DNA of 64,000 bases from an uncultured Paenibacillaceae bacterium (GTDB taxonomy: Bacteria; Bacillota; Bacilli; Paenibacillales; K13): positions 1 through 64,000 of the forward strand of contig CAJXLT010000008.1 of NCBI GenBank assembly GCA_913056365.1, in the 5' to 3' direction. Below the pieces are notes generated by a model. It saw only the letters and a program-made list of their open reading frames with translations, was not told the origin of the DNA and did no database searches. Shown here piece after piece: positions 1 through 64,000 of this stretch. A program made the position numbers and the translations under genes. Each line of letters starts with the position of its first letter. The stretch's first letter is position 1.

Positions 1-75
1 CAGGTCGATAGGTTCGAGGTGGAAGTGCAGCAATGCATGCAGCTGACGAATACTAATCGGTCGAGGGCTTAACCT
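1..75 (+). rRNA. 23S rRNA, 3' end (partial)
   Basis: The first bases match the conserved 3' terminus of bacterial 23S rRNA (the GACGAATACTAATCGGTCGA stretch at about 36-65, then GGGCTTAACC). The rest of the gene lies before the window. The exact 3' end is set by analogy with Bacillus and may be off by a few bases. The stretch from 76 to 237 holds no recognisable 5S gene. Confidence 0.9.
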
Positions 76-237
76 AACTACCCCACAAAGTGATGAAGCG
101 CAGGAAGCGGATTCAAGTACTTTGCGGGGGCCCCGAGAACATCGGGTGTAAACACCACACGGCTGTAATACCTTTCGTTTCGCATCTAGTTTTGAGGGTG
201 CTATTGACACCCCAACAAGATATACCCTGCTGGATAT

Positions 238-313
238 TCCCTGATAGCTCAGTTGGTAGAGCACTCGGCTGTTAACCGAGTTGTCGCAGGTTCGAGTCCT
301 GCTCGGGGAGCCA
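238..313 (+). tRNA. tRNA-Asn (GUU)
   Basis: Full cloverleaf. Acceptor stem TCCCTGA pairs with TCGGGGA, the anticodon loop reads CTGTTAA, and CCA is encoded. First tRNA after the 23S gene. Confidence 0.97.
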
Positions 314-316
314 TAT

Positions 317-409
317 GGAGAGATGTCCGAGTTTGGTCGAAGGAGCACGATTGGAAATCGTGTAGGCGTCACAAGCGTCTCGAGGGTTCGAATCCCTCTC
401 TCTCCGCCA
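317..409 (+). tRNA. tRNA-Ser (GGA)
   Basis: Class II tRNA with a long variable arm. Acceptor GGAGAGA pairs with TCTCTCC, the anticodon is GGA, and CCA is encoded. Confidence 0.97.
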
Positions 410-439
410 TGAACATTCTAATACTTATTGTGTGACTAT

Positions 440-511
440 GGCCCGTTGGTCAAGGGGTTAAGACACCTCCCTTTCACGGAGGTAACAGGGGTTCGAATCC
501 CCTACGGGTCA
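440..511 (+). tRNA. tRNA-Glu (UUC)
   Basis: Acceptor GGCCCGT pairs with ACGGGTC and the anticodon is TTC. The discriminator A is followed by TAA, so CCA is not encoded and must be added by the nucleotidyltransferase. Confidence 0.97.
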
Positions 512-563
512 TAATAAGTCCTCAAGAAGATATACAATCGACTTCATGGGGACGATCTATCAC

Positions 564-639
564 GGACGCTTAGCTCAGCTGGGAGAGCATCTGCCTTACA
601 AGCAGAGGGTCGGCGGTTCGATCCCGTCAGCGTCCACCA
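564..639 (+). tRNA. tRNA-Val (UAC)
   Basis: Acceptor GGACGCT pairs with AGCGTCC, the anticodon is TAC, and CCA is encoded. Confidence 0.97.
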
Positions 640-724
640 TAACTAATTCCAATACAAGTAGCGCTAAGCTTTACAGCTTATATCGGTTGCTTTATTGGGC
701 CCAGATACAAGAGGGCATAGACGA

Positions 725-798
<74 letters not shown>

Positions 799-865
799 TA
801 CCTTTGACAAACAGGTGTAATCAAGTTATAATTGCAACTGTCGCTGCAAAGGAATAAATGAACAT

Positions 866-942
866 GGAGCTGTGGTGTAGAGGCCTAACATGCCTGCCTG
901 TCACGCAGGAGACCGCGGGTTCGAATCCCGTCAGCTCCGCCA
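866..942 (+). tRNA. tRNA-Asp (GUC)
   Basis: Acceptor GGAGCTG pairs with CAGCTCC, the anticodon is GTC, and CCA is encoded. Confidence 0.97.
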
Positions 943-967
943 TTATTTTTGACAACAGCATACATAA

Positions 968-1043
<76 letters not shown>

Positions 1044-1060
1044 TTGTTGCAATTATATGC

Positions 1061-1136
1061 GCCGCTGTAGCTCAACTGGTAGAGCATCTGACTTGTAATC
1101 AGAGGGTTGGGGGTTCAAGTCCTCTCGGCGGCACCA
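1061..1136 (+). tRNA. tRNA-Thr (UGU)
   Basis: Acceptor GCCGCTG pairs with CGGCGGC (one wobble pair), the anticodon is TGT, and CCA is encoded. Confidence 0.97.
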
Positions 1137-1161
1137 TGCATCACTTTTGTTGCAGCAACGT

Positions 1162-1247
1162 GGAGGATTAGCGAAGTGGCCAAACGCAGCAGACTGTAAA
1201 TCTGTTCCCTTTCGGGTTCGGTGGTTCGAATCCATCATCCTCCACCA
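1162..1247 (+). tRNA. tRNA-Tyr (GUA)
   Basis: Class II tRNA of 86 nt. Acceptor GGAGGAT pairs with ATCCTCC, the anticodon is GTA, and CCA is encoded. Confidence 0.97.
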
Positions 1248-1255
1248 TTCTTCAT

Positions 1256-1329
1256 AGGGGCATAGTTTAATGGTAGAACAGCGGTCTCCAAAACCGTTAG
1301 TGTGGGTTCAACTCCTGCTGCCCCTGCCA
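1256..1329 (+). tRNA. tRNA-Trp (CCA)
   Basis: Acceptor AGGGGCA pairs with TGCCCCT, the anticodon is CCA, and the 3' CCA is encoded. This is the expected ligand of the T-box upstream of trpS in the same window. Confidence 0.97.
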
Positions 1330-1340
1330 AGTAGCTATAT

Positions 1341-1417
1341 GGCGGTCGTGGCGAAGTGGTTAACGCATCGGATTGTGGCTCCGACATTCGTGGGTTCGAT
1401 TCCCATCGATCGCCCCA
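1341..1417 (+). tRNA. tRNA-His (GUG)
   Basis: Acceptor GCGGTCG pairs with CGATCGC. The extra G-1 opposite discriminator C73, diagnostic of tRNA-His, is encoded. Anticodon GTG, CCA encoded. Confidence 0.97.
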
Positions 1418-1434
1418 TATATTATACAATATGA

Positions 1435-1506
1435 TGGGGATTAGCCAAGCGGTAAGGCAACGGACTTTGACTCCGTCATGCGTAGGTTCGAATCCTACAT
1501 CCCCAG
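1435..1506 (+). tRNA. tRNA-Gln (UUG)
   Basis: Acceptor TGGGGAT pairs with ATCCCCA and the anticodon is TTG. The discriminator G is followed by TCA, so a proper CCA is not encoded. Confidence 0.95.
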
Positions 1507-1510
1507 TCAT

Positions 1511-1551
1511 GGTACTGGGAGTCACCAGCAACATCTGGTGACTTCGATACC
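1511..1551 (+). repeat. hairpin in tRNA-Gln/tRNA-Gly spacer
   Basis: A perfect 8-bp inverted repeat (GTCACCAG at 1521-1528, CTGGTGAC at 1535-1542) is nested in a weaker outer GGTA/TACC pairing. There is no T-run after it, so a terminator is unlikely. It may be a processing signal or the scar of a lost tRNA gene. Confidence 0.5.
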
Positions 1552-1567
1552 GCACATAGTAGTATTT

Positions 1568-1642
1568 GCGGACGTGGCTCAGTGGTAGAGCATCGCCTTG
1601 CCAAGGCGAGGGTCGCGAGTTCGAATCTCGTCGTCCGCTCCA
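1568..1642 (+). tRNA. tRNA-Gly (GCC)
   Basis: Acceptor GCGGACG pairs with CGTCCGC, the anticodon is GCC, and CCA is encoded. Confidence 0.97.
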
Positions 1643-1651
1643 TCATCATTT

Positions 1652-1725
1652 GGCGCCATAGCCAAGTGGTAAGGCACGGCTCTGCAAAAGCCTTATCCCC
1701 AGTTCGAATCTGGGTGGCGCCTCCA
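1652..1725 (+). tRNA. tRNA-Cys (GCA)
   Basis: Acceptor GGCGCCA pairs with TGGCGCC, the anticodon is GCA, and CCA is encoded. Confidence 0.97.
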
Positions 1726-1738
1726 TTTAGCTTTATGA

Positions 1739-1824
1739 GCCGGGGTGGCGGAATTGGCAGACGCACAGGACTTAAAATCCTGGGTTGGGTGACCAACGTA
1801 CGGGTTCAAGTCCCGTCCTCGGTA
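1739..1824 (+). tRNA. tRNA-Leu (UAA)
   Basis: Class II tRNA with a long variable arm. Acceptor GCCGGGG pairs with CCTCGGT through two wobbles. Anticodon TAA, CCA not encoded. Confidence 0.95.
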
Positions 1825-1835
1825 TAGTAAGTCGA

Positions 1836-1912
1836 GTGCCCTTAGCTCAGCTGGATAGAGCGTTTGACTACGAATCAAAAGGTCGGGAGTTCGAATCTCT
1901 CAGGGCACGCCA
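1836..1912 (+). tRNA. tRNA-Arg (ACG)
   Basis: Acceptor GTGCCCT pairs with AGGGCAC. The anticodon is ACG (A34 would be modified to inosine), and CCA is encoded. Confidence 0.97.
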
Positions 1913-1944
1913 TACTAGCTTCAGTGTCAATCATAATTTAATAT

Positions 1945-2027
<83 letters not shown>

Positions 2028-2042
2028 TCTAAGAAGATGAAG

Positions 2043-2072
2043 CTCTTGAGGTCAATTCCTTGAGAGTTTTTT
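2043..2072 (+). terminator. terminator of rrn-tRNA operon
   Basis: A 9-bp stem (2043-2051 with 2058-2066, two G-U pairs) and a 6-nt loop are followed by six T. It directly follows the last tRNA. The stretch 2073-2315 then holds no gene. It has only a second small hairpin with eight T at 2186-2211. Confidence 0.85.
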
Positions 2073-2185
2073 CGATTGAAAGACAAGCTTATGCATTATT
2101 CTCTTCTGTATAAAAGCGAGGAGTAAGACTTAACCCCTATTATATATTTTCGCAAGCTTTTCGGATTTGCATTTTGTTGTAGACT

Positions 2186-2211
2186 CTGGCTTCTCAGCTA
2201 GGGTTTTTTTT
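2186..2211 (+). terminator. second, backup terminator
   Basis: A 6-bp stem (2186-2191 with 2196-2201) with a TCTC loop is followed by GG and a run of eight T. It probably backs up the terminator at 2043 and insulates the metallophore operon from rRNA transcription. Confidence 0.55.
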
Positions 2212-2315
2212 GGTTTATTTTCCTACAGGGAATTGAACATACTTTTTCTTGAGATATTCAGATCGTTCCGAACTCTTTTGGGAGAGCATCTTGTGAAAAG
2301 AGTTCTCATTGGCTA

Positions 2316-2344
2316 TTGACTTCATCGTCCAATATAGGTATAAT
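2316..2344 (+). promoter_or_regulatory. sigma-A promoter of metallophore operon 1
   Basis: TTGACT (2316-2321), a spacer of exactly 17 bp, and TATAAT (2339-2344). The predicted start site is near 2351, inside the Zur-like operator, and the cntK start is about 80 nt downstream. Confidence 0.85.
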
Positions 2345-2346
2345 CC

Positions 2347-2367
2347 AAATCGTAATAATTACTATTA
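2347..2367 (+). promoter_or_regulatory. Zur operator (zinc repression)
   Basis: This imperfect palindrome matches the Bacillus Zur box (half site AAATCGTAAT, one free base, then ATTACGATTT) at 18 of 20 defined positions. Only the right-arm G and the final T differ. It begins two bases after the -10 box and covers the expected start site, so a bound repressor would block initiation. Zinc-dependent repression is inferred from the match and from the genes it controls. Confidence 0.8.
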
Positions 2368-2425
2368 GAAGGGTGACGATACAAGTGACATTCCACATTG
2401 ATGATATGTTCGAAGGGTAGCTGTG

Positions 2426-3316
2426 ATGAAACGAGAAATCGATTTTGTCAAATTCAATCCCACTCAAAACATGACCATACTTGTGAAAACCAATCATCCG
2501 GCTGATGAATATACACACATTGCTTCAAAGATGATGTCCTATGACAGTGTGTATGCTGAGCAAGTTGGTTTTATCGAACTGCCTCAGAACCATGAAGCTG
2601 ACGCACATCTGCAAATGGCTGCTGGCGAATTTTGTGGTAACGCATGCATGGCACTGGCTGCTTATATTGCATTTGAAAAGGGACTAAAGCATAATGGTCT
2701 GGCGGAAATTACGTTGGAAGCTTCGGGTTCGGATCATTTATTAACTTGCCAAGTGAAGAGAATACAGGATAAGTATTACTGTCAAGTCCCCATGCCTCTT
2801 CCTGTAAAAATTGAGCAGAGGTCAATAAAATTTGACGGTGATGAATTGGAACTGGTGTTTGTAAGATATCAACAGTGCATTCATATTGTGATGGAAGTGG
2901 AGCAATTGGATAATGTTGCGAAAGACCGAGCGCAAAACCTGGCAAAATTGCTAGGTGTCGTTCTGGAAGTAAACTTAGTCGGTATTTTGTTGTATAAGTC
3001 AGACACCAATGACTTGGCTCCTCTCATCTATGTTCCGTCACTGGACAGCATGGTATGGGAAAGAGGCTGTGGTTCGGGTACTGCATCCATTGGCGCTTAT
3101 CTGGTCTGGAAGCATAAAGAGGCAATTGAAGTACAAATCAAGCAACCCGGCGGTACGATTCATGTAGCTGCTGACTGCAATAAAGGAGAGATAAGTTACC
3201 TTCAAATCGAAGGACTTGTCGGAATTGTTGCACAAGGGAAAGCATTTATAGACATTGGTGATATCCATGATATTAGGGAGAAGGAGATTTCTATGGCATT
3301 GGGAGGTAGGGGATGA
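2426..3316 (+). CDS. cntK: CntK histidine racemase (opine metallophore synthesis)
   Basis: Two-cysteine cofactor-independent racemase of the DapF-like fold. In staphylopine synthesis CntK converts L- to D-histidine, the first precursor. The two catalytic cysteines lie in GEFCGNAC (Cys70) and ERGCGSGTAS (Cys215), close to the Cys72/Cys216 pair I recall for S. aureus CntK. The 296-aa length is slightly above the staphylococcal enzyme. ATG at 2426 is preferred over GTG at 2423 because AAGGG at 2413-2417 is then 8 nt away. It is the first gene of a collinear cntKLMABCDFE operon and overlaps cntL by ATGA. Being next to cntL and cntM argues against a diaminopimelate epimerase. Confidence 0.9.
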   Translation: MKREIDFVKFNPTQNMTILVKTNHPADEYTHIASKMMSYDSVYAEQVGFIELPQNHEADAHLQMAAGEFCGNACMALAAYIAFEKGLKHNGLAEITLEASGSDHLLTCQVKRIQDKYYCQVPMPLPVKIEQRSIKFDGDELELVFVRYQQCIHIVMEVEQLDNVAKDRAQNLAKLLGVVLEVNLVGILLYKSDTNDLAPLIYVPSLDSMVWERGCGSGTASIGAYLVWKHKEAIEVQIKQPGGTIHVAADCNKGEISYLQIEGLVGIVAQGKAFIDIGDIHDIREKEISMALGGRG

Positions 3317-4122
3317 ATACACTTGAACAGTTTCGAAAAGATATTACTGAATACTCCGTAAATTTTTGTAGATTGTCGGCACAATATGACCATACCATAG
3401 ATCATGTCGTGGAGATGGAGACGGTTATCGATGCCTATTCGAAATTCATAACGGATGCACGGAACAAGGATGTATGGGAGCAAATGGAGCTTGCGAAATC
3501 GGATGGATTTAACCGGATCGTTGAAGATGTCAGGAATTCATCTGCACAATGCGTTGCGATTATGGAAAAGTACCGTGCAATGAAGTTGCTAAATGGCGAT
3601 GCCGATAAAGCTGATTACTTCAACAATATAGAGTCATGTATCGAAAAAGAATTTGGGAGCTTCCGAATCACTTCGGATTCACAGGTTATCATGATTGGTT
3701 CGGGATCATTTCCGATGACGCCTATATTGATTGCCAAGCGAACAGGGGCACGCGTAGTGGGCATAGACATTGATGAGGAGGCCATACATCTTGGTCGACA
3801 AATTGTAGAAAGATTGGGGGACGGATTACGGATCCAACTGGAGAAAGTGTTCGTGGAACATCTAGACATGACGAAGGATGCGACGCATATCATATTTAGT
3901 TCGACGGTTGCCAATAAATATGACCTGCTGGATCAGTTGCATGCATTAACTAATGAACAAGTCGTCGTTGCGATGAGGTACGGTGACAAGTTGAAGTCGT
4001 TGTTTAATTACCCCATGAAACAGGTGGATGAGAGCAAATGGCGATTAGTTGAAACGGTATTGCGTCCCGATCATGTGTTTGATGTCGCGTTGTACGAGAA
4101 GACGCCGGTTGCATCTAGATAG
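3313..4122 (+). CDS. cntL: CntL, nicotianamine-synthase-like aminobutanoyltransferase
   Basis: Transfers an aminobutyrate unit from S-adenosylmethionine to histidine (D-histidine in systems with CntK), giving the NA-like intermediate. At 269 aa it is close to S. aureus CntL (about 271). A helical N-terminal half is followed by a Rossmann SAM-binding core: IGSGSFP at about 128-134, then the acidic strand end IDID at 151-154. It starts in the stop codon of cntK and lies 14 bp before cntM. A paralogue sits at 12192 with the same layout (IGSGALP, DID) but clearly diverged sequence. Whether it prefers D- or L-histidine cannot be read with confidence from the sequence. Confidence 0.9.
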   Translation: MNTLEQFRKDITEYSVNFCRLSAQYDHTIDHVVEMETVIDAYSKFITDARNKDVWEQMELAKSDGFNRIVEDVRNSSAQCVAIMEKYRAMKLLNGDADKADYFNNIESCIEKEFGSFRITSDSQVIMIGSGSFPMTPILIAKRTGARVVGIDIDEEAIHLGRQIVERLGDGLRIQLEKVFVEHLDMTKDATHIIFSSTVANKYDLLDQLHALTNEQVVVAMRYGDKLKSLFNYPMKQVDESKWRLVETVLRPDHVFDVALYEKTPVASR

Positions 4123-4136
4123 AGTAGGAGGGGGGA

Positions 4137-5474
4137 ATGAGCGATTTGAAGCGAGTTTTACTATTGGGCACGGGTCCTGTATCCATTCAAATGGCTAGTA
4201 TGCTGAAAAAACATTGGCATTGCTGCGTAGGTATCGTGGGGCGAGCGTCTGTTCGTTCTAAACCATTCTTTGCAGATCTGAAACAAAATGACTGTCGTAT
4301 TCGCGTAAGCATTCAAAATGAACAACATCGAAGGCTGGAGGGCAACTGCTTCATCGATCACGTTTTTCAAGGATATGGAACCGTTACAGGGGAATGGGAT
4401 ACCGTCATTGTCACTGTTACGACGGATGCATATATCGAGGTTTTGAAGCAAATCGATGAGCGGATTATGAGAAAAGTCAGGTGTGTCGTATTGATTTCTC
4501 CGACCTTCGGTTCGAATAGCTTGCTACGTCATTATATGAACGAAATTCAATCTGAAGCGGAGATTATAAGCTTCTCTACATATCTTGGCGATACGCGATG
4601 GATGCATGAACAGCCTTCCCATCATGTGGTGACAACAGGTGTTAAGAAGAAAGTGTTCGTTGGTTCGACGCACGTTCCATCGGACAATGTCAAGGCACTG
4701 TGCGAGTTATACGAACAATTGGGTATCGCCTTGGAAGTGATGAACTCTCCAATCGAGGCGGAGACGAGAAACATATCTTTGTACGTCCACCCGCCGTTGT
4801 TTATGAACGATTTTTCTCTGAACGTCATCTTCGGAGAGGTGGGGGCCAAGAAGTATGTATATAAAATGTTTCCTGAGGGGCCGATCACGCAGTATTTAAT
4901 TCGCGATATGCTGGCCGCATGGAGAGAGATTACGAGTGTAATTCAAAAATTAGAACTGACAGGCGTCAACCTGCTTAAGTTCATGACGGATGACAATTAT
5001 CCGGTGAGATTGGAAAGTTTGTCACGTGATGATATAGAAAACTTCAGTCATTTGGACAGCATTCATCAAGAGTATTTAGTGTACATCCGGTACACTTCAC
5101 TGTTGATCGATCCTTTTTCGGAACCAGATCAGGAAGGAAGATATTTCGACTTTTCCGCCGTCCCCATCCGGTCCATCTTTGTGAACAGTGAAGGCTACTG
5201 GGATATACCACGGATGCCCAAGGAAGATTACTACCGGATCAAAATCATACAGGGGATTGCCAATTACCTGGGGGCAAGCTGCCCGACCATCGATACATTC
5301 ATTACCGCTTATGAACGCAAATTGGATGAAACGGCACAAACGTTAAAGGGTGAGTTGGTGTCGAATGCATTCAAGGTACAAACGTTTGAAGAAGATTTGA
5401 AGATGATATGCAGTGAAATAGGCAAAAGCAGAGGAACAACGATGGTGAACACACACGAGGAGGATATGGCATGA
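4137..5474 (+). CDS. cntM: CntM opine dehydrogenase, pyruvate-type (Asp at specificity site)
   Basis: Reductively condenses the CntL product with a 2-oxo acid to finish the metallophore. The N-terminal NAD(P)H fold has GTGPVS at 11-16. Conserved blocks ISPTFGS, FSTYLGDTR, SPIEAETR and YVHPPLFMNDF run through the chain. Arg36 aligns with S. aureus Arg33, which favours NADPH. Asp152 (bases 4590-4592) aligns with S. aureus Asp150, the residue reported to restrict the enzyme to pyruvate. The predicted product with CntK and CntL is therefore staphylopine-like. Strong AGGAGGGG site before the ATG; the stop overlaps the cntA start. 445 aa. Confidence 0.92.
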   Translation: MSDLKRVLLLGTGPVSIQMASMLKKHWHCCVGIVGRASVRSKPFFADLKQNDCRIRVSIQNEQHRRLEGNCFIDHVFQGYGTVTGEWDTVIVTVTTDAYIEVLKQIDERIMRKVRCVVLISPTFGSNSLLRHYMNEIQSEAEIISFSTYLGDTRWMHEQPSHHVVTTGVKKKVFVGSTHVPSDNVKALCELYEQLGIALEVMNSPIEAETRNISLYVHPPLFMNDFSLNVIFGEVGAKKYVYKMFPEGPITQYLIRDMLAAWREITSVIQKLELTGVNLLKFMTDDNYPVRLESLSRDDIENFSHLDSIHQEYLVYIRYTSLLIDPFSEPDQEGRYFDFSAVPIRSIFVNSEGYWDIPRMPKEDYYRIKIIQGIANYLGASCPTIDTFITAYERKLDETAQTLKGELVSNAFKVQTFEEDLKMICSEIGKSRGTTMVNTHEEDMA

Positions 5475-7078
5475 CAGGAAGAATGGTTGTTTGGATGATT
5501 GTATTGTTGGGTTCCGTTGGGCTGCTGGCAAGCTGTGGTGGTGATCAAGCTGGAAATACGGGAGCAGCGGATCAAGACCAAGAGCTAGTGTACGCAACGG
5601 CGAAAGATACGAATGATATGAATCCACACTTTTATGCGGGCTCGATGCCGGCTCAAGGGATGGTCTACGAGTCATTGGTAGAAAATACGGAAGACGGGAT
5701 CAAGCCACTTCTAGCAGAATCATGGGAGATTTCCGAAGATGGGAAGGTATATACCTTCCATTTGAGACAAGATGTACAATTCCATGATGGGGAGCCCTTT
5801 AACGCTGAAGCAGTGAAGAAAAATATTGAAGCTGTGCAAAGTAACGCAAGCACGCATTCCTGGATTAAGCTATCGACGAAAATCGTAAGCTGCAATGTCA
5901 TAGATGCGTATACGATTGAACTCGTTCTATCTGAACCTTATTATCCGACTTTGCTAGAATTGTCGATGACTAGACCTTACGTATTCCTCTCACCTAAAGA
6001 TTTTGTTAACGGGGAGACCAAGGACGGCGTGAATGGCTACAATGGCACAGGTCCCTTCAAGCTCGCTGAGCAGAAAGTCGATCAGTACGCAATTTTTGAA
6101 GCCAATGAGACCTACTGGGGCGGCGCGCCAAGTCTGAAGAAGATTACGGCCAAAGTTCTACCGGCAGGGGAGACGACATATTTGGCGTTGCAAAAAGGTG
6201 AAGTCAACTTCTTATTTACGGATGACCGGGGCACGGACAGTCTGGATGTAGAAGCGATGAATAAACTGGTTGAATCGGGTGAATTTCAACTTGTTAGAAG
6301 CAAACCGATGAATACCAAAATGATCGTAGCCAATAGCAGCAAACTTGATAGTCCAGTGCACGAAACGGCTGTTCGCGAAGCAATCTGGCATGCCGTCGAC
6401 AGAGAAACGATTAGCCAACAAATTTATAACGGCACCGAAACAGCAGCCGACACCCTATTCTCGTCTAACGTCAATTACGCCAATGTTGACCTGATGAAAC
6501 GAAGCTATGACTTGGAAACAGCGAAGCAGATTTTGGATGAAGCAGGCTGGGTCTTGGACAATGGCGATGCAATCAGAACGAAGAACGGGAACAAGCTAGC
6601 CATGAAGCTATATTATGATACCCATTCTTCTTCCCAAAAAACGCAAGCTGAATTCCTTCAACATGCATGGAAAAGTATAGGCATGGAGGTAACGCTAATT
6701 GGTGAGGAATCCACTTCAATTGCGAATAGACGATCTACTGGCGAGTATGATTTATTATTCAACCAGACATGGGGACTTGCGTATGATCCACAAAGTACAG
6801 TCGCTGCATTCAGTTCCACGTCTTCTTATTACCATACGACCAGCGGCATAGAGAAAGCGGATGAGCTGTATAAGAAGATCGAACAGGTTATGGTTTCACA
6901 AGATGAAGAGACTCGGAAATCCTTGTATGCGGATATTATCAATATCGTTCATGAAGAAGCTGTCTTCATTCCCATTACGAATGGCAGTGTTACGGTTATA
7001 GCTTCTGCAGACCTGCAGGGCATCTCGTTCAAGCAAACACAATTTGAGCTGCCATTTGAACGCATGCAATTCGAATAA
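5471..7078 (+). CDS. cntA: CntA-like ABC substrate-binding lipoprotein, set 1
   Basis: Extracellular solute-binding protein of the nickel/peptide/opine family (SBP_bac_5), predicted to capture the metal-loaded opine for import. A short signal peptide ends in lipobox LLASC with Cys22 as the lipidated residue. The body shows family features such as AESWEISEDGKVYTFHLR and WGGAPSLKKI. At 535 aa it is near S. aureus CntA (about 532). ATG overlaps the cntM stop, preceded by GAGGAGG. A hairpin directly downstream (7084-7110) probably raises its expression above that of the permease genes. Confidence 0.88.
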   Translation: MTGRMVVWMIVLLGSVGLLASCGGDQAGNTGAADQDQELVYATAKDTNDMNPHFYAGSMPAQGMVYESLVENTEDGIKPLLAESWEISEDGKVYTFHLRQDVQFHDGEPFNAEAVKKNIEAVQSNASTHSWIKLSTKIVSCNVIDAYTIELVLSEPYYPTLLELSMTRPYVFLSPKDFVNGETKDGVNGYNGTGPFKLAEQKVDQYAIFEANETYWGGAPSLKKITAKVLPAGETTYLALQKGEVNFLFTDDRGTDSLDVEAMNKLVESGEFQLVRSKPMNTKMIVANSSKLDSPVHETAVREAIWHAVDRETISQQIYNGTETAADTLFSSNVNYANVDLMKRSYDLETAKQILDEAGWVLDNGDAIRTKNGNKLAMKLYYDTHSSSQKTQAEFLQHAWKSIGMEVTLIGEESTSIANRRSTGEYDLLFNQTWGLAYDPQSTVAAFSSTSSYYHTTSGIEKADELYKKIEQVMVSQDEETRKSLYADIINIVHEEAVFIPITNGSVTVIASADLQGISFKQTQFELPFERMQFE

Positions 7079-7083
7079 ATCAA

Positions 7084-7110
7084 TAAAAGGGGGCTTGAGT
7101 CCCCCTTTTA
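7084..7110 (+). terminator. intra-operon hairpin between cntA and cntB
   Basis: A perfect 10-bp stem (7084-7093 with 7101-7110) and a 7-nt loop sit in the only sizeable gap inside operon 1. The 3' arm ends in TTTTA. As a partial terminator or mRNA stabiliser it would give more binding protein than permease, a common arrangement in ABC import operons. Confidence 0.65.
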
Positions 7111-7136
7111 TGTAATGGGGAAGAAGGAGAATGCTT

Positions 7137-8069
7137 ATGGGGTTATATATCGTCAGGAAAGTATGCTTAACCGTTCCGCTGCTTATGGTCATTTCGTTTC
7201 TGACGTTTATACTGAACAATCTGTCTCCGATGGACCCGGCTGAAGTTGTATTACAAGCACAAGGCGTACCTGTAATCACGGATGAATTAATCGCGCAGAC
7301 GAGAGCGGAGCTCGGGATGGACCAGCCGTTCCTCATCCGGTATTTCCAATGGCTGATGGCATGCCTGCAGCTCGATTTCGGAGATTCCTATATCACAGGA
7401 GAACCTGTCTGGTCCTTGCTGGGACCTGCTTTTCTGAACACGTTAAAGCTTACGCTTGTGTCGATTATCGTTATTATCGGACTATCCATTGCGTTAGGCG
7501 TCATCTGCGCATTGAAGGAGGGCGGCCTACTGGATAAGTCGGTCAGGGGCGTGTCCTTCTTCCTGACTGCCATGCCGTCCTACCTGCTTGCAGGTCTGAT
7601 GACTTGGTATTTTTCTGTGAAGCTGGATTTGCTCCCGACAAGCGGGATGGACTCGTACAGGAGTTACCTATTACCTGTTACGGTAATTGCGGTTAGTTAT
7701 GTGGGCATTTACTTTCGAATCGTCAGAAGCTCGATGTTAAGTAATTTGAATGAAGATTACGTCCTGTACGGAAGGGCATGCGGCTTGCCTGAGAAGACGA
7801 TAACGCTGCATATATTAAGAAATTCATTGCAGGTTGCCATTTCAGTATTTGGCATGGCTATCCCCGTATTGCTTGGAAGCACAGTTGTCGTGGAAAGTGT
7901 GTTTGCTTGGCCGGGTCTGGGCACTTTAAGCGTGAAGTCGATTCTTAGCAGAGATTTCCCCATGATTCAAGCGTATGTCCTCATACTGGCCGTCGCTTTT
8001 GTTCTGTTCAACACCTTTTCCGACATGATGAACGCGGCGCTCAATCCGAAGCTAAGAAAGGACCTCTAA
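7137..8069 (+). CDS. cntB: CntB-like ABC permease, set 1
   Basis: First permease subunit of the dipeptide/nickel (DppB/NikB) type. An N-terminal membrane helix (CLTVPLLMVISFLTFIL) is followed by a short external segment, then the BPD_transp_1 core with about five more helices and the conserved C-terminal ending NAALNPKLRKDL. ATG at 7137 is chosen because AAGGAG at 7124-7129 leaves 7 nt; the in-frame ATG at 7131 would leave only one. It abuts cntC. It should form the importer with CntC, CntD and CntF. 310 aa. Confidence 0.88.
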   Translation: MGLYIVRKVCLTVPLLMVISFLTFILNNLSPMDPAEVVLQAQGVPVITDELIAQTRAELGMDQPFLIRYFQWLMACLQLDFGDSYITGEPVWSLLGPAFLNTLKLTLVSIIVIIGLSIALGVICALKEGGLLDKSVRGVSFFLTAMPSYLLAGLMTWYFSVKLDLLPTSGMDSYRSYLLPVTVIAVSYVGIYFRIVRSSMLSNLNEDYVLYGRACGLPEKTITLHILRNSLQVAISVFGMAIPVLLGSTVVVESVFAWPGLGTLSVKSILSRDFPMIQAYVLILAVAFVLFNTFSDMMNAALNPKLRKDL

Positions 8070-8963
8070 ATGGAATTATTGAAAAAGATCATGATGGACA
8101 AGTTGGCAGCCATTTCTTTATCCATCGTTGCGGTCACGATTGTTGTCGGGATATTCGCTCCATTGTTCGCGCCACACGACCCCTATGAGGTTCACATGGA
8201 GCTTCGTTACGCATCCCCCTCATGGGAGTATTTGCTTGGCAACGATCATCTGGGAAGATGCGTCTTATCCAGATTGATTTATGGCATTCGTCCCAGCGTG
8301 CTGTGGGTATTAGCCGCATTAGCTTTGTCAGTTGGAATTGGCGCGATTCTGGGGTTTATTGCCGGCTACTTCAGGGGGAAGACGGATGCTATTCTAATGA
8401 GAATTTGCGATGTGATGCTGTCCTTCCCTGGATATGTGATGACATTGGCGTTAATCGGTGTTTTGGGTGTCGGATTCGAGAATATATTGCTAGCATTCAT
8501 ATTGAGTAAATGGGCCTGGTTCGCCAGGGTTATCCGAACGGCTGTAATGCAGTATGCGGAATCCGAATATGTCAAGTACGCCAAAGCCATCGGTGTCAGC
8601 AACATGAAAATCATGGTTAAGCACATTGTGCCAGTATCCTTCTCCGATATTGTAGTGGTTGCCAGCAGCTCCTTCGGCGCTATGATTTTGCAAATTTCAG
8701 GATTTTCATTTCTGGGGCTAGGCATTCAAGCACCGCATGCGGAATGGGGCATGATGTTGAACGAAGCGCGGGAGGTCATGTTCTCGAGGCCGGAGCTCAT
8801 GCTAGCGCCTGGCTTAACGATTATTATTGTCGTGATGGCCCTTAATTTTGTGTCTGATGCGCTGCAAGTTGCGTTAGATCCTAAATTAATGAGCTCCCAA
8901 AACAAGTCTTACCGAAACGCAACAACCTCTGCAGGTAAGCTTCAAGGAAAAGAGGTGGCTTAA
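8070..8963 (+). CDS. cntC: CntC-like ABC permease, set 1
   Basis: Second permease subunit (DppC/NikC type, 297 aa). It has an N-terminal helix, the family stretch LLGNDHLGRCVLSRLIYGIR after about residue 55, and the EAA-loop region YVKYAKAIGVSNMKIMVKHI, which contacts the ATPases. The start follows the cntB stop without a gap. The C-terminal tail beyond LDPKLMSS is unusually polar and lies just before cntD. Confidence 0.88.
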   Translation: MELLKKIMMDKLAAISLSIVAVTIVVGIFAPLFAPHDPYEVHMELRYASPSWEYLLGNDHLGRCVLSRLIYGIRPSVLWVLAALALSVGIGAILGFIAGYFRGKTDAILMRICDVMLSFPGYVMTLALIGVLGVGFENILLAFILSKWAWFARVIRTAVMQYAESEYVKYAKAIGVSNMKIMVKHIVPVSFSDIVVVASSSFGAMILQISGFSFLGLGIQAPHAEWGMMLNEAREVMFSRPELMLAPGLTIIIVVMALNFVSDALQVALDPKLMSSQNKSYRNATTSAGKLQGKEVA

Positions 8964-8965
8964 TC

Positions 8966-9790
8966 ATGGACCATCTATTAGAGGTTTCAAATTTGAAAAT
9001 TTGGGATAGCAGCACCGGCAAGGTGATTGTGCCGAATAGTTCCTTTCACGTCAAGCAAGGAAGCTGTCTGGCCATTGTAGGAGAAAGCGGCAGCGGGAAA
9101 TCTGTAACCTGCAAAGCCGTGATGAAATTGAATAAAGCAGGCATTCGCCAAGCAGGAGACATCTTGTTCAAGGGAGAGAACCTGAGCGATCTTTCAGAAA
9201 AAGATATGAGGAAGAAGAGAGGAAAACAGCTGTGTATGATTTTGCAAAACGGTATGCGCGCCTTTGATCCCTCCTGTGTGGTAGGTACTCACTTCCTGCA
9301 GATGCTGGCCGTACATTTTGATTGGAGTCGCGACGAGATGACGACCAAGCTGAAGCATGCGATGGAATGCGTAATGCTGAAGGAGCCGCTCGCGGTGATG
9401 AACCAATATCCACATCAATTATCGGGCGGCATGCTGCAGCGGCTCATGATAGCGTTGGCCATCGTACTAGAGCCTGACATCATTATCGCGGATGAGCCGA
9501 CAACAGCGCTCGACACCATCTCGCAGTATGAAGTTGTGGAACAATTTATCCGATTGCGGGAAAGAATGGGATGTTCGATGATCTTTGTTTCACATGATTT
9601 GGGAGTCGTGAAGAAAATAGCGGATGAGGTTCTGGTCATGAAAGACGGGATCATTGTGGAAAAAGGGACGACACGCGCCATCTTCTCTGGGGCTCAGCAT
9701 GAATATACCCGTTACTTAGTATCTACGAAGCTTGCGCTGAGTCATCATTTTGAGCAAATCATGGGAGGCGTTAGCGTTGCTGAGCGTTGA
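8966..9790 (+). CDS. cntD: CntD-like ABC ATPase, set 1
   Basis: Oligopeptide/nickel-type ATPase, 274 aa. Walker A GESGSGKS at 39-46, a signature motif in the variant form LSGGMLQR (normally LSGGQ), Walker B IIIADEPTTALD and the H-loop SHDLGVVK. The C-terminal portion is short for the DppD family. It begins two bases after cntC and overlaps the next ATPase gene by 14 bp, which suggests coupled translation of the two ATPases. Confidence 0.88.
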   Translation: MDHLLEVSNLKIWDSSTGKVIVPNSSFHVKQGSCLAIVGESGSGKSVTCKAVMKLNKAGIRQAGDILFKGENLSDLSEKDMRKKRGKQLCMILQNGMRAFDPSCVVGTHFLQMLAVHFDWSRDEMTTKLKHAMECVMLKEPLAVMNQYPHQLSGGMLQRLMIALAIVLEPDIIIADEPTTALDTISQYEVVEQFIRLRERMGCSMIFVSHDLGVVKKIADEVLVMKDGIIVEKGTTRAIFSGAQHEYTRYLVSTKLALSHHFEQIMGGVSVAER

Positions 9791-10520
9791 TCATGTTGAG
9801 AAATTTTATAGAAAAGGCGGAATGTTCTCCGGGGAAAGGCAGCATGTGTTGAAAAACATTAGTTTTGCCTGCAAGCAAGGGGAAAGTCTCGGCATTATCG
9901 GGGAAAGCGGCAGTGGTAAATCCACGTTGGGGCGCTTGTTATTAGGCATTGAAAAACCGGATCATGGAACGATCTTATTTGAGGAACAGCGTGTACAAAA
10001 TCGCAGAACGAGATTAGGAAATATCAGTGCCGTATTTCAAGACTACACTTCCTCCATCAATCCGTTCTACACCGTGGAACAGGCTGTTATGGAGCCCTTG
10101 AAGTTGCAAATGAAAGTGCCAGAGGATAGAAAAAGCAAGTTGGTGACGCTACTACATCAAGTAGGATTAGACTCGTCCTATCTCAAGAAATATCCGCATG
10201 AGTTGTCAGGAGGGGAGGCACAGCGGGTATGCATAGCAAGAGCCGTAGCAACCGAACCGAAATGCATATTATTTGATGAGGCAATCAGCTCATTGGATGG
10301 ATCCGTTCAAATTCAGGTGCTTGAGTTGTTGAAGAGCTTGCGAAACATTTATAACATGGGGTATATCTTCATCACCCATGATATTCAAGCTGCGGCTTAT
10401 ATTTGCGACAAAGTCATGATCATTCGAAGCGGTCAGATCGAAGAGATGGTCGATGTCGAACATCTTAAGGACGTTCAGTCCGCCTATGCTAAGAAGTTGT
10501 TGCAGATGATCATATCTTAA
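9777..10520 (+). CDS. cntF: CntF-like ABC ATPase, set 1
   Basis: Second ATPase (DppF/NikE type), about 247 aa. Walker A GESGSGKST, signature LSGGEAQR, a Walker B ending in FDEAISSLD (DEA instead of the usual DEP) and the H-loop THDIQA. The start is set at TTG 9777: GGGAGG at 9763-9768 is 8 nt upstream, and the product then begins at the conserved first strand (LSVDHVEKFY). Pairs with CntD under the CntBC permease. Confidence 0.85.
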   Translation: MLSVDHVEKFYRKGGMFSGERQHVLKNISFACKQGESLGIIGESGSGKSTLGRLLLGIEKPDHGTILFEEQRVQNRRTRLGNISAVFQDYTSSINPFYTVEQAVMEPLKLQMKVPEDRKSKLVTLLHQVGLDSSYLKKYPHELSGGEAQRVCIARAVATEPKCILFDEAISSLDGSVQIQVLELLKSLRNIYNMGYIFITHDIQAAAYICDKVMIIRSGQIEEMVDVEHLKDVQSAYAKKLLQMIIS

Positions 10521-10560
10521 CTAAACGATAGGAACATTGGGAGTGGAGGGAGCAAGTGTT

Positions 10561-11748
10561 GTGAGAGGAGCTCTGTCTTGGCCTTTTTTGCGGCTATATG
10601 TATTGACTTTTTCATATTTTAGCGCCAATGCGATCCTGAACGTGGTGATTCCTTTGAGGGGGGATTCGTTAGGCGCTACGAATACAACGATCGGGATAAT
10701 TATGGGCGCTTACTTATTTACGACCATGTTCTTTCGACCGTGGGCCGGACAATTGATTCAGAAGCATGGGCCGATCAAGGTGCTGCGCGCCATACTTATT
10801 ATCAATGGAGTGGCTTTAATTCTATACACGTTTACCGGGTTAGGGGGATATTTCGTTGCCCGCGTCTTGCAAGGCGTATGTACCGCCTTTTTCTCTATGG
10901 CATTGCAGCTCGGCATTATTGATGCGCTGCCGGACAAGGATCGTTCGCAAGGGATATCGATGTATACTTTATGTGCGTATATGCCAGGAATTATCGGTCC
11001 ATTGCTTGCCTTAGGCATTTGGCAAGCTGGGGATACACATGTTTTTACAGTGGTTATGGTCGTACTTGCCCTCTTTACAGGGTTGGTTGGCTACAGCGCT
11101 AAGATGGATAATAAAGAAGCGGAAACTGCTCCGGCACAGACAGAGCAGGGTGCAACGATAAGGAAGTCTTTCAGCCAATTGATCAAAAACCCTTACTTAT
11201 TTAAGTGCAGTGTTCTGATGCTGGCGGCTTCTGCCGTATTCGGCGCAGTGACAACCTTTATTCCGCTATATGCTTCACAAATCGAAAGTGGCAACGCGGG
11301 GATTTATCTCATGCTACAGGCAGGTACTGTAGTATTGGTACGGTTTCTATTAAGGAAGAAAATCCCTTCTGATGGCAAATGGCATGCCACTTTTGTTGTA
11401 GGGATCATGCTCATGCTGGCAGTAGCGGCGCAAAGTGTAAGTTTTGCCATCGTGGGCGGAGCAGCTTTTTTCTATGTAGGCGCTGTATTGATGGGAGCCG
11501 CTCAGGCACTCCTTTACCCAACGTTGACAACGTATTTGACCTTTGTATTGCCGAAGACGAATCGCAACGTGTTACTTGGATTGTTCATCGCGATGGCTGA
11601 TTTAGGCGTTTCCCTGGGTGGTGTCGTGATGGGCCCTGTTGCAGATCTCTCCTCTTACTCTTCTATGTTTACGATGTGTGCGATTCTGGGTGCGGTCATG
11701 ATTATCTTTGCCTTTGATCGACGGAAGATTCCGATGGGATCAGGATAA
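10561..11748 (+). CDS. cntE: CntE-like MFS exporter (predicted opine efflux)
   Basis: Twelve-helix major facilitator protein, about 395 aa, with the typical break between halves near the TEQGATIRKSF loop. The last gene of the S. aureus cnt operon, cntE, is also an MFS exporter that releases staphylopine. The identical position here supports that role, although MFS substrate cannot be read from sequence. GTG 10561 is chosen because GGAGGG ends 10 nt upstream; TTG at 10537 has a poorer site. It closes operon 1. A Zur-like box begins 8 bp after its stop codon. Confidence 0.78.
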   Translation: MRGALSWPFLRLYVLTFSYFSANAILNVVIPLRGDSLGATNTTIGIIMGAYLFTTMFFRPWAGQLIQKHGPIKVLRAILIINGVALILYTFTGLGGYFVARVLQGVCTAFFSMALQLGIIDALPDKDRSQGISMYTLCAYMPGIIGPLLALGIWQAGDTHVFTVVMVVLALFTGLVGYSAKMDNKEAETAPAQTEQGATIRKSFSQLIKNPYLFKCSVLMLAASAVFGAVTTFIPLYASQIESGNAGIYLMLQAGTVVLVRFLLRKKIPSDGKWHATFVVGIMLMLAVAAQSVSFAIVGGAAFFYVGAVLMGAAQALLYPTLTTYLTFVLPKTNRNVLLGLFIAMADLGVSLGGVVMGPVADLSSYSSMFTMCAILGAVMIIFAFDRRKIPMGSG

Positions 11749-11755
11749 CGGATAA

Positions 11756-11776
11756 GAATCGTTATTATTACTACTT
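11756..11776 (+). promoter_or_regulatory. second Zur-like palindrome
   Basis: Matches the Zur box at 16 of 20 defined positions. The core of the left arm (AATCG) and the central ATTAC are intact; mismatches are at positions 1, 8, 17 and 19. It lies 8 bp after the stop of the MFS gene and about 415 bp before cntL2. No good -10 precedes it, so it may control a promoter overlapping the end of the MFS gene, or be a remnant of an operon duplication. Confidence 0.5.
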
Positions 11777-12008
11777 TATCCTCACCAGAAATATTAGCCA
11801 AGCAGCTGGCGCATCGCTGTCAAGACAGAATTGCTGGCCGAATCGCAAGCAGTCGATTTCTTTTAGGACAAATCACGTTTCAGTGAAGGGATAGATGGGG
11901 CAATAGTGGTTGCCAATATGGTTAAAAACATTGCTTTCTGTCACAAGAAGCAAAGCGAAGCTGGACCTCACTCCTTCATAGTATGAAGTAATGCTATATG
12001 ATGTACTC

Positions 12009-12050
12009 AAGACGGCACCTCTGGACTAACCAGAATGACCGTCTTTTCTT
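12009..12050 (+). terminator. terminator or attenuator before metallophore operon 2
   Basis: Outer arms AAGACGG (12009-12015) and CCGTCTT (12039-12045) enclose an inner TCTGG/CCAGA hairpin, with TTTTCTT after it. It could end read-through from operon 1, or attenuate a long leader if transcription starts at the Zur-like site. Confidence 0.65.
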
Positions 12051-12191
12051 GTATGACGGGAATATTGATCATTAGGGGCTATTTATAATTTATCACTTTT
12101 ATGTAATACTGTGATTGAAAATTGAAATAGATAGGAGGGATATCAACCCGGATTCAGCGGTCAGTACTTTATAACAAAGGAGGGATAGTTA

Positions 12192-13007
12192 GTGAAAGGC
12201 AAGTATGCATTAATGCTTGCATTGCAAACGTACAATTACGAACTTACTTTATTAAACAACTACGTACAACAATGCTCAGAGTGCTTTGAGCTCTTACAGG
12301 CTAAGCTGGATGCCCTGTGTCGTTATATTGTGTACGAAGGCAATCATAGCATCTGGGACGAGTGGGGACATCTCCAAGAAATTGATGCGCTTGGCAACCA
12401 ACTTCGCATTACAAGCAATCAGGCACTTTGTAGTTTGGAGAAGTTTCAGTGTCAGAGGCTGCTTGAGCAGCAAGACAGTATGAGCGAATATTTGGCGAGG
12501 CTGTCTGCGGAAGTGAAACAAGAAATTCCGAAATTTCATCTTCAGTCCAATTCGCGCATCTTATTTATTGGATCCGGCGCACTCCCAATTTCCCCTTTGA
12601 TTCTTTGCCGTGAGACGGGTGCTGAGGTATTGTGTGTGGATATTGACCGGGAAGCGGTATATTTCGGTACCAGGATTGCAGAGTCACTGGGCATGCACAA
12701 GAAGGTCCGGTTTATCGGAACCTATGAAGAGGGATTGGATTACATTCGACAAGCGACGCATATTTTTATTGCCTCTCTGGTAGAAGGAAAAGTTGAGCTG
12801 CTGGAAATGCTGAAGTCCGAACTCCCCGGGGATGCCATTGTTGTATTAAGATATGGAAACGGTTTAAAATCACTATTTAATTACCCATTTGAACAAAACA
12901 TGGCGACTGGGTGGAAGATGACTCCTTTAATCAGACAGGATAGCTTTTACGATACGGCGATTCTTACATTCAGGTCTAGCCTTGTGGAAGAGGTGTATGA
13001 CAGGTGA
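12192..13007 (+). CDS. cntL: second CntL, nicotianamine-synthase-like enzyme
   Basis: Paralogue of the gene at 3313 with the same length (271 aa) and domain plan. The SAM-binding segment is FIGSGALP at 126-133 and the acidic strand end is DID at 150-152. The shared C-terminal block (RYGNGLKSLFNYPF versus RYGDKLKSLFNYPM) identifies it firmly. GTG start with AAAGGAGGG 8-10 nt upstream; the stop overlaps the GTG of cntM2. This set has no cntK, so it either shares the D-histidine made by the upstream CntK or uses L-histidine, as the Pseudomonas enzyme does. Confidence 0.88.
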   Translation: MKGKYALMLALQTYNYELTLLNNYVQQCSECFELLQAKLDALCRYIVYEGNHSIWDEWGHLQEIDALGNQLRITSNQALCSLEKFQCQRLLEQQDSMSEYLARLSAEVKQEIPKFHLQSNSRILFIGSGALPISPLILCRETGAEVLCVDIDREAVYFGTRIAESLGMHKKVRFIGTYEEGLDYIRQATHIFIASLVEGKVELLEMLKSELPGDAIVVLRYGNGLKSLFNYPFEQNMATGWKMTPLIRQDSFYDTAILTFRSSLVEEVYDR

Positions 13008-14323
13008 GGAATGAATCCGATGCAGCTCCCTTTGGTCATACCTTAATCATCGGAGCAGGACCAGCCGGTATTCATGCAGTAGTAAACTGGAGTGGCGCCT
13101 CTACTTGTATAGGTTTGTTGAACCGAAAGGGAGAACATGCACAAAAGGTGAAAAAAATGTTGGAAGAAGCCTCCTACCGGGTAAAATGTGATGTTTTTGT
13201 TTCAGGTAAGGAGGGGTTGTCCGGATCGGCAACGATTGATCACTATTACGAAGGCTACCAAGAGTTGGAGGATAGTTGGGATACGGTTTTGATCTGTACG
13301 CCGTGCGATAGTTATGCGAGCGTCTTAGCTGAATTGCAGGTGGAGAAGCTGCGGAAGGTGAAGCAACTGATCTTGATTTCACCGGGAATAGGTTCCAATG
13401 CCTGGGTTCAAAGTCTGTTGGGAGAGGAATGCAAACGGATAGAGGTAGTCAGCTTCTCCACTTATTATGCCGCTTCCAAATTCATAAATCTTCAAGCTCC
13501 TCTCACATCGGTGGTCAAAGGGTTGAAACGGAAGATTAGAATCGCTTCCAACCGATCAGATCAGACCATATGCCCGCCTATTCAAAAGCTGATGGAAACT
13601 ATGGGGATTGCCTGCGAGATTGTGGAATCGCCGATAGAAGCGGAAAGTTACAGCATTACGACTTATGTACATCCTCCGTTATTCATGAATGAGTTTGCAC
13701 TGAACGAAATTTTCTCCCAAACCACATCGAGAAAGTACATGTACAAACTGTATCCAGAAGGCCCTATTACGCCGGGTGTCATCAAGAGTATGGTCCTGTT
13801 GTGGAAGGAAGTCTCGCAAGTCCTTCAACAGCTTGGTGTCCCACCTATCAATTTATTGGAATTCCTTAATGACGATAATTATCCTGTTCTTGAACAAAGT
13901 ATCAGTAGAGAGGAGATTGAGAGCTTTCCGGCTATGGACCCGGTCAGGCAAGAGTATCTGTTGTATGTCAGATACAGCTCACTTCTCATTGATCCTTATT
14001 CTTCACCGGATGAGCAAGGGAAGTATTTTGAATTCTCAGCTGTTCCGTTCAAACAGGTGGTACGGAATCATAACGACTATTGGCAGCTTCCGCGTGTCCC
14101 TCATGAAGATTACTGCAAGTTGAACGTATTGTACGAAATGGGACGTCAGCTGAATGTGCCGATGCCTCAGTCCCGCTGCTTGATCGAGCAGTATAGAAAC
14201 AAGGTGTTCTCCTTTATGGAGCAATACGGAACCGAACAGTTGCATCCAGGATGGGAGCACGAGCATATAGTAGAACAAGCCTTTGCTATTTTGCAGGCGA
14301 TGAAGATCAATGTCCGTAGCTGA
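13004..14323 (+). CDS. cntM: second CntM opine dehydrogenase, 2-oxoglutarate-type (Ala at specificity site)
   Basis: 439-aa opine dehydrogenase of the same family. NAD(P)H loop GAGPAG at 17-22; Arg41 aligns with S. aureus Arg33 (NADPH preference). Blocks ISPGIGSN, SPIEAESY and YVHPPLFMNEF are kept. Ala157 (bases 13472-13474), within FSTYYAASK, replaces the Asp of pyruvate-specific enzymes. In published work Ala here permits 2-oxoglutarate, as in the pseudopaline and bacillopaline enzymes. The product is therefore predicted to be bacillopaline-like with D-His, or pseudopaline-like with L-His. GTG start overlaps the cntL2 stop. Confidence 0.9.
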   Translation: MRNESDAAPFGHTLIIGAGPAGIHAVVNWSGASTCIGLLNRKGEHAQKVKKMLEEASYRVKCDVFVSGKEGLSGSATIDHYYEGYQELEDSWDTVLICTPCDSYASVLAELQVEKLRKVKQLILISPGIGSNAWVQSLLGEECKRIEVVSFSTYYAASKFINLQAPLTSVVKGLKRKIRIASNRSDQTICPPIQKLMETMGIACEIVESPIEAESYSITTYVHPPLFMNEFALNEIFSQTTSRKYMYKLYPEGPITPGVIKSMVLLWKEVSQVLQQLGVPPINLLEFLNDDNYPVLEQSISREEIESFPAMDPVRQEYLLYVRYSSLLIDPYSSPDEQGKYFEFSAVPFKQVVRNHNDYWQLPRVPHEDYCKLNVLYEMGRQLNVPMPQSRCLIEQYRNKVFSFMEQYGTEQLHPGWEHEHIVEQAFAILQAMKINVRS

Positions 14324-14391
14324 TCGGAATCCTAAGGCAACATATATGTTGAAACAGAGTGATGCAAATGAAAGGAGGATCAGATTATAAC

Positions 14392-15987
14392 ATGTTTGGT
14401 AAGCGCTATCATAAAACTGTCAGTGTGAGTTGGATTGTACTCGTATTTGTCCTGATCATGACAGGATGCATGCCGGATGATAAGCGAGCGAATCAGACAC
14501 AGTCGTCTGCTGCTGGGACTGGGCAGGATGAGTCAAGCGACAGCAAGGCGGTAACCATTATCCACAGTCTCCCAGTCGATACCCTCGATCCTCATCTCGG
14601 CTGGATTGCGCTCCGGGCTGGAGTTACAGAAACACTGCTGCGTCTGGACGACAATATGCAGGTTACTCCCTGGTTGGCAAGCAAATGGGAAGCCAAGGAT
14701 CCGGTGACATGGGTATTCACGCTGCGGGACAATATCAGCTTCCAGGATGGAACGAAGCTGGATGCCGCCGCGGCAAAGGCTTCATTCGAGAGAGGCATTG
14801 CCGACAGTAAGGCGCTAGCGGCTTCGTTGAAAATCGCTTCCATTGAAGCAAATGGCCAAGAGCTTACGTTTACGACGAAGGAGCCGCATCCGGCGTTTCC
14901 GAACGAGCTTGTTCACCCGACAGCCAGCATCATAAGTGTTGCTGCTGAAGAGGCCATGAGCAAGGAGGCTTTCAATCAATCTCCGGTTGGCACTGGACCA
15001 TTTAAGGTGACGGCATTCGTTCCCGGCAAAGAGATTACACTCGTTCGCCATGATAGCTATTGGGATGAGTTGGCCAAATTGACGGATGTCACGATTCAGT
15101 TTAATGCCGATGCCAACGTCAGGACACTGGCTTACCAGTCTAAGCAAGCGGACATCGTGTATCATCTGGCCCCGGAATCGCTTGAACGAATCGAGAAGGA
15201 CGAAGAACTGACCGTACAGTCTGTTACGAGCCTGCGTACTCATTATTTCACTTATAATCCAGCCAGCACGAATGTTGCAGATCTCCGTGTGAGGCAGGCT
15301 TTAGATAAACTGATTGATCGCGAAGCGATTGTGAAGGAGATTATGCTCGGCCACGCCATGCCAGCTAACGGCCCGTTCAATGCTACGCTGCCGTTCGGCA
15401 ATAAGGACGCTGCTCAAATGCTGGATCAAGCTGGGACCTTGAAGCTGCTTGAAAGTGTCGGCTATACGAAAGGTGCAACAGGCAAGCTGGAGAAGGACGG
15501 CAAGCCGCTTGTGCTCAAGCTGATTGCGTTCAGCGGCATTAACCCTGAGCTTCCACTTATTCCGCTGTTGCTTCAATCTGAAGCGGCCAAGGTAGGCATT
15601 ACAATTGAGATCGTTTCGGTGGAATATCCCGGTGAATACATTAAGAACCATACCGATTGGGACCTATCGACAGCGAGTTATCTTACTTCCCCTCGCGGTG
15701 ACGGAGGTTCGTTCCTTCATTCGGCTTATGTCCCTGGAGGGGCCTACAATCCGACCAATATTCATATCAATAATTTGGAACCTATTCTCAAGGAATTGAA
15801 CAAAACCGGCGACGTTGCAAAACGCCATGCATTAACCCGTCATGCAGTTGAAGTCATACAGGAAGCGATGCCGCATTCCTATATTGTTCATCCCAACATA
15901 TTAGTGGGCATTCATCAACGAGTGAGTAATTGGAAGCCGGGGGCAGAAGAATTTTATATTGTGACGAACAAAATGGATGTGAAGTAG
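14392..15987 (+). CDS. cntA: CntA-like ABC substrate-binding lipoprotein, set 2
   Basis: SBP_bac_5 family lipoprotein, 531 aa, strongly diverged from the copy at 5471. Signal peptide with basic start (FGKRYHK), a hydrophobic stretch and lipobox IMTGC (Cys26). The following Ser/Gln/Gly-rich linker is typical for a lipid-tethered protein. Predicted to bind the metal complex of the second opine. ATG 14392 gives a standard signal peptide, but GGAGG at 14374-14378 is then 13 nt away; the in-frame ATG at 14365 is the alternative. Lies 68 bp after cntM2. Confidence 0.85.
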   Translation: MFGKRYHKTVSVSWIVLVFVLIMTGCMPDDKRANQTQSSAAGTGQDESSDSKAVTIIHSLPVDTLDPHLGWIALRAGVTETLLRLDDNMQVTPWLASKWEAKDPVTWVFTLRDNISFQDGTKLDAAAAKASFERGIADSKALAASLKIASIEANGQELTFTTKEPHPAFPNELVHPTASIISVAAEEAMSKEAFNQSPVGTGPFKVTAFVPGKEITLVRHDSYWDELAKLTDVTIQFNADANVRTLAYQSKQADIVYHLAPESLERIEKDEELTVQSVTSLRTHYFTYNPASTNVADLRVRQALDKLIDREAIVKEIMLGHAMPANGPFNATLPFGNKDAAQMLDQAGTLKLLESVGYTKGATGKLEKDGKPLVLKLIAFSGINPELPLIPLLLQSEAAKVGITIEIVSVEYPGEYIKNHTDWDLSTASYLTSPRGDGGSFLHSAYVPGGAYNPTNIHINNLEPILKELNKTGDVAKRHALTRHAVEVIQEAMPHSYIVHPNILVGIHQRVSNWKPGAEEFYIVTNKMDVK

Positions 15988-15988
15988 C

Positions 15989-16933
15989 ATGCTCACGCAA
16001 TGGTTAACCCGCTTTGTCCAACTGGTCATCGTGTTGTTATTCTTAAGTGTCGTCACATTTGTTCTGCTGAAGCTGGCTCCGGGCGATCCGGTGCTGGCTA
16101 TCATACGCGCGAGCGACGGTGCGTTGTCGCAGGCCGATCAGGAAGTGGTACGCGAGTCGCTTGGACTGAGTCGTCCTCTCTACGAACAGTATGGAAGCTG
16201 GTTGCTCCACGTTGTACAGCTTGATTGGGGGCAATCCCTGACAAGCAATCGGGAAGTCTGGGACATCTTGATTGAGCGTCTGCCTGCAACGGTGTATTTG
16301 GCTCTTGGCGCGATCGTTGTGCTCATTGTCATTGCCTTCCCGCTTGGTGTATTGGCTGCGACATATCATAACAAAGCACCCGATGCGTTGAGTCGGATGA
16401 TCGCGCTGCTCGGCGCATCCGTGCCCAGCTTTTGGCTTGGCTTGATACTCATTTATGTATTTGCCTATCAGCTCAACTGGCTACCTACATTGGGAAGCGG
16501 AAGTCTTCGACACCTCGTCTTGCCTTCCTTGACGCTTGGATTCGTCATGGCTCCGGAATACATTCGATTATTGCGCGCCGGTCTGTTAGAGACGTTCTCA
16601 CACGATTATATCAAGGCAGCACGGGCAAGAGGAATTTCCGAATGGCGCATTATGTTTCGGCATGCGATACGTGCGGCCTTGCTGCCCATTGTTGCGGTAT
16701 CCGGGATCAGTCTTGGCGCATTGCTGGCTGGTTCCGTCGTTACGGAATCCATATTCGGTTGGCCGGGACTAGGCAGCATGGCGATCGAAGCGATCCGGCT
16801 GCGTGACTATCCGGTAGTGCAAGGATACGTTATGTTCTGTGGCGTATGTTTTATAGCGGCCAACTGGCTTTCGGATGCCGGTACGGCTGCGCTGGACCCT
16901 CGTATTCGAATGCGAAAGGGACGGCGGGTATGA
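15989..16933 (+). CDS. cntB: CntB-like ABC permease, set 2
   Basis: DppB/NikB-type permease subunit, 314 aa. N-terminal helix LVIVLLFLSVVTFVLLKLAPGDP, a typical start of this family; the EAA-loop segment YIKAARARGISEWRIMFRHA; ending TAALDPRIRMRKGRRV. The start is one base after the cntA2 stop; the stop overlaps cntC2 by ATGA. Confidence 0.87.
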   Translation: MLTQWLTRFVQLVIVLLFLSVVTFVLLKLAPGDPVLAIIRASDGALSQADQEVVRESLGLSRPLYEQYGSWLLHVVQLDWGQSLTSNREVWDILIERLPATVYLALGAIVVLIVIAFPLGVLAATYHNKAPDALSRMIALLGASVPSFWLGLILIYVFAYQLNWLPTLGSGSLRHLVLPSLTLGFVMAPEYIRLLRAGLLETFSHDYIKAARARGISEWRIMFRHAIRAALLPIVAVSGISLGALLAGSVVTESIFGWPGLGSMAIEAIRLRDYPVVQGYVMFCGVCFIAANWLSDAGTAALDPRIRMRKGRRV

Positions 16934-17754
16934 AGATACCACTGTTTATCTTCATGGGCATGGTCCTATATGGTTTCTTTCTTATCTTAGCCTTTACGGG
17001 CTCCTGGCTTGCACCAAACGACCCGTTGCTCATTCAAATGTCGGAGCGCTTGCAGCCTCCAAGCTTTACGTATCCTTTGGGTACGGATCATCTAGGTCGC
17101 TGTATATTGTCTAGGATAATGGCTGGTACACATACAACGTTAGGACTTTCAACTGCGGTAATTGTTGCGGTTGCGGTTATTGGCGTTCCAATTGGATTCT
17201 TATCGGGCTATAAGGGAGGACGCATAGATGCTTGGCTCATGCGAGTAGCCGATGGCGCGGGTGCATTGCCCGAGTTTTTGGTTGCGGTGGCGGTTGCAGG
17301 TTTCCTAGGGCCGGGACTATGGAATGTCTTGCTGGCCATAGCTTGTGTGAAATGGATTGCTTACGCTCGGATTGTCCGAGGTGTAGTTCAGACTGAACGT
17401 GAGAAAGAGTATGTTCTTGCTTCTATTGTATCTGGGAGTTCCGGCTGGACCATCATACGGCGACATCTGCTTCGGCAAGCTGCGTCTCCCCTGGCTATTC
17501 TGGTTGCTGGTGACATCGGAAGAACCATTCTGCTCTTATCGGCACTATCCTACCTCGGCTTGGGGGCACAGCCTCCTGCTCCGGAATGGGGAGCCATGCT
17601 GAATGACGGCCGTCCGTATTTTCAGGCGGCCCCTGCACTCATGCTATATCCGGGGCTTTGCATTTTATTGGTCGTCTTGGCTTGCAACATGGTAAGTGAT
17701 GGTTTGAGGGATACACTTGATGTGCGAAGTAAGCAGCGGGGGATTGAAATTTGA
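16930..17754 (+). CDS. cntC: CntC-like ABC permease, set 2
   Basis: DppC/NikC-type permease subunit, 274 aa. First helix after MKIPL, then the family stretch YPLGTDHLGRCILSRIMAG, a core with four or five helices, and ending DTLDVRSK. ATG 16930 overlaps the cntB2 stop; an upstream in-frame start at 16846 would lie deep inside cntB2 and is rejected. Confidence 0.87.
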   Translation: MKIPLFIFMGMVLYGFFLILAFTGSWLAPNDPLLIQMSERLQPPSFTYPLGTDHLGRCILSRIMAGTHTTLGLSTAVIVAVAVIGVPIGFLSGYKGGRIDAWLMRVADGAGALPEFLVAVAVAGFLGPGLWNVLLAIACVKWIAYARIVRGVVQTEREKEYVLASIVSGSSGWTIIRRHLLRQAASPLAILVAGDIGRTILLLSALSYLGLGAQPPAPEWGAMLNDGRPYFQAAPALMLYPGLCILLVVLACNMVSDGLRDTLDVRSKQRGIEI

Positions 17755-17772
17755 AAGCGAGGTGTTGGCGAT

Positions 17773-18672
17773 ATGCTTGTGACAGAAGAGAGGCAATTCC
17801 GTATGTTGCATGCAAGTGTTGAGAGGAAGCGGAGTAAAGCGTTAGATGACGAGGCACCGCTCGTACTTCGCGTCAATCAACTGCAGATCGCACTTATCCA
17901 ACAGAAGCAGAGCAGGCTGCTTGTTCAGGATGTGTCTTTCTCCATTCGCCAAGGTGAAATGCTGGCGCTCGTTGGAGAAAGCGGTAGTGGAAAAAGTGTG
18001 ACAGCAGCGGCGATTGGCGGATTGCTGCCCAAGGGCCTTCAGTCTTCTGGGCAGATGTGGCTCCACCATCGAGGCTTGCATGAACTTGATCAGGGAGAGT
18101 GGAAGCGTCTGCGCGGCAAGCAAATCGGCTGGGTGTTTCAGAACTACCAAGGCAGCTTTACGCCGTTTATGCGAATAGGGAAGCAGTTGCTTGAACTGCT
18201 TCGTACACACGAGTCCTTGACGAAAAAGGAAGCCAAAGCGCGTATTCTCGATTGGCTTCGGAAGGTTGGCTTACCCCCGGAAAGAACTTATGCGAGCTAT
18301 CCGTGTCAACTTAGCGGAGGACAACGGCAGCGAGTTGCGTTAGCCGCAGCTTTAATACCGGGCCCATCGTTATTGATTGCGGACGAACCAACAACGGCGC
18401 TTGACGTTGTGACGGGGGAACAGATGATGGACCTGATTGCAGGGCTTCAAGCCGAGACGGGGTGCGCTGTACTTTTTATCACTCATGACTTACGGCACGT
18501 ATGGCGAAGGGCTGAACGGCTCGCGGTAATGCGGATGGGGAGAATTGTAGAGACGGGCAAGACGTCAGAGATTCGCCATCGACCAGCACATCCCTATACG
18601 CGCGAATTGCTGGCTGCGTGTCCCCGACTATGGGAACCTGGCGAATTAGAGGAGAGAGCCGTACATGTCTGA
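17773..18672 (+). CDS. cntD: CntD-like ABC ATPase, set 2
   Basis: Oligopeptide/nickel-type ATPase, 299 aa, with about 30 extra N-terminal residues before the first strand (VLRVNQLQIAL). Walker A GESGSGKS near residue 73, signature LSGGQRQR, Walker B LLIADEPTTALD, H-loop THDLRHV. Overlaps the next gene by 8 bp. An internal start cannot be excluded, but GAGGTG is well placed before ATG 17773. Confidence 0.87.
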   Translation: MLVTEERQFRMLHASVERKRSKALDDEAPLVLRVNQLQIALIQQKQSRLLVQDVSFSIRQGEMLALVGESGSGKSVTAAAIGGLLPKGLQSSGQMWLHHRGLHELDQGEWKRLRGKQIGWVFQNYQGSFTPFMRIGKQLLELLRTHESLTKKEAKARILDWLRKVGLPPERTYASYPCQLSGGQRQRVALAAALIPGPSLLIADEPTTALDVVTGEQMMDLIAGLQAETGCAVLFITHDLRHVWRRAERLAVMRMGRIVETGKTSEIRHRPAHPYTRELLAACPRLWEPGELEERAVHV

Positions 18673-19444
18673 GTGCATGCAGGTAAGGCATCTGTCGAAG
18701 CATTATGCGCGAGGCGGTAAGCATGTAATTGCGGTTGATCATGTGTCTTTTACGATCCGTCAGGGAGAATGCGTTGGTCTGGTCGGGGAGAGCGGCAGTG
18801 GCAAGAGCACGTTGGTTCGTCTGCTTCTTGCACTTGAACATCCGGATCAAGGAGAAATTCTCTTCCAGGACATGTCTTTGACACGCACGAACAGACGAGT
18901 GCTTCGGCAGCTTAGGCAGCACATTCAGGTAGTGTTTCAGGATTCTACCGCTTCGCTTAATGATCGCCTTCCGGTTTGGCGTTCCGTGCTGGAACCATTG
19001 GACAATTACGCACATGTCATACCTGTTTTTTTTCGAGGAGTGGTATTATCCAGAAGGGAACAAGCGGAGCGACTGTTGAACATAGTAGGACTGGCTCGCG
19101 AACACATGGACCGATACCCTCACGAGCTGAGCGGAGGGCAGAGGCAGCGTGTCTGTATAGCCCGCGGCATCAGCCTATGCCCGCAATTGCTTATTTGCGA
19201 TGAACCTACCTCTAGTCTAGATGTTACAACTCAGAGTCAAATCTTGCGTTTGTTGCAAAGCTTGCGGCGACAATTGAACATGTCCGTGCTGTTCATTTCT
19301 CACGATCTTGCTGCTGTGGCCCAGCTTTGCCATCGCATGCTCGTCATGCAACAAGGACGTATTGTGGATGCATGTAAGGTAGACGAGCTTTGGCTTGCTG
19401 AGCGTCATCCCTATACGAAGGTTCTGGTTTCGGCTGCACGATAG
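18665..19444 (+). CDS. cntF: CntF-like ABC ATPase, set 2
   Basis: Second ATPase of set 2, 259 aa. Walker A GESGSGKST, signature LSGGQRQR, Walker B LLICDEPTSSLD, H-loop SHDLAAVAQ. Completes the second opine importer. Unlike its set-1 counterpart it keeps the canonical signature and Walker B sequences. Confidence 0.87.
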   Translation: MSECMQVRHLSKHYARGGKHVIAVDHVSFTIRQGECVGLVGESGSGKSTLVRLLLALEHPDQGEILFQDMSLTRTNRRVLRQLRQHIQVVFQDSTASLNDRLPVWRSVLEPLDNYAHVIPVFFRGVVLSRREQAERLLNIVGLAREHMDRYPHELSGGQRQRVCIARGISLCPQLLICDEPTSSLDVTTQSQILRLLQSLRRQLNMSVLFISHDLAAVAQLCHRMLVMQQGRIVDACKVDELWLAERHPYTKVLVSAAR

Positions 19445-19487
19445 TCTGGGAAGTCAGCGTCGAGATCACTGAGGTCAGGAGGAGAAC

Positions 19488-20357
19488 ATGAAGAATGGGA
19501 TCGGGTTTGCTTTACTCTCATCGCTTGTTTTCAGTGCAATGAATGCGCTTGTCAAGGAAGTAAGTACCACCATTCCCGCTGCCGAGGTTGCTTTTTTTCG
19601 AGGGCTGATCGGTACGATACTGATTTTGTTCTTTATGCAACGAAGTCGAACAGCTTTCTCCACACAGGGAATCCCGATGCTCTTCTTAAGAGGTGCAATG
19701 GGAGGGCTGTATATGCTGGCCTTTTTTTATACGCTGTCTCATATGCCTCTTTCGGATGCCAGCATTTTGGCACAGACATCTCCAGTATTTGTTGTGTTAT
19801 TATCAGCCATTTTTTTGAAGGAGAAGCTGAATGCCGCTGCGAAGCTGTTTGTGCCGGTGATTTTTCTGGGGGCGGTGCTGCTGATCAATCCCTTTCAATA
19901 TTCCAGCTTTTCTTGGGTGGCACTGGTGGGGCTGTCGGGGGCTTTGTTCGCAGCATCCGCGAGTCTGTCCATTCGCTACTTGAGCCGAACACATCCTGCC
20001 TACGAAATCGTCTTTTATTTTGTAGCGACATCAATGATTGTGGCTGTGCCGTTTATGTGGAACTCCTTTGTTGTTCCGAGTGTTAGGGAGGGACTGTTCC
20101 TTCTCGCCATTGGTATTGTCTCGCTGCTGGGCCAGCTGTTTCTCACAAGAGCCTTCACGCATGAAAGTGCAGTCGTGGTGCAGTTCGTCAGCTATTCGGG
20201 CTTGCTTCTGAACGTTCTGTTCGGCTTCTTATTATGGCAAGAGGTTCCGGGCTGGCTCGTCATCATGGGAGGGAGTTTGATTGTACTCGGCTGTATAGGT
20301 TTGTCGACAAGCAGTAGACATAGACAGCAGGTCAACGGAATCAGACTGAAAACCTAG
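19488..20357 (+). CDS. EamA/DMT-family exporter (predicted opine efflux, set 2)
   Basis: Ten-helix drug/metabolite transporter with two EamA repeats, 289 aa. The first repeat begins ALLSSLVFSAMNALVKEV; the second repeat begins near SWVALVGLSGALFAASASLS. Strong AGGAGGAG site before the ATG. In Pseudomonas aeruginosa the 2-oxoglutarate-derived opine pseudopaline leaves the cell through an EamA-type protein (CntI). Finding this family next to the Ala-type CntM supports the same role here. Substrate is inferred from context only. Confidence 0.75.
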   Translation: MKNGIGFALLSSLVFSAMNALVKEVSTTIPAAEVAFFRGLIGTILILFFMQRSRTAFSTQGIPMLFLRGAMGGLYMLAFFYTLSHMPLSDASILAQTSPVFVVLLSAIFLKEKLNAAAKLFVPVIFLGAVLLINPFQYSSFSWVALVGLSGALFAASASLSIRYLSRTHPAYEIVFYFVATSMIVAVPFMWNSFVVPSVREGLFLLAIGIVSLLGQLFLTRAFTHESAVVVQFVSYSGLLLNVLFGFLLWQEVPGWLVIMGGSLIVLGCIGLSTSSRHRQQVNGIRLKT

Positions 20358-20367
20358 AAGGAGGAAG

Positions 20368-21051
20368 ATGATGATCAAGCAAGACCCTTATTATGATGTT
20401 TGGTGGCATGAGGGAGACCAGAGTATGGAGGATTCCCATCTTCAGCATTGGAGATGGATACTTGGGCATATTCCGGATACCGATCTGCGGGAATGCAGTG
20501 TGCTCGATTTCGGCTGTAATCAGGGCGGCTTTTTGCGACTGCTCTATGAACAGCGACCATTCAAAGAGGCTGTCGGAACCGACTTGGCTCGGCAATCCGT
20601 TGAAGTAGCCAATCTGAGAAAGGGCGATTTGCCAATATCCTATGTGGTCACTTCTGATCCAGAGCAATGGGAGAACCGATTTGATCGGGCTTTTAGCCTA
20701 GCTGTTGTTTATTTGCTGGACAACTTGGATGAACATGCGAGGAAAATGAAAGCTTGTCTGAAGCCGGGAGGGATCTATTATGCGACCTATGCGGACTATC
20801 CGAACAACCCCAGCTTTCCACGCATTCGGGAAATAATCAATCTGAATGCTGCGCTGCCGATGCAGGAGCATTCGCTTGACGAGATTGCAGACGCTTTTTT
20901 CAACCGGGGGTTTCAAGTGAGTATACGAAGAATGCAGCCGTTCGATTATGTTGCATTAAGCCCGGACAAGAGCTGGTACCAATGCGTTTCCGACAAATTA
21001 CAGTATGTATATGAGCAGGCGTATATGTTTCGATTCGTTGCGCCCCAATGA
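20368..21051 (+). CDS. class I SAM methyltransferase at end of metallophore operon 2
   Basis: 227-aa SAM-dependent methyltransferase. Motif I VLDFGCNQGGF near residue 45, the acidic end of strand 2 in AVGTDLARQS, and the motif region LKPGGIYYATYAD. It follows the EamA gene by 10 bp with AGGAGGAAG before the start and precedes the operon terminator, so it is co-transcribed. It could modify the second opine or have an unrelated role. No methyltransferase is part of the staphylopine or pseudopaline pathways as I know them. Confidence 0.7.
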   Translation: MMIKQDPYYDVWWHEGDQSMEDSHLQHWRWILGHIPDTDLRECSVLDFGCNQGGFLRLLYEQRPFKEAVGTDLARQSVEVANLRKGDLPISYVVTSDPEQWENRFDRAFSLAVVYLLDNLDEHARKMKACLKPGGIYYATYADYPNNPSFPRIREIINLNAALPMQEHSLDEIADAFFNRGFQVSIRRMQPFDYVALSPDKSWYQCVSDKLQYVYEQAYMFRFVAPQ

Positions 21052-21078
21052 TCTATTTCGTTCCATACTTGTAGTAAG

Positions 21079-21111
21079 GAAATCCCGGGAGCCTGAGGCT
21101 GCCGGGATTTC
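21079..21111 (+). terminator. terminator of metallophore operon 2
   Basis: A long stem (GAAATCCCGG with CCGGGATTTC, plus inner AGCC/GGCT around a single G-G mismatch) and a 3-nt loop. The arm itself supplies the U-rich end (ATTTCAT). Placed 27 bp after the methyltransferase stop. Confidence 0.8.
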
Positions 21112-21142
21112 ATCGTGAAGGTCCGCGGTCTGAGGACAACCT

Positions 21143-21159
21143 AGACTAAGGTCCAGTCT
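21143..21159 (+). promoter_or_regulatory. candidate LiaR operator
   Basis: Inverted repeat AGACT - 7 bp - AGTCT about 23 bp upstream of the -35 region of the Lia/Psp operon. The ACT...AGT pattern resembles sites I recall for LiaR/VraR-family regulators. Position and the presence of liaR in the operon support autoregulation, but the match is short. Confidence 0.5.
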
Positions 21160-21181
21160 CAATTACCGCCGACGGTCCGTT

Positions 21182-21208
21182 TTGGCAAATGAATGAATCG
21201 TCTACAAT
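21182..21208 (+). promoter_or_regulatory. promoter of Lia/Psp operon
   Basis: TTGGCA (21182-21187) and TACAAT (21203-21208) with a short 15-bp spacer, which fits an activator-dependent promoter. The predicted start near 21215 rules out in-frame upstream starts for the first gene. Confidence 0.55.
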
Positions 21209-21248
21209 AAAGTCATGCAAAGAGAACAGAAAAAAGGCGGTGAAACAC

Positions 21249-21548
21249 TTGGAATTCTCTAAAAGAAATATGTGGGCTTTGATACTGATCGGCTTCGGTC
21301 TCTTAGTGATTCTGGATTGGTTCGGTCTGGGGCTCGGAAACTTGATGGGATGGATCTTCCCTCTGGCATTAATCGGACTCGGTTACATTGGGATTAAGAA
21401 CGATCGGAGCTTCTTCGGCTGGTTGCTGCTAGTTATTGGTCTGATTAGTCTAATGGGTAAATTTGCTGGAATAATGGGATTGATCATCGCGGCAGCATTA
21501 ATCTGGTATGGCGTGACGCTTCTTAGAAAAGGAAGAAAGGTATACTAA
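21249..21548 (+). CDS. LiaI-like membrane protein
   Basis: 99-aa protein with four short membrane segments (NMWALILIGFGLLVI, IFPLALIGLGYIGI, FFGWLLLVIGLISLM, IMGLIIAAALIWYGVTLL). This is the LiaI/LiaF N-terminal-like domain. LiaI anchors LiaH (PspA-like) at the membrane in B. subtilis, and here the gene directly precedes a pspA paralogue. TTG 21249 is chosen because AAGGCGG ends 8 nt upstream and lies within the predicted transcript. The C-terminus is basic (LRKGRKVY). Confidence 0.75.
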   Translation: MEFSKRNMWALILIGFGLLVILDWFGLGLGNLMGWIFPLALIGLGYIGIKNDRSFFGWLLLVIGLISLMGKFAGIMGLIIAAALIWYGVTLLRKGRKVY

Positions 21549-21599
21549 GCATGAATGAGGTTACTGGCAATTCGAATCATCAAAGGAGGATAAGGATAG

Positions 21600-22268
21600 A
21601 TGAGTGTGATGAAGCGTGTACGGGACATTTCAGTTGCTACATTAAATGACAGGCTTGAGAAATCACAAGACCCGGTCCGTATGATTGACGAGTTTCTATA
21701 TAACCAACGGCAGCACTTGCAAGAAACAGAGAAGCTGATTCAACAATGTGCACAGCATGCCGCATCTATGAGACAGCAAGCCTTCACAGCTGAGCAAACG
21801 GCGGAGAAGCGTGCAGAGCAAGCGAAACTTGCATTGAAAGCAGGCGAAGAGCATGTCGCTCGAATCGCGCTTCAGGAGAAGATTGCCAACGAATCGAAGG
21901 CAGAACAATTCAGACAGCTCTATGATCAAGCGCAGCAATCGTTGCTAGAGCTTGAAGATCAAGTTCATCAATTACGTAGCGACTATCAAGAAGTATTAGG
22001 CAAGAGACAATACTATGCGGCCCGCTTGGAATCGGTAAGGCTACGTCAGCGTATGAACGAACGGATGTCGACAGGGAGCGGATTAAGCGGTAATGTGTTC
22101 GAACGATTGGAGGAGAAAATCTCAGACCTCGAATGGGAGAGCCGTTCCCTCCATGATCTGAGACAGGCAGGGCGCGAGGCGTTATACCGCGCAGGCAGCG
22201 AGACGCAAGCAGTTCTGGAGAAGGAGCTGGCTCGCTTGAAGCAAAAGCTGCGGGAAGGAGAGCGATAG
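21600..22268 (+). CDS. PspA/LiaH-family envelope stress protein, copy 1
   Basis: 222-aa PspA/IM30 protein. Typical start MKRVRDISVATLNDRLEKSQ with an amphipathic first helix, then long coiled coils rich in Gln, Glu and Lys to the end. PspA/LiaH proteins oligomerise on stressed membranes and protect them. Preceded by AAAGGAGG (11 nt). Followed after one base by a PspC gene and then a second PspA gene. The region after about residue 165 (LEEKISDLEWESRSL) matches the conserved tail of the family. Confidence 0.85.
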   Translation: MSVMKRVRDISVATLNDRLEKSQDPVRMIDEFLYNQRQHLQETEKLIQQCAQHAASMRQQAFTAEQTAEKRAEQAKLALKAGEEHVARIALQEKIANESKAEQFRQLYDQAQQSLLELEDQVHQLRSDYQEVLGKRQYYAARLESVRLRQRMNERMSTGSGLSGNVFERLEEKISDLEWESRSLHDLRQAGREALYRAGSETQAVLEKELARLKQKLREGER

Positions 22269-22269
22269 T

Positions 22270-22668
22270 ATGGGGAAGTTGTATCGGTCACAGCGGGATA
22301 AGAAATTATTCGGCTTATGTGGCGGATTAGCGGAGTCACTGAATGTCGATGCAACGCTGCTTCGGCTCGTGACTGTAGTGACTGCTGTATTCTCAGCTGG
22401 AACAGTGATTATGTTGTATGTGCTGGCGTGTCTGGTTGTGCCCAAAGAACCGATGAATGAATTCGCCTTCGGTCATAGTGCCCATTCGGGGGAGAGATAT
22501 GCCAAGCCCTATCATCCGACGAAGGGTTCAACTAGCCATCCGTATGCAGCACCAGCCGAAGAAGCGAACTTAGATGAAATGATGAAGGACATTGAGAAGA
22601 AGGCCATGTCGAAGGAAATCGAAGAGCTGAAGGCCAAGCTGGCCAAATACGAGAAGGGAGATGTATAA
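22270..22668 (+). CDS. PspC-domain membrane protein
   Basis: 132 aa. The N-terminal PspC domain (LYRSQRDKKLFGLCGGLAES, then NVDATLLRLVTVV and a hydrophobic helix VIMLYVLACLVVPKEP) is joined by a low-complexity linker to an acidic/lysine-rich coiled coil (DEMMKDIEKKAMSKEIEEL). PspC proteins sense or relay envelope stress to PspA, here encoded on both sides. The C-terminal helix may contact them. Confidence 0.85.
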   Translation: MGKLYRSQRDKKLFGLCGGLAESLNVDATLLRLVTVVTAVFSAGTVIMLYVLACLVVPKEPMNEFAFGHSAHSGERYAKPYHPTKGSTSHPYAAPAEEANLDEMMKDIEKKAMSKEIEELKAKLAKYEKGDV

Positions 22669-22671
22669 GCA

Positions 22672-23391
22672 ATGGGAGTATTCAAACGGATTGGTGACAT
22701 GACAAAAGCTACACTGCATGAAGTATTGGACAAGGTGGAAGATCCGGTTGTCATGCTGAATCAATACTTGCGTGATATGGAAGAAGAGATTGCCAAGGCG
22801 GAAGTAACGGTCGCGAAGCAAATGGCGAACGAGCGTAAGCTGAAGCAGCGTATGGAGGAAGCGGTACGAAGCGCAGCGCAACTAGAGCAGCAAGCGATGG
22901 AACACGTCCAAGCAGGTAATGACGAATTAGCAAAGCGTGCATTGGAAGACAAGCTGGCTGTAGATAAGCGAGTGACTGACTATGCAGAGATGCATCAGTC
23001 GTCCAAGACGAATGCAGATGAACTGACCAAACAGCTTCATACCATGAAAGATGAGTTCTATCAGATGCGTAACAAGCGTAATGAGTTAGTTTCGCGTACG
23101 CAAGTAGCGAAGGCGAAGAAGCAAATTGCCCAAGTTTCATTGAACCAATCGATTGAATCCGGCAACGCATCACGAGGCTTTCATCGCATTGAAGAGAAAA
23201 TCATGGAACTAGAAGCAGAAGCAGAAGTCGCCCGCTCCCCATATCGAAGTGAATTGTACACAGAGGGAACGCTGCGGCCAGAGGTTAGCGCCAAGGTTGA
23301 TTTGCAATTGCAGCAGTTGAAGGAGAAGGTAGGCAGCACATCAGCACCTGCTGATCAGGCTGCGAAGTCAGAAACTGAGACCAAATCATAA
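22672..23391 (+). CDS. PspA/LiaH-family envelope stress protein, copy 2
   Basis: 239-aa PspA/IM30 protein, start [20 protein letters not shown], with full-length coiled coil. It differs clearly from the copy at 21600: Lys/Met/Ala-rich helices and an extra C-terminal tail of about 20 residues ending in TETKS. Two PspA proteins in one operon could form mixed assemblies. Separated from the next gene by an intra-operon hairpin. Confidence 0.85.
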
Positions 23392-23437
23392 TTATCTTTC
23401 CAGCACTACTTAAGCTATGCTATTCTTAGTTAGGGTT

Positions 23438-23473
23438 AAGCCATGAGGCGGCATTGCCGCTTTTATGGCTTTT
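23438..23473 (+). terminator. intra-operon terminator between pspA copy 2 and liaF
   Basis: Arms AAGCCAT and ATGGCTT with an inner GCGGC/GCCGC stem, followed by TTTT. Partial termination would keep the regulatory genes liaFSR at a lower level than the PspA genes. Confidence 0.75.
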
Positions 23474-23501
23474 GCTGGTCTTAATAGGAGGTGGAGACAA
23501 C

Positions 23502-24149
23502 GTGGAAAATCGGAATCGAAACACAGCGCTTGTGTTGATTGTGGCTGGCGCATTCATCCTGCTTGGTCAAATCATTGGATTTTTCACTGTTTCCGCCTTG
23601 ATGATACTGTGGTTGGGCATACACAAGCTGCGCCATGGCGAGGAACGATCGGGCTATTTATTAGTCGCATTAAGCGCTGTGATGTTGCTTAGCTCTCATT
23701 TTTCATTAATTATTGCGATTATCCTAATCTCACTAGGATTCTTTTACATTCGTTCTAGACAAATTCAACCCGGTGAGACCTATGTGCAGAAGCAAAATAT
23801 ATTACAAAGCCTAAAATGGAACAAGGAAACTTGGGTCATGCGCAGCATGAGCATCTGGTCGGTCATTGGCGAAATTCACCTCGATCTGTCTCTTGCGCTT
23901 CCTGAGGAGGAAGAAACCGTGATTGTCATGCAGGGAGTTGTCGGGGATGTCGATATTATCGTGCCGGAAGATCTAGGTGTAGTTGTGCAATCCACGGTCG
24001 TATTCGGTCAAACAAGCATCGACGACGAACGAGAGGCCGGTCTGATGAACAAAATATACTGGAAGTCGCCGCAATATGAGCATAGCGAGAATAGGGTGAA
24101 ATTCGTCCTCTCTTTTATTGTAGGCGATGTAGATGTGAAAGTGATGTAG
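23502..24149 (+). CDS. liaF: LiaF-like regulator of LiaS
   Basis: 215 aa. Four hydrophobic segments in the first 85 residues, then a cytoplasmic or external beta domain (DUF2154/LiaF C-terminal type) with repeats such as VVGDVDIIVPEDLGV and FIVGDVDVKVM at the very end. LiaF keeps the LiaS kinase inactive without stress. GTG 23502 is preceded by TAGGAGGTGG with good spacing; the in-frame start at 23454 lies in the terminator. The next gene is liaS. Confidence 0.85.
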   Translation: MENRNRNTALVLIVAGAFILLGQIIGFFTVSALMILWLGIHKLRHGEERSGYLLVALSAVMLLSSHFSLIIAIILISLGFFYIRSRQIQPGETYVQKQNILQSLKWNKETWVMRSMSIWSVIGEIHLDLSLALPEEEETVIVMQGVVGDVDIIVPEDLGVVVQSTVVFGQTSIDDEREAGLMNKIYWKSPQYEHSENRVKFVLSFIVGDVDVKVM

Positions 24150-24165
24150 GGAGGAGGTTGGCGCA

Positions 24166-25269
24166 ATGGATCGGGATACCCGTAAGCTAACGAATATGAT
24201 ATGGCGCAGCATGGGAGAATTTATGATCCTGGGTGTCGTGCTGCTCGGTATTATCTTGTATGTCCTATATACGTATCAATATTTGAAGCCATTCACCTCA
24301 TGGGTGTCGGGTATCCAGCACAGCGCAATGCTCATCGGCATTACTTTGCTGCTTGCAGGGGGATTCGGTATCTGGTATAGCAGTAAGATTAAGCGCAGGC
24401 TGGAACAGCTTCACGACTCCATGCTCTGGCTTGAGAAAGGGAATTTGTCACGAGATGTACCGCCTTTGGGTGAGGATGAAATCGGTCGCTTGGGTGAACA
24501 ACTGAACAAGATTACTCGTAAGTGGGAAGAACAGGTTGACTCGTTGCAACGGCTATCTACCAACAATGCGGAGCTGACCGAACAGGTGCGGTTCTCTGCA
24601 GTAACTGAAGAACGGCAACGTCTTGCACGTGAGCTTCATGATGCGGTCAGCCAACAGCTGTTTGCCATATCGATGACGGCAACGGCGCTTGGCCGTACAT
24701 TGGAGAAGGATTTCGACAAGGCGAAGCGGCAGGTATCGCTCATTGAAGAGATGGCATCTGTCGCGCAATCCGAGATGCGTGCATTGCTGCTCCATCTGCG
24801 ACCGGTTCATCTGGAAGGCAAACGGCTGTCACAAGGCTTGCAAGAGCTGTTGCTTGAGTTGAAGACGAAGGTGCCTATCGATATCTCTTTCGACATGGAT
24901 GAGTCTATTCAGTTAAGTAAGGGCATAGAGGATCATCTGTTTCGGATCGTGCAGGAGGCACTCTCCAATACTTTGCGTCATTCTAAGGCAGATAAACTGG
25001 AAGTAAGGCTGAATCAACGAAACGAAACCGTTCGCTTGTCCGTAAAGGATAATGGAATCGGCTTCGACCTTGATCAACAGAAGCATACGTCATACGGTCT
25101 CGTTTCCATGAAGGAACGGGTGATTGAGGTGGGCGGCGATTTGAATATTATTACTGCGCCAGGCAAGGGAACGCGCATCGATATTCGCGTGCCTCTGGTA
25201 CAGAAGATTGTAGAAGAAGGTGATTCGGATGAACGCGGACAAAGCGATCAAAGTACTTCTGGTGGATGA
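24166..25269 (+). CDS. liaS: LiaS sensor histidine kinase
   Basis: 367-aa NarL-type kinase. Two membrane helices (about 18-40 and 51-68) with almost no outside loop, as in intramembrane-sensing kinases; a HAMP-like linker; the HisKA_3 phosphoacceptor box [16 protein letters not shown]; and an ATPase domain with [10 protein letters not shown] (N box) and DNGIGFD. It phosphorylates LiaR, encoded downstream with a 41-bp overlap. The lack of an input domain fits control by LiaF. Confidence 0.9.
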
Positions 25270-25882
25270 TCACGAGATGGTGCGCATCGGCTTAGCAGCA
25301 GTGTTGAGTACAGAAGACAGCATTGAAGTAGTAGGAGAGGCCAGCAACGGTGCAGATGGCATCAAGCTGGCGCAGCAGTATCAGCCGGATGTCGTGCTGA
25401 TGGACCTTGTCATGGAAGGCATGGACGGCATTGAGACGACCAAGCGGCTCTTGCAAGCGGAGCCGCAGATCAAAGTCATCGTACTTACAAGCTTCTTGGA
25501 TGACGAGAAGATGTATCCCGTGATTGAAGCTGGCGCCTTCAGTTACTTGCTGAAAACTTCTCGTGCCCAGGAAATCGCACAGGCGATTCGTGCTGCGGTG
25601 AATGGGCAGCCGACACTGGAATCGCAAGTCGCGACCAAGATCATGAATCGCTTTCGCCAGCCGAAGCCGGAGAAGCTCCCGCATGAACAACTGACCGAAC
25701 GGGAGATGGAAGTGTTGAAGCTCATAGCAAGCGGTAAGAGTAATCAGGATGTGGCGGATGAGCTGTACATCGGTATTAAGACCGTCAAGTTTCATGTGAC
25801 GAATATATTGGCAAAGCTCGATGTCGAAGATCGTACACAAGCAGCCATCTACGCTTACAAGCACGGTCTGGCCGATACTTGA
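25229..25882 (+). CDS. liaR: LiaR response regulator
   Basis: 217-aa NarL/FixJ regulator. Receiver with DDHE near residue 11, phospho-acceptor Asp in [10 protein letters not shown], conserved Lys in YLLKTS, and a C-terminal LuxR-type helix-turn-helix ([20 protein letters not shown]). Controls cell-wall stress response genes, probably this operon through the repeat at 21143. ATG 25229 is preferred over GTG 25220 on spacing from AGAAGG. Confidence 0.92.
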
Positions 25883-25917
25883 TTAAATAAGGATATGTCG
25901 TATACTATCATAGGAAG

Positions 25918-25945
25918 AACCGTCGATTGTTGAATCGGCGGTTTT
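25918..25945 (+). terminator. terminator of Lia/Psp operon
   Basis: Arms AACCGTCGATT and AATCGGCGGTT (one G-U pair), a GTTG loop and trailing TT. It lies 35 bp after liaR. Confidence 0.85.
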
Positions 25946-26021
25946 ATATATGCTAAACTTCAATACAGAAGGATACTGCAATTCATGCGGTTTCAATACA
26001 TAGGAAAGAAGTTGAGACAGA

Positions 26022-27575
26022 ATGGAACAAAATCAATCATCCTATCCACTGGAGGGAACATTATTATTCATATTCGGCGCTACGGGCGACCTGGCTAAGC
26101 GCAAGCTGTATCCTGCTATATACAGCTTGTATCGTGAAGGCAAGCTGTCGGACAAGTTCGCTGTCATCGGATTGGCAAGACGTCCGAAGACGAATGATCA
26201 GTTCCGCGAGGATGTGAAGCAGTCGATTGCGGAATTTTCCCGCTATCCGAATAGCGAGGATACAGAATGGTCGAGCTTCGCTGCGCATTTCGAATATATG
26301 TCGCTCAATACGAACAATGTTGACGGATTTCGAGAGCTGGAGCAATCGGCATCCGGGCTAGAAGCGGAATTCGGTCTAACAGGAAACCGTTTATTCTACC
26401 TAGCCCTAGCACCAGAGCTGTTCGGACAAGTAGCTCATCATCTGCGTGACGGTGGGCTGTTGAATGGTGATGGCTGGAAGCGTGTCGTCATTGAGAAGCC
26501 GTTCGGTTATGATTTGCCGTCTGCTTTGGCATTGAATGAGGAAATTCGTAATGTGTTCGAGGAGCAGGATATATATCGGATCGATCATTATCTCGGCAAG
26601 GAGATGATCCAGAATATTGAAGTGATTCGGTTCGCCAACGCCTTCTTCGAGCCACTATGGAATCGGCATCATATTGCTAACATTCAGATTACATCCAGTG
26701 AAACAGTCGGTGTAGAAGATCGAGGCGGGTATTATGATAATTCGGGTGCGTTGCGGGACATGGTCCAAAACCATATGCTGCAAATGATCGCCATGATGGC
26801 AATGGAGCCGCCAAGCCGTAATGTCTCCGAAGATATTCGCGATGAGAAGGCGAAGGTGCTGCGCTCACTGCGATTGTATGATTCCCGTGAAGAGGTGGCG
26901 AAGCACGTCATTCGCGGACAGTATGGCGCAGGCGCAGTGAAGGATAAGTCAGTTCCTGCATATCGCGATGAAGATTCGGTGAATCCGGCTTCTACGACAG
27001 AAACGTTCGTAGCAGCCAAGGTGATGGTCGACAACAATAGATGGGCAGGCGTGCCGTTCTATATCCGCACAGGCAAGCGCATGCCAGTGAAATCGACAGA
27101 GATTGTCGTGGAGTTCAAAGCCGTACCTAGTGCAACCCACAAGGCACAGCAGCATGCGCTCGAACCGAACCTGCTCGTGTTCCGTGTGAACCCGATGGAA
27201 GGCATCTACATTAAGATCAATGCGAAGAAGCCGGGGACTGATGGCGTACTGGTGCCGGTGGCGATGGATTTTTGCCAGAGCTGTCAGGTCGGTTGGAATA
27301 CACCGGAAGCGTACGAAAGACTGTTACATGATGCAATCCGCGGTGATTCTACCTATTTCACTCGTTGGGATGAAGTGTCCCATGCATGGGCTTTCACCGA
27401 TCGTATAGCAGAAGCGTGGACAAGTGATGAGCAGCAACCGCTCTATACGTATGATGCTGGATCTTGGGGGCCGGATGCGGCTCATTCCTTGTTGTCGCAG
27501 GATGGCTTCCAGTGGTGGCCGGTCAATGGACAGGATGAGAGTGAGGTAGTCTGGGTCACCAATCGTGCGGAATAA
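26022..27575 (+). CDS. zwf: glucose-6-phosphate 1-dehydrogenase
   Basis: Oxidises glucose-6-phosphate with NADP+, the first step of the oxidative pentose phosphate path. 517 aa. Nucleotide-binding GATGDLAKRKLYPA at about 19-32, substrate/active-site block RIDHYLGKE near residue 187, and the later conserved stretch FYIRTGKRMPVKSTEIVVEF is split by no gap. Full length for the family. Starts at ATG 26022 with a weak AAAGAAG site. Monocistronic in appearance; prfC follows after 36 bp. Confidence 0.95.
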   Translation: MEQNQSSYPLEGTLLFIFGATGDLAKRKLYPAIYSLYREGKLSDKFAVIGLARRPKTNDQFREDVKQSIAEFSRYPNSEDTEWSSFAAHFEYMSLNTNNVDGFRELEQSASGLEAEFGLTGNRLFYLALAPELFGQVAHHLRDGGLLNGDGWKRVVIEKPFGYDLPSALALNEEIRNVFEEQDIYRIDHYLGKEMIQNIEVIRFANAFFEPLWNRHHIANIQITSSETVGVEDRGGYYDNSGALRDMVQNHMLQMIAMMAMEPPSRNVSEDIRDEKAKVLRSLRLYDSREEVAKHVIRGQYGAGAVKDKSVPAYRDEDSVNPASTTETFVAAKVMVDNNRWAGVPFYIRTGKRMPVKSTEIVVEFKAVPSATHKAQQHALEPNLLVFRVNPMEGIYIKINAKKPGTDGVLVPVAMDFCQSCQVGWNTPEAYERLLHDAIRGDSTYFTRWDEVSHAWAFTDRIAEAWTSDEQQPLYTYDAGSWGPDAAHSLLSQDGFQWWPVNGQDESEVVWVTNRAE

Positions 27576-27611
27576 CGGCACAGCCAGAGGAGAAGGGGAA
27601 GGATCACAAGC

Positions 27612-29195
27612 ATGACGACGAAGCTAGAACAGGAATTATCCCAAGAGGTAAGCAAACGGCGAACGTTCGCTATTATCTCACACCCTGATGCAGGCAAGAC
27701 AACATTGACCGAGAAGCTCTTATTGTACGGCGGAGCGATTCGTGAAGCGGGAACGGTCAAGAGCCGCAAGGCCGCGAAGTTTGCTACATCCGATTGGATG
27801 GAAATTGAGAAGCAGCGGGGCATCTCGGTTACTTCTAGTGTGATGCAATTCGACTACAAGGGACATCGCATTAACATTTTGGATACCCCGGGGCACCAAG
27901 ACTTCAGTGAAGATACGTACCGTACCTTGACTGCAGCGGACAGTGCGGTCATGATTATAGATTCGGCCAAAGGTGTGGAGGCGCAGACGAAGAAGTTGTT
28001 CCAGGTATGCAGCGCCCGCGGTATTCCGATCTTCACCTTCATCAATAAGCTGGACCGGGAAGGTCGCGATCCGTTCGAGCTGCTCGAAGAGATTGAGCAA
28101 GTGCTCGGTATACGTTCCCATCCGATGAACTGGCCGATTGGTATGGGTCGGTCCTTGAGCGGCATCTATGATCGACACAAGACGCAGGTGGAATTATTCA
28201 ATGAAGATGATCAGGATACGATTGATCTGCGTGCCGTAAGCGGTTATGACGATGAGATTATTCGGAAGATGGCAGGGGAGCCGCAGTATGAGCAGCTAGG
28301 AGAAGAGATGGAGCTCCTTGATGTTGCCGGTGATCCATTCGATCTGGATAAGGTTGCGAAGGGTGAGCTTACTCCTGTCTTCTTCGGAAGTGCGATCAAC
28401 AATTTCGGTGTGCAGACTTTTCTAGATAATTTCTTGAACCTCGCTCCTCAGCCTACACCGAGGAAAAGTGACAAGGGCGACGTGGAGCCGTCTGACAGCA
28501 ACTTCTCTGGCTATGTGTTCAAGATCCAAGCGAACATGAATCCGGCTCATCGCGATCGTATCGCCTTCCTGCGCATTGTATCCGGGAAGTTCGACCGCGG
28601 CATGTCGGTTCGTCATGTGCGCGTCGGCAAAGATATTAAGCTGTCACAACCACAGCAATTTCTTGCTCAGGATCGGGATATCGTGCAATCTGCATATCCT
28701 GGCGATATTGTCGGTCTATTCGACCCGGGGATCTTCCGTATAGGGGATACGTTGTCTGGCAAGGGAGAGTTTCGCTTTGATGAACTGCCTACCTTCTCAC
28801 CGGAATTGTTCAGCAAGGTAACGGTGAAGAACGCGTTGAAGCACAAGCAGTATCAGAAGGGGCTGGATCAGCTGGCGGAGGAGGGTACAATCCAGGTCTT
28901 TACCTCTGTCGGTTTCGAGGATGTTATTCTCGGAGTTGTAGGACAGCTGCAGTTCGAAGTGTTCGACTACCGGATGAAGCATGAATACGGGGTCGATATT
29001 CAGATGAATCGTATGAACTACCAGTTTGCCAGATGGGTTGTAGGCGAACAGATTGATTCTGGGAAATTCCGCATTAATTCCTTACTCGTGAAGGACAGTC
29101 ATGACCAATACGTGGCTTTGTTCGAGAATGAATATGCGATGCGTACAGCTATGGACAAGATGCCGGAGCTTCAATTTATGGTGACAGCTCCTTAG
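27612..29195 (+). CDS. prfC: peptide chain release factor 3
   Basis: GTPase that recycles RF1/RF2 from the ribosome. 527 aa, normal for RF3. P-loop SHPDAGKTTLTEK at about 20-32, switch region with KQRGISVTSS, G3 DTPGHQDFSEDTY, G4 NKLDREGRDP; then domains II and III ending VMVTAP-like (QFMVTAP). The G1-G3 details (SHPDAGKTT, GHQDFSED) distinguish it from EF-G. Good Shine-Dalgarno (GGAGAAGGGGAAGG). Confidence 0.95.
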   Translation: MTTKLEQELSQEVSKRRTFAIISHPDAGKTTLTEKLLLYGGAIREAGTVKSRKAAKFATSDWMEIEKQRGISVTSSVMQFDYKGHRINILDTPGHQDFSEDTYRTLTAADSAVMIIDSAKGVEAQTKKLFQVCSARGIPIFTFINKLDREGRDPFELLEEIEQVLGIRSHPMNWPIGMGRSLSGIYDRHKTQVELFNEDDQDTIDLRAVSGYDDEIIRKMAGEPQYEQLGEEMELLDVAGDPFDLDKVAKGELTPVFFGSAINNFGVQTFLDNFLNLAPQPTPRKSDKGDVEPSDSNFSGYVFKIQANMNPAHRDRIAFLRIVSGKFDRGMSVRHVRVGKDIKLSQPQQFLAQDRDIVQSAYPGDIVGLFDPGIFRIGDTLSGKGEFRFDELPTFSPELFSKVTVKNALKHKQYQKGLDQLAEEGTIQVFTSVGFEDVILGVVGQLQFEVFDYRMKHEYGVDIQMNRMNYQFARWVVGEQIDSGKFRINSLLVKDSHDQYVALFENEYAMRTAMDKMPELQFMVTAP

Positions 29196-29205
29196 CAGCA
29201 TTCCG

Positions 29206-29249
29206 AAACAGAGGGGCATTGGAAGAAGAATGCTTCCCTCTGTTTTTTT
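29206..29249 (+). terminator. terminator of prfC
   Basis: AAACAGAGGG... pairs with ...CCCTCTGTTT, with an inner CATT/AATG, followed by seven T. Confidence 0.85.
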
Positions 29250-29317
29250 GGTTAGTTCGAACTATTCGACTATTGACAACCTAGCTGGCTGGTGAGAGAA
29301 TTACTTCGATATGAGCT

Positions 29318-29331
29318 AGCAAACGCTTACA
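29318..29331 (-). promoter_or_regulatory. candidate cre site (CcpA)
   Basis: Read on the minus strand, TGTAAGCGTTTGCT matches the catabolite-responsive element at all but the last position. It lies 47 bp before the first gene of the sugar oxidoreductase operon and downstream of a TTGACA at about 29272. Carbon catabolite control is plausible. Confidence 0.55.
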
Positions 29332-29377
29332 CAGCAAGAGGGTAGGCATGCAATATGAATTAAAGGAGGCATCTATA

Positions 29378-30544
29378 ATGACAGTGGAGAAAATCGGAGT
29401 AGGGATGGTAGGCTACAAGTTTATGGGCAAAGCGCATAGTCATGCGTACAAGGATTTGTCGATGTTCTTCCCGAAGGTGATGGGACCGGAGATGCTCGTA
29501 ATCTGTGGCAGGGACGAAGCCGGAGTCAAGCAAGCGCAGAAGCAATTCGGATGGCAATCCTACGTGACGGATTGGCGCGAGGTAATCGCGAATCCTGCTG
29601 TTGGACTGATCGATATAAATGCTCCAAGCAATGTACATAAGGAAATTGCCATAGAAGCCGTTCGTGCTGGCAAGCATGTGTTCTGCGAGAAGCCGCTTGC
29701 CCTGTCATTGGCAGACGCACGGGCAATGCTTCATGAAGCGGAGCAGGCAGGGGTTAAGCATATGGTCGGCTTCAATTACCGATTCGCACCTGCTGTCCAG
29801 CTGGCGCACAAGCTAATAAACGAAGGACGAATCGGCAAGATCCGCCACTTCCGCGCTCAGTTTCTGCAAGATTGGCTGACGGACGACCAGTTTCCGTTAG
29901 TATGGCGTCTGCAGAAGGAGGTAGCGGGCTCCGGTTCTCACGGTGATCTGAATGCGCATCTTATCGATATGGCACGTTTCCTTGTCGGTGATATCGATGA
30001 GGTTGTTGGAATGAGTGATACCTTCGTCAAGGAGCGGCCGAAGCCGGCAACAATGTCAGGCTTGAGTGCAGCGGGGGTTGCTGAAGGCGAGATGGGTGAG
30101 GTGACAGTAGATGACGCGACCTTGTTCCTGGCGCGATTCGCGAACGGAGCGCTCGGCAGCTTCGAAGCGACTCGGTTCGCGGCAGGGCGTCGCTGCGCGA
30201 ATACGTTCGAGATTAACGGAAGCTTAGGCAGCTTGCGATTTGACTTCGAACGGATGAATGAACTGGAAGTGTATTTCACATCAGATGAAGAGGATGTACA
30301 AGGCTTCCGGCGGGTTCTGGCTACGGACCCTGCACATGCGTATGCAGAAGCTTGGTGGCCACCAGGCCACACGATCGGTTACGAGCATACGCTTATCCAT
30401 GAAGTGGTAGAGCTGATGGAAGCAATCTCGGAAGACCGCCAGCCAGTTCCGAATTTCGAGGATGGTGTCAAGTGCCAGCAGGTGCTGGATGCGGTCGAAG
30501 CATCGGTCGCTGATCGTCGCTGGGTTAACGTGCAGGAGCTATAA
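29378..30544 (+). CDS. Gfo/Idh/MocA-family sugar dehydrogenase, first copy
   Basis: 388-aa NAD(P)-dependent oxidoreductase acting on sugars, inositols or their derivatives. Rossmann motif GMVGYKFMGKAH near residue 8 (Gly-rich loop with a Tyr/Lys in place of the usual small residues), the family signature AGKHVFCEKPLALS near residue 92, and the catalytic-domain block GSGSHGDLNAHLIDMARFL. ATG 29378 has AAAGGAGG; the upstream in-frame ATG at 29348 has none. Co-transcribed with a ThuA gene and a second dehydrogenase. Substrate unknown. Confidence 0.85.
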   Translation: MTVEKIGVGMVGYKFMGKAHSHAYKDLSMFFPKVMGPEMLVICGRDEAGVKQAQKQFGWQSYVTDWREVIANPAVGLIDINAPSNVHKEIAIEAVRAGKHVFCEKPLALSLADARAMLHEAEQAGVKHMVGFNYRFAPAVQLAHKLINEGRIGKIRHFRAQFLQDWLTDDQFPLVWRLQKEVAGSGSHGDLNAHLIDMARFLVGDIDEVVGMSDTFVKERPKPATMSGLSAAGVAEGEMGEVTVDDATLFLARFANGALGSFEATRFAAGRRCANTFEINGSLGSLRFDFERMNELEVYFTSDEEDVQGFRRVLATDPAHAYAEAWWPPGHTIGYEHTLIHEVVELMEAISEDRQPVPNFEDGVKCQQVLDAVEASVADRRWVNVQEL

Positions 30545-30578
30545 CGACATCCATATATTTCAACTAAGGGGGAGACAG

Positions 30579-31244
30579 ATGAAACGAGCACTTCTATTCC
30601 AAGGCGGATGGGACGGGCATGAGCCTGAGCAAGTCGCCGACTTATTAGCAGGCTGGCTGGAATCGGATTCCTTCACAGTGAAGGTATCTGACACACTCGA
30701 TGTACTGGAGCAGGAAGATCTGCATGCGTATGACCTGATCGTGCCTAATTGGACACAAGGCCAAATTACCCAAGCGCAGCTCAAGCCGTTGTTGCAGGCT
30801 GTTCAGGATGGAGTAGGTCTAGCTGGCTTGCATGGCGGTATGGGTGATTCGTTCCGGATGGAGACGGAATATCAATTCATGGTTGGTGGACAGTGGGTAT
30901 CGCATCCTGGAAATGATGGAATTCGGTATGAGGTCAATATAGTGGATCGCAATCATCCGCTGACGCAGAACATGGATGATTTCACAGTCGTTTCGGAACA
31001 ATATTATATGCATGTTGATCCGGCGGTTCAGGTGCACGCGACAACACGCTTTCCAGTTGCAGAAGGTCCGCACACCCCGAATGGACAAGTTGATATGCCT
31101 GTCGTTTGGACGAAGCGATACGGACAAGGTAACGTATATTATTGCTCGCTCGGTCATGTGGCGGAGATCGTGCGCATGCCTGAGGTTCAACAGCTTATGA
31201 GGCGCGGCATGACTTGGGCTGCTCGTGGAGGCAATCACGCATGA
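30579..31244 (+). CDS. ThuA-domain protein
   Basis: 221-aa ThuA-like protein with a class I glutamine amidotransferase-like fold. ThuA takes part in trehalose/disaccharide use in rhizobia and usually accompanies Gfo/Idh/MocA enzymes, as here. Visible features: LLFQGGWDGHEPEQ at the start, GLAGLHGGMGDSFR in the middle, WTKRYGQGNVYYCSLGH near the end. GGGGGAG before ATG 30579. The stop overlaps the next gene by ATGA, so translation is coupled. Confidence 0.85.
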   Translation: MKRALLFQGGWDGHEPEQVADLLAGWLESDSFTVKVSDTLDVLEQEDLHAYDLIVPNWTQGQITQAQLKPLLQAVQDGVGLAGLHGGMGDSFRMETEYQFMVGGQWVSHPGNDGIRYEVNIVDRNHPLTQNMDDFTVVSEQYYMHVDPAVQVHATTRFPVAEGPHTPNGQVDMPVVWTKRYGQGNVYYCSLGHVAEIVRMPEVQQLMRRGMTWAARGGNHA

Positions 31245-32335
31245 GACAATTGAAGATCGGGATTATTGGCTGCGGTAACATTAGTGCGATATACTTGGAG
31301 AACTTACGGACATTCGAGGAGACAGAGGTGATCGCCGTAGCGGATCTTGATCCGGACAAGGCAGCGAAGCGTGCTGCCGAATATGGGATCGCCTATGCTT
31401 GCACACCAGAGGAGCTGTTGGTTCTCCCTGACATCGAGCTAGTCATTAATTTGACAATTCCGCAAGCACATGCAATCGTATGCCGCCAAGCGTTGGAGGC
31501 AGGTAAGCATGTATATGTAGAAAAACCGTTATCGGTGACGGTTGAAGAGGGAGAGAGTCTGGTTCAGCTGGCACGAAGCAAAGGGTTGCTGCTCGGCTGC
31601 GCACCAGACACTTTCCTCGGGGCAGGCATTCAAACCTGTCTGGATATACTTCGAAGCGGCAGGATAGGTCGTCCCCTGTCGGCTACGGCATTCATGATGA
31701 GCAGAGGCCATGAGCATTGGCACCCGGATCCGCATTTTTATTATGCACAGGGCGGCGGCCCACTATATGATATGGGACCCTATTACTTGACGGCTCTAGT
31801 ACAATTGCTCGGCCCGCTTCGTCGTGTCAGCGGATCAGCAGCTATCTCGTTCCCAGAACGCACGATTACAAGTGAGAAGCATTATGGTCAGACGATTCAG
31901 GTCGAGACTCCTACACACCTGACTGGCACGATGGAATTCCAATCAGGCGCGATCGGCACGATGATTATGAGCTTCGATATTATGACGCCAACCGATTATC
32001 CGTATATTGAGATATTCGGCAGCGAAGGCACCTTACGTGTTCCGGACCCGAATACATTCGGCGGAACTGTACAGATTCGTGGAATCGCGGATGCCGAATG
32101 GCATGATGTAGATCTGACGCATGCGTATAGAGATAATGCGAGAGGAATCGGCGTGCTGGATATGGCGTATGCGATTTGGCATGAACGCCCGCATCGAGCG
32201 AATGGGGATACAGCGCTTCATGTGTTGGAAGCGATGTTCGGATTTCATCAAGCCGCAGAGCAAGGCAAGCACTATGAACTGCGGCATACGTGTGAAGTTC
32301 CCGCTCCGCTTCCGAAGGAAGGCATTGAAGCGTAA
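31241..32335 (+). CDS. Gfo/Idh/MocA-family sugar dehydrogenase, second copy
   Basis: 364-aa oxidoreductase with a classical Rossmann motif (GIIGCGNISAIYLEN), family signature AGKHVYVEKPLSVT near residue 92, and GGGPLYDMGPYYLTAL in the catalytic domain, where Asp and Tyr are family-typical. Last gene of the operon. Together with the first dehydrogenase it may run a paired oxidation/reduction on a keto-sugar, as known for such gene pairs; the substrate cannot be told. Confidence 0.85.
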   Translation: MRQLKIGIIGCGNISAIYLENLRTFEETEVIAVADLDPDKAAKRAAEYGIAYACTPEELLVLPDIELVINLTIPQAHAIVCRQALEAGKHVYVEKPLSVTVEEGESLVQLARSKGLLLGCAPDTFLGAGIQTCLDILRSGRIGRPLSATAFMMSRGHEHWHPDPHFYYAQGGGPLYDMGPYYLTALVQLLGPLRRVSGSAAISFPERTITSEKHYGQTIQVETPTHLTGTMEFQSGAIGTMIMSFDIMTPTDYPYIEIFGSEGTLRVPDPNTFGGTVQIRGIADAEWHDVDLTHAYRDNARGIGVLDMAYAIWHERPHRANGDTALHVLEAMFGFHQAAEQGKHYELRHTCEVPAPLPKEGIEA

Positions 32336-32349
32336 GAAGTGAATCGAAG

Positions 32350-32450
32350 TAGACCGTCTATCCAAGACAAGCTCGGCAGTAGCAGTTGATGAACCGTAAG
32401 GGTTCTCCTTGCTGCTTCCCGGATTGCGGAAGGAAAAGACGGTCTTTTAT
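32350..32450 (+). terminator. large branched terminator
   Basis: Outer arms AGACCGTCT (about 32351) and AGACGGTCT (about 32439), followed by TTT, enclose a nested hairpin: AGTAGCA/TGCTGCT around GAACC-GTAA-GGGTTC. At about 100 nt it is larger than needed for termination. It lies between the converging sugar operon and sspI. Confidence 0.65.
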
Positions 32451-32465
32451 TGAGTCTTGCTAGGC

Positions 32466-32675
32466 TTATGATTGAGGAATTCCGTTCCGCAGGTTCGTAA
32501 TCAACTGTTCATGCACCTCTTCATCGGTGTTCTTCCATATAATTTCAAACAATACGCCTAGACCTGGAAGTGCGCGTTCATCGCTGTCAATAGAGCTCTG
32601 CACAACCTCTAGCAGCTCGGCATCGTCCTTGTCTTGCACACGTGCCACAATGGCTTCCCTCAAATCCATAATCAT
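32466..32675 (-). CDS. sspI: small acid-soluble spore protein SspI
   Basis: 69 aa. Matches the SspI family in size and in the block ALPGLGVLFEIIWKN at about 36-50, with the N-terminal MDLREAIVARV. A minor SASP of spores, made in the forespore. Start at 32675 has GGAGGG 7 nt upstream; 32669 is the alternative. The neighbouring trmH-family gene is the usual partner of sspI in Bacillaceae. Confidence 0.9.
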   Translation of the reverse strand: MIMDLREAIVARVQDKDDAELLEVVQSSIDSDERALPGLGVLFEIIWKNTDEEVHEQLITNLRNGIPQS

Positions 32676-32782
32676 CGCTATACCCTCCGCTGAATTCATA
32701 TTCCATTCCTTCCTTATTAGCTTGTGCAATTATAAGACATTCCATGCTCGGATGATCATAGATGGGAATAGATGAACCTCCA

Positions 32783-32791
32783 TGGTATAAT
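32783..32791 (+). promoter_or_regulatory. extended -10 promoter of trkA/ktrA
   Basis: TG (32783-32784), one base, then TATAAT (32786-32791), 51 bp before the start codon. No clear -35. Confidence 0.55.
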
Positions 32792-32842
32792 AAATAAGAT
32801 ACGGCAAATGAGCGGTTTTTGTGAACGGAGGTAGAGTGACTG

Positions 32843-33502
32843 ATGAAGAAAAAGCAATTCGCTGTCATAGGTATGGGCCGATTTGGCTCAAGTGTGGCGA
32901 AGACGTTATATCATATGGGATTTGAAGTGATGGCAATTGATGCAACAGAAGCCAAAATTCAAGAGGTCTTAGCCGTGGTCACGCATGCGGTGCAGGCTGA
33001 TTGTACGGATGAAGAGGCTTTGCGGGCGCTAGGAATTCGGGATTTCGATGTGGTCGTCGTGGCGATCGGTCAGGATATCCAATCCAGCATACTGACAACA
33101 TTAATCTTGAAGGATATGGGTGTGCCGACACTTGTGGTCAAAGCGCAGAACGAGCTGCATGGTAAGGTATTGTCGAAGATCGGAGCAGACAAGGTCATTT
33201 ACCCGGAACGGGATATGGGACAACGGGTTGCTCACAACATGATCTCGCCTAATATACTGGATTATATTGAACTATCCGATGATTATAGTATTGTTGAGAT
33301 CAAGGCAGCTGGAGGTATGATTGGCAAGAACCTTCGTGAACTCGACATTCGTGTGAAATACCGCTGCAATGTGATGGGGATCAAGCAGAACGGACGAATG
33401 AATATCGCTCCACATGCGGAAGATAACATCCGACCCGATGACATTCTCGTTGTCGTTGGCAAGAATGAAGATCTGCAGCGATTTGAGGTTGCTTATTCAT
33501 GA
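32843..33502 (+). CDS. KtrA/TrkA-type potassium channel regulator
   Basis: 219-aa cytosolic RCK protein gating a Ktr-type K+ transporter. Rossmann RCK_N domain with GMGRFGSSVAKTL at 10-22, acidic strand end MAIDATE at about 34, then an RCK_C domain (about 135-215: IELSDDYSIVEIKA ... ILVVVGKNEDL). The membrane partner KtrB/D is not in the window. Stop overlaps the next start by ATGA. Confidence 0.9.
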   Translation: MKKKQFAVIGMGRFGSSVAKTLYHMGFEVMAIDATEAKIQEVLAVVTHAVQADCTDEEALRALGIRDFDVVVVAIGQDIQSSILTTLILKDMGVPTLVVKAQNELHGKVLSKIGADKVIYPERDMGQRVAHNMISPNILDYIELSDDYSIVEIKAAGGMIGKNLRELDIRVKYRCNVMGIKQNGRMNIAPHAEDNIRPDDILVVVGKNEDLQRFEVAYS

Positions 33503-34305
33503 AGCTGCACGAAGAGATTGTTTCCGTACATAATCCGCGTGTCAAGCAATGGGCACAGCTTCTAGAACGCAAAGGGAGAATCAAGCAAGGACTGTTCCTT
33601 GCAGAAGGCATTCATCTAGTGCAGGAGGCAGTGCGCAGCGGAGCGCAGATCCACAGTATTCTGTATGCTATAGAACGCGGCTGGCCGCATGAGCTGGATT
33701 CGTTGAAACGGACGAACGATAGATCACTTATCGGCGTTAGTGAAGCTGTGTTGGCGAAGGTAACAGACACGATGACCCCACAGCCGGTAGTTGCCATACT
33801 CCATAAGCCAAGCATGGATGAAGCACAGCTGCTTGTTCAGGCGCGTTCACTTGCTGTAGCAGTGGATGGTGTACAAGACCCCGGAAATCTAGGGACGATC
33901 ATTCGCAGTGCAGATGCAGCTGGCGCCCGGGCTGTCATTCTCGGGAAGGGGACGGTTGACCCCTTCAGCCCGAAGACAGTGCGCTCTACGATGGGCTCCC
34001 TGTTTCATCTGCCTATTGTGGAAGCGGACTTGCAGAGTTTGCTGCCGAAGGCGAGGGAAGCTGGCGTGCAAGTGATCGGCACCGACCTTAAGGCCGAGCG
34101 GAGCTGCTACGAACTGGACTTGACTGCTGACACATGGTTCGTGCTAGGCAATGAAGGCAACGGGGTGTCAGACGAGGTAGCGAAGCTGTGCAATGTGCAA
34201 ACCTATATCCCGATGGCAGGGCAAGCCGAATCACTGAACGTGGCAATGGCAGCAACTGTGCTGCTCTATGAATCGCTGCGGCAGCGGATTGCGGTGAAGC
34301 GATAA
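33499..34305 (+). CDS. TrmH/SpoU-family RNA 2'-O-methyltransferase
   Basis: 268-aa SPOUT methyltransferase. N-terminal substrate-binding domain (SVHNPRVKQWAQLLERKGR; FLAEGIHLVQEA), then knotted catalytic core with motif 1 GVQDPGNLGTIIRSADAAG, motif 2 FVLGNEGNGVSDEV and motif 3 IPMAGQAESLNVAMAA. Similar to B. subtilis YsgA. Translationally coupled to the RCK gene and near sspI. Target nucleotide unknown. Confidence 0.9.
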   Translation: MKLHEEIVSVHNPRVKQWAQLLERKGRIKQGLFLAEGIHLVQEAVRSGAQIHSILYAIERGWPHELDSLKRTNDRSLIGVSEAVLAKVTDTMTPQPVVAILHKPSMDEAQLLVQARSLAVAVDGVQDPGNLGTIIRSADAAGARAVILGKGTVDPFSPKTVRSTMGSLFHLPIVEADLQSLLPKAREAGVQVIGTDLKAERSCYELDLTADTWFVLGNEGNGVSDEVAKLCNVQTYIPMAGQAESLNVAMAATVLLYESLRQRIAVKR

Positions 34306-34736
34306 TCAGCAGTCAATCATGTTGCCCTGACTGCTCTTTGATCTCTGAATGTCAAGCTGTTGGTCGCTTGCATAACTGTGTATGATGAGCTATGAAGGCA
34401 GGCTTAAGTTAACTACCTGTATTTCGTGCAGGTAGATTGGATGAACTAGCATGTATTTTGCAACTAGCTGCACAATGTGCAGTTAGATTTAGCCAAATCG
34501 CTCATACTGGCGAAATTGTGCGAATCTAACTGTAGGTTTTACATGTAGGGCACTAATTTTGCCCTTATAAATTCAGATTAGATGTATGAAATACAGGTAG
34601 CAATTGTTCCGTGTGTGAAGTGACGTGGTGTATCGGCAACAGACTTCCTTATAACGTTATCTCTTACTGTACGATCTATGCTAAAATAAACAACAGATAA
34701 ATATTAGAAAAAACAGAATGGAAGTAGGGGGAGCTA
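34306..34736 (+). other. 430-bp gene-free stretch with palindromic repeats
   Basis: No open frame with a ribosome site. Four imperfect palindromes of about 22 bp fill its centre (listed separately at 34409-34600). An AT-rich stretch from about 34640 precedes the next gene, including CTAAAATAAA near 34680 but no clear promoter. Confidence 0.6.
34409..34600. repeat. array of four short palindromic repeats
   Basis: Unit is about 22 bp with core CTACCTGTA...CAGGTAG. Copies: 34413-34435 (perfect 7-bp arms), 34464-34486 (CTAGCTGCAC/GTGCAGTTAG), 34526-34548 (CTAACTGTA/TACATGTAG) and 34579-34600 (inverted, degenerate). A separate GGGC/GCCC hairpin is at 34548-34566. Likely a dispersed extragenic repeat family. 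It may fold into a multi-hairpin RNA if transcribed. Confidence 0.65.
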
Positions 34737-35393
34737 GTGCGCATTACTTTCAGAAAAGATGTACGAGGCGTGATGAATGTTCAAATTGGCGATCGTATTA
34801 CATATCATGTCGAAGGCAAGCAAGTGCGTATTCGGAAGAACACGACAGGGTATAAAATTAACCCCAATTGGCAAGCCATTGTACCTGCTCAGGTACTGGC
34901 AGTGCTGAAACCTCGAAAAGCGGAGAAAATCATCATCGCTGATCCTTCTAATGAAACCGCTTTCTTGACTGTAGTTGCAAGGAAGAGCAAGAAACAGGAC
35001 GTTGCCGTGATTCCCGAGCAACTATCATACAGGAAGAGAGTCAAGCTAGCCGGCAAATACGAGAAATCTTTGAAGAAGTGGGGGAAGATCGAGCTGCGGG
35101 AGAGCTTGAATTCACAGGATGTTGCACATGTGCTTAGACATCTTGCTGATTTAATTGAAGGGAGGAAGAATGAGCACATTGAACTAAAGTTATCCTACCA
35201 GAAAATTCATGTAGAATCGGAAAATGCGAAGCCTGATCATACGAGACCAGTTTATACATACTCAGTGCTAATGGATTGGAATGGCAGCAGGCAAACGGTG
35301 ACGCATGTTACAACCTGCGATCTGCACTACGTGTCGGAAGAAATATTAGATGAGTATCCAGGCTGTGAGATTATTTATTTGATTCCTCAATAG
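34737..35393 (+). CDS. hypothetical protein
   Basis: 218 aa, not recognised. No membrane segment or signal peptide. The first 45 residues (VQIGDRITYHVEGKQVRIRK) are beta-rich and loosely resemble swapped-hairpin (AbrB/SpoVT-like) domains. The middle is very basic (KKQDVAVIP, KSLKKWGKIE); the end is a mixed alpha/beta stretch (IYLIPQ). GTG start with GGGGGAG 4-5 nt upstream. It precedes the DnaD-like gene by 125 bp, with a possible extended -10 in between, so the two are probably separately transcribed. Confidence 0.6.
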   Translation: MRITFRKDVRGVMNVQIGDRITYHVEGKQVRIRKNTTGYKINPNWQAIVPAQVLAVLKPRKAEKIIIADPSNETAFLTVVARKSKKQDVAVIPEQLSYRKRVKLAGKYEKSLKKWGKIELRESLNSQDVAHVLRHLADLIEGRKNEHIELKLSYQKIHVESENAKPDHTRPVYTYSVLMDWNGSRQTVTHVTTCDLHYVSEEILDEYPGCEIIYLIPQ

Positions 35394-35518
35394 AAGAATG
35401 AATATAAATTTACATAAAAAGGAAAATGAATGAACGATTGTGAGATATGGTATGATGGAGGTAACCTATAGTTGTAGAAAACTGATGATATTTATAATTT
35501 AGAAGGATGTGCAAGAGT

Positions 35519-36646
35519 ATGAAAGATTTGCACCAGGCTCGGACCTCCTTATTGGCCGAACCGATTGCCTTATTAGATCTAAGGCGGACTTACCCTGAAC
35601 CCCCGAACGACTTGGAAGCCATTCAGAAGATCAAGTCCCTCATCGAAACAGAACTGCATACGAAGCTGACGAATGAACAAATTACCGGAATCATCGAGTA
35701 CTATAACCTTATCCAGCATAAGAAGGAGCCTGCCTACTACTGGTTCTTGGAAGCGATCATGATCACAGCACGGCGCGATGCAACGAAGAGAAATCCCGCC
35801 TATATGATCGGCATATTGAAGAAGTGGATTAGTCAAGGATATGGCGCGACACCGACCAAGGAAGAACAGCAGTTGATAGCATTATTCGAAGAGGCGACAG
35901 GCATTCCAGTAACAGACGCTGCTGTAACCAAGCTTCGCCAGTATATCTATCAACATGGACTAGTGATGGCAGCTAAGCAAATCTTGCAATTGCAGCATAC
36001 GGACCTTGCAGCGTTACTCATGGATCATCTTACAAGCAGCGCTTGCTCTACTAATGGTCCGCTCGCTGGACCAATAAGCACTGTTACAGGAGACAGCCCG
36101 GCAGAGACGGAAGAAGTCCGCGAAGCTGAGAATGACGATGTCTATGAGGAACAGGAACAGACGAATGCAGCGCCTGCTGAGAACGCATTAGCTATGTATA
36201 CATTGGATCGGAAATTACGCGGAGGTGTTGCACGCAACCATCATTTTGATGAGTTATTTATTCCAGAATCGATCATACGCCAGAAGAACATGCAGCATGG
36301 CGATAAATTAAAGCTATTGGGGGTTATTCATAAAGGAGCACGATTGACACATTCACATTTCGAAACGGTAGAGAAGGTAGGGAAAGCGCATCCGCTTCGC
36401 AAGCAATACAGCTATTGTCTCGTTGCTCGAGATGATCTTATGTGGTATGTAGACAGCCATATGCCGGAATACGAATCAGACAATCGCACCGTCAAGAGCT
36501 TATACATAGATGAGATGCCGCTGAGACTGAAGCTGAGAGATGAGGATGTACGGGATTTTGCCTTGAATCGAGGAGACTTGATCGATGTGGCGTTCTGGGG
36601 AACGGATACGACTACGCTGAAAGTGTGCTGGAAGCATCATGTGTGA
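35519..36646 (+). CDS. protein with DnaD-like helical domain
   Basis: 375 aa. Residues about 20-110 look like the DnaD/DnaB C-terminal helical domain (LTNEQITGIIEYYNLIQHKK, then ARRDATKRNPAYMIGILKKW with the conserved Asn-x-x-Tyr-x-x-x-x-Leu-x-x-Trp pattern). That domain binds DNA in primosome and phage replication proteins. A Glu-rich linker (about 195-230) joins a second domain I do not recognise, ending in VAFWGTDTTTLKVCWKHHV. ATG 35519 fits AGAAGG better than ATG 35507. Function unknown. Confidence 0.6.
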   Translation: MKDLHQARTSLLAEPIALLDLRRTYPEPPNDLEAIQKIKSLIETELHTKLTNEQITGIIEYYNLIQHKKEPAYYWFLEAIMITARRDATKRNPAYMIGILKKWISQGYGATPTKEEQQLIALFEEATGIPVTDAAVTKLRQYIYQHGLVMAAKQILQLQHTDLAALLMDHLTSSACSTNGPLAGPISTVTGDSPAETEEVREAENDDVYEEQEQTNAAPAENALAMYTLDRKLRGGVARNHHFDELFIPESIIRQKNMQHGDKLKLLGVIHKGARLTHSHFETVEKVGKAHPLRKQYSYCLVARDDLMWYVDSHMPEYESDNRTVKSLYIDEMPLRLKLRDEDVRDFALNRGDLIDVAFWGTDTTTLKVCWKHHV

Positions 36647-36671
36647 GTACGAGGGGTGTGTTTCGTTAGCG

Positions 36672-36700
36672 AAGGCATGTCAATCCAGACACGCCTTTTT
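36672..36700 (+). terminator. terminator after DnaD-like gene
   Basis: AAGGC-A-TGTC pairs with GACA-C-GCCTT, followed by TTT and CTTTT. Confidence 0.8.
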
Positions 36701-36765
36701 CTTTTGCAGCGAAATTTGGTATTCTTAATCGATACACACAGAACAGGGACATGAGGGAGCAGACA

Positions 36766-37110
36766 ATGAACAGAAGCTGGTTATATGTTATTATTGGGGC
36801 AGTTTTCGAAGTTCTCTGGGTAATTGGGCTCAAGCATGCCCAGCAAGGATGGGAATGGCTAGGGACGTTGCTCGCCATATATCTGTCCTTCCAAATGCTC
36901 GTCCTTGCGACAAAGCGGCTGGCAGTAGGGACGGTATATGCTGTGTTCACCGGATTGGGTGCGGCTGGTACGGTCATGGCGGAGATGCTCGTATTCGGGG
37001 AACCCTTCGAGCTGCTGAAGATTCTGTTCATCACACTGTTGCTGACAGGCGTTATTGGCTTGAAGATTGTGACCGGCGATGCAGAAGAGCACAAAGGAGC
37101 TAATACATAA
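36766..37110 (+). CDS. SMR-family efflux subunit (YkkC-like)
   Basis: 114-aa small multidrug resistance protein with four membrane helices. The key acidic residue of helix 1 is Glu in IGAVFEVLWVIGLKHA. Conserved helix 3-4 features follow (AVGTVYAVFTGLGAAGTV). ATG 36766 follows GAGGGAG with 7-nt spacing. The next gene is a second SMR subunit starting in this stop codon, the usual arrangement of heterodimeric pumps such as YkkCD. No guanidine riboswitch precedes it. Confidence 0.85.
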   Translation: MNRSWLYVIIGAVFEVLWVIGLKHAQQGWEWLGTLLAIYLSFQMLVLATKRLAVGTVYAVFTGLGAAGTVMAEMLVFGEPFELLKILFITLLLTGVIGLKIVTGDAEEHKGANT

Positions 37111-37424
37111 TGGGCTGGCTGTATCTTATACTTGCTGGAGCGTTCGAAGTGGTCGGGGTTACCGGATTGAATCAAATTCACAGACGGAAGCATATCGTGT
37201 CGTATGTGCATTTCATGTCTGGCTTTATCTTGAGCTTCTATTTCTTAAGTCTTGCGATGCGTACGTTGCCGATGGGTAGCGCTTATGCCATATGGACAGG
37301 TATCGGGACGATTGGCAGCGTTGGGATTGGCATGCTCTTCTATGGAGAGTCGAAGGAATGGAAGCGGATGCTGTTCATTGCGCTAGTATTGGTTTCTGCC
37401 ATTGGTTTGAAGCTTATTTCATAG
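37110..37424 (+). CDS. SMR-family efflux subunit (YkkD-like)
   Basis: 104 aa, four helices, key Glu in LAGAFEVVGVTGLNQI, and the family stretch LPMGSAYAIWTGIGTIGSV. ATG overlaps the TAA of the partner gene. The likely substrate of the pair is a cation (guanidinium or a quaternary ammonium), by family only. Confidence 0.87.
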   Translation: MGWLYLILAGAFEVVGVTGLNQIHRRKHIVSYVHFMSGFILSFYFLSLAMRTLPMGSAYAIWTGIGTIGSVGIGMLFYGESKEWKRMLFIALVLVSAIGLKLIS

Positions 37425-37555
37425 GGGTTGAAATTCAGGGCACTGGGTTTATCCTGCCTTCCTTTATTTGCACGCGAGAGTGTAGTAAACTAGACCAAAG
37501 GGACAATCCCCGATCTTTCGATCTTATTACATCAGGAATAACGGAGGGTGTGCGA

Positions 37556-37819
37556 ATGCCATCGAAGGAAGCACTGGCGATGCGGGCATTGCGTGAACGG
37601 CGCAAGCAGGAGAATGTGTGCATATATTGCGGGGATGAGCAGAAGGTTACCCAGACCATGTGCCAATCATGTGCTGATGCCAAGCGCAGCTCAGAAGCTC
37701 CGTTGCGGATGCGAAGCAAGAAGAGGTATCCGATCATCCGCAAGCCGAAGGACCAGCAGAAGCTGGAACAATATGAATCCTTCCTCAAGCAGCAACGCTT
37801 GACGCGTGAACAATCCTGA
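37556..37819 (+). CDS. small zinc-ribbon-like protein
   Basis: 87 aa, highly basic. Two CxxC pairs (CIYCGDEQ and CQSC, 16 residues apart) suggest one bound zinc. The flanks are Arg/Lys/Gln-rich and helical, consistent with nucleic-acid binding. GGAGGG before the ATG. Family not named with confidence. Confidence 0.7.
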   Translation: MPSKEALAMRALRERRKQENVCIYCGDEQKVTQTMCQSCADAKRSSEAPLRMRSKKRYPIIRKPKDQQKLEQYESFLKQQRLTREQS

Positions 37820-37856
37820 GAAGCTGTCTCCACGATGAGACGGCTTCTTCTTTTTT
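37820..37856 (+). terminator. terminator after zinc-ribbon gene
   Basis: GAAGCTGTCTC pairs with GAGACGGCTTC (one G-U), loop CACGAT, tail TTCTTTTTT. Confidence 0.88.
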
Positions 37857-37984
37857 GTCGTGTGTGTGCATACAGTAAACCGATAGCACCTGAGTCAATT
37901 TCATCATGACTGTGTATACAGATTCCGTCACTAGAAATTGACTCACCTTGCTCCGGCATTGGCGGTGAAGGGGGCGACACTCGG

Positions 37985-38761
37985 GTGAAGTGGAAACGGC
38001 GCAGCAGATGGCAAAGCAGTCGAACGATGAAAAAAGGCGGAAAGCGGCGTGTGTTCTTTCTATGCCTGGTCATTATGTTTTTCATGTCGATTCAGAGTTT
38101 TATCTTCGTGGACCGTAATTTGAGACCGACTCTGATGAATGTGGCAGAAATTCGGATCAAGCAGATTGCCACTCAAGCAATCAATAAGGCTGTGACGGAG
38201 AAGGTAGCGCAGCGGTCGAACTTCGATAATCTAGTGGATTGGAAGTATGATCGGAACCAAAAAATTACAGGTTTCATGCTGAACTATGCGGAGCATATGA
38301 AGATTACTTCGGAGACGGAGCATGTGGTGCAAGGTACGCTGGATGATTTGCAAAGAATTCCAGAGCATGTGCCACTCGGGCAAGCATTGGATAGCCCTAT
38401 CTTGGCTTCATTCAGTCCGGATATCCCTATTAAATTCGTACCGGCTGGAGCTGTTCAGGTTGAGCTGAATACAAGGCAGAAGGATGCAGGCATTAACATG
38501 CTGCTCATTGAAGTGTATATACGAATTAACGTGGAAGTCGCGATTATTATCCCGTTTGAGACGGAATCTGAAATTGTGACAACGGATGTGCCAGTATCGT
38601 ATATGCTCGTTGTGGGCGATGTGCCTACGTACTTCTTCGACGGGCGCGGTCGTCCTGTGGATGATCACTCTGCCGAGTCGATGCCTCCGCCATCTATTGC
38701 GATTCCCCCGCTAGAGGAAGAAGGGGATGGAACAGACATTCCAAGGAGTACCGGAGAGTAA
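37985..38761 (+). CDS. yunB: YunB-like sporulation protein
   Basis: 258 aa. A basic start (KWKRRSRWQ), one membrane anchor (VFFLCLVIMFFMSIQSFIFV), then a soluble domain with the family stretch RPTLMNVAEIRIKQIATQAI and FVPAGAVQVELNTR. YunB is a mother-cell sporulation protein in B. subtilis. The Pro/Glu-rich C-terminal tail after residue 230 looks disordered. GTG start after AGGGGGC. Confidence 0.85.
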   Translation: MKWKRRSRWQSSRTMKKGGKRRVFFLCLVIMFFMSIQSFIFVDRNLRPTLMNVAEIRIKQIATQAINKAVTEKVAQRSNFDNLVDWKYDRNQKITGFMLNYAEHMKITSETEHVVQGTLDDLQRIPEHVPLGQALDSPILASFSPDIPIKFVPAGAVQVELNTRQKDAGINMLLIEVYIRINVEVAIIIPFETESEIVTTDVPVSYMLVVGDVPTYFFDGRGRPVDDHSAESMPPPSIAIPPLEEEGDGTDIPRSTGE

Positions 38762-38770
38762 ATAGTGGGA

Positions 38771-38792
38771 GCCCCCGTGTTCATACGGGGGC
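38771..38792. terminator. hairpin between yunB and M23 peptidase genes
   Basis: Perfect 8-bp GC-rich stem (GCCCCCGT/ACGGGGGC) with a 6-nt loop between two converging genes. No long T-run in either direction, so it is probably a bidirectional terminator of modest strength. Confidence 0.6.
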
Positions 38793-38820
38793 GATTTCAT
38801 AGGGAGCTGTGTCTGCCTAT

Positions 38821-39846
38821 TCAGCGCCGTTGTCTGCGCTTGCGCTCCTCGCGCTCCCATTGGCGCAGGGAAGGATATGGATCGAAGGACCAGTCTGTGA
38901 ATCCATTGTCCTTGTAGAGACCGTAGTGGAGATGCGGAGGGAACTTTCCTTGCGTTCCGGGCTTCCCGTAACCAGAGCTGCCAACCCACCCGACAACGTC
39001 ACCCGGCTCGACGATATCTCCTGCCTTCCACTTCTTGTCGAAGCCACTTAAGTGCGCATAGTAATGATACACATTGTTCAGATCGCGGATTCCGATTCGC
39101 CAGCCGCCGAAGCGGTTCCAGCCGATTACCTCGATTATGCCATAGTTGGTGCTTCGGACAGGAACACCGTATCCGGCGAATATGTCTGTGCCCTCATGAA
39201 TCCTTCTGCCGCCCCAGCCGCGTGCTGCCCCCCATGTACTGCGATAAGAATAATCCGAACGGACCGGAACGGGAAAGGCATGCTTGTACAGGTCGAGGCG
39301 GTCGTAATGCTCGTAGATGCGAGCGAACTGCCAGATGCGTTCCACGCTGCGTGCTTTCTGGTAATATTCCCACAGTCCGATACGGAAGTCTGTCTGCGTC
39401 GTACCGTGCTTCAAGATGATCTGTGCCATGGTATACAATACATCCTCGTCGTTATCCGGCTCCGCTCGGCCATCGCCGTTGCCATCCCGTCCGATACCGT
39501 GGAAGAGACTGATCGTACGCGGATCTGTGTCCGATAAGTTTGGGTTAAGCGCGCCGCTCCACAGTTTGTCTGGGAAGTGGATAGCGATGATGCGCTCCTT
39601 CTTCTCTTGCTGCTGCTTGCGGTTCATCGCTCGTTCATATTGATCGACAGCTGCGAGATAAGGCCATGGGATACCAGTCAATGCGCTCATGCTTTCGAAT
39701 AACTGCTTCCTTGTTTCGTATGGGTTGGCTTCCGCGCCCTGTACCTCCTGTGCCTCTGCCTTGTGTGAAGGCCATATGATGCTTATAGCGAGAAGCATTA
39801 GCAGGGCGAGCACATTCGTTGTGCAGCGGGCATGTCTTGAACGCAC
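38821..39846 (-). CDS. secreted M23 (LytM-type) peptidase
   Basis: 341 aa. Signal peptide (LALLMLLAISIIWP, cleavage near AEA), an N-terminal helical region (SMSALTGIPWPYLAAVDQYE) that recalls lysozyme-like folds, then the M23 domain: zinc ligands in RIHEGTDIFA and PHLHYGLY, plus YHYYAHL. Such enzymes cut peptidoglycan cross-links or cross-bridges, or act in sporulation. Converges with yunB. The C-terminal tail is Arg-rich. Confidence 0.85.
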   Translation of the reverse strand: MRSRHARCTTNVLALLMLLAISIIWPSHKAEAQEVQGAEANPYETRKQLFESMSALTGIPWPYLAAVDQYERAMNRKQQQEKKERIIAIHFPDKLWSGALNPNLSDTDPRTISLFHGIGRDGNGDGRAEPDNDEDVLYTMAQIILKHGTTQTDFRIGLWEYYQKARSVERIWQFARIYEHYDRLDLYKHAFPVPVRSDYSYRSTWGAARGWGGRRIHEGTDIFAGYGVPVRSTNYGIIEVIGWNRFGGWRIGIRDLNNVYHYYAHLSGFDKKWKAGDIVEPGDVVGWVGSSGYGKPGTQGKFPPHLHYGLYKDNGFTDWSFDPYPSLRQWEREERKRRQRR

Positions 39847-39983
39847 GCGGGCTCCTCCTTTCGTTATCCTGTTCTACCTTATAGGTTGGGTTGAAGAATT
39901 AATTTTTATCCAGTTTCCCGCTGTACTTTGGTAAAATAGGGGCATGTGCACGATTCAATGTGGAGAATAGAAGGAGGATACCG

Positions 39984-40472
39984 ATGTCCTTTGCCCATAA
40001 GGAAGAACATGTGGACGATGATATGCTGTTGCTGCAAGCCAACATTGATGATATGAACCCGGAGTGGACTTCCGCTGTAATGGACCGGCTGTTCGAATTA
40101 GGTGCGAATGATGTGTATTGGGTACCGATTGTGATGAAGAAAGGCCGGCCTGGCCTAATGCTGAATGTCTTGTGTGAAGCTACACTAGCCGAACAGGTGA
40201 AGGCTCTTATCTTCCGGGAGACGACAACGCTTGGTCTGCGCATCATTCCGCTGTCTGTCCATCGGCTGTCGCGCGCGTTCGTGGAAGTAGAGACACGATG
40301 GGGGAAGGTTCCGGTCAAGGTTGGATCGCACAATGGGCAAGTTGTGCAGTATGCGCCGGAATTCGACGTTTGCGATCGGATTTCTAGAGAACATGATGTC
40401 CCATTGAAGGAAGTGTATGATGCGGTTCGATTCGCATATACCGCACGCTCACGGAGTGAGCGGGAAGATTGA
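39984..40472 (+). CDS. larC2: stand-alone LarC C-terminal domain (LarC2)
   Basis: 162 aa, matching only the C-terminal domain of the nickel insertase LarC: start LLLQANIDDMNPEWTSAVMD, then ANDVYWVPIVMKKGRPG and FRETTTLGLR. LarC is a CTP-dependent cyclometallase that inserts nickel into the pincer cofactor. In Lactiplantibacillus the two parts are joined by a programmed frameshift. Here LarC2 is a separate gene on the opposite strand from larC1, with the tails 335 bp apart. ATG 39984 has GAAGGAGG 7 nt upstream. Confidence 0.85.
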   Translation: MSFAHKEEHVDDDMLLLQANIDDMNPEWTSAVMDRLFELGANDVYWVPIVMKKGRPGLMLNVLCEATLAEQVKALIFRETTTLGLRIIPLSVHRLSRAFVEVETRWGKVPVKVGSHNGQVVQYAPEFDVCDRISREHDVPLKEVYDAVRFAYTARSRSERED

Positions 40473-40613
40473 CGGGATGTGGGTGGTGTGATGTTCCAAT
40501 TCAGGTAGGCAAAGAATGACTGAGACACGTCAAAGGCTGATGTTCATCGGGAGCTATGACGAAAGTGATGCAAAAGTGCATGCTTTGTTCGTCAGAATAG
40601 GCGATTGTTCGAG

Positions 40614-40750
40614 AATTCCTGCGAACATGCATCTTTCCATTTCCCTAATCGCCATTCAGGCCGTTTCCGCACTGGATTCCTGCAGAATCGCATCAATTTA
40701 AAGATATGGGACGGTTTTCGTCTGCAATTCCTGCACAATCGCATCCTTTT
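40614..40750. repeat. three direct repeats of about 25 bp
   Basis: Copies at 40614-40636, 40675-40699 and 40726-40750 share AATTCCTGCANAATCGCATC (the first is degenerate, the last two nearly identical), at spacings of about 61 and 51 bp. Probably a dispersed intergenic repeat rather than a protein site. Confidence 0.65.
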
Positions 40751-40768
40751 ATTCCTTAAAGTCGCAGC

Positions 40769-40798
40769 AAAAACCCCGCCGGTCGTTCTGGACGGGGT
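40769..40798 (-). terminator. terminator of larE-larB-larC1 operon
   Basis: On the minus strand, ACCCCG/CGGGGT arms with an inner GTC/GAC are followed by five T (A at 40769-40773 on the plus strand), 10 bp after larC1. Confidence 0.85.
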
Positions 40799-40807
40799 AT
40801 TGTTGGG

Positions 40808-41815
40808 TTAATGCTTTTCCATATGCTCCAGACTCTCTTCAAGAGAGGGATGAGAGTGACCGTGGCTGTGCTCACCGCGATCGGGATTCTGGCGATGCTT
40901 ATTTTCATGGGTATGATGTTCCTGATCGTGCCCATGAGCATGCTGCTCCTGATGATCATGCCCGTGTTCATGCTGATGATGGTTATGACTGTGCTCGTGA
41001 TGATGATCATGCCCGTGCTCATGATTGTGCGGCTGTGCTTGGAAAGCCTGAACAGGTTCAAGAGTGAACGGGGAATCGGCTGTACCCGTAATGACACGCA
41101 GCACATTAGGATGTCCAGGCAAGTCTCGAGTACCTGCACCATAGCCGATTGTGTTGATGTGCATGGAAGGCAAGCTGCCAGAGAATTGCTCGACGAGTCC
41201 AGCAATAATACCCGCGCCAGTAGGTGTTGTTAATTCGAATGTGTGATTGGAGCGGCTCACAGGAAGACCTCTCATCATCTCCAATGTAGCAGGTGCAGGT
41301 ACTGGATACACACCATGATCACATCGCACCGTACCGCTGCCTAGTGGAACGGGTGAAGCGAGAATACGGTCTGGACGAAGGCTGTGGATCGCCAGCGCAG
41401 TTCCTACGACATCGACGATGGAATCGACCGCGCCAACTTCGTGGAAGTGAACGCGCTCCACGGGAACATGATGGATCTTAGCTTCCGCTGCTGCAATTTT
41501 CTCGAAGACAGCAAGTGCCAAGACCGTAACCTGGCGGTCGAAATCAGCTGTCTCGATCATGTGTACAATATCGGCATAATGCCGGTGATGAGAAGACGGA
41601 TGGCCAGGGTCCAACACGACATCTAGCTTCAATGAGGAAATCCCGCACTTGACGACTCGTTTCCATTGAAGCGTATATGGATCGAGGTCAAGCTTCAGCA
41701 ATTGCTCCTCTATGTAGGTCTGATCAGCGCCTGCATCGACAAGCGCAGCCAGGGTCATATCGCCGCTGATGCCGGAGAAGCAGTCTAAGTATAAGATACG
41801 CACAGAAGATGTCAT
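40808..41815 (-). CDS. larC1: LarC1, nickel insertase N-terminal part with histidine-rich tail
   Basis: 335 aa. Starts LYLDCFSGISGDMTLAALVD and contains VERVHFHEVGAVDSIVDVVG and FELTTPTGAGIIAGL, all typical of LarC. Residues about 253-335 form an extreme His/Asp/Glu/Gln tail with about 28 histidines, suited to storing or buffering Ni2+. The usual C-terminal domain is missing and is encoded at 39984 on the other strand. Last gene of larE-larB-larC1; overlaps larB by 4 bp. Confidence 0.9.
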   Translation of the reverse strand: MTSSVRILYLDCFSGISGDMTLAALVDAGADQTYIEEQLLKLDLDPYTLQWKRVVKCGISSLKLDVVLDPGHPSSHHRHYADIVHMIETADFDRQVTVLALAVFEKIAAAEAKIHHVPVERVHFHEVGAVDSIVDVVGTALAIHSLRPDRILASPVPLGSGTVRCDHGVYPVPAPATLEMMRGLPVSRSNHTFELTTPTGAGIIAGLVEQFSGSLPSMHINTIGYGAGTRDLPGHPNVLRVITGTADSPFTLEPVQAFQAQPHNHEHGHDHHHEHSHNHHQHEHGHDHQEQHAHGHDQEHHTHENKHRQNPDRGEHSHGHSHPSLEESLEHMEKH

Positions 41816-42573
41816 CCTTTCTTGTTCTGTTGAATAAGGGCGGCATAATAGCCAGCGCCGAATCCGTTGTCAATGTTGACGACAGCAATACCGGGCGCGC
41901 ACGCATTGATCATCGCGAGCAATGCGGCCATGCCTTGGAAGTTGGCGCCGTAACCGACACTGGTCGGCACAGCAACGACTGGGCGCTCTACTAGTCCGGC
42001 GAGCACGCTAGCGAGTGCGCCCTCCATGCCGGCTACGGCGACTATTGCTTGAGCGCCGCGAATGAGCTCCAGGCGTCGGAAGAGGCGGTGTATACCGGCG
42101 ACACCGACATCGAAGATACGCTCTACGCGGCAGCCTAGCATCTCTGCAGTAATGGCTGCTTCCTCTGCAACAGGCAGATCCGAGGTGCCTGCACAGACGA
42201 CTGCGACGTACTCTTCTGCTGTCGATTCGCCAGGCTCAGGCTTGTTGCGATGCCACGAAAGTGTGCGGGCAATCGGATGATAAACCGCGTCTGCTACATC
42301 CGCGCATATGTGGTTGGCCTTCTCTTGGCTGACACGGGTAGCTAACACGCGATGCGAATGCTCCATCATGCGACGGAAGATGGCACTGATCTGCTCGGCA
42401 GTCTTGCTCTCGCCATAGATCACTTCGGGAAATCCGGTGCGCCGTTCGCGATCCAGATCGATCTCAGCGAAATCCATGGAGCCGGCGCCGCGCCAATCCT
42501 GCAGCCCAGCTTTCGCATCCTCCAGACTGATTCGACCAGCTTGCACATCGGCTAACAGTTGATCGATATTCAT
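41812..42573 (-). CDS. larB: LarB, pyridinium dicarboxylate mononucleotide synthase
   Basis: Carboxylates and hydrolyses nicotinic acid adenine dinucleotide, the first step to the nickel-pincer nucleotide. 253 aa. The C-terminal half has a PurE-like fold: CAGTSDLPVAEEAAITAEML, VAGMEGALASVLAGL and PTSVGYGANFQG. Overlaps both neighbours by 4 bp (ATGA). Confidence 0.93.
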   Translation of the reverse strand: MNIDQLLADVQAGRISLEDAKAGLQDWRGAGSMDFAEIDLDRERRTGFPEVIYGESKTAEQISAIFRRMMEHSHRVLATRVSQEKANHICADVADAVYHPIARTLSWHRNKPEPGESTAEEYVAVVCAGTSDLPVAEEAAITAEMLGCRVERIFDVGVAGIHRLFRRLELIRGAQAIVAVAGMEGALASVLAGLVERPVVAVPTSVGYGANFQGMAALLAMINACAPGIAVVNIDNGFGAGYYAALIQQNKKG

Positions 42574-43403
42574 TGTGCCTTACTCTCCTTCGCCGCTTGC
42601 AGAACTTCGTTCATGCTGCCCGTTCGATATCCGGTCATATCCAACGTGACATATTGGAAGCCAAGCGATTGGAACTTGGCGGCTATCGCTTCATGATGTT
42701 CGACTGCTTTGGTAAGCTCCTGCGGCATGACTTCAATCCGCGCGATTTTATCATGGTGGCGTACACGAACTTGGTAGAAGCCGAGCCCAAGTAAGAAGTT
42801 TTCTCCTTCATCTAGCTGATCGATCTTGTCTTTGTCGATGCGGGTTCCGTATGGAATTCTCGAAGATAGACAGGCGAAGGACGGCTTATCCCAAGTCGGC
42901 AGGCCCAGCTCCTTGGACAAGGTGCGGATTTCCTGCTTCGTCAACCCCGCTTCTTGCAACACACTGCGCACGCCTTGCTCATCTTTCGCTTTCAGTCCCG
43001 GTCTATAGTCGCCGAGATCGTCAACATTGGAGCCGTCAATAATATAGGGATAGCCCATTGACTTAGCAATTTCCTGAAGATGCACATAAAGTCCGGTCTT
43101 GCAGTGATAGCAGCGGTCCGGATTATTAGCAACGAAATTCGCATTCGCGAATTCGCTTACAGTTGTTTCATGCAGACGAACGCCCATGTCATGAGCAAGC
43201 TGGACTGCAGCGTCATATTCCCTCGATGGGAATGTCTCTGATGCGGCTACTGCAGCCAATACGTTGTCGCCCAGCTCCTGGTGAGCTCGCTTTAGGACAA
43301 AGGTGCTGTCCACTCCGCCGGAGAAGGCGATCATCACTTGTCCCATCCCCTTAAGAATTTCCCCTAGCTTTCTATCTTTATCCTGTACGGTCATCGTTGT
43401 CAT
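42570..43403 (-). CDS. larE: LarE, ATP-dependent sulfur insertase
   Basis: Adenylates the carboxylates of the LarB product and inserts sulfur. 277 aa. PP-loop AFSGGVDST with SGGVDS at 28-33, and Cys178 in SFACLSSRIPYG corresponds to the sacrificial sulfur donor of L. plantarum LarE. Two further cysteines (RCYHC, 98 and 101) sit where cluster-type LarE proteins may bind [4Fe-4S], so it is open which mechanism applies. First gene of the operon, GGAGGAA upstream. LarA and LarD are not in the window. Confidence 0.92.
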   Translation of the reverse strand: MTTMTVQDKDRKLGEILKGMGQVMIAFSGGVDSTFVLKRAHQELGDNVLAAVAASETFPSREYDAAVQLAHDMGVRLHETTVSEFANANFVANNPDRCYHCKTGLYVHLQEIAKSMGYPYIIDGSNVDDLGDYRPGLKAKDEQGVRSVLQEAGLTKQEIRTLSKELGLPTWDKPSFACLSSRIPYGTRIDKDKIDQLDEGENFLLGLGFYQVRVRHHDKIARIEVMPQELTKAVEHHEAIAAKFQSLGFQYVTLDMTGYRTGSMNEVLQAAKESKAQ

Positions 43404-43482
43404 CTAGCGGTTCCTCCTATCATGGCGATTGTATCTTCATCATACCAGAAATAGGACCTAATGTGGAATGTTGCAGGGTTCA

Positions 43483-43491
43483 TGTTATAAT
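43483..43491 (+). promoter_or_regulatory. extended -10 promoter of lipA
   Basis: TG, one base, then TATAAT (43486-43491), 36 bp before the start codon. The lar operon diverges from here. Confidence 0.6.
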
Positions 43492-43526
43492 ACTAGTGGA
43501 AACGAGTGGATCGGAGGGAGTGCAGC

Positions 43527-44429
43527 ATGGCTGTAGACAAGATAGAACGCAAGCCGGAATGGCTCAAGATCAAATTAGCCTCCGGAGATGACTTCCAGGA
43601 AGTCAAGGAATTGAAGCAGATGATGCGGAGCAAGACGTTACACACAGTATGCGAGGAGGCCAAATGTCCGAATCTGCATGAATGCTGGGCGAACCGTACC
43701 GCAACCTTTATGATATTGGGCGAAACCTGTACGAGAGCGTGTCGATTCTGTGCAGTCCATTCAGGTATGCCGAACGAATTGGACTTGCAGGAACCGGAGC
43801 GTGTAGCTGAGGCTGCTGAGCAGATGGGCTTGCAGCATTGTGTCATCACCTCTGTTGCACGTGATGATCTAGAGGACGGAGGCGCAATGATATTCGCCGA
43901 ATCGATTCGGGCTGTACGCAAGCGTCTGCCGCTGTGCAGTGTTGAAGTACTGATTCCGGATTTCCTTGGGAATTGGGCATCACTGCATACAGTGCTCGAT
44001 GCGTCACCTGATGTGCTGAATCATAATATCGAAACGGTCGAGAGCCAATCGGATCGAGTACGTTCCAAAGCGAAGTATCGCAGATCCTTAGAGCTGCTTC
44101 GTCAATCCAAGTCATACAGTCCGAAGATACCTACGAAGTCCAGTATCATGGTCGGTGTAGGAGAGACTTGGCAGGAATTGCTGCAGACGATGGACGACCT
44201 CCGTGCTGTCGACTGTAATATTATGACGATCGGTCAATATCTTCAACCGACACGCAAGCATTTGCGGATTGAGAAGTATTATACGCCGGACGAGTTCGCG
44301 CAGCTGAAGGAGGAAGGAATGAAGCGGGGCTTCAGCCATGTAGAATCTGGACCGCTTGTCCGCAGTTCCTACCATGCCCGTGAACAAAAGGCGGCAGCCG
44401 ACCAAACACTCGGAGGGGTAAAGGCGTAA
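43527..44429 (+). CDS. lipA: lipoyl synthase
   Basis: Radical-SAM enzyme that inserts two sulfurs into octanoyl chains on lipoate-dependent enzymes. 300 aa. Auxiliary cluster cysteines in [12 protein letters not shown], radical-SAM motif CTRACRFC, and the C-terminal [10 protein letters not shown] with the serine ligand. ATG 43527 follows GGAGGGAG; an upstream in-frame start at 43506 would be inside it. Followed by yutD with one-base overlap, as in Bacillus. Confidence 0.95.
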
Positions 44430-45025
44430 TGATTACTGTTGGAAACAAATCGTATGAACTAATTCACGAATATAAGGACGGCTGGAATCAGGATAGCTTC
44501 CGTGCGCGCTACAGCGAGGTGCTGGAGCGGTATGACTATATAGTAGGTGACTGGGGCTATAATCAATTGCGATTGCGAGGTTTTTTTCGCGATAACCACC
44601 CGAAGGCGTCGAAAGACGCCTTAATCGGGACGGTTCAGGATTATTTGAATGAATATTGTAATTTCGGATGCGCTTACTTTGTTCTGCAGAAGCTGCCTTC
44701 CTCGGCGAAGGAACGTAAGACAACCGAGCTTGAGCATGCAGACAAGCCTAATGGCGAGTCCACCTTCACAGATAGAACAGATGCTGCTGGGATGGAGAAG
44801 CACTATCAAGAAGACACCCCCGACGTCCATGACTTGAATAAGGACGAGTCTTCTCATCAAGCTGCGAATAGAGGGCATGCGTCGAGCCGGGAATTTCACA
44901 AGCGTGATACGCATCGAGGTGAGGCTGGCAAGCGGGAGCACGGTAGGAGCGAGTCAGCTAAGAGCGGATTTAGAGGCAAGCCCAAGCACAATCAGGGGAA
45001 CTCAATGAAGAAGCAGGCACCATAA
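44429..45025 (+). CDS. yutD: YutD-family protein
   Basis: 198 aa. The first 95 residues are the conserved YutD domain (ELIHEYKDGWNQDSFRARYS, YDYIVGDWGYNQLRLRGFF, DYLNEYCNFGCAYFVLQK). The rest is a long, charged, low-complexity tail, likely disordered. Function unknown; linkage to lipA is conserved in Bacillales. Confidence 0.88.
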   Translation: MITVGNKSYELIHEYKDGWNQDSFRARYSEVLERYDYIVGDWGYNQLRLRGFFRDNHPKASKDALIGTVQDYLNEYCNFGCAYFVLQKLPSSAKERKTTELEHADKPNGESTFTDRTDAAGMEKHYQEDTPDVHDLNKDESSHQAANRGHASSREFHKRDTHRGEAGKREHGRSESAKSGFRGKPKHNQGNSMKKQAP

Positions 45026-45070
45026 CGATAGCTAGATCACAACTTTCCCAGAACAGCTGCAAGCGGCCTG

Positions 45071-45877
45071 CTATTCCAGCAGGTCGCCGATGAATGCTTC
45101 CTTCACGCGATTCCAGAATGGAAATGGACGAAAGCGCACGAACCGTACTTTGCGTTCTGCCACCTGGCAGCGAATCGATCGGAAATTTCCGATATCTACG
45201 TTCAGGTGGTCGACTGTAAGTACGATATTGCGGCCAGCTCGCGGGTATATATCGCAATGATGGTGACGGGGTAGCACCATAGAGGAGCCGAGAGTTCGAT
45301 ATACCCGATTGTTAATTGAGGCGATCTCGGCGATTTGGATCGTCTCCAGTGAAGGGTGAATGAGAGCTCCGTTCAAGCTTTTATTATAAGCCGTGCTGCC
45401 GGAAGGAGTCGAGATGCAGATGCCGTCACCGCGGAACATCTCGAAGTCTTCGTCGTTGACGCGCAGCTGGGCGACCAGAGTAGATTCAAATCCGCGCAGC
45501 GTGCACTCATTGAGTGCCAGGAACGACTGTGTATCTTGTTCGTTCGTAATTTGTACATGAGCTAGCGGGTATTTGACAATTTTGTCTTCCAAGGAAGTTT
45601 CCCTGCCCATACAGCGAACTAAGTCGCTCAGTTCTTCGGGCTTCCAATCCGCATAGAAGCCGAGATGTCCTGTATGTATACCTACGAAAGCGGTATGATC
45701 GATGCGGTCTATGTATTGATGGAACGCGTTCAATAATGTGCCGTCGCCACCAATCGAAACGACGATATCTGGTTCAACGGGATCATGAATTAATTGCTCG
45801 TCCGCTGCTAATTGGTGGAATTTCGTTGCAAGTTCTGCAGATACTTGATCTCCCCGGTTGATGACTTCGTATTTCAC
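45071..45877 (-). CDS. nadK: NAD kinase
   Basis: Phosphorylates NAD+ to NADP+. 268 aa. Catalytic SIGGDGTLLNAFHQ near residue 51, NECTLRGFEST, and the glycine-rich TPSGSTAYNKSLNGALIHP near residue 155. GTG at 45877 with AAGGGGGCT 6 nt upstream is chosen. The frame stays open for another 190 codons, but that part lies in ylbJ on the same strand and shows no kinase features. Confidence 0.93.
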   Translation of the reverse strand: MKYEVINRGDQVSAELATKFHQLAADEQLIHDPVEPDIVVSIGGDGTLLNAFHQYIDRIDHTAFVGIHTGHLGFYADWKPEELSDLVRCMGRETSLEDKIVKYPLAHVQITNEQDTQSFLALNECTLRGFESTLVAQLRVNDEDFEMFRGDGICISTPSGSTAYNKSLNGALIHPSLETIQIAEIASINNRVYRTLGSSMVLPRHHHCDIYPRAGRNIVLTVDHLNVDIGNFRSIRCQVAERKVRFVRFRPFPFWNRVKEAFIGDLLE

Positions 45878-45960
45878 ACGAATAGCCCCCTTGTCGATTC
45901 TTGCGCACACTATCCCCATCATATCGAATTCACTATGGAATGACAATGTGACATCAGTTA

Positions 45961-47046
45961 TTAACTTGCTGCCGGTCCAAGCACAGGCCAGTACAATACG
46001 AGCAACAGAGCAGCGAGCACGCCATGGCCAAGCCGAGCGAAGAAGAAAGTCCGGTAAGCAACACCAGTACCATGCAGCAGGCTTGCCACTTGGGCATGTA
46101 CGCTGAATCCGCCCCAAGACAAGATGAAGACAGTTAGCGCTGCTGACGCAAGCAAGCTGGAGTTCGCAACAGCCATGCCTGCAGCCTTGGCACCGAGCGT
46201 AACCTCGAACAAGCCGTCGATAATTACGGGGGATAGAGAGAGCGGCAACCCAGTTACGTATAGTACTAACCCTAGTGTGCCATTCAACAAAGTGACAATA
46301 CCGACTTGGTCGAGTAATGTGATCACTACGGAGAAAAAAACAACGAGTCCGCCAATAATCAGAATTAAGCTGAATGCTGACCGAAGTGCATCCTGCAGCA
46401 GCTGACCGAACAATCGTCCGTCTGCCGCTTTCGCTTCGTGCATAGCTGTCCACGCTTTGTACAATAGGGAGCCGCGAGAATGGGTGGACTGTGCAGTATG
46501 GAACACTTGAGGAGGTTCCTCATTGCTCGAAAAAGAGGTGAAGCGCATGCATACGCCGAGCAATAAGGCCGCACTGTAATGAGCGACAGCAAGCACCAGT
46601 GCCAGATCAGGTCGAGCGAAGAAACCGACAGCAACTGCGCCGATGAGGAATATTGGGTCAGAGGTCGTGCAGAATGCAACTAATCGCGTGCTTTCAGCTT
46701 GACTAAGCATACCTTGGCTGTGTAGCTGTGCGGTCAGCTTAGCCGCAACCGGATAACCGGAAGCAAAGCCCATTGCCATGACGAAACCGCCAATTCCGGG
46801 AACGCGGAAGATAGGACGCATGAATGGATCGAGTATCGTTCCGATGAAATGAACGACACCGAATCCGAGCAGCAGTTCTGCCATGACAAGGAAGGGCAGT
46901 AATGCCGGAAGCAGCACGTGCCACCATATATCCACGCCAAGCAATGCCGCGTTCAAGGATGCAAGCGGATAGAGATAGATGAACCATAAGAATATAGCGC
47001 TGATTGACCCCCATAACCAAGTAGAAGTGCGAATTTCGGTATTCAC
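45961..47046 (-). CDS. ylbJ: YlbJ-like sporulation membrane protein
   Basis: 361 aa, eight to ten membrane helices, with two Gate/nucleoside-recognition segments (FRVPGIGGFVMAMGFASGYP and DGLFEVTLGAKAAG). YlbJ is needed for spore cortex formation in B. subtilis. GTG 47046 follows AAAGGAGAGG. Transcribed toward nadK, 83 bp away. Confidence 0.85.
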   Translation of the reverse strand: MNTEIRTSTWLWGSISAIFLWFIYLYPLASLNAALLGVDIWWHVLLPALLPFLVMAELLLGFGVVHFIGTILDPFMRPIFRVPGIGGFVMAMGFASGYPVAAKLTAQLHSQGMLSQAESTRLVAFCTTSDPIFLIGAVAVGFFARPDLALVLAVAHYSAALLLGVCMRFTSFSSNEEPPQVFHTAQSTHSRGSLLYKAWTAMHEAKAADGRLFGQLLQDALRSAFSLILIIGGLVVFFSVVITLLDQVGIVTLLNGTLGLVLYVTGLPLSLSPVIIDGLFEVTLGAKAAGMAVANSSLLASAALTVFILSWGGFSVHAQVASLLHGTGVAYRTFFFARLGHGVLAALLLVLYWPVLGPAAS

Positions 47047-47239
47047 AAGTCCTCTCCTTTGTGTGAAAACTTGATTAGAGTTCATTTCATAATTACTTTT
47101 TAGCCTCATTATGAAACGGACTCTATGCTTGTACTTCATGTGTATGTGTCAATATGACGGCACATGCCGGAACATGTACCACTAGCGGTTCGTTTGAGCT
47201 ATAATACTAGTATGGATATCCGCAGAGGAGCTGGTCAGT

Positions 47240-47608
47240 CTGGATTTTTATGAGCAAATGGGAGGCGAGCAGACGATCCGCCGCATTGTCGACACGTTTT
47301 ACCCGAAGGTGTTGGCTGATCCGGTGATCGGACCGTTGTTTCCCGATGGCATTGAGGAAGTGAAGGAAAAGCAGTTTTTGTTCTTGACACAGTTTTTCGG
47401 CGGACCGCCATTGTACTCGGAGCAATTCGGTCATCCGATGATGCGGGCACGCCATCTGCATGTGCCGATCGGTATCAATGAGGCAAGAGCTTGGTTAGCG
47501 TGTATGCAGCGCACATTGGAGGAGCTGGAGCTTCCTGAGGAACTGCGTGAAGCGATGATCGCGCGTCTGTCCGGTCCCGCCTATCACTTTATGAACCAAC
47601 AATCATAA
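47240..47608 (+). CDS. truncated haemoglobin, group II
   Basis: About 122 aa. Group II features: DFYEQMGGEQTIRRIVDTFY (helix B with Tyr), FLTQFFGGPPLYSEQFGHPM with the proximal His in MMRARHLHVPI, and Trp in ARAWLACM. Binds O2, NO or sulfide through haem. The conserved start DFYEQMGG lies upstream of the first ATG (47258). The only candidate with a good site (GAGGAG, 9 nt) is CTG at 47240, a rare start. Confidence 0.8.
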   Translation: MDFYEQMGGEQTIRRIVDTFYPKVLADPVIGPLFPDGIEEVKEKQFLFLTQFFGGPPLYSEQFGHPMMRARHLHVPIGINEARAWLACMQRTLEELELPEELREAMIARLSGPAYHFMNQQS

Positions 47609-47645
47609 GGCTAGGTTCACGAATAAGCGACAAAGGAGAATTCCA

Positions 47646-48368
47646 GTGGTTGAACCGTTATATTTGAAGGAAGTAGTATGTCAGCATTGCGAAATGAGCT
47701 ACAAAACATCCCGTGTGCGTCCTAGCTTCAAGAAGCCTGTCAGGCGGGACGCCGACTTCTGCGCTTATTATAAGGATGAAGGGGTAAATCCGGAATACTA
47801 TGTGGTTCGAGTGTGCCCCTATTGCGGATTTGCGACAACAGAAAGCTTCAGCGAATCGATGACAGATGCGCAGAAGCTGCAATTCCAAGAGAAGATAGCC
47901 AACTTCTGGCAGATTACAGAGTACGGAGGTCGCCGAACGTGGGAGGAGGCGATGAAGTGCTATAAGCTTGCCTTGCTCTGCGCACAGCTGAAGCAAGAAT
48001 CGCCGCGCATCGTATCCGGCATCTTGCATCATATCGCATGGCTATACCGCTATAAGGGAGATCACGAGCAAGAGAGCAAATTCTTAGAATTTGCTCTGGA
48101 AAGCTACATTCAAGTGTACGAACAAGAAGGGACCGATATGAACGATGCGCGGCTCATGTATTTGATCGGTGAGCTGTCGCGTCGTCTGAAGCGTTACAAC
48201 GAAGCAATTCGCTGGTTCTCTAGAGTCGTGAACGATAGGAAGATTATGGATGCCTCGATGATTCAGGCATCCAGAGAACAATGGCAGATGGTACGGGAGG
48301 ATATGCGTCGTGATAAGCTTTCTCCCGAGGAGATCGAGGCCATTCACAATGAAGCGGAGCATGGATGA
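47646..48368 (+). CDS. DUF2225 protein with zinc-binding N-terminus and TPR-like helices
   Basis: 240 aa. Cysteine pairs CQHC (12-15) and CPYC (57-60) probably bind zinc; the rest is helical with TPR-like repeats (EEAMKCYKLALLCAQL, KFLEFALESYIQVYEQ, YNEAIRWFSRVVND). Widespread in Bacillales; role unknown. GTG start after AAAGGAG. Converges with yycC, 6 bp away. Confidence 0.85.
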   Translation: MVEPLYLKEVVCQHCEMSYKTSRVRPSFKKPVRRDADFCAYYKDEGVNPEYYVVRVCPYCGFATTESFSESMTDAQKLQFQEKIANFWQITEYGGRRTWEEAMKCYKLALLCAQLKQESPRIVSGILHHIAWLYRYKGDHEQESKFLEFALESYIQVYEQEGTDMNDARLMYLIGELSRRLKRYNEAIRWFSRVVNDRKIMDASMIQASREQWQMVREDMRRDKLSPEEIEAIHNEAEHG

Positions 48369-48374
48369 TCCGTA

Positions 48375-48551
48375 TTACTTCTCCGCATCGTCATCCTTCG
48401 CTTCGGCTTGATCCTGAGCGTCATCTTCGCTTAACGTAGCGATCTTCTCTAATAAAATGTGTCGAGGCATATGCATAATATGTTCGATAGGAACATTCAG
48501 TTTCTTGGCGAGCATTTGTGCTGTTTCCGCGGTGATTTGTAATGGCTTCAT
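48375..48551 (-). CDS. yycC: YycC-like small protein
   Basis: 58 aa. MKPLQITAETAQMLAKKLNV and LMHMP-like EHIMHMPRHILLEKIA match the YycC family, then an acidic tail (SEDDAQDQAEAKDDDAEK). GGAGTG before the ATG. Role unknown. Ends 6 bp from the DUF2225 stop. Confidence 0.85.
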   Translation of the reverse strand: MKPLQITAETAQMLAKKLNVPIEHIMHMPRHILLEKIATLSEDDAQDQAEAKDDDAEK

Positions 48552-48708
48552 CTCTAATCACTCCTATGCAAAGTATTCGCTTGGGATATCCCATATTCTT
48601 CACGGGTACCCACACTAGTATAACATACTTTGAAGGAAAGTAAGGGGCATATACGTGGGTTATGATTCATTAGGGAATTTGGACAAGAAAAGAAGATCGA
48701 CATGAAAG

Positions 48709-48742
48709 GAGCCGGCTAAGTCTAATCGACTTGGGCCGGCTC
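48709..48742 (-). terminator. terminator of chemoreceptor gene
   Basis: GAGCCGGC/GCCGGCTC arms with an inner AGTC/GACT, 15 bp beyond the stop of the minus-strand gene. Only a short pyrimidine tail (CTTTC) follows. Confidence 0.7.
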
Positions 48743-48756
48743 TTCTAGGTAAGGAA

Positions 48757-50016
48757 TTAAAATTTGAATACTTGAATCGTGCGTTGCAGTCGAGTTGCTA
48801 AGGCTGACATCTGTTCCGATTGCTCAACGACCGCTTGTACTGCCGAAATTTGTTCATTCATTGCGGCAGATACTTCCTCGGTTCCCGCTGCGGACTGCTG
48901 GGTTATAGAAGAGATATTCTCCATGCTGGCACTTACGCGTTGTGCCGCTTCAGACATCCAACTGCTTTCTTGTGCGAACGAAGCGATTTCTTCGCTAATG
49001 TAATGAATGCCCTCAACGATTTGCTCGAATACCGATTCTGTCTCACGTATGAGCTCGGTTTGTCGCGATACGACTTCTTCGTTCTGTTGGATGTTGGTAA
49101 GCGCTTGCGATATACCTTGCTCGATGCTTGCTACAAGCTGGAACACTTCCTTCGTAGAAGCTGTGGACTGATCGGCCAATGTGCGGACTTCCTGCGCTAC
49201 AACGGCAAACCCTAATCCATGTTCGCCTGCGCGAGCAGCTTCGATAGATGCATTGAGCGATAACAGGTTTGTTTGTTCTGCAATTTCTGAAATCGTCTTC
49301 GTCATTTTCTGAATATCCTGCGCTTGCAAGGCTAGCTGACTGACTGTTTCTGAAACGGCAGTTGCAGCTTCGACATTTTGCTTCATACCTGCCGATTGGC
49401 TTTCTACTGCTTCTTGGCCTTTCTCCACAAGCGAGAGCGTCTGCTCAGAACGCTGATTCATCTCCAAGGTGGACTGGGCGTATTGCTTCACCTTGCTCTG
49501 AATATCATGAATCGATGTAGAGATATCGCCGACATCCTCGGAGATGGTCGTCGCGCCTGTCGCAAGTTCATTCGTGGACACGTTCACTTGATCAATAACG
49601 TCGCGCAGGCTCTGATTTTTCTGATAAATATCTCTGCTAGTATCCGCAACAGTCTTGGATATGCTGCTGGACTCATGCAAGATGTCCTTCAGTTTATCCA
49701 TCATCTTGTTGAACGAGCTCGCCAGCGCCCCAAGCGCATCGACAGACTCGTAATGAACCTTCTGTGTGAAATCCCCCTTAGATACACTCATTGCTACTTT
49801 GGAAATTTCATCAATGGGCGCTGTAAGCGCTCTCTCTAAAAATCCAACGAAGGGATAGCTTGCGATGATGAGTACAGCAATGATGGCTATTCCGGCGGCT
49901 ATTGGAAAGTCAGAAGCCAGCACCACAATTAGCAGAGCAAGTGAGAAGACGCCAACCATAGTATAAGAGCCCAGTTGCAGTTTGCGTTTAAATGAAAGCA
50001 CCTTCAGTTTATTCAA
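48757..50016 (-). CDS. methyl-accepting chemotaxis protein without periplasmic sensor
   Basis: 419 aa. Two membrane helices (about 18-35 and 40-57) separated by only a few residues, a HAMP domain ([20 protein letters not shown]), then the coiled-coil signalling domain with the hairpin tip [20 protein letters not shown] and [16 protein letters not shown]. Without an external sensor domain it may sense membrane or cytoplasmic state, or act with partners. Ends in KF with no CheR/CheB pentapeptide. Confidence 0.9.
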
Positions 50017-50057
50017 TCGTTCATCCTCCTTTAACTCAAGTGGGCCGCAATACCCAT

Positions 50058-50087
50058 ATTATAGCATCGTCAATTCCGTTCGGTCTA
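50058..50087 (-). promoter_or_regulatory. promoter of chemoreceptor gene
   Basis: On the minus strand TAGACC (50087-50082), 18-bp spacer, TATAAT (50063-50058), 41 bp before the start. Confidence 0.5.
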
Positions 50088-50171
50088 TAGAAGAATGTTG
50101 AGATATGTCAGATTTATAGTTTAGGTGTTAGGACATCGGTGCCATAATACGATGGAATATGTTAAAAAATG

Positions 50172-50200
50172 TTGAATTCATAAACTTATATTATTATAAT
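50172..50200 (+). promoter_or_regulatory. promoter of gene at 50250
   Basis: TTGAAT (50172-50177), 17-bp spacer, TATAAT (50195-50200). Confidence 0.75.
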
Positions 50201-50249
50201 GGGACGTAAGACCTAATTGGTAAAAAGAAACAATCATAGGAGGGACATA

Positions 50250-50624
50250 ATGAAAATGGATGAGTTGCCGCTAGCGCGGCAAGTGGATCTGGCATTTCGC
50301 CAAATGTATAAGGAGTTGTCCTTGCTTAGCGACGGAACTGTATTCCTTCAAATCCGTAATAACCGTATAGGGAAGTTTGGGATTCGGCATTATGATTCAG
50401 CCGATTGGAGCGAGTCAGGCAATGCTCGGTTACCAGGAGGTTTATCGGAGAGTCAGCGGCTAGCCTTTCGCAATATGGCATTGGAGGCAATGAAGCGCAA
50501 AACTTGGAGTCACGGTGAAATTCAATTCGAATTTGCAATCAGGAAAGGGCTGTTGACAGCATCCGTCCACTTCGAATCGAACTACAACATGGCGGCATTG
50601 GATCCGAATGTTGTCCATGTGTAA
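50250..50624 (+). CDS. hypothetical protein
   Basis: 124 aa, not recognised. No signal or membrane segment. The N-terminal helix (LPLARQVDLAFRQMYKELS) is followed by an alternating strand pattern (GTVFLQIRNNRIGKFGIRHY, GEIQFEFAIRKGLLTASVHF). ATG 50250 has ATAGGAGGG well placed and a good promoter upstream, so it is expressed as a single gene. The gap to 50760 holds two hairpins (about 50679-50715 and 50730-50750). Confidence 0.7.
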   Translation: MKMDELPLARQVDLAFRQMYKELSLLSDGTVFLQIRNNRIGKFGIRHYDSADWSESGNARLPGGLSESQRLAFRNMALEAMKRKTWSHGEIQFEFAIRKGLLTASVHFESNYNMAALDPNVVHV

Positions 50625-50729
50625 GGCATGCGATCTAACGTTCAAGGATAGAGGGACTCGAGCTTCGTATGACAGCAAGAGCTGCATCTTCAGCCGTAAC
50701 GGCAAGAGGCAGCTCTACTTGCTAATTGT

Positions 50730-50750
50730 GTGAACGTTTGCCTCGTTCAC
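50730..50750. terminator. hairpin between converging genes
   Basis: Perfect GTGAACG/CGTTCAC stem with a 7-nt loop, 10 bp beyond the stop of the minus-strand SASP gene. No T-run; terminator role is tentative. Confidence 0.5.
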
Positions 50751-50759
50751 AGGATCCGA

Positions 50760-50981
50760 TTATGGACGACCTGCCAGTTGCTGTTCTGCAATCTGTACTA
50801 AGCGACGGGTAATGTGTCCACCGATTGCGCCTGTGTCACGGGTTGCCATATAGCCGTAGTACCCGTCCTGCGGAATCTGGATGCCTAATTCCTGTGCTAC
50901 TTCATACTTCAATTGGTCCAGTGCAGCATTCGCTTGCGGAACTACGAGTGTATTGCTGGAGCGGCTTTGTCCTCTTGCCAT
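50760..50981 (-). CDS. alpha/beta-type small acid-soluble spore protein, copy 1
   Basis: 73 aa. The SASP signature is clear: LDQLKYEVAQELGI with the GPR protease site region, and DGYYGYMATRDTGAIGGHIT. These coat spore DNA and protect it. Strong AGGAGGTGAT site. Nearly identical to the copy at 52709; the two flank trpS on opposite strands. Confidence 0.95.
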   Translation of the reverse strand: MARGQSRSSNTLVVPQANAALDQLKYEVAQELGIQIPQDGYYGYMATRDTGAIGGHITRRLVQIAEQQLAGRP

Positions 50982-51075
50982 TTGGAATCACCTCCTGTAC
51001 AGGTAGTATGTGTCAACTGCTCACATATACACACCTTCAATCATGGAAGTTTTTCCCTGGCTGTCGCTGTGAAAG

Positions 51076-51103
51076 TTGACTTGATTGATGTTCCTTGTAT
51101 AAT
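51076..51103 (+). promoter_or_regulatory. promoter of T-box/trpS
   Basis: TTGACT (51076-51081), 16-bp spacer, TATAAT (51098-51103), which places the start near 51110 just before the T-box. Confidence 0.75.
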
Positions 51104-51109
51104 GAAGGT

Positions 51110-51388
51110 AAGATCAAGATGATAAGGCTAGTCAATAGTTGTGTGAAAGGCGTTGAAGGATGAAAGTAGGCGCGGCAATCCCGTTACAGAGAGCCGATAT
51201 GAGGGTGGGAATCGGTACGGGAGCTGAGGCTGAAGTGGGCATCTGGAGTTGATCTCACTAGAGATCCGGTAATCCTCGTTACGGATGGAAGATTCATGCT
51301 TGTCTTGCACGTTTGTTAGTGCAGACTGCTGAATGAATTAGGGTGGCACCACGGTCTCTCGTCCCTTGCTGGACGGGGGGCTTTTTTC
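51110..51388 (+). promoter_or_regulatory. T-box riboswitch (tryptophan)
   Basis: The conserved T-box antiterminator element AATTAGGGTGGCACCACGG is at 51336-51354. It overlaps a terminator (stem 51355-51364 with 51371-51380, tail CTTTTTT). Upstream stem-loops fit stem I, and TGG at 51244-51246 is the likely specifier for uncharged tRNA-Trp. Uncharged tRNA would stabilise the antiterminator and raise trpS expression. Confidence 0.9.
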
Positions 51389-51415
51389 ATTTACTGGAAA
51401 GGAAGGGGATTTCAG

Positions 51416-52402
51416 ATGAAACGAGTATTATCCGGCATACAGCCAAGCGGACAATTGACATTGGGCAATTATATTGGAGCAATGCAGAACTTTGTTAAGC
51501 TGCAGGAGACGCATCAATGCTTCTTTATGATCGTGGATCTTCATGCCATTACGCTGCCGCAAGAACCGGCAGCCCTGCGAGAGCAGTCGGAAGCAGTAGC
51601 GGCATTATTCCTAGCAGCGGGTATTGATCCGGCACAAGCAAGCGTGTTCATGCAGTCGCATGTACCCGAACATGCTGAACTCGGGTGGATTATGACGACA
51701 GCCTCTTATATGGGGGAATTGGAGAGGATGACGCAATACAAGGACAAGTCTGCTGGCAAGGAATCTATTCCGGCAGGTCTGTTCGTCTATCCGACCTTAA
51801 TGGCCGCTGACATCTTGATATACAATGCAGATCTGGTGCCAGTCGGTGACGATCAGAAGCAGCATCTGGAATTGACTCGTGATTTGGCACAGCGCATGAA
51901 TCAGCGCTATGATACGGAGCTTCAGGTGCCGGACCCATATATTCCGCAGACGGGTGCCCGAATTATGTCGCTAGACGATGCTTCGAAGAAGATGAGCAAG
52001 AGTAATCCCAATCCAGCCAGCTATATCGCATTGCTGGATGAGCCAGATGTGATCCGCAAGAAAATATCTAGAGCGACAACCGATTCCGGCAGGGAAGTTC
52101 GGTATGATCCGAGCGAGAAGCCAGAGATTAGTAATTTGATGGCGATATACGCGCATTGTGCCAACATGCAGGTGTCGGATGTGGAGCGTGCTTATGAAGG
52201 GCAAGGATACGGCGCGTTCAAGAAGGACTTGGCAGAACGGGTAGTTGAAGCCTTGGAGCCGTTACAGGCTCGCTACCATGATATTCGACAATCGGGCGAA
52301 CTTCACGGAATTCTGCGGAAGGGGGCTGCGGAAGCGCGGGAGGTTGCTTCCACAACGCTCCGGCATATTAAGGATAAGATGGGTTTCGTACTGCCGCAAT
52401 AG
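51416..52402 (+). CDS. trpS: tryptophanyl-tRNA synthetase
   Basis: Class I synthetase, 328 aa. HIGH-like motif GIQPSGQLTLGNYIGAM at 7-23, KMSKS in DASKKMSKSNPNP near residue 190, plus GDDQKQHLELTRDLAQR. Full length. Controlled by the T-box above. Good Shine-Dalgarno (GGAAGGGG). Confidence 0.97.
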   Translation: MKRVLSGIQPSGQLTLGNYIGAMQNFVKLQETHQCFFMIVDLHAITLPQEPAALREQSEAVAALFLAAGIDPAQASVFMQSHVPEHAELGWIMTTASYMGELERMTQYKDKSAGKESIPAGLFVYPTLMAADILIYNADLVPVGDDQKQHLELTRDLAQRMNQRYDTELQVPDPYIPQTGARIMSLDDASKKMSKSNPNPASYIALLDEPDVIRKKISRATTDSGREVRYDPSEKPEISNLMAIYAHCANMQVSDVERAYEGQGYGAFKKDLAERVVEALEPLQARYHDIRQSGELHGILRKGAAEAREVASTTLRHIKDKMGFVLPQ

Positions 52403-52409
52403 GATAAGG

Positions 52410-52577
52410 CTAATGGTTGCTGCGTCTTTTCACATAGAAGCCAAGGCCGATTGTGACGAAGGATGCGAGGAAGAATACCAATGCTAGACCGGCTTCTTGA
52501 TAGCTGAGAGCAGCGCCCGTGCACACGAACAGCACGACGGCAGCAAGGGAGAATAATAGGGAGAGGGATTTGCTCAA
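52410..52577 (-). CDS. small two-helix membrane protein
   Basis: 55 aa, TTG start with GGAGTGA upstream. Two hydrophobic segments (LSLLFSLAAVVLFVCTGAAL and LALVFFLASFVTIGLGFYV) and a basic end (KRRSNH). It recalls small Bacillus proteins such as YlaF, but I cannot confirm the family. It ends 7 bp from the convergent trpS stop. Confidence 0.65.
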   Translation of the reverse strand: MSKSLSLLFSLAAVVLFVCTGAALSYQEAGLALVFFLASFVTIGLGFYVKRRSNH

Positions 52578-52708
52578 TGTAGATCACTCCGATTATAGGA
52601 TAGTTTTTTTGCTATGCTATGCATAAGTGCGCTTGATCCTGTGCCATACTAGGGTTGCAAGCTTGCAAGTCATTACACTTACAGCTACGAAAGGAGTGCT
52701 TTTCAAGA

Positions 52709-52924
52709 ATGGCATCTCGCAGCAGCAACACATTGGTAGTGCCGCAAGCAAGTCAAGCTTTGGATCAATTGAAATATGAGGTCGCACAAGAATTGGGTAT
52801 TCAAATTCCGCAAGACGGATACTATGGCAACATGGCCACTCGCGATACAGGTGCTATCGGGGGACATATTACCCGCCGATTGGTCCAAATCGCAGAGCAA
52901 GCAATGTCCGGTAACCAACATTAA
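52709..52924 (+). CDS. alpha/beta-type small acid-soluble spore protein, copy 2
   Basis: 71 aa. Same signature as the copy at 50760 (LDQLKYEVAQELGIQIPQDG, MATRDTGAIGGHITRRLVQI), differing mainly at both ends. AAAGGAGTG upstream with a somewhat long spacing. Confidence 0.95.
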   Translation: MASRSSNTLVVPQASQALDQLKYEVAQELGIQIPQDGYYGNMATRDTGAIGGHITRRLVQIAEQAMSGNQH

Positions 52925-52951
52925 TTCGTATTCCATATTAAGGAATAACAG

Positions 52952-52981
52952 GAGCTCAAGGGATACTAGTCCCTTGAGCTC
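52952..52981 (+). terminator. terminator of SASP gene
   Basis: Perfect 11-bp stem GAGCTCAAGGG/CCCTTGAGCTC, 8-nt loop, tail TCTTTAT. Confidence 0.88.
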
Positions 52982-53024
52982 TCTTTATAATTATACAAAC
53001 TAAAGGGTCTGCTTGGATTGTAAC

Positions 53025-54008
53025 TCAATAACTGTCTAAGCGCAATTTCTTGCCAACCTTGGCTTCATTCATCCATCCGACATATGAATCCAACACATTG
53101 TTGTTATGATCGAACAGCACAACGGCTACGAATGGATACTGCTTGCGATGCCGGTAGCGCACATCGATCCACCGCACTTCATATCCCCAGCGGTGAGTAT
53201 GCACCTCCGGACATGCATAAGAAGTAAAAGCAAGTAATGCTGCAACATCTGGATGATCCTTGGATCGTTCGGCAACTGGATGGCTCGCGCCATTCACTCG
53301 ATCTATCCACTGCAGCTTGCCGCTGCGCCATTCGCCAATGCGATATCCTCCGCTAGACTGGATCTTGACTATGTTCCAGTTGTAGAGATGGATGGTAGGG
53401 ATGACCAAATAACGGTCCCCGGCGTTACATTCATGATCCATGAGTCGAATTTGCTGTCCGATTTGCCTATGAACGAAAGTACGCCAAATATAGTAGACGA
53501 TTAGAACCGTATACAGCAGTGGAAAGATGACGGCAGGATCGATGAGCTTCAACGTCCAAAGCAGAACTGCGGCAGCATGACTGAGAAATATAAACGGATC
53601 AAAGATATGAATGATATTCCAAGAAACCCACTTGTGAGAAAATGGTCGCCATGCTTGCGTCCCATACGTATTAAAAAGATCCATGAAAATGTGCAAAGCA
53701 ACAGCAAGCAAAACCCAATACAGCAGCGGCCAAAAGTTGTTCGGTTGAAATATCGCATACAAGCCGCCCGTTATCCCTGCAGTCCATAACAGCATGGCAG
53801 GGATCGAATGGCTCCAACCCCGGTGCTGCCGAATATAGAAGGCATTTCCCTTCAATCGGGTAAGGGTGTCTGCGTCCGGTGCTTGCGAGCCGAGAACGGT
53901 TCCGAGCAGTACCGCTGCCCCAAGCGATGATTCGCTAGCGACAGCAGGATCGAGTTGTGCCAATCCGGCAAGCCCCAAGCCTACGACAAAGTGTGTACCG
54001 GTATCCAA
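53025..54008 (-). CDS. YfhP-like membrane-bound metal-dependent hydrolase
   Basis: 327 aa. N-terminal DUF457/YdjM-type region with a metal-site pattern (THFVVGLGLAGL, GSQAPDADTLTRL, HRGWSHSIP) and about five membrane helices, then a soluble C-terminal domain. TTG 54008 is chosen: GGAGGAGAT lies 3-5 nt upstream and the product starts DTGTHFVVG as in relatives. In B. subtilis YfhP is reported to repress a neighbouring gene set; its role here is unknown. Confidence 0.8.
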   Translation of the reverse strand: MDTGTHFVVGLGLAGLAQLDPAVASESSLGAAVLLGTVLGSQAPDADTLTRLKGNAFYIRQHRGWSHSIPAMLLWTAGITGGLYAIFQPNNFWPLLYWVLLAVALHIFMDLFNTYGTQAWRPFSHKWVSWNIIHIFDPFIFLSHAAAVLLWTLKLIDPAVIFPLLYTVLIVYYIWRTFVHRQIGQQIRLMDHECNAGDRYLVIPTIHLYNWNIVKIQSSGGYRIGEWRSGKLQWIDRVNGASHPVAERSKDHPDVAALLAFTSYACPEVHTHRWGYEVRWIDVRYRHRKQYPFVAVVLFDHNNNVLDSYVGWMNEAKVGKKLRLDSY

Positions 54009-54106
54009 TTGATCTCCTCCACAAATTGCAATATGTCGTGTAAGATGATTTATAGTTATATTGTACCCAACAAGAGTGCGATTGCAAAACGGCAGGAGTG
54101 GAAAAT

Positions 54107-54367
54107 GTGAAAAAAACATTCGTGGAATATAAGGTGGAAACGGATCAGCTTGCTGCTTATCGGGATTACATGGCGAAGAGGCTGAAGGGTCTATCCGATA
54201 CGATATGGCTGGAAAGTCAAGAGCAATCTGCGCTGTTCCTTGAGGTTCATACGAATGCGGAGGACAACCTTGGCGATCGGGTGAGATCGGATCAGGAGCT
54301 GCTCAGCTATGTACAGAATAGAACTGTGCGTGTGTGGACGTTCAGGGATGCGAGTCAGCCGACATAG
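54107..54367 (+). CDS. hypothetical protein
   Basis: 86 aa, not recognised. Compact alpha/beta pattern (TFVEYKVETDQLAAYRDYM ... LFLEVHTNAED ... TVRVWTFRD) that resembles an antibiotic-monooxygenase/dimeric ferredoxin-like fold in outline. GTG 54107 with AGGAG 8 nt upstream. Diverges from the YfhP-like gene. Confidence 0.6.
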   Translation: MKKTFVEYKVETDQLAAYRDYMAKRLKGLSDTIWLESQEQSALFLEVHTNAEDNLGDRVRSDQELLSYVQNRTVRVWTFRDASQPT

Positions 54368-54438
54368 AAGCATCGCTGTATGCCAATTACCCGGCTGCAA
54401 TGCTAATGGAGATTGAGCCGGGTATGGCGCAAGCGACG

Positions 54439-54903
54439 TTATCGGGACGGGGATTCCATACTTTGGCCAAACGGGAGATCGTATGCAAGCTCCTCGTCAA
54501 ACGTAATATAATCGAGATACACCATGAGCAGCAAGTATCTCTTGCCTGTTTGCGGATCACTAATGATGATATGATCCCGACCAGCTGCTTCAAGCACGCC
54601 TCTGAACACCTTGGCATTCCATTCCGTATTATTCTCGAACGTCATGTAGATCGTTGCAATCTTGCCTAGATTCAACCGGAGAATATTCTCGATGTAGGAT
54701 TCCTCTACAGGCAGCAGGCCCGGAACCTGTACGCCTCCGGTTGGTCCAGCGCCTTGTATGGTCATACCTGCGGGCATTTGAGGGGGCATCGGTTTTGGCA
54801 TCGGCATCGGATAAGCCTGCTGCATGCCCGGATAGCCACTTGCCTGCTGCGCTGGTGCATACCCAAATCCGCTATTGGGCATTGGATAAGGCGTATTCAT
54901 CAT
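54439..54903 (-). CDS. gerQ: spore coat protein GerQ
   Basis: 154 aa. A Pro/Gly/Gln/Met-rich N-terminal half (YPGMQQAYPMPMPKPMPPQM), then the conserved GerQ domain (EESYIENILRLNLGKIATIY, FRGVLEAAGRDHIIISDPQT, LDYITFDEELAY). GerQ is cross-linked in the coat by transglutaminase and is needed for CwlJ localisation. AGGAGG before ATG 54903. cwlJ is directly upstream on the same strand. Confidence 0.93.
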   Translation of the reverse strand: MMNTPYPMPNSGFGYAPAQQASGYPGMQQAYPMPMPKPMPPQMPAGMTIQGAGPTGGVQVPGLLPVEESYIENILRLNLGKIATIYMTFENNTEWNAKVFRGVLEAAGRDHIIISDPQTGKRYLLLMVYLDYITFDEELAYDLPFGQSMESPSR

Positions 54904-54935
54904 TGCCAATTCCTCCTATCCTATCGTGATGGATT

Positions 54936-55367
54936 TTAAAATGTGCGGTACACGCCGGGACAGCTATTCTCATAAGGACGGAAGAAGCAATGCGCCTTGA
55001 ATCGTCCTGTGTTGGGCTGATCGTACCAAGTTGAGGGGCATGAACCGGTCGGCTTGAAGAACCACAATGCATTGGAGGCAGGGTGCTGGCGCTCGCCCTT
55101 GATCGCCCGGCGGGCCAGTCGGATGTCCATTTCCCTTGCTCTCTGGTAGAAATATCCCTTGATCGTTGCTTCAAACCCTCCAGGACGCTGATATACCATA
55201 TCATTGATATTCCGGATGCTCTCAAAATCCAGGCAGTTGCCTCTGACGCGGTTTACCCCGACATTACCGACCATCAGCATACCTAGTTTTCCTTCGCCTT
55301 CCGCTTCAGCACGCATGAGTCGGGCTAATGTCTTGACGTCTTCGCTGTTGGCTTTGATCACCGCCAT
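54936..55367 (-). CDS. cwlJ: spore cortex-lytic hydrolase CwlJ
   Basis: 143 aa, the normal length of CwlJ. Hydrolase_2 domain: MAVIKANSEDVKTLARLMRA with the catalytic Glu in RAEAEGEGKLGM, GNVGVNRV, GYFYQRAREMD and the ending VYRTF. Degrades cortex during germination, mainly the dipicolinate-triggered route. ATG 55367 gives the family-typical start; the frame extends 14 codons upstream. Confidence 0.93.
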   Translation of the reverse strand: MAVIKANSEDVKTLARLMRAEAEGEGKLGMLMVGNVGVNRVRGNCLDFESIRNINDMVYQRPGGFEATIKGYFYQRAREMDIRLARRAIKGERQHPASNALWFFKPTGSCPSTWYDQPNTGRFKAHCFFRPYENSCPGVYRTF

Positions 55368-55476
55368 GAATTCATATTCACTTCCTCTCCTTTGCATTTC
55401 TATCATCATTGTATGGATGCAGCTGTGGAATCATGCCTGCATTCTCGACAAATTGATGAACAATCAACAGCTAACA

Positions 55477-55505
55477 TTGTCAAACAAGTGTACGATTGAT
55501 ATCAT
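55477..55505 (+). promoter_or_regulatory. promoter of ctaB operon
   Basis: TTGTCA (55477-55482), 17-bp spacer, TATCAT (55500-55505), 31 bp before the GTG start. Confidence 0.7.
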
Positions 55506-55535
55506 AGAGAATATTTGAAGGAGGAATAACATTCT

Positions 55536-56405
55536 GTGAACAATACAGCCTCATGGCGGGATTATGTGCAGCTCACGAAACCCCGTATCATCTTATCCAA
55601 TTTGATCGCTGCATTCGGCGGCTTCTGGATGGCATCCGGCTGGCAGATTAATCTGTTGACGTTGGTGCTCATGTTGGCGGGGAGCTCGATCGTGATGGCT
55701 TCAGCGTGCGTATTTAACAATTACTTGGATCGTGACTTGGACCAGAAGATGGCACGCACCCAGAACAGAGCGTTGCCAACAGGTCGAATTGCGCCGAGCC
55801 ATGTTCTCATATATGGCGCGATACTGGGTGTCGTCGGAACCGTATTGCTTGCATTGATTCATTGGCTGTCGGCAGTGCTTGGTTTGGTCGGGATTTTTGT
55901 CTATGTTATTATTTACACGTTATGGTTGAAGAGAAGCTCTACATGGAGTACTTCTGTAGGCGGGATATCAGGTGCGATGCCTCCAGTTATTGGATATGTA
56001 TCGGTATCCGAGCAGTTGGACGCGGGAGCATGGATCTTGTTCGCGATTCTGTTCCTCTGGCAGCCGCCGCACTTCTGGGCGCTTGGCATTCGTCGCAAGG
56101 AGGAGTACAGGGCGGCTGGATTTCCGCTCCTTCCTGTAGTGAAAGGCGTTCGAAGAACGAAGTGGCAGATGCTCCCTTATGTCGCATTACTCATTCCTAC
56201 ATCGATATTGCTGTATACCTTTGATTATGTTGGGGTCATCTATCTGGTCGTTGCAGTTGTGTTAGGTGCTTATTGGCTATGGCTATGTATTAGCGGCTTG
56301 TGGGCGAAGGACGATGAAGCTTGGTCGAAACGGGCTTTTATGTTCTCGCTCTATTATTTGACGATAACCTTTGCTGTCATTATTGTGGATACCGTAAGAG
56401 TGTAA
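55536..56405 (+). CDS. ctaB: protohaem IX farnesyltransferase
   Basis: Makes haem O from haem B for terminal oxidases. 289 aa, UbiA family, about nine membrane helices. Prenyl-diphosphate motif NNYLDRDLDQKM near residue 62 and the second motif region around WQPPHFWALGIRRKEEY. GTG start after GAAGGAGG. Followed by a SCO1 gene, so the operon serves cytochrome oxidase maturation. Confidence 0.94.
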   Translation: MNNTASWRDYVQLTKPRIILSNLIAAFGGFWMASGWQINLLTLVLMLAGSSIVMASACVFNNYLDRDLDQKMARTQNRALPTGRIAPSHVLIYGAILGVVGTVLLALIHWLSAVLGLVGIFVYVIIYTLWLKRSSTWSTSVGGISGAMPPVIGYVSVSEQLDAGAWILFAILFLWQPPHFWALGIRRKEEYRAAGFPLLPVVKGVRRTKWQMLPYVALLIPTSILLYTFDYVGVIYLVVAVVLGAYWLWLCISGLWAKDDEAWSKRAFMFSLYYLTITFAVIIVDTVRV

Positions 56406-56442
56406 CAGATGTGGAAGTCCAATAACGGATAAAGGGTGAAAA

Positions 56443-57066
56443 GTGGAGATGAAGAACAAAACGGCAGTTGTCGCCGGTTCGATTGCTGTCTTGCTAGTTG
56501 TCGGGGTTGTCATCGGCGTCGTCCTGTATAACCAGCTTTCTAAGCGCTCGACGTATCCGGTGCAAGGACCTGCACCTGCATTCACATTTCAGCATGTGGA
56601 CGGCAGTGAAGTAACGATTGAGAATACGAATGGGAAGGCACGGCTTGTATACTTCTACTTCTCACATTGCCCGACTGTGTGTCAGCCGACGAATTACTTG
56701 CTGTCTCAAGTGCAAGAGGAGCTCCAGAAGAATGGAGAAACAGGCGATCGAACGGGACTGTTCTCTATTACATTCGATCCTGAGCGGGATACGACAGAAC
56801 GGCTGAAGGAATACGCGGGCAAATACAATGCCGATCTCAATCATTGGTATTTCCTTCGAGGTGAAGAGTCTTATTCACGTGACATCGCATTAGAGTATGG
56901 GATTGGCATTCAAGAATTAGATGGCGGGGAAGACTTCGCCCATACGAATGCGATTATGCTGATCGATAAGGACGGTAACCTTCGCCACTATTACTTGTCG
57001 AAGGATCTGGAACCAGATAATGCCGCTAATATTGCTGCAGACATGCTTGCTCTCGCCAAAGAATAG
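56443..57066 (+). CDS. SCO1/SenC copper chaperone
   Basis: 207 aa, thioredoxin fold outside the membrane behind one N-terminal anchor (VVAGSIAVLLVVGVVIGVVL). The copper ligands CxxxC (HCPTVCQP) and the distal His in DFAHTNAIML are present. Delivers copper to the CuA site of cytochrome oxidase. GTG 56443 or ATG 56449 are both possible starts. Confidence 0.92.
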   Translation: MEMKNKTAVVAGSIAVLLVVGVVIGVVLYNQLSKRSTYPVQGPAPAFTFQHVDGSEVTIENTNGKARLVYFYFSHCPTVCQPTNYLLSQVQEELQKNGETGDRTGLFSITFDPERDTTERLKEYAGKYNADLNHWYFLRGEESYSRDIALEYGIGIQELDGGEDFAHTNAIMLIDKDGNLRHYYLSKDLEPDNAANIAADMLALAKE

Positions 57067-57088
57067 ACTGCTAATGGAGTGAACACAG

Positions 57089-58015
57089 TTGGCGATTCTC
57101 GGACTCATCTTATGGCAAACGATCATACCGCTATTCGTGCTCATCGGGATCGGCGTGCTGTTCCAGAAGGCATTCCGCCCCGATATTCGCACACTTTCGA
57201 AGTTAATTTTTTATGTGCTTACGCCAGTTATTACTTTTCAGAAATTGTACGAATCAGAGCTAACTATGGCAGTATTGGGTGAGATACTGCTATTTTTTTG
57301 TATGTTTTATGTGTTGCTCATTATAGTTGCAGAAGCAGTTATAAGAATACGCGGCTATAAGCCGAGCAAGCGAAGCGCATTCCGTAACAGCGCGCTCTTC
57401 TATAATAGCGCCAACTACGGAGTTCCGCTTAATTTGCTCGTATTTCAGCAGTCGCCAGTAGCGTTAAGTGTGCAAATTATGATTATGACCATTCAGAATA
57501 TCATTCCGAACACATATGGTGTGTATAGCGTCAATGCGCATAAACAAGCGTGGAAGGAAACAGCTAAAGTTATATTGACGATTCCGACAATTTATATGAT
57601 CCCCTTGGCCTTTATACTGCGTGCTGGAGATGTTCCTATTCCTGCATCCCTCTATATTCCGATGAATTATATTTCAGAAGGATTCATCCCGGTAGCACTG
57701 ATCACACTTGGCATTCAGCTCGGCTCGATGAAAGTTAAGTTTCAAGCACTAGACGTAGCGTTATCCGGTTGTATACGGCTATTGGCAGCACCCGTATTGG
57801 GGTTTCTTGTCGTATTCATGCTTGGCTTGGAAGGCATAGTCGCGAAGGCGCTTATTCTCTCCTGTGCTGTTCCTACGTCATTAAGCAGCGTGTTGCTTGC
57901 AATTGAGTTCGATAATGAGAAGGAGTTCGCCTCGCAGACGGTTCTCGCCTCCACTATTCTCAGTATCGTGACCATTACCGTTGTTGTGTATCTGCTGCGT
58001 TATATTCCGGGATAG
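57089..58015 (+). CDS. AEC-family transporter
   Basis: 308 aa, ten helices, auxin efflux carrier family (malate, organic acid or amino-acid transport in bacteria). Features: the helix 4 region NSALFYNSANYGVPLNLL and the repeat ALILSCAVPTSLSSVLLA. TTG start after GGAGTGA. Its last 41 bp overlap the opposite-strand Toprim gene. Substrate unknown. Confidence 0.83.
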   Translation: MAILGLILWQTIIPLFVLIGIGVLFQKAFRPDIRTLSKLIFYVLTPVITFQKLYESELTMAVLGEILLFFCMFYVLLIIVAEAVIRIRGYKPSKRSAFRNSALFYNSANYGVPLNLLVFQQSPVALSVQIMIMTIQNIIPNTYGVYSVNAHKQAWKETAKVILTIPTIYMIPLAFILRAGDVPIPASLYIPMNYISEGFIPVALITLGIQLGSMKVKFQALDVALSGCIRLLAAPVLGFLVVFMLGLEGIVAKALILSCAVPTSLSSVLLAIEFDNEKEFASQTVLASTILSIVTITVVVYLLRYIPG

Positions 58016-58340
58016 ATGCATAATCGATCCATTCCTCCAGACCTGCCTTCTCTAGCTGCTGGACAAGATATTCATCCGGCGTCCCCTCAACTCCCGCGTA
58101 TCCTTTGCGCGTGTAGATATGATCTGCGTCAGGGAATACGTCGCTTAGCATACCGCGAATGCGCTTCCCTGATGGATCATTATCTGTGAAGATGATGACT
58201 TCATGCCCTGCAGCTGCATGCTTGATTCGATCCAATCGTGTTGTTCCCGGTGTGCCGTATGTACAAATGATGTCGATAACATCAACTAACAGCCGACGCA
58301 ATCTTGATTTATCGTTTTTACCTTCCACAATAATAAGCAT
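57975..58340 (-). CDS. Toprim-domain protein (RnmV-like)
   Basis: 121 aa, a bare Toprim domain: IIVEGKNDKSRLRRL with the catalytic Glu, and VIIFTDNDPSGKRIR with the DxD motif, as in ribonuclease M5 and related enzymes, but without the C-terminal part of RNase M5. Acts on RNA or DNA by family. It overlaps the AEC transporter gene tail-to-tail by 41 bp. Confidence 0.82.
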   Translation of the reverse strand: MLIIVEGKNDKSRLRRLLVDVIDIICTYGTPGTTRLDRIKHAAAGHEVIIFTDNDPSGKRIRGMLSDVFPDADHIYTRKGYAGVEGTPDEYLVQQLEKAGLEEWIDYASIPEYNAADTQQR

Positions 58341-58406
58341 GATTTACTCCTTCATACGCTACTGTTACTTTCTATTGTAGCCATTTCCCGGGAAATGTCG
58401 AACTTG

Positions 58407-59588
58407 TCAGGTCAAGGTGACAGATTTCGGACGGCTGTAGGGCAGTGCTGACAATGCCAGCATCATGACGACAAAGGCGATGTAATAAGGCGATACATTG
58501 TCTCGGATTTGGCCAGCAACTGTAGGTCCGATAAACGCGCCAATTGAGAAACAGATAGACAACAGTGCGAAGATGCGGCCGTAATGCGTAGCATCTGTAA
58601 TGGATGCCAGAAGTGTAGCCATCGCCGGATAGATCATACCCTTGGCCATCCCAATTAAGAACAGGGAAGCTGTGAGAGGCAGCGCCCATTCTATCGCGAT
58701 ACCGAAGAAAACGACAGCTAAGAAAAAACTGCCTGCTGCAGTGCGGTAGAAAGGCGACAATCCATTCAGGAAGAACATGCTCAATGTAACTAGCGATCCA
58801 AGACTGATCACAGAGAACAACAAGCCGGAGGACAGGAGCGACTGTTCGCCAATATGCAACAGCGGCAATTCGAAGAACAGAATGCCCTGCGAGCAGGAGA
58901 GCGCCAGTGGTATGGCATAGAATAACCACGGTATGGTTGAGGATGCTGCATGTGCTTCGTGTACCTCTAATGCATCTATACGGCGGTGTACGGCCGTCTG
59001 GTGCGGAGCAGTTGTGCTTCCTGGCGCAACTTTGGAATTGGTTGGCACGTCATGAATGTACAGAAGGGCCAGCAAACCTGTAAGAATTAATCCCCAGCCG
59101 AGTACAGTGAAGGAGGAAGCGAAGCCGATCTTCGCTACAAGCAATGCACCGGCAGCGGGTGAGAGTACAGAGGCGATGGTGTGTACGAGTCCGTTGCCTG
59201 CCATGAATTTGCTTTGACCCGCAGTGTCTGTAGCTAGTTTGGCCAATAGCGACATGCAGGCCGGGGAGAGGAACGCGAGGACGAATCCGCTAACGGAACG
59301 AATAGCAAGCAGCTGCCATGGGTTAGCAGCGTAAGCTTGCAGCAGTAGCAAAATACCTGCTCCGATTAAACTCAAAGTAATGAAAACTTTGCTTCCGTAT
59401 CGGTCAACGCCGTATCCAGCGAGCAAGTTCCCAGGCAAGTGAGTAAGAGAATATATCCCCATAATAAAGCCGATGAATGAGGGTGCGGCGCCGAGTGATA
59501 AGGCGAACGGAGATAATACTGGGTATTGGGCATGAAGATCGAACATAGCAATGAACATGAACAAGTATAGCCACATGGCGGTTCTCAC
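58407..59588 (-). CDS. MFS transporter
   Basis: 393 aa, twelve helices, with the typical loop 2-3 motif in GYGVDRYGSKVFI and a long His/Ala-rich central loop (VAPGSTTAPHQTAVHRRIDA). GTG start at 59588 preceded by AAGGTG. Substrate unknown; efflux is likely from similarity to proton antiporters. Confidence 0.8.
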   Translation of the reverse strand: MRTAMWLYLFMFIAMFDLHAQYPVLSPFALSLGAAPSFIGFIMGIYSLTHLPGNLLAGYGVDRYGSKVFITLSLIGAGILLLLQAYAANPWQLLAIRSVSGFVLAFLSPACMSLLAKLATDTAGQSKFMAGNGLVHTIASVLSPAAGALLVAKIGFASSFTVLGWGLILTGLLALLYIHDVPTNSKVAPGSTTAPHQTAVHRRIDALEVHEAHAASSTIPWLFYAIPLALSCSQGILFFELPLLHIGEQSLLSSGLLFSVISLGSLVTLSMFFLNGLSPFYRTAAGSFFLAVVFFGIAIEWALPLTASLFLIGMAKGMIYPAMATLLASITDATHYGRIFALLSICFSIGAFIGPTVAGQIRDNVSPYYIAFVVMMLALSALPYSRPKSVTLT

Positions 59589-59745
59589 GGCGTCACACCT
59601 TCCCTTATGCTTGGTCTATCATTACTTGTACGTGACGAGGAGCCAACGTATGCCAATAAAAATGTAATGCAAAAAATGTCGGAAACGGTATAATCTAAAT
59701 TAAGAATAAATGTGAAGAACGAAATGTCCGGGAGGCAGATAGTAG

Positions 59746-60165
59746 ATGGAAGAGCAATGGTTATCTTTTGTGCAGGACAAATGGTGGGTAATTGCGTTAG
59801 CTGCGGTTGCAGTATTCGTCATTATTAAGATTGTGAGAACGGCATTGAAGTGGGCTGTCGTCATCATTATTGCTGCAGGTCTGCTGTTGTATGGTGCTAA
59901 TTACAAGGAATTGGTAGAAGATATAAGCGGCACGGTAGCTTCCTATGCGAAGGAAGAGGCGTTCGAGGCTATGAAGAAGGAATCAGATCAAGCAGAAGTA
60001 ACCCAGGATGAAGAGGGTAATTTTATTGTGACGAGTCCGAATTTTCGTGTGCAAGGTTCACTGGACAGTGACGAGGTGGACATTACGTTTCGCGAACAAA
60101 CCTTCACAGTGAAGAGGAATGAGATTGTGAATGTATTCATAGAGCAGGCAAGACAGGGCAACTGA
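59746..60165 (+). CDS. hypothetical membrane-anchored protein
   Basis: 139 aa, not recognised. Two close hydrophobic segments (WWVIALAAVAVFVIIKIV and WAVVIIIAAGLLLYGA), then an acidic soluble domain with strand pattern (FIVTSPNFRVQGSL, VDITFREQTFTVKR). Likely faces outside. ATG 59746 has GGGAGG 9-10 nt upstream and a TATAAT at 59689-59694. Confidence 0.7.
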   Translation: MEEQWLSFVQDKWWVIALAAVAVFVIIKIVRTALKWAVVIIIAAGLLLYGANYKELVEDISGTVASYAKEEAFEAMKKESDQAEVTQDEEGNFIVTSPNFRVQGSLDSDEVDITFREQTFTVKRNEIVNVFIEQARQGN

Positions 60166-60237
60166 ACTTTCTGAGCAGTTACAGCGTCTACATTATGTGA
60201 GATTGCTTGAATGACATCAAGGTATGAAGGAGAAGGT

Positions 60238-60957
60238 ATGGAAGCAATTGTTGATCGGTACAAAGCTATATTGTTCGATGCTGGCGATACGCTGTTGAAT
60301 GTGAAGGCATCCCAACAGATCGTTACGCAATTTTTGAAGCAGCGAGCATTTTCTTGTGAGGAGCAGGATGTTGCAGCCGTGCTGTACGATTCGATTCAGC
60401 GCTTTTATTATGACCGGGAGAAGGATGAGCAGGCGGTATGCTCGCCAGAGCTAGATCGCGCCTTCTGGGTGAAGTTGTACACGCATATGATGAACAGCTT
60501 AGATTCACACAATTTCGGAGAGGAAGCTATTCACCGCTTCTGTCATGAGCTGTATGATGTGTTCACCGGACCGGAAGTGTATACACTGTTCGATGACGTG
60601 ATTGAAGTGCTGGAATCGTTGCGTGCTCGGGGATTTCAGCTTGCAGTTATATCGAACTTCGCGGACACGCTGCCGCACATATTAGAGACCAAGGGGATCG
60701 CTAAGTACTTTAGCGAGATTGTCGTATCGACCGAAGTCGGCATGGAGAAGCCTAATCCTGAAATATTCCGATATGCCTTGCGGAAGCTGGGGAGAAAACC
60801 CGAAGAAGCGTTATACATTGGCGATCATGAACTAAACGATGTATGGGCGCCGAAGCAAGCAGGAATAGATGCGATCCGCATTCTGCGCTATGACTATATG
60901 CGAGGGGACGGAATATCCAGCTTGCGTGAGCTATTGGAAGATGGTCAACCACTATGA
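60238..60957 (+). CDS. HAD-superfamily hydrolase
   Basis: 239 aa, HAD subfamily IA phosphatase. Motif I LFDAGDTLLN with the nucleophile Asp near residue 12, motif II VISNFAD, motif III Lys in EVGMEKPNPEIF, motif IV YIGDHELND. Acts on small phosphorylated metabolites; substrate unknown. ATG 60238 has GAAGGAGAAGG. Followed by a PBP gene after 13 bp. Confidence 0.88.
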   Translation: MEAIVDRYKAILFDAGDTLLNVKASQQIVTQFLKQRAFSCEEQDVAAVLYDSIQRFYYDREKDEQAVCSPELDRAFWVKLYTHMMNSLDSHNFGEEAIHRFCHELYDVFTGPEVYTLFDDVIEVLESLRARGFQLAVISNFADTLPHILETKGIAKYFSEIVVSTEVGMEKPNPEIFRYALRKLGRKPEEALYIGDHELNDVWAPKQAGIDAIRILRYDYMRGDGISSLRELLEDGQPL

Positions 60958-60970
60958 AGGAGGGGGAGCA

Positions 60971-63073
60971 GTGACGAATCAGCAGGAGCGAGATCCGCAG
61001 AAGCAGGAAGTCAACCGTCAACGGCATTTTGCCTTTCGCTTGAACATATTTTTCTTTTGCATATTTGTGTTGTTTTCTGTGTTGATCGTTCGTCTTGCTT
61101 TCTTGCAGTTCGTCGAGGGTGATGAATTGCGGGCGCTGAAGGACAAGAAGACTACCCGTTCCACACCGATTCCGCCGATTCGCGGCAATATCTATGATCG
61201 TAACGGCTTTCCGATTGCTCAATCCGTGTCTACGCAATCGCTATATTATCGTGTCCAACCGAATCAAGATCCGGACGAAGTCATTTCGCTAGCCCGACGT
61301 CTGTCTAACTTGTTCATGCGTGTGAAGGAGAATAATCCGAAGACGAAGACGATGACAGCTGCGGAAATTGTTGAGGCGATGGATGTCAGCTTCGATATTA
61401 ATAAGCAACTGCGGACGCCGATCATTATGTATTCGGAACCACGACGGATTAAGACCGACTTGACTAGGGAGGAAATCGCCTATCTTGTCGAGCATCGCGA
61501 TGACTTTACGGATTTGGAGATTATGGAGGAGAGCATCCGGGAATATGCCTCCATTACAGATGATGCGTTGGAAGCGGATGGTGCTGTTCAAGAGGAACAT
61601 ATTGCTGTACAGCTTGTTGGATACTTGAAGGAATACAGTGGTGCAAGCGATTTGGAAATCTACCGGAATCATGCAGGTGAATATCTGAATACAGAAACTG
61701 TCGGAATGGACGGCTTGGAACTGATGTATCAAGAACGGCTCCGCGGGCAGAACGGAACGAAGTTGTATCAAATCAATGCCGCGGGGAAGATTGTGCCCGG
61801 CGATGTAGAAGTTATCCCACCTACTAAGGGGGATAATCTGTACCTTACGATTGATGCAGATGTGCAGCTTGCTACGCAGCGCGCAATAGCGAACAATCTA
61901 GATAAGCTGCGGAACGATCCTTTCTACACTAGTATTAATAAGACTGGAACGAAAGCTATGGCAGGTTATGCTGTGGCCATGGAAGTTGCAGGTGAGGACG
62001 CCGGCAAGGTTGTGGCGATGGCCAGCTATCCCGATTATGACCCGGAGGTGTGGCGAGGCGGGCGCATCAGTCAACGCAACCTGGATGAATATCAGCTTGT
62101 GATGAGGAACGGAACGATCTGGAACAATTGGGCACCTGTATTGGATGATGACGAACGCGGCCGCCATCCAGGCTCACTCGTGCCGCTCGGTTCTACGATG
62201 AAGTCCCTGTCCATACTAGTCGGCTTGAATGAAGGGGTCATCCAGCCGGATAGCATGTATCGGGATACGGGACGGTTCGAATTCGGACGAGACGGTTCCA
62301 GTATTCGCAATTCCAGCAGCTCAGCCCTTGGAAACTTGTCGCCTCGATCAGCTCTGACCAAATCGTCCAATACTTATATGGCTGCCATGATAGGAGAACC
62401 GTTGTACAAGAAGTACGGGCCCGACGAAGTGTTGGACGTCTGGGATTCCTATATGGAGCAATTCGGCTTAGGGGTAAGGACGGGCAGCGGATTGCCAGGA
62501 GAAATTGCAGGGAAGAAAGATTACCTCGATGTGGACCAAATGGGCAGTGAGCTTGCCTCCATGGTGTTCTCTTCCTTCGGGCAAGGCGGACGCTATACCG
62601 CTCTGCAGCTTGCGCAGTACACAGCTGTGCTTGCGACCGAAGGGAAGCGATTGAAGCCAACCTTCGTCAATGAGATTCGCTCAGCTGATTCCGAGCTGCT
62701 CGAGCAGCCTGAACCTGTGGTGCTGAATGAGGTCGACATGCCGAAGGAATACTGGGAACTGGTGAGGGAATCTATGATGGAAGTATATCAGTACGGATTT
62801 GAAGGATTCCCGTATCCGGTAGCGAGGAAGACGGGGACGAGCGAGCAGTCAGTGGCAGGAGGAATCGTGGAGAATGCGGTATTCATCGCCTATGCTCCCG
62901 CAGACAAGCCGAAGCTTGCCGTTGCGGTTGTTGTGCCGGAAGGCGGATACGGCGCATATGGCGCAGCACCGATTGCACGTGATATCTTCGATGCCTATGA
63001 TAAGGTATACGGCTTATATGATGATGAGCCGGGTACATCCGCAGATGACTCGGGCGATGATACGCCATCATAA
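60971..63073 (+). CDS. class B penicillin-binding protein (transpeptidase)
   Basis: 700 aa. One N-terminal anchor (FFFCIFVLFSVLIVRLAFLQ), the dimerisation domain with RGNIYDRNGFPIA, then the transpeptidase domain: SxxK in GSTMKSLS, SxN in TKSSNTYMA, KTG in ARKTGTSEQS. Cross-links peptidoglycan outside the membrane. The acidic C-terminal tail (DEPGTSADDSGDDTPS) is unusual. It is longer than B. subtilis PBP4b (PbpI), the nearest relative I can name. GTG 60971 after GGAGGGGGAG. Confidence 0.9.
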   Translation: MTNQQERDPQKQEVNRQRHFAFRLNIFFFCIFVLFSVLIVRLAFLQFVEGDELRALKDKKTTRSTPIPPIRGNIYDRNGFPIAQSVSTQSLYYRVQPNQDPDEVISLARRLSNLFMRVKENNPKTKTMTAAEIVEAMDVSFDINKQLRTPIIMYSEPRRIKTDLTREEIAYLVEHRDDFTDLEIMEESIREYASITDDALEADGAVQEEHIAVQLVGYLKEYSGASDLEIYRNHAGEYLNTETVGMDGLELMYQERLRGQNGTKLYQINAAGKIVPGDVEVIPPTKGDNLYLTIDADVQLATQRAIANNLDKLRNDPFYTSINKTGTKAMAGYAVAMEVAGEDAGKVVAMASYPDYDPEVWRGGRISQRNLDEYQLVMRNGTIWNNWAPVLDDDERGRHPGSLVPLGSTMKSLSILVGLNEGVIQPDSMYRDTGRFEFGRDGSSIRNSSSSALGNLSPRSALTKSSNTYMAAMIGEPLYKKYGPDEVLDVWDSYMEQFGLGVRTGSGLPGEIAGKKDYLDVDQMGSELASMVFSSFGQGGRYTALQLAQYTAVLATEGKRLKPTFVNEIRSADSELLEQPEPVVLNEVDMPKEYWELVRESMMEVYQYGFEGFPYPVARKTGTSEQSVAGGIVENAVFIAYAPADKPKLAVAVVVPEGGYGAYGAAPIARDIFDAYDKVYGLYDDEPGTSADDSGDDTPS

Positions 63074-63094
63074 GCAGTATGCGTGTTGTGAAGC

Positions 63095-63132
63095 AAGGAC
63101 CGTCCTGAGCATCGTTTCAGAGACGGTCCTTT
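63095..63132 (+). terminator. terminator of PBP gene
   Basis: AAGGACCGTC pairs with GACGGTCCTT, followed by TCT. Confidence 0.8.
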
Positions 63133-63251
63133 CTGTACTTTCGTGCCGCGTGCTTCGTATTCGACTCGGCACAGCTTTTTTTTAGTTGGAGACGTGAATA
63201 TGCTATACTAATATTTTAATGAGAAGCTACGAGGAAAGGGACCGATCTAAC

Positions 63252-64000
63252 ATGTGCGGAATCGCCGGAATGATATGCTTCGACGGACGGGAGCCTGCCG
63301 TCGAACAATTGCAACGCATGACAGACATCATTCATCATAGAGGTCCGGATGATTCCGGGTTTTGGTCTGAACCAGGGGTAGGCTTGGGCTTCCGCCGCTT
63401 GTCCATTATTGACCTAGCGGAAGGTCATCAGCCGATGTCGAATGAGAATGAACGAATTTGGATTATCTTCAACGGTGAGATATATAATTACAAGGCGCTG
63501 CGCAACGAATTGGAGGCGCGGGGGCATCAGTTCAAGACGCAGACAGACACTGAGGTTATTGTGCATCTGTATGAAGAATACGGCGAAGACTGTGTTAACC
63601 ACCTTCGCGGTATGTTCGGCTTCGCTATCTGGGATATGGATCGCAAGCGGCTGTTCGCTGCGAGGGATCACTTCGGAATCAAGCCATTGTACTATGCATT
63701 GTCCGACGATCGGCTAGTATTCGGCTCAGAAATCAAGAGTGTGCTGCAAGGCGGTGTTGCGCGTAAGCTGAATATGGAAGCATTGCTGCAATATATGACC
63801 TTTCAGTATGTACCAGAGCCGAACACGATGCTGGAGGGCGTGCAGAAGCTTCCGCCCGGTCATAGTATGACGATCGAATTGGACGGGAAGCTCCGAATCC
63901 AACGTTATTGGGACCCGACGTTCGAACCTGCTTCTGGTTCGTTAGACAGTATGATCGAGGAGCTGCGGGAACGGCTGCTTGATTCGGTTCGCCATCACAT
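63252..64000 (+). CDS. asnB: asparagine synthase, glutamine-hydrolysing (partial)
   Basis: The gene runs off the window after about 249 residues. Cys2 is the glutaminase nucleophile (MCGIAGMICF), with the family blocks HHRGPDDSGFW, IIFNGEIYNYKALR and RDHFGIKPLYY. The synthetase domain begins near YMTFQYVPEPNTMLEGVQKL. Complete N-terminal amidotransferase domain. Upstream is only an AT-rich region with a possible TATACT; no riboswitch seen. Confidence 0.93.
   Translation, partial: MCGIAGMICFDGREPAVEQLQRMTDIIHHRGPDDSGFWSEPGVGLGFRRLSIIDLAEGHQPMSNENERIWIIFNGEIYNYKALRNELEARGHQFKTQTDTEVIVHLYEEYGEDCVNHLRGMFGFAIWDMDRKRLFAARDHFGIKPLYYALSDDRLVFGSEIKSVLQGGVARKLNMEALLQYMTFQYVPEPNTMLEGVQKLPPGHSMTIELDGKLRIQRYWDPTFEPASGSLDSMIEELRERLLDSVRHH

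Follow-up and report, generated by a model that had tools for sequence, protein, structure and literature searches.

Two complete opine metallophore operons lie side by side in the genome of an uncultured Paenibacillaceae bacterium, and our preferred reading, which we hold with a probability of roughly 0.55, is that they provide two such metallophores on separate controls, zinc for one and probably copper for the other. This reading is built on the gene content, on the residues of the enzymes, on the absence of CntK in relatives that have only the second type of system, and on the operators that the relatives share, all of them features that can be read directly from the window (the whole stretch analyzed, 64,000 nucleotides, part of contig 8 of a 4.65-Mb genome) and from the genomes compared with it. 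Opine metallophores have so far been read as zinc systems. If our reading is true, a chemistry that combines the absence of D-His, the use of 2-oxoglutarate, and methylation would have been recruited, together with its control, for another metal; the residue rule used to classify the CntM enzymes would then become the testable question of why one cell makes two such molecules, and the finding directs attention to named environmental species in which both systems occur, such as P. taiwanensis and P. chitinolyticus. The chemistry was already expected from published rules. What is new is the copper link, as the passages of the literature searched nowhere describe an opine metallophore regulated together with copper or nos genes, subscription journals lying mostly outside that search.

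Gene Content of the Two Operons

Operon 1 (2426-11748) is complete, with the order cntK-cntL-cntM-cntA-BCDF-MFS, and comprises the following genes:

2426-3316, forward strand: cntK, histidine racemase, with the FCGNA and GCGSGT cysteine motifs both present; NCBIfam match below the cut-off
3313-4122, forward strand: cntL1, match to the NCBIfam model below the cut-off
4137-5474, forward strand: cntM1, intact open reading frame, Asp152 codon at 4590-4592, PF10100 match of 694.9 bits
5471-7078, forward strand: cntA1, staphylopine-type binding protein, above the NCBIfam cut-off
7131-10520, forward strand: cntB, C, D, and F importer genes, open reading frames whose order is kept in relatives
10537-11748, forward strand: cntE-type MFS exporter, above the NCBIfam cut-off

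The features of a staphylopine-type cluster, namely cntK, cntL, cntM, an Opp-type importer, and an MFS exporter, together with an Asp at the position of residue 150 of S. aureus CntM (hereafter position 150), are all found in operon 1 as in S. aureus cnt, and the likeness extends to the CntA and CntE models, both exceeded, and to a Zur-box-like site. Unlike in S. aureus cnt, CntK, CntL, and CntM match the corresponding NCBIfam equivalog models below their cut-offs, and the identity of CntM1 to SaODH, counted over superposed residues, is 44-45%. In our reading, CntK would racemize His to D-His, CntL1 would then add aminobutyrate, and CntM1, with its Asp152, would reductively join pyruvate; the staphylopine-type product would leave through the MFS pump and return through the CntA-type importer, with the operon repressed by Zur when zinc is ample. 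The contig begins with 17 tRNA genes (238-2029), which stand directly upstream of operon 1.

Operon 2 (12192-21051), likewise complete, runs cntL-cntM-NikA-like receptor-permeases/ATPases-EamA-methyltransferase, without cntK:

12192-13007, forward strand: cntL2
13004-14323, forward strand: cntM2, intact open reading frame, Ala157 codon at 13472-13474, PF10100 match of 486.6 bits
14359-15987, forward strand: receptor of the Opp5A/NikA class, above the cut-off of the nickel-binding Opp5A model
15989-19444, forward strand: permease and ATPase genes, four open reading frames
19488-20357, forward strand: EamA exporter
20368-21051, forward strand: class I methyltransferase, which closes operon 2

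Here the marks of a pseudopaline-type system are found, with Ala at position 150 and an EamA exporter; no racemase gene is present in the operon, the genome having its CntK in operon 1. Operon 2 thereby resembles the pseudopaline system of P. aeruginosa (no racemase, Ala at position 150, EamA exporter, and a CntM2 that superposes best on PaODH), from which it differs by its Opp-type importer and its extra methyltransferase. The methyltransferase-bearing relatives of operon 2 also have no Zur box and share an operator with copper genes, whereas PaCnt is described as Zur-controlled in the passages available from PMC5719457. From its gene content, operon 2 may belong to the Cluster 5 zincophore loci, which, in the excerpts at hand from Morey and Kehl-Fie (2020, PMC7438024), are likewise found in Bacilli with an EamA exporter and an Opp importer; six of them have a methyltransferase and two have Ser at position 150, but those excerpts describe neither two complete clusters per genome nor a control shared with copper genes. 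The same excerpts give Ala at position 150 for the bacillopaline system of P. mucilaginosus, which, unlike operon 2, has a racemase and uses D-His. In the window, CntL2 would work from L-His, and CntM2 (Ala157) would join 2-oxoglutarate to give a pseudopaline-type product, probably methylated by the enzyme of the last gene, as the presence of a methyltransferase gene in the operon suggests, exported through EamA, and taken up through the NikA-like receptor.

A Probable Control Site Shared with Copper-Delivery Genes in Relatives

The relatives of CntM1 and CntM2 are hereafter called type I and type II. Upstream of cntL, the exact inverted repeat WATRRCY-N6-RGYYATW is present in all 12 distinct type-II operons with a methyltransferase (window excluded) and in none of the 59 distinct type-II operons without one, two of which (L062 and L241) match it with one mismatch; in 1,848,583 bases of type-I regions, it occurs exactly once. 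The consensus, WATRRCYN6RGYYATW, was written after nine of the 12 sites had been seen, the hold-outs being L215, itself a close relation of one of those nine, and the pair L221 and L259, likewise close to each other. The overlapping loci L046 and L049, along with 12 named loci that duplicated G-handle loci, had been left out of the count beforehand; 64 rows without a methyltransferase became 59 upon removal of five repeats (L229 twice, L231, and L232 twice, which duplicate L048, L051, and L045), and loci without a recognized cntL2 (e.g., L217, L253, L278, L280, L282, L284, and L286) have no row.

An exact palindrome, TATAGC-N8-GCTATA, was tried as a general operator and given up for the broader consensus, as it missed G001, G388, and the window's own genome (G000); in G388, another half-site, AATGAC, is found at both operon 2 and the nos genes. 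Searched forward through ten genomes, the exact palindrome occurs 11 times versus 12 for the reversed control, and a related pattern at one mismatch 27 times versus 82, that is, more rarely than its control, so that the evidence for the operator is positional, not numerical. Only the operon 2 sites of G052 and G085 were used from the one-mismatch palindrome hits; those at L187 (inside a gene) and L188 (near unrelated genes) were set aside.

The corresponding site of the window is as follows:

12064-12083, forward strand: operator-like inverted repeat before operon 2, two mismatches to the family consensus

It has the position of the exact site in the same-genus genome G001, which has no Zur box. 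Taken alone it is weak, because the upstream region of operon 1 in the window and five of the 64 rows without a methyltransferase also reach the operator at two mismatches or fewer.

The repeat of the relatives' operon 2 also stands before copper-related genes in their genomes. NosL was found in 8 of the 11 genomes searched, and in all eight genomes with both a methyltransferase-bearing operon 2 and NosL, the operator of operon 2 also precedes the nos genes, with no mismatch in seven of them and one in G001. Among the sites are those upstream of nosD-nosL in G028 and G349; in G307, the repeat is also upstream of a ytkA gene. Judged by eye, some 20-22 bases separate the nosD-nosL and ytkA repeats from a -10-like hexamer that follows them, a spacing also seen at operon 2. 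When the pairing of sites within genomes was shuffled, 3 of 120 permutations did as well as the own-site pairing, a modest result obtained on five lineages with sites chosen by the analyst. In G300 and G307, a single same-strand run leads from a small lipoprotein gene through nosD, nosL, nosY, an ATPase gene, a thioredoxin-like gene, a histidine kinase, and a LuxR-type regulator into operon 2; the small gene falls below the YtkA cut-off in G307, and its counterpart in G388 has no Pfam hit. In the passages available from these sources, NosL is described as a copper chaperone required under copper limitation (PMC7558416), and CtaK, a lipoprotein of the YtkA type, is implicated in CuA assembly (PMC13344008).

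NosL is absent from the window's own genome, where a kinase match scoring 462 bits (from C1:1007481 on) is found beside PepSY_TM and YtkA genes. A genus-specific pattern combining the window site and a G001 site gives three exact hits in this genome: the operon 2 site (by construction), C6:219475-219494, and C1:1007354-1007373, the last of which lies in the gap between the kinase match and the PepSY_TM-YtkA genes. With one site at this gap and a weak site in the window, there is moderate evidence that the window's operon 2 would belong to the same regulon as those of its relatives.

Operon 2 comes from a Paenibacillus branch in whose promoter the inverted repeat of copper-delivery genes takes the place of a Zur box, and we propose, as the account that assumes least, that one regulator, whose identity and sign of action we infer along with the working of the window's weak site, would control both operon 2 and copper-enzyme maturation. 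One candidate for this role is the linked pair of a histidine kinase and a LuxR-type response regulator; the pair may not be the regulator, because G052 and G085, where the operator is present, have only distant kinase matches (E about 1e-58) and kinases of this family are common, with 350 of 392 genomes matching at E 1e-45 or better. In G028 (C1:3338700-3339530) and G349 (C2:445209-446039), a further, weaker kinase match stands some 11-14 kb away from operon 2. The copper repressor YcnK was dropped as a candidate regulator, the literature passages at hand giving no operator for comparison.

More tentatively than the two separate controls themselves, we suggest that operon 2 may stand for a family of opine-type chalkophores, that is, a methylated metallophore derived from L-His and 2-oxoglutarate, made at copper shortage under a dedicated regulator shared with copper-enzyme maturation, beside an independent Zur-controlled zinc system in the same cell. 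The likeness to chalkophores such as methanobactin would be one of proposed role only, as a metallophore for copper shortage, whereas the genes and chemistry are unrelated; staphylopine is named only a potential chalkophore in the passages available from a review (PMC7558416).

Counted against the preferred reading are a Zur-like site about 420 bp before cntL2, the nickel-annotated class of the receptor, and the lack of an own NosL. The receptor annotation keeps a nickel or broad role alive. It would indeed suit a pseudopaline-type product of operon 2 destined for nickel or several metals, with the shared operator answering to a broader signal than copper, such as respiration or oxygen: the receptor exceeds the cut-off of a nickel-binding model, its best solved relatives are annotated as nickel-binding, the staphylopine system is described as moving several metals (PMC9598555, in the passages available), and the kinase and nos genes could equally answer to respiration. 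We nonetheless consider this account unlikely, as the operator is common to the NosD/NosL and YtkA genes, which the literature passages tie to copper delivery.

The CntM Enzymes and Their Predicted Substrates

CntM1 and CntM2 are the only matches of the PF10100 profile (Staph_opine_DH) in the whole genome. The earlier note had claimed that they differ at the residue selecting the 2-oxo acid, in an interval (4590-13474) that runs from the first base of the Asp152 codon to the last base of the Ala157 codon, and this difference holds: Asp152 and Ala157 share one column of a MAFFT alignment, that of position 150, within a motif that aligns without gaps to those of the enzymes of solved structure (FSTYLGDTR in S. 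aureus, LSSYYADTK in Yersinia, and LSSYYAATK in Pseudomonas). In the AlphaFold models (mean pLDDT 80.8 for CntM1 and 85.9 for CntM2), the two residues are each the second of the same strand, which spans 151-155 in CntM1 and 156-160 in CntM2. The difference is not due to chance, since position 150 is D in 94 and A in 4 of the 98 type-I relatives fetched, and A in 18 and S in 3 of the 21 distinct type-II proteins (23 rows with two repeats). The arginine linked to NADPH use, also said to be kept in both enzymes, is indeed found in one MAFFT column (R36 in CntM1, R41 in CntM2); as an R stands there in every row of both types (98 of 98 for type I, 23 of 23 for type II), it does not discriminate between the types, and P. 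aeruginosa CntM has a His there. For CntM2, the best superposition is with pseudopaline dehydrogenase (6c4n, Z 50.1, rmsd 1.9, 418 residues), versus a Z of 43.9 with staphylopine dehydrogenase, and CntM1 superposes best on the latter (6gmz, Z 42.6, rmsd 3.1, 418 residues), with the Yersinia (Z 41.0) and Pseudomonas (Z 39.9) enzymes close behind.

The rule attached to position 150 reportedly originates from the 2019 work of Laffont et al. As given in the passages available from PMC7438024, the published two-rule scheme links Asp at this position to pyruvate and Ala to 2-oxoglutarate, and thus predicts the expected chemistry, with CntM1 a pyruvate user and CntM2 a 2-oxoglutarate user. Position 150 is not a full determinant, because the equivalent change in S. 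aureus CntM led to a similar preference for both oxo acids (same passages). The earlier interpretation was thus right about the residue difference and its published prediction, but it overlooked what mainly separates the two systems: the absence of CntK, the exporters, the receptors, the methyltransferase, and, apparently, the control.

A CntK profile search of 30 genomes gave eight with a match, two of which were type-I controls. Exactly one CntK is present in each of the six genomes that have one CntM of each type (hereafter dual genomes), and none was detected in the 14 genomes with type-II CntM only. CntK is absent from all of the latter, suggesting that type-II CntM systems need no D-His, and L-His is predicted as the CntL2 substrate on the basis of this absence and of the published rule; D-His would also be present in a dual cell. 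CntL positions were considered as determinants of the racemase-linked and racemase-free states and rejected, as many differ and no residue for D-His or L-His could be named. The type-I CntLs without CntK (G029 and G222) mostly retain the racemase-type residues, so that the CntL split follows descent. The usual pairing is broken in L135 (G029), where a type-I-branch CntM has Ala at position 150 beside an MFS gene; the whole genome of G029 gave no CntK match.

That the two CntM enzymes would differ little in the cell and yield mixed products, the residue being indecisive and D-His, L-His, and both intermediates sharing one cytoplasm, we hold to be improbable: the change made in S. aureus CntM and the presence of both CntL enzymes in one cell would permit such mixing, but in the type-II family the residue changes in step with the lack of CntK and with the closest characterized relative.

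Zur-Like Sites

Two Zur-like sites lie near the operons:

2350-2364, forward strand: Zur-box-like site before operon 1, one mismatch, just 3' of a TATAAT hexamer
11759-11773, forward strand: weaker Zur-like site, two mismatches, about 420 bp upstream of cntL2

Operon 1 looks zinc-controlled, to judge from this first site and from its relatives, as a Zur-like box with at most two mismatches lies upstream of cntK in 80 of 96 type-I operons, versus 0.5% for shuffles. Among type-II operons, a Zur box is found in 0 of the 12 with a methyltransferase (window excluded) and in 29 of the 59 distinct ones without; among the loci lacking both are those of Vibrio, Serratia, Yersinia, and Clostridium. The exporter, the methyltransferase, and the control site seem to change as a set, because the three methyltransferase-free rows in the tree group of CntM2 have MFS exporters and Zur-like boxes. 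Over the whole window, six Zur-like matches with at most three mismatches were observed versus 2.83 expected, and a third site, with two mismatches, lies at 59816. Least probable of the alternatives is that both operons respond to zinc through Zur, the relatives' operator having decayed here, which the sites at 2350 and 11759 and the two mismatches of the own operator-like site would fit, but against which stand the distance of the 11759 site from cntL2, the occurrence of such sites elsewhere in the window (59816), the exact operator without a Zur box in G001, and the matching site at the kinase-ytkA gap of the own genome.

Descent and Frequency of the Two Types

A recent duplication of one CntM is ruled out, as CntM1 and CntM2 are only 35% identical (CntL1 and CntL2, 27%) and fall into different starred groups of a tree of 119 CntM rows, for which 33 of the 98 type-I loci were chosen. 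The group of CntM1 has 32 rows, mostly from racemase-plus-MFS operons; that of CntM2 has 16, of which 13 come with a methyltransferase and EamA and three with MFS and no methyltransferase. In G001, which has a single CntM, operon 2 and its downstream genes are colinear with the window. The G+C content is 45.7% in operon 1, 49.5% in operon 2, and 49.3% in the rest of the window. These observations fit an older operon 2 next to which operon 1 was acquired later; loss of operon 1 in G001 is an alternative that they also allow. The 16 kb of G001 reaching to its cntL2 contain no tRNA gene, versus the 17 before operon 1 in the window.

Sampling of the order covered 392 genomes, of which 120 gave a PF10100 match, and six of these 120 (the window's own, G028, G052, G085, G307, and G349) have one full-length CntM of each type, fragmentary matches (G170, G197, G390, G366, G108, G155, and G376) being left uncounted as copies. 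This combination is thus uncommon yet recurrent. All six dual genomes have Asp in their type-I CntM; their type-II CntM has Ala in five cases and Ser in the sixth. The CntM genes of G052 and G085 are separated by 17-20 kb and stand in the order opposite to that of the window. Two more genomes of the 120, G242 and G285, have two type-II CntM, in two type-II operons in tandem (L048 and L045, respectively).

Other combinations occur among the loci. Ser at position 150 is found in the methyltransferase-bearing operons L059, L061, L063, and L215, one of them in the dual genome G307. The operons L159, L163, L252, and L258, which form one starred group and of which L258 appears to repeat L163, combine CntK with an EamA exporter and with Ala at position 150. 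Finally, the Vibrio CntM of L278, L280, and L282 have Thr at position 150 and lack a recognized cntL alongside, matching the orphan Vibrio CntM2 described in the passages available from PMC7438024.
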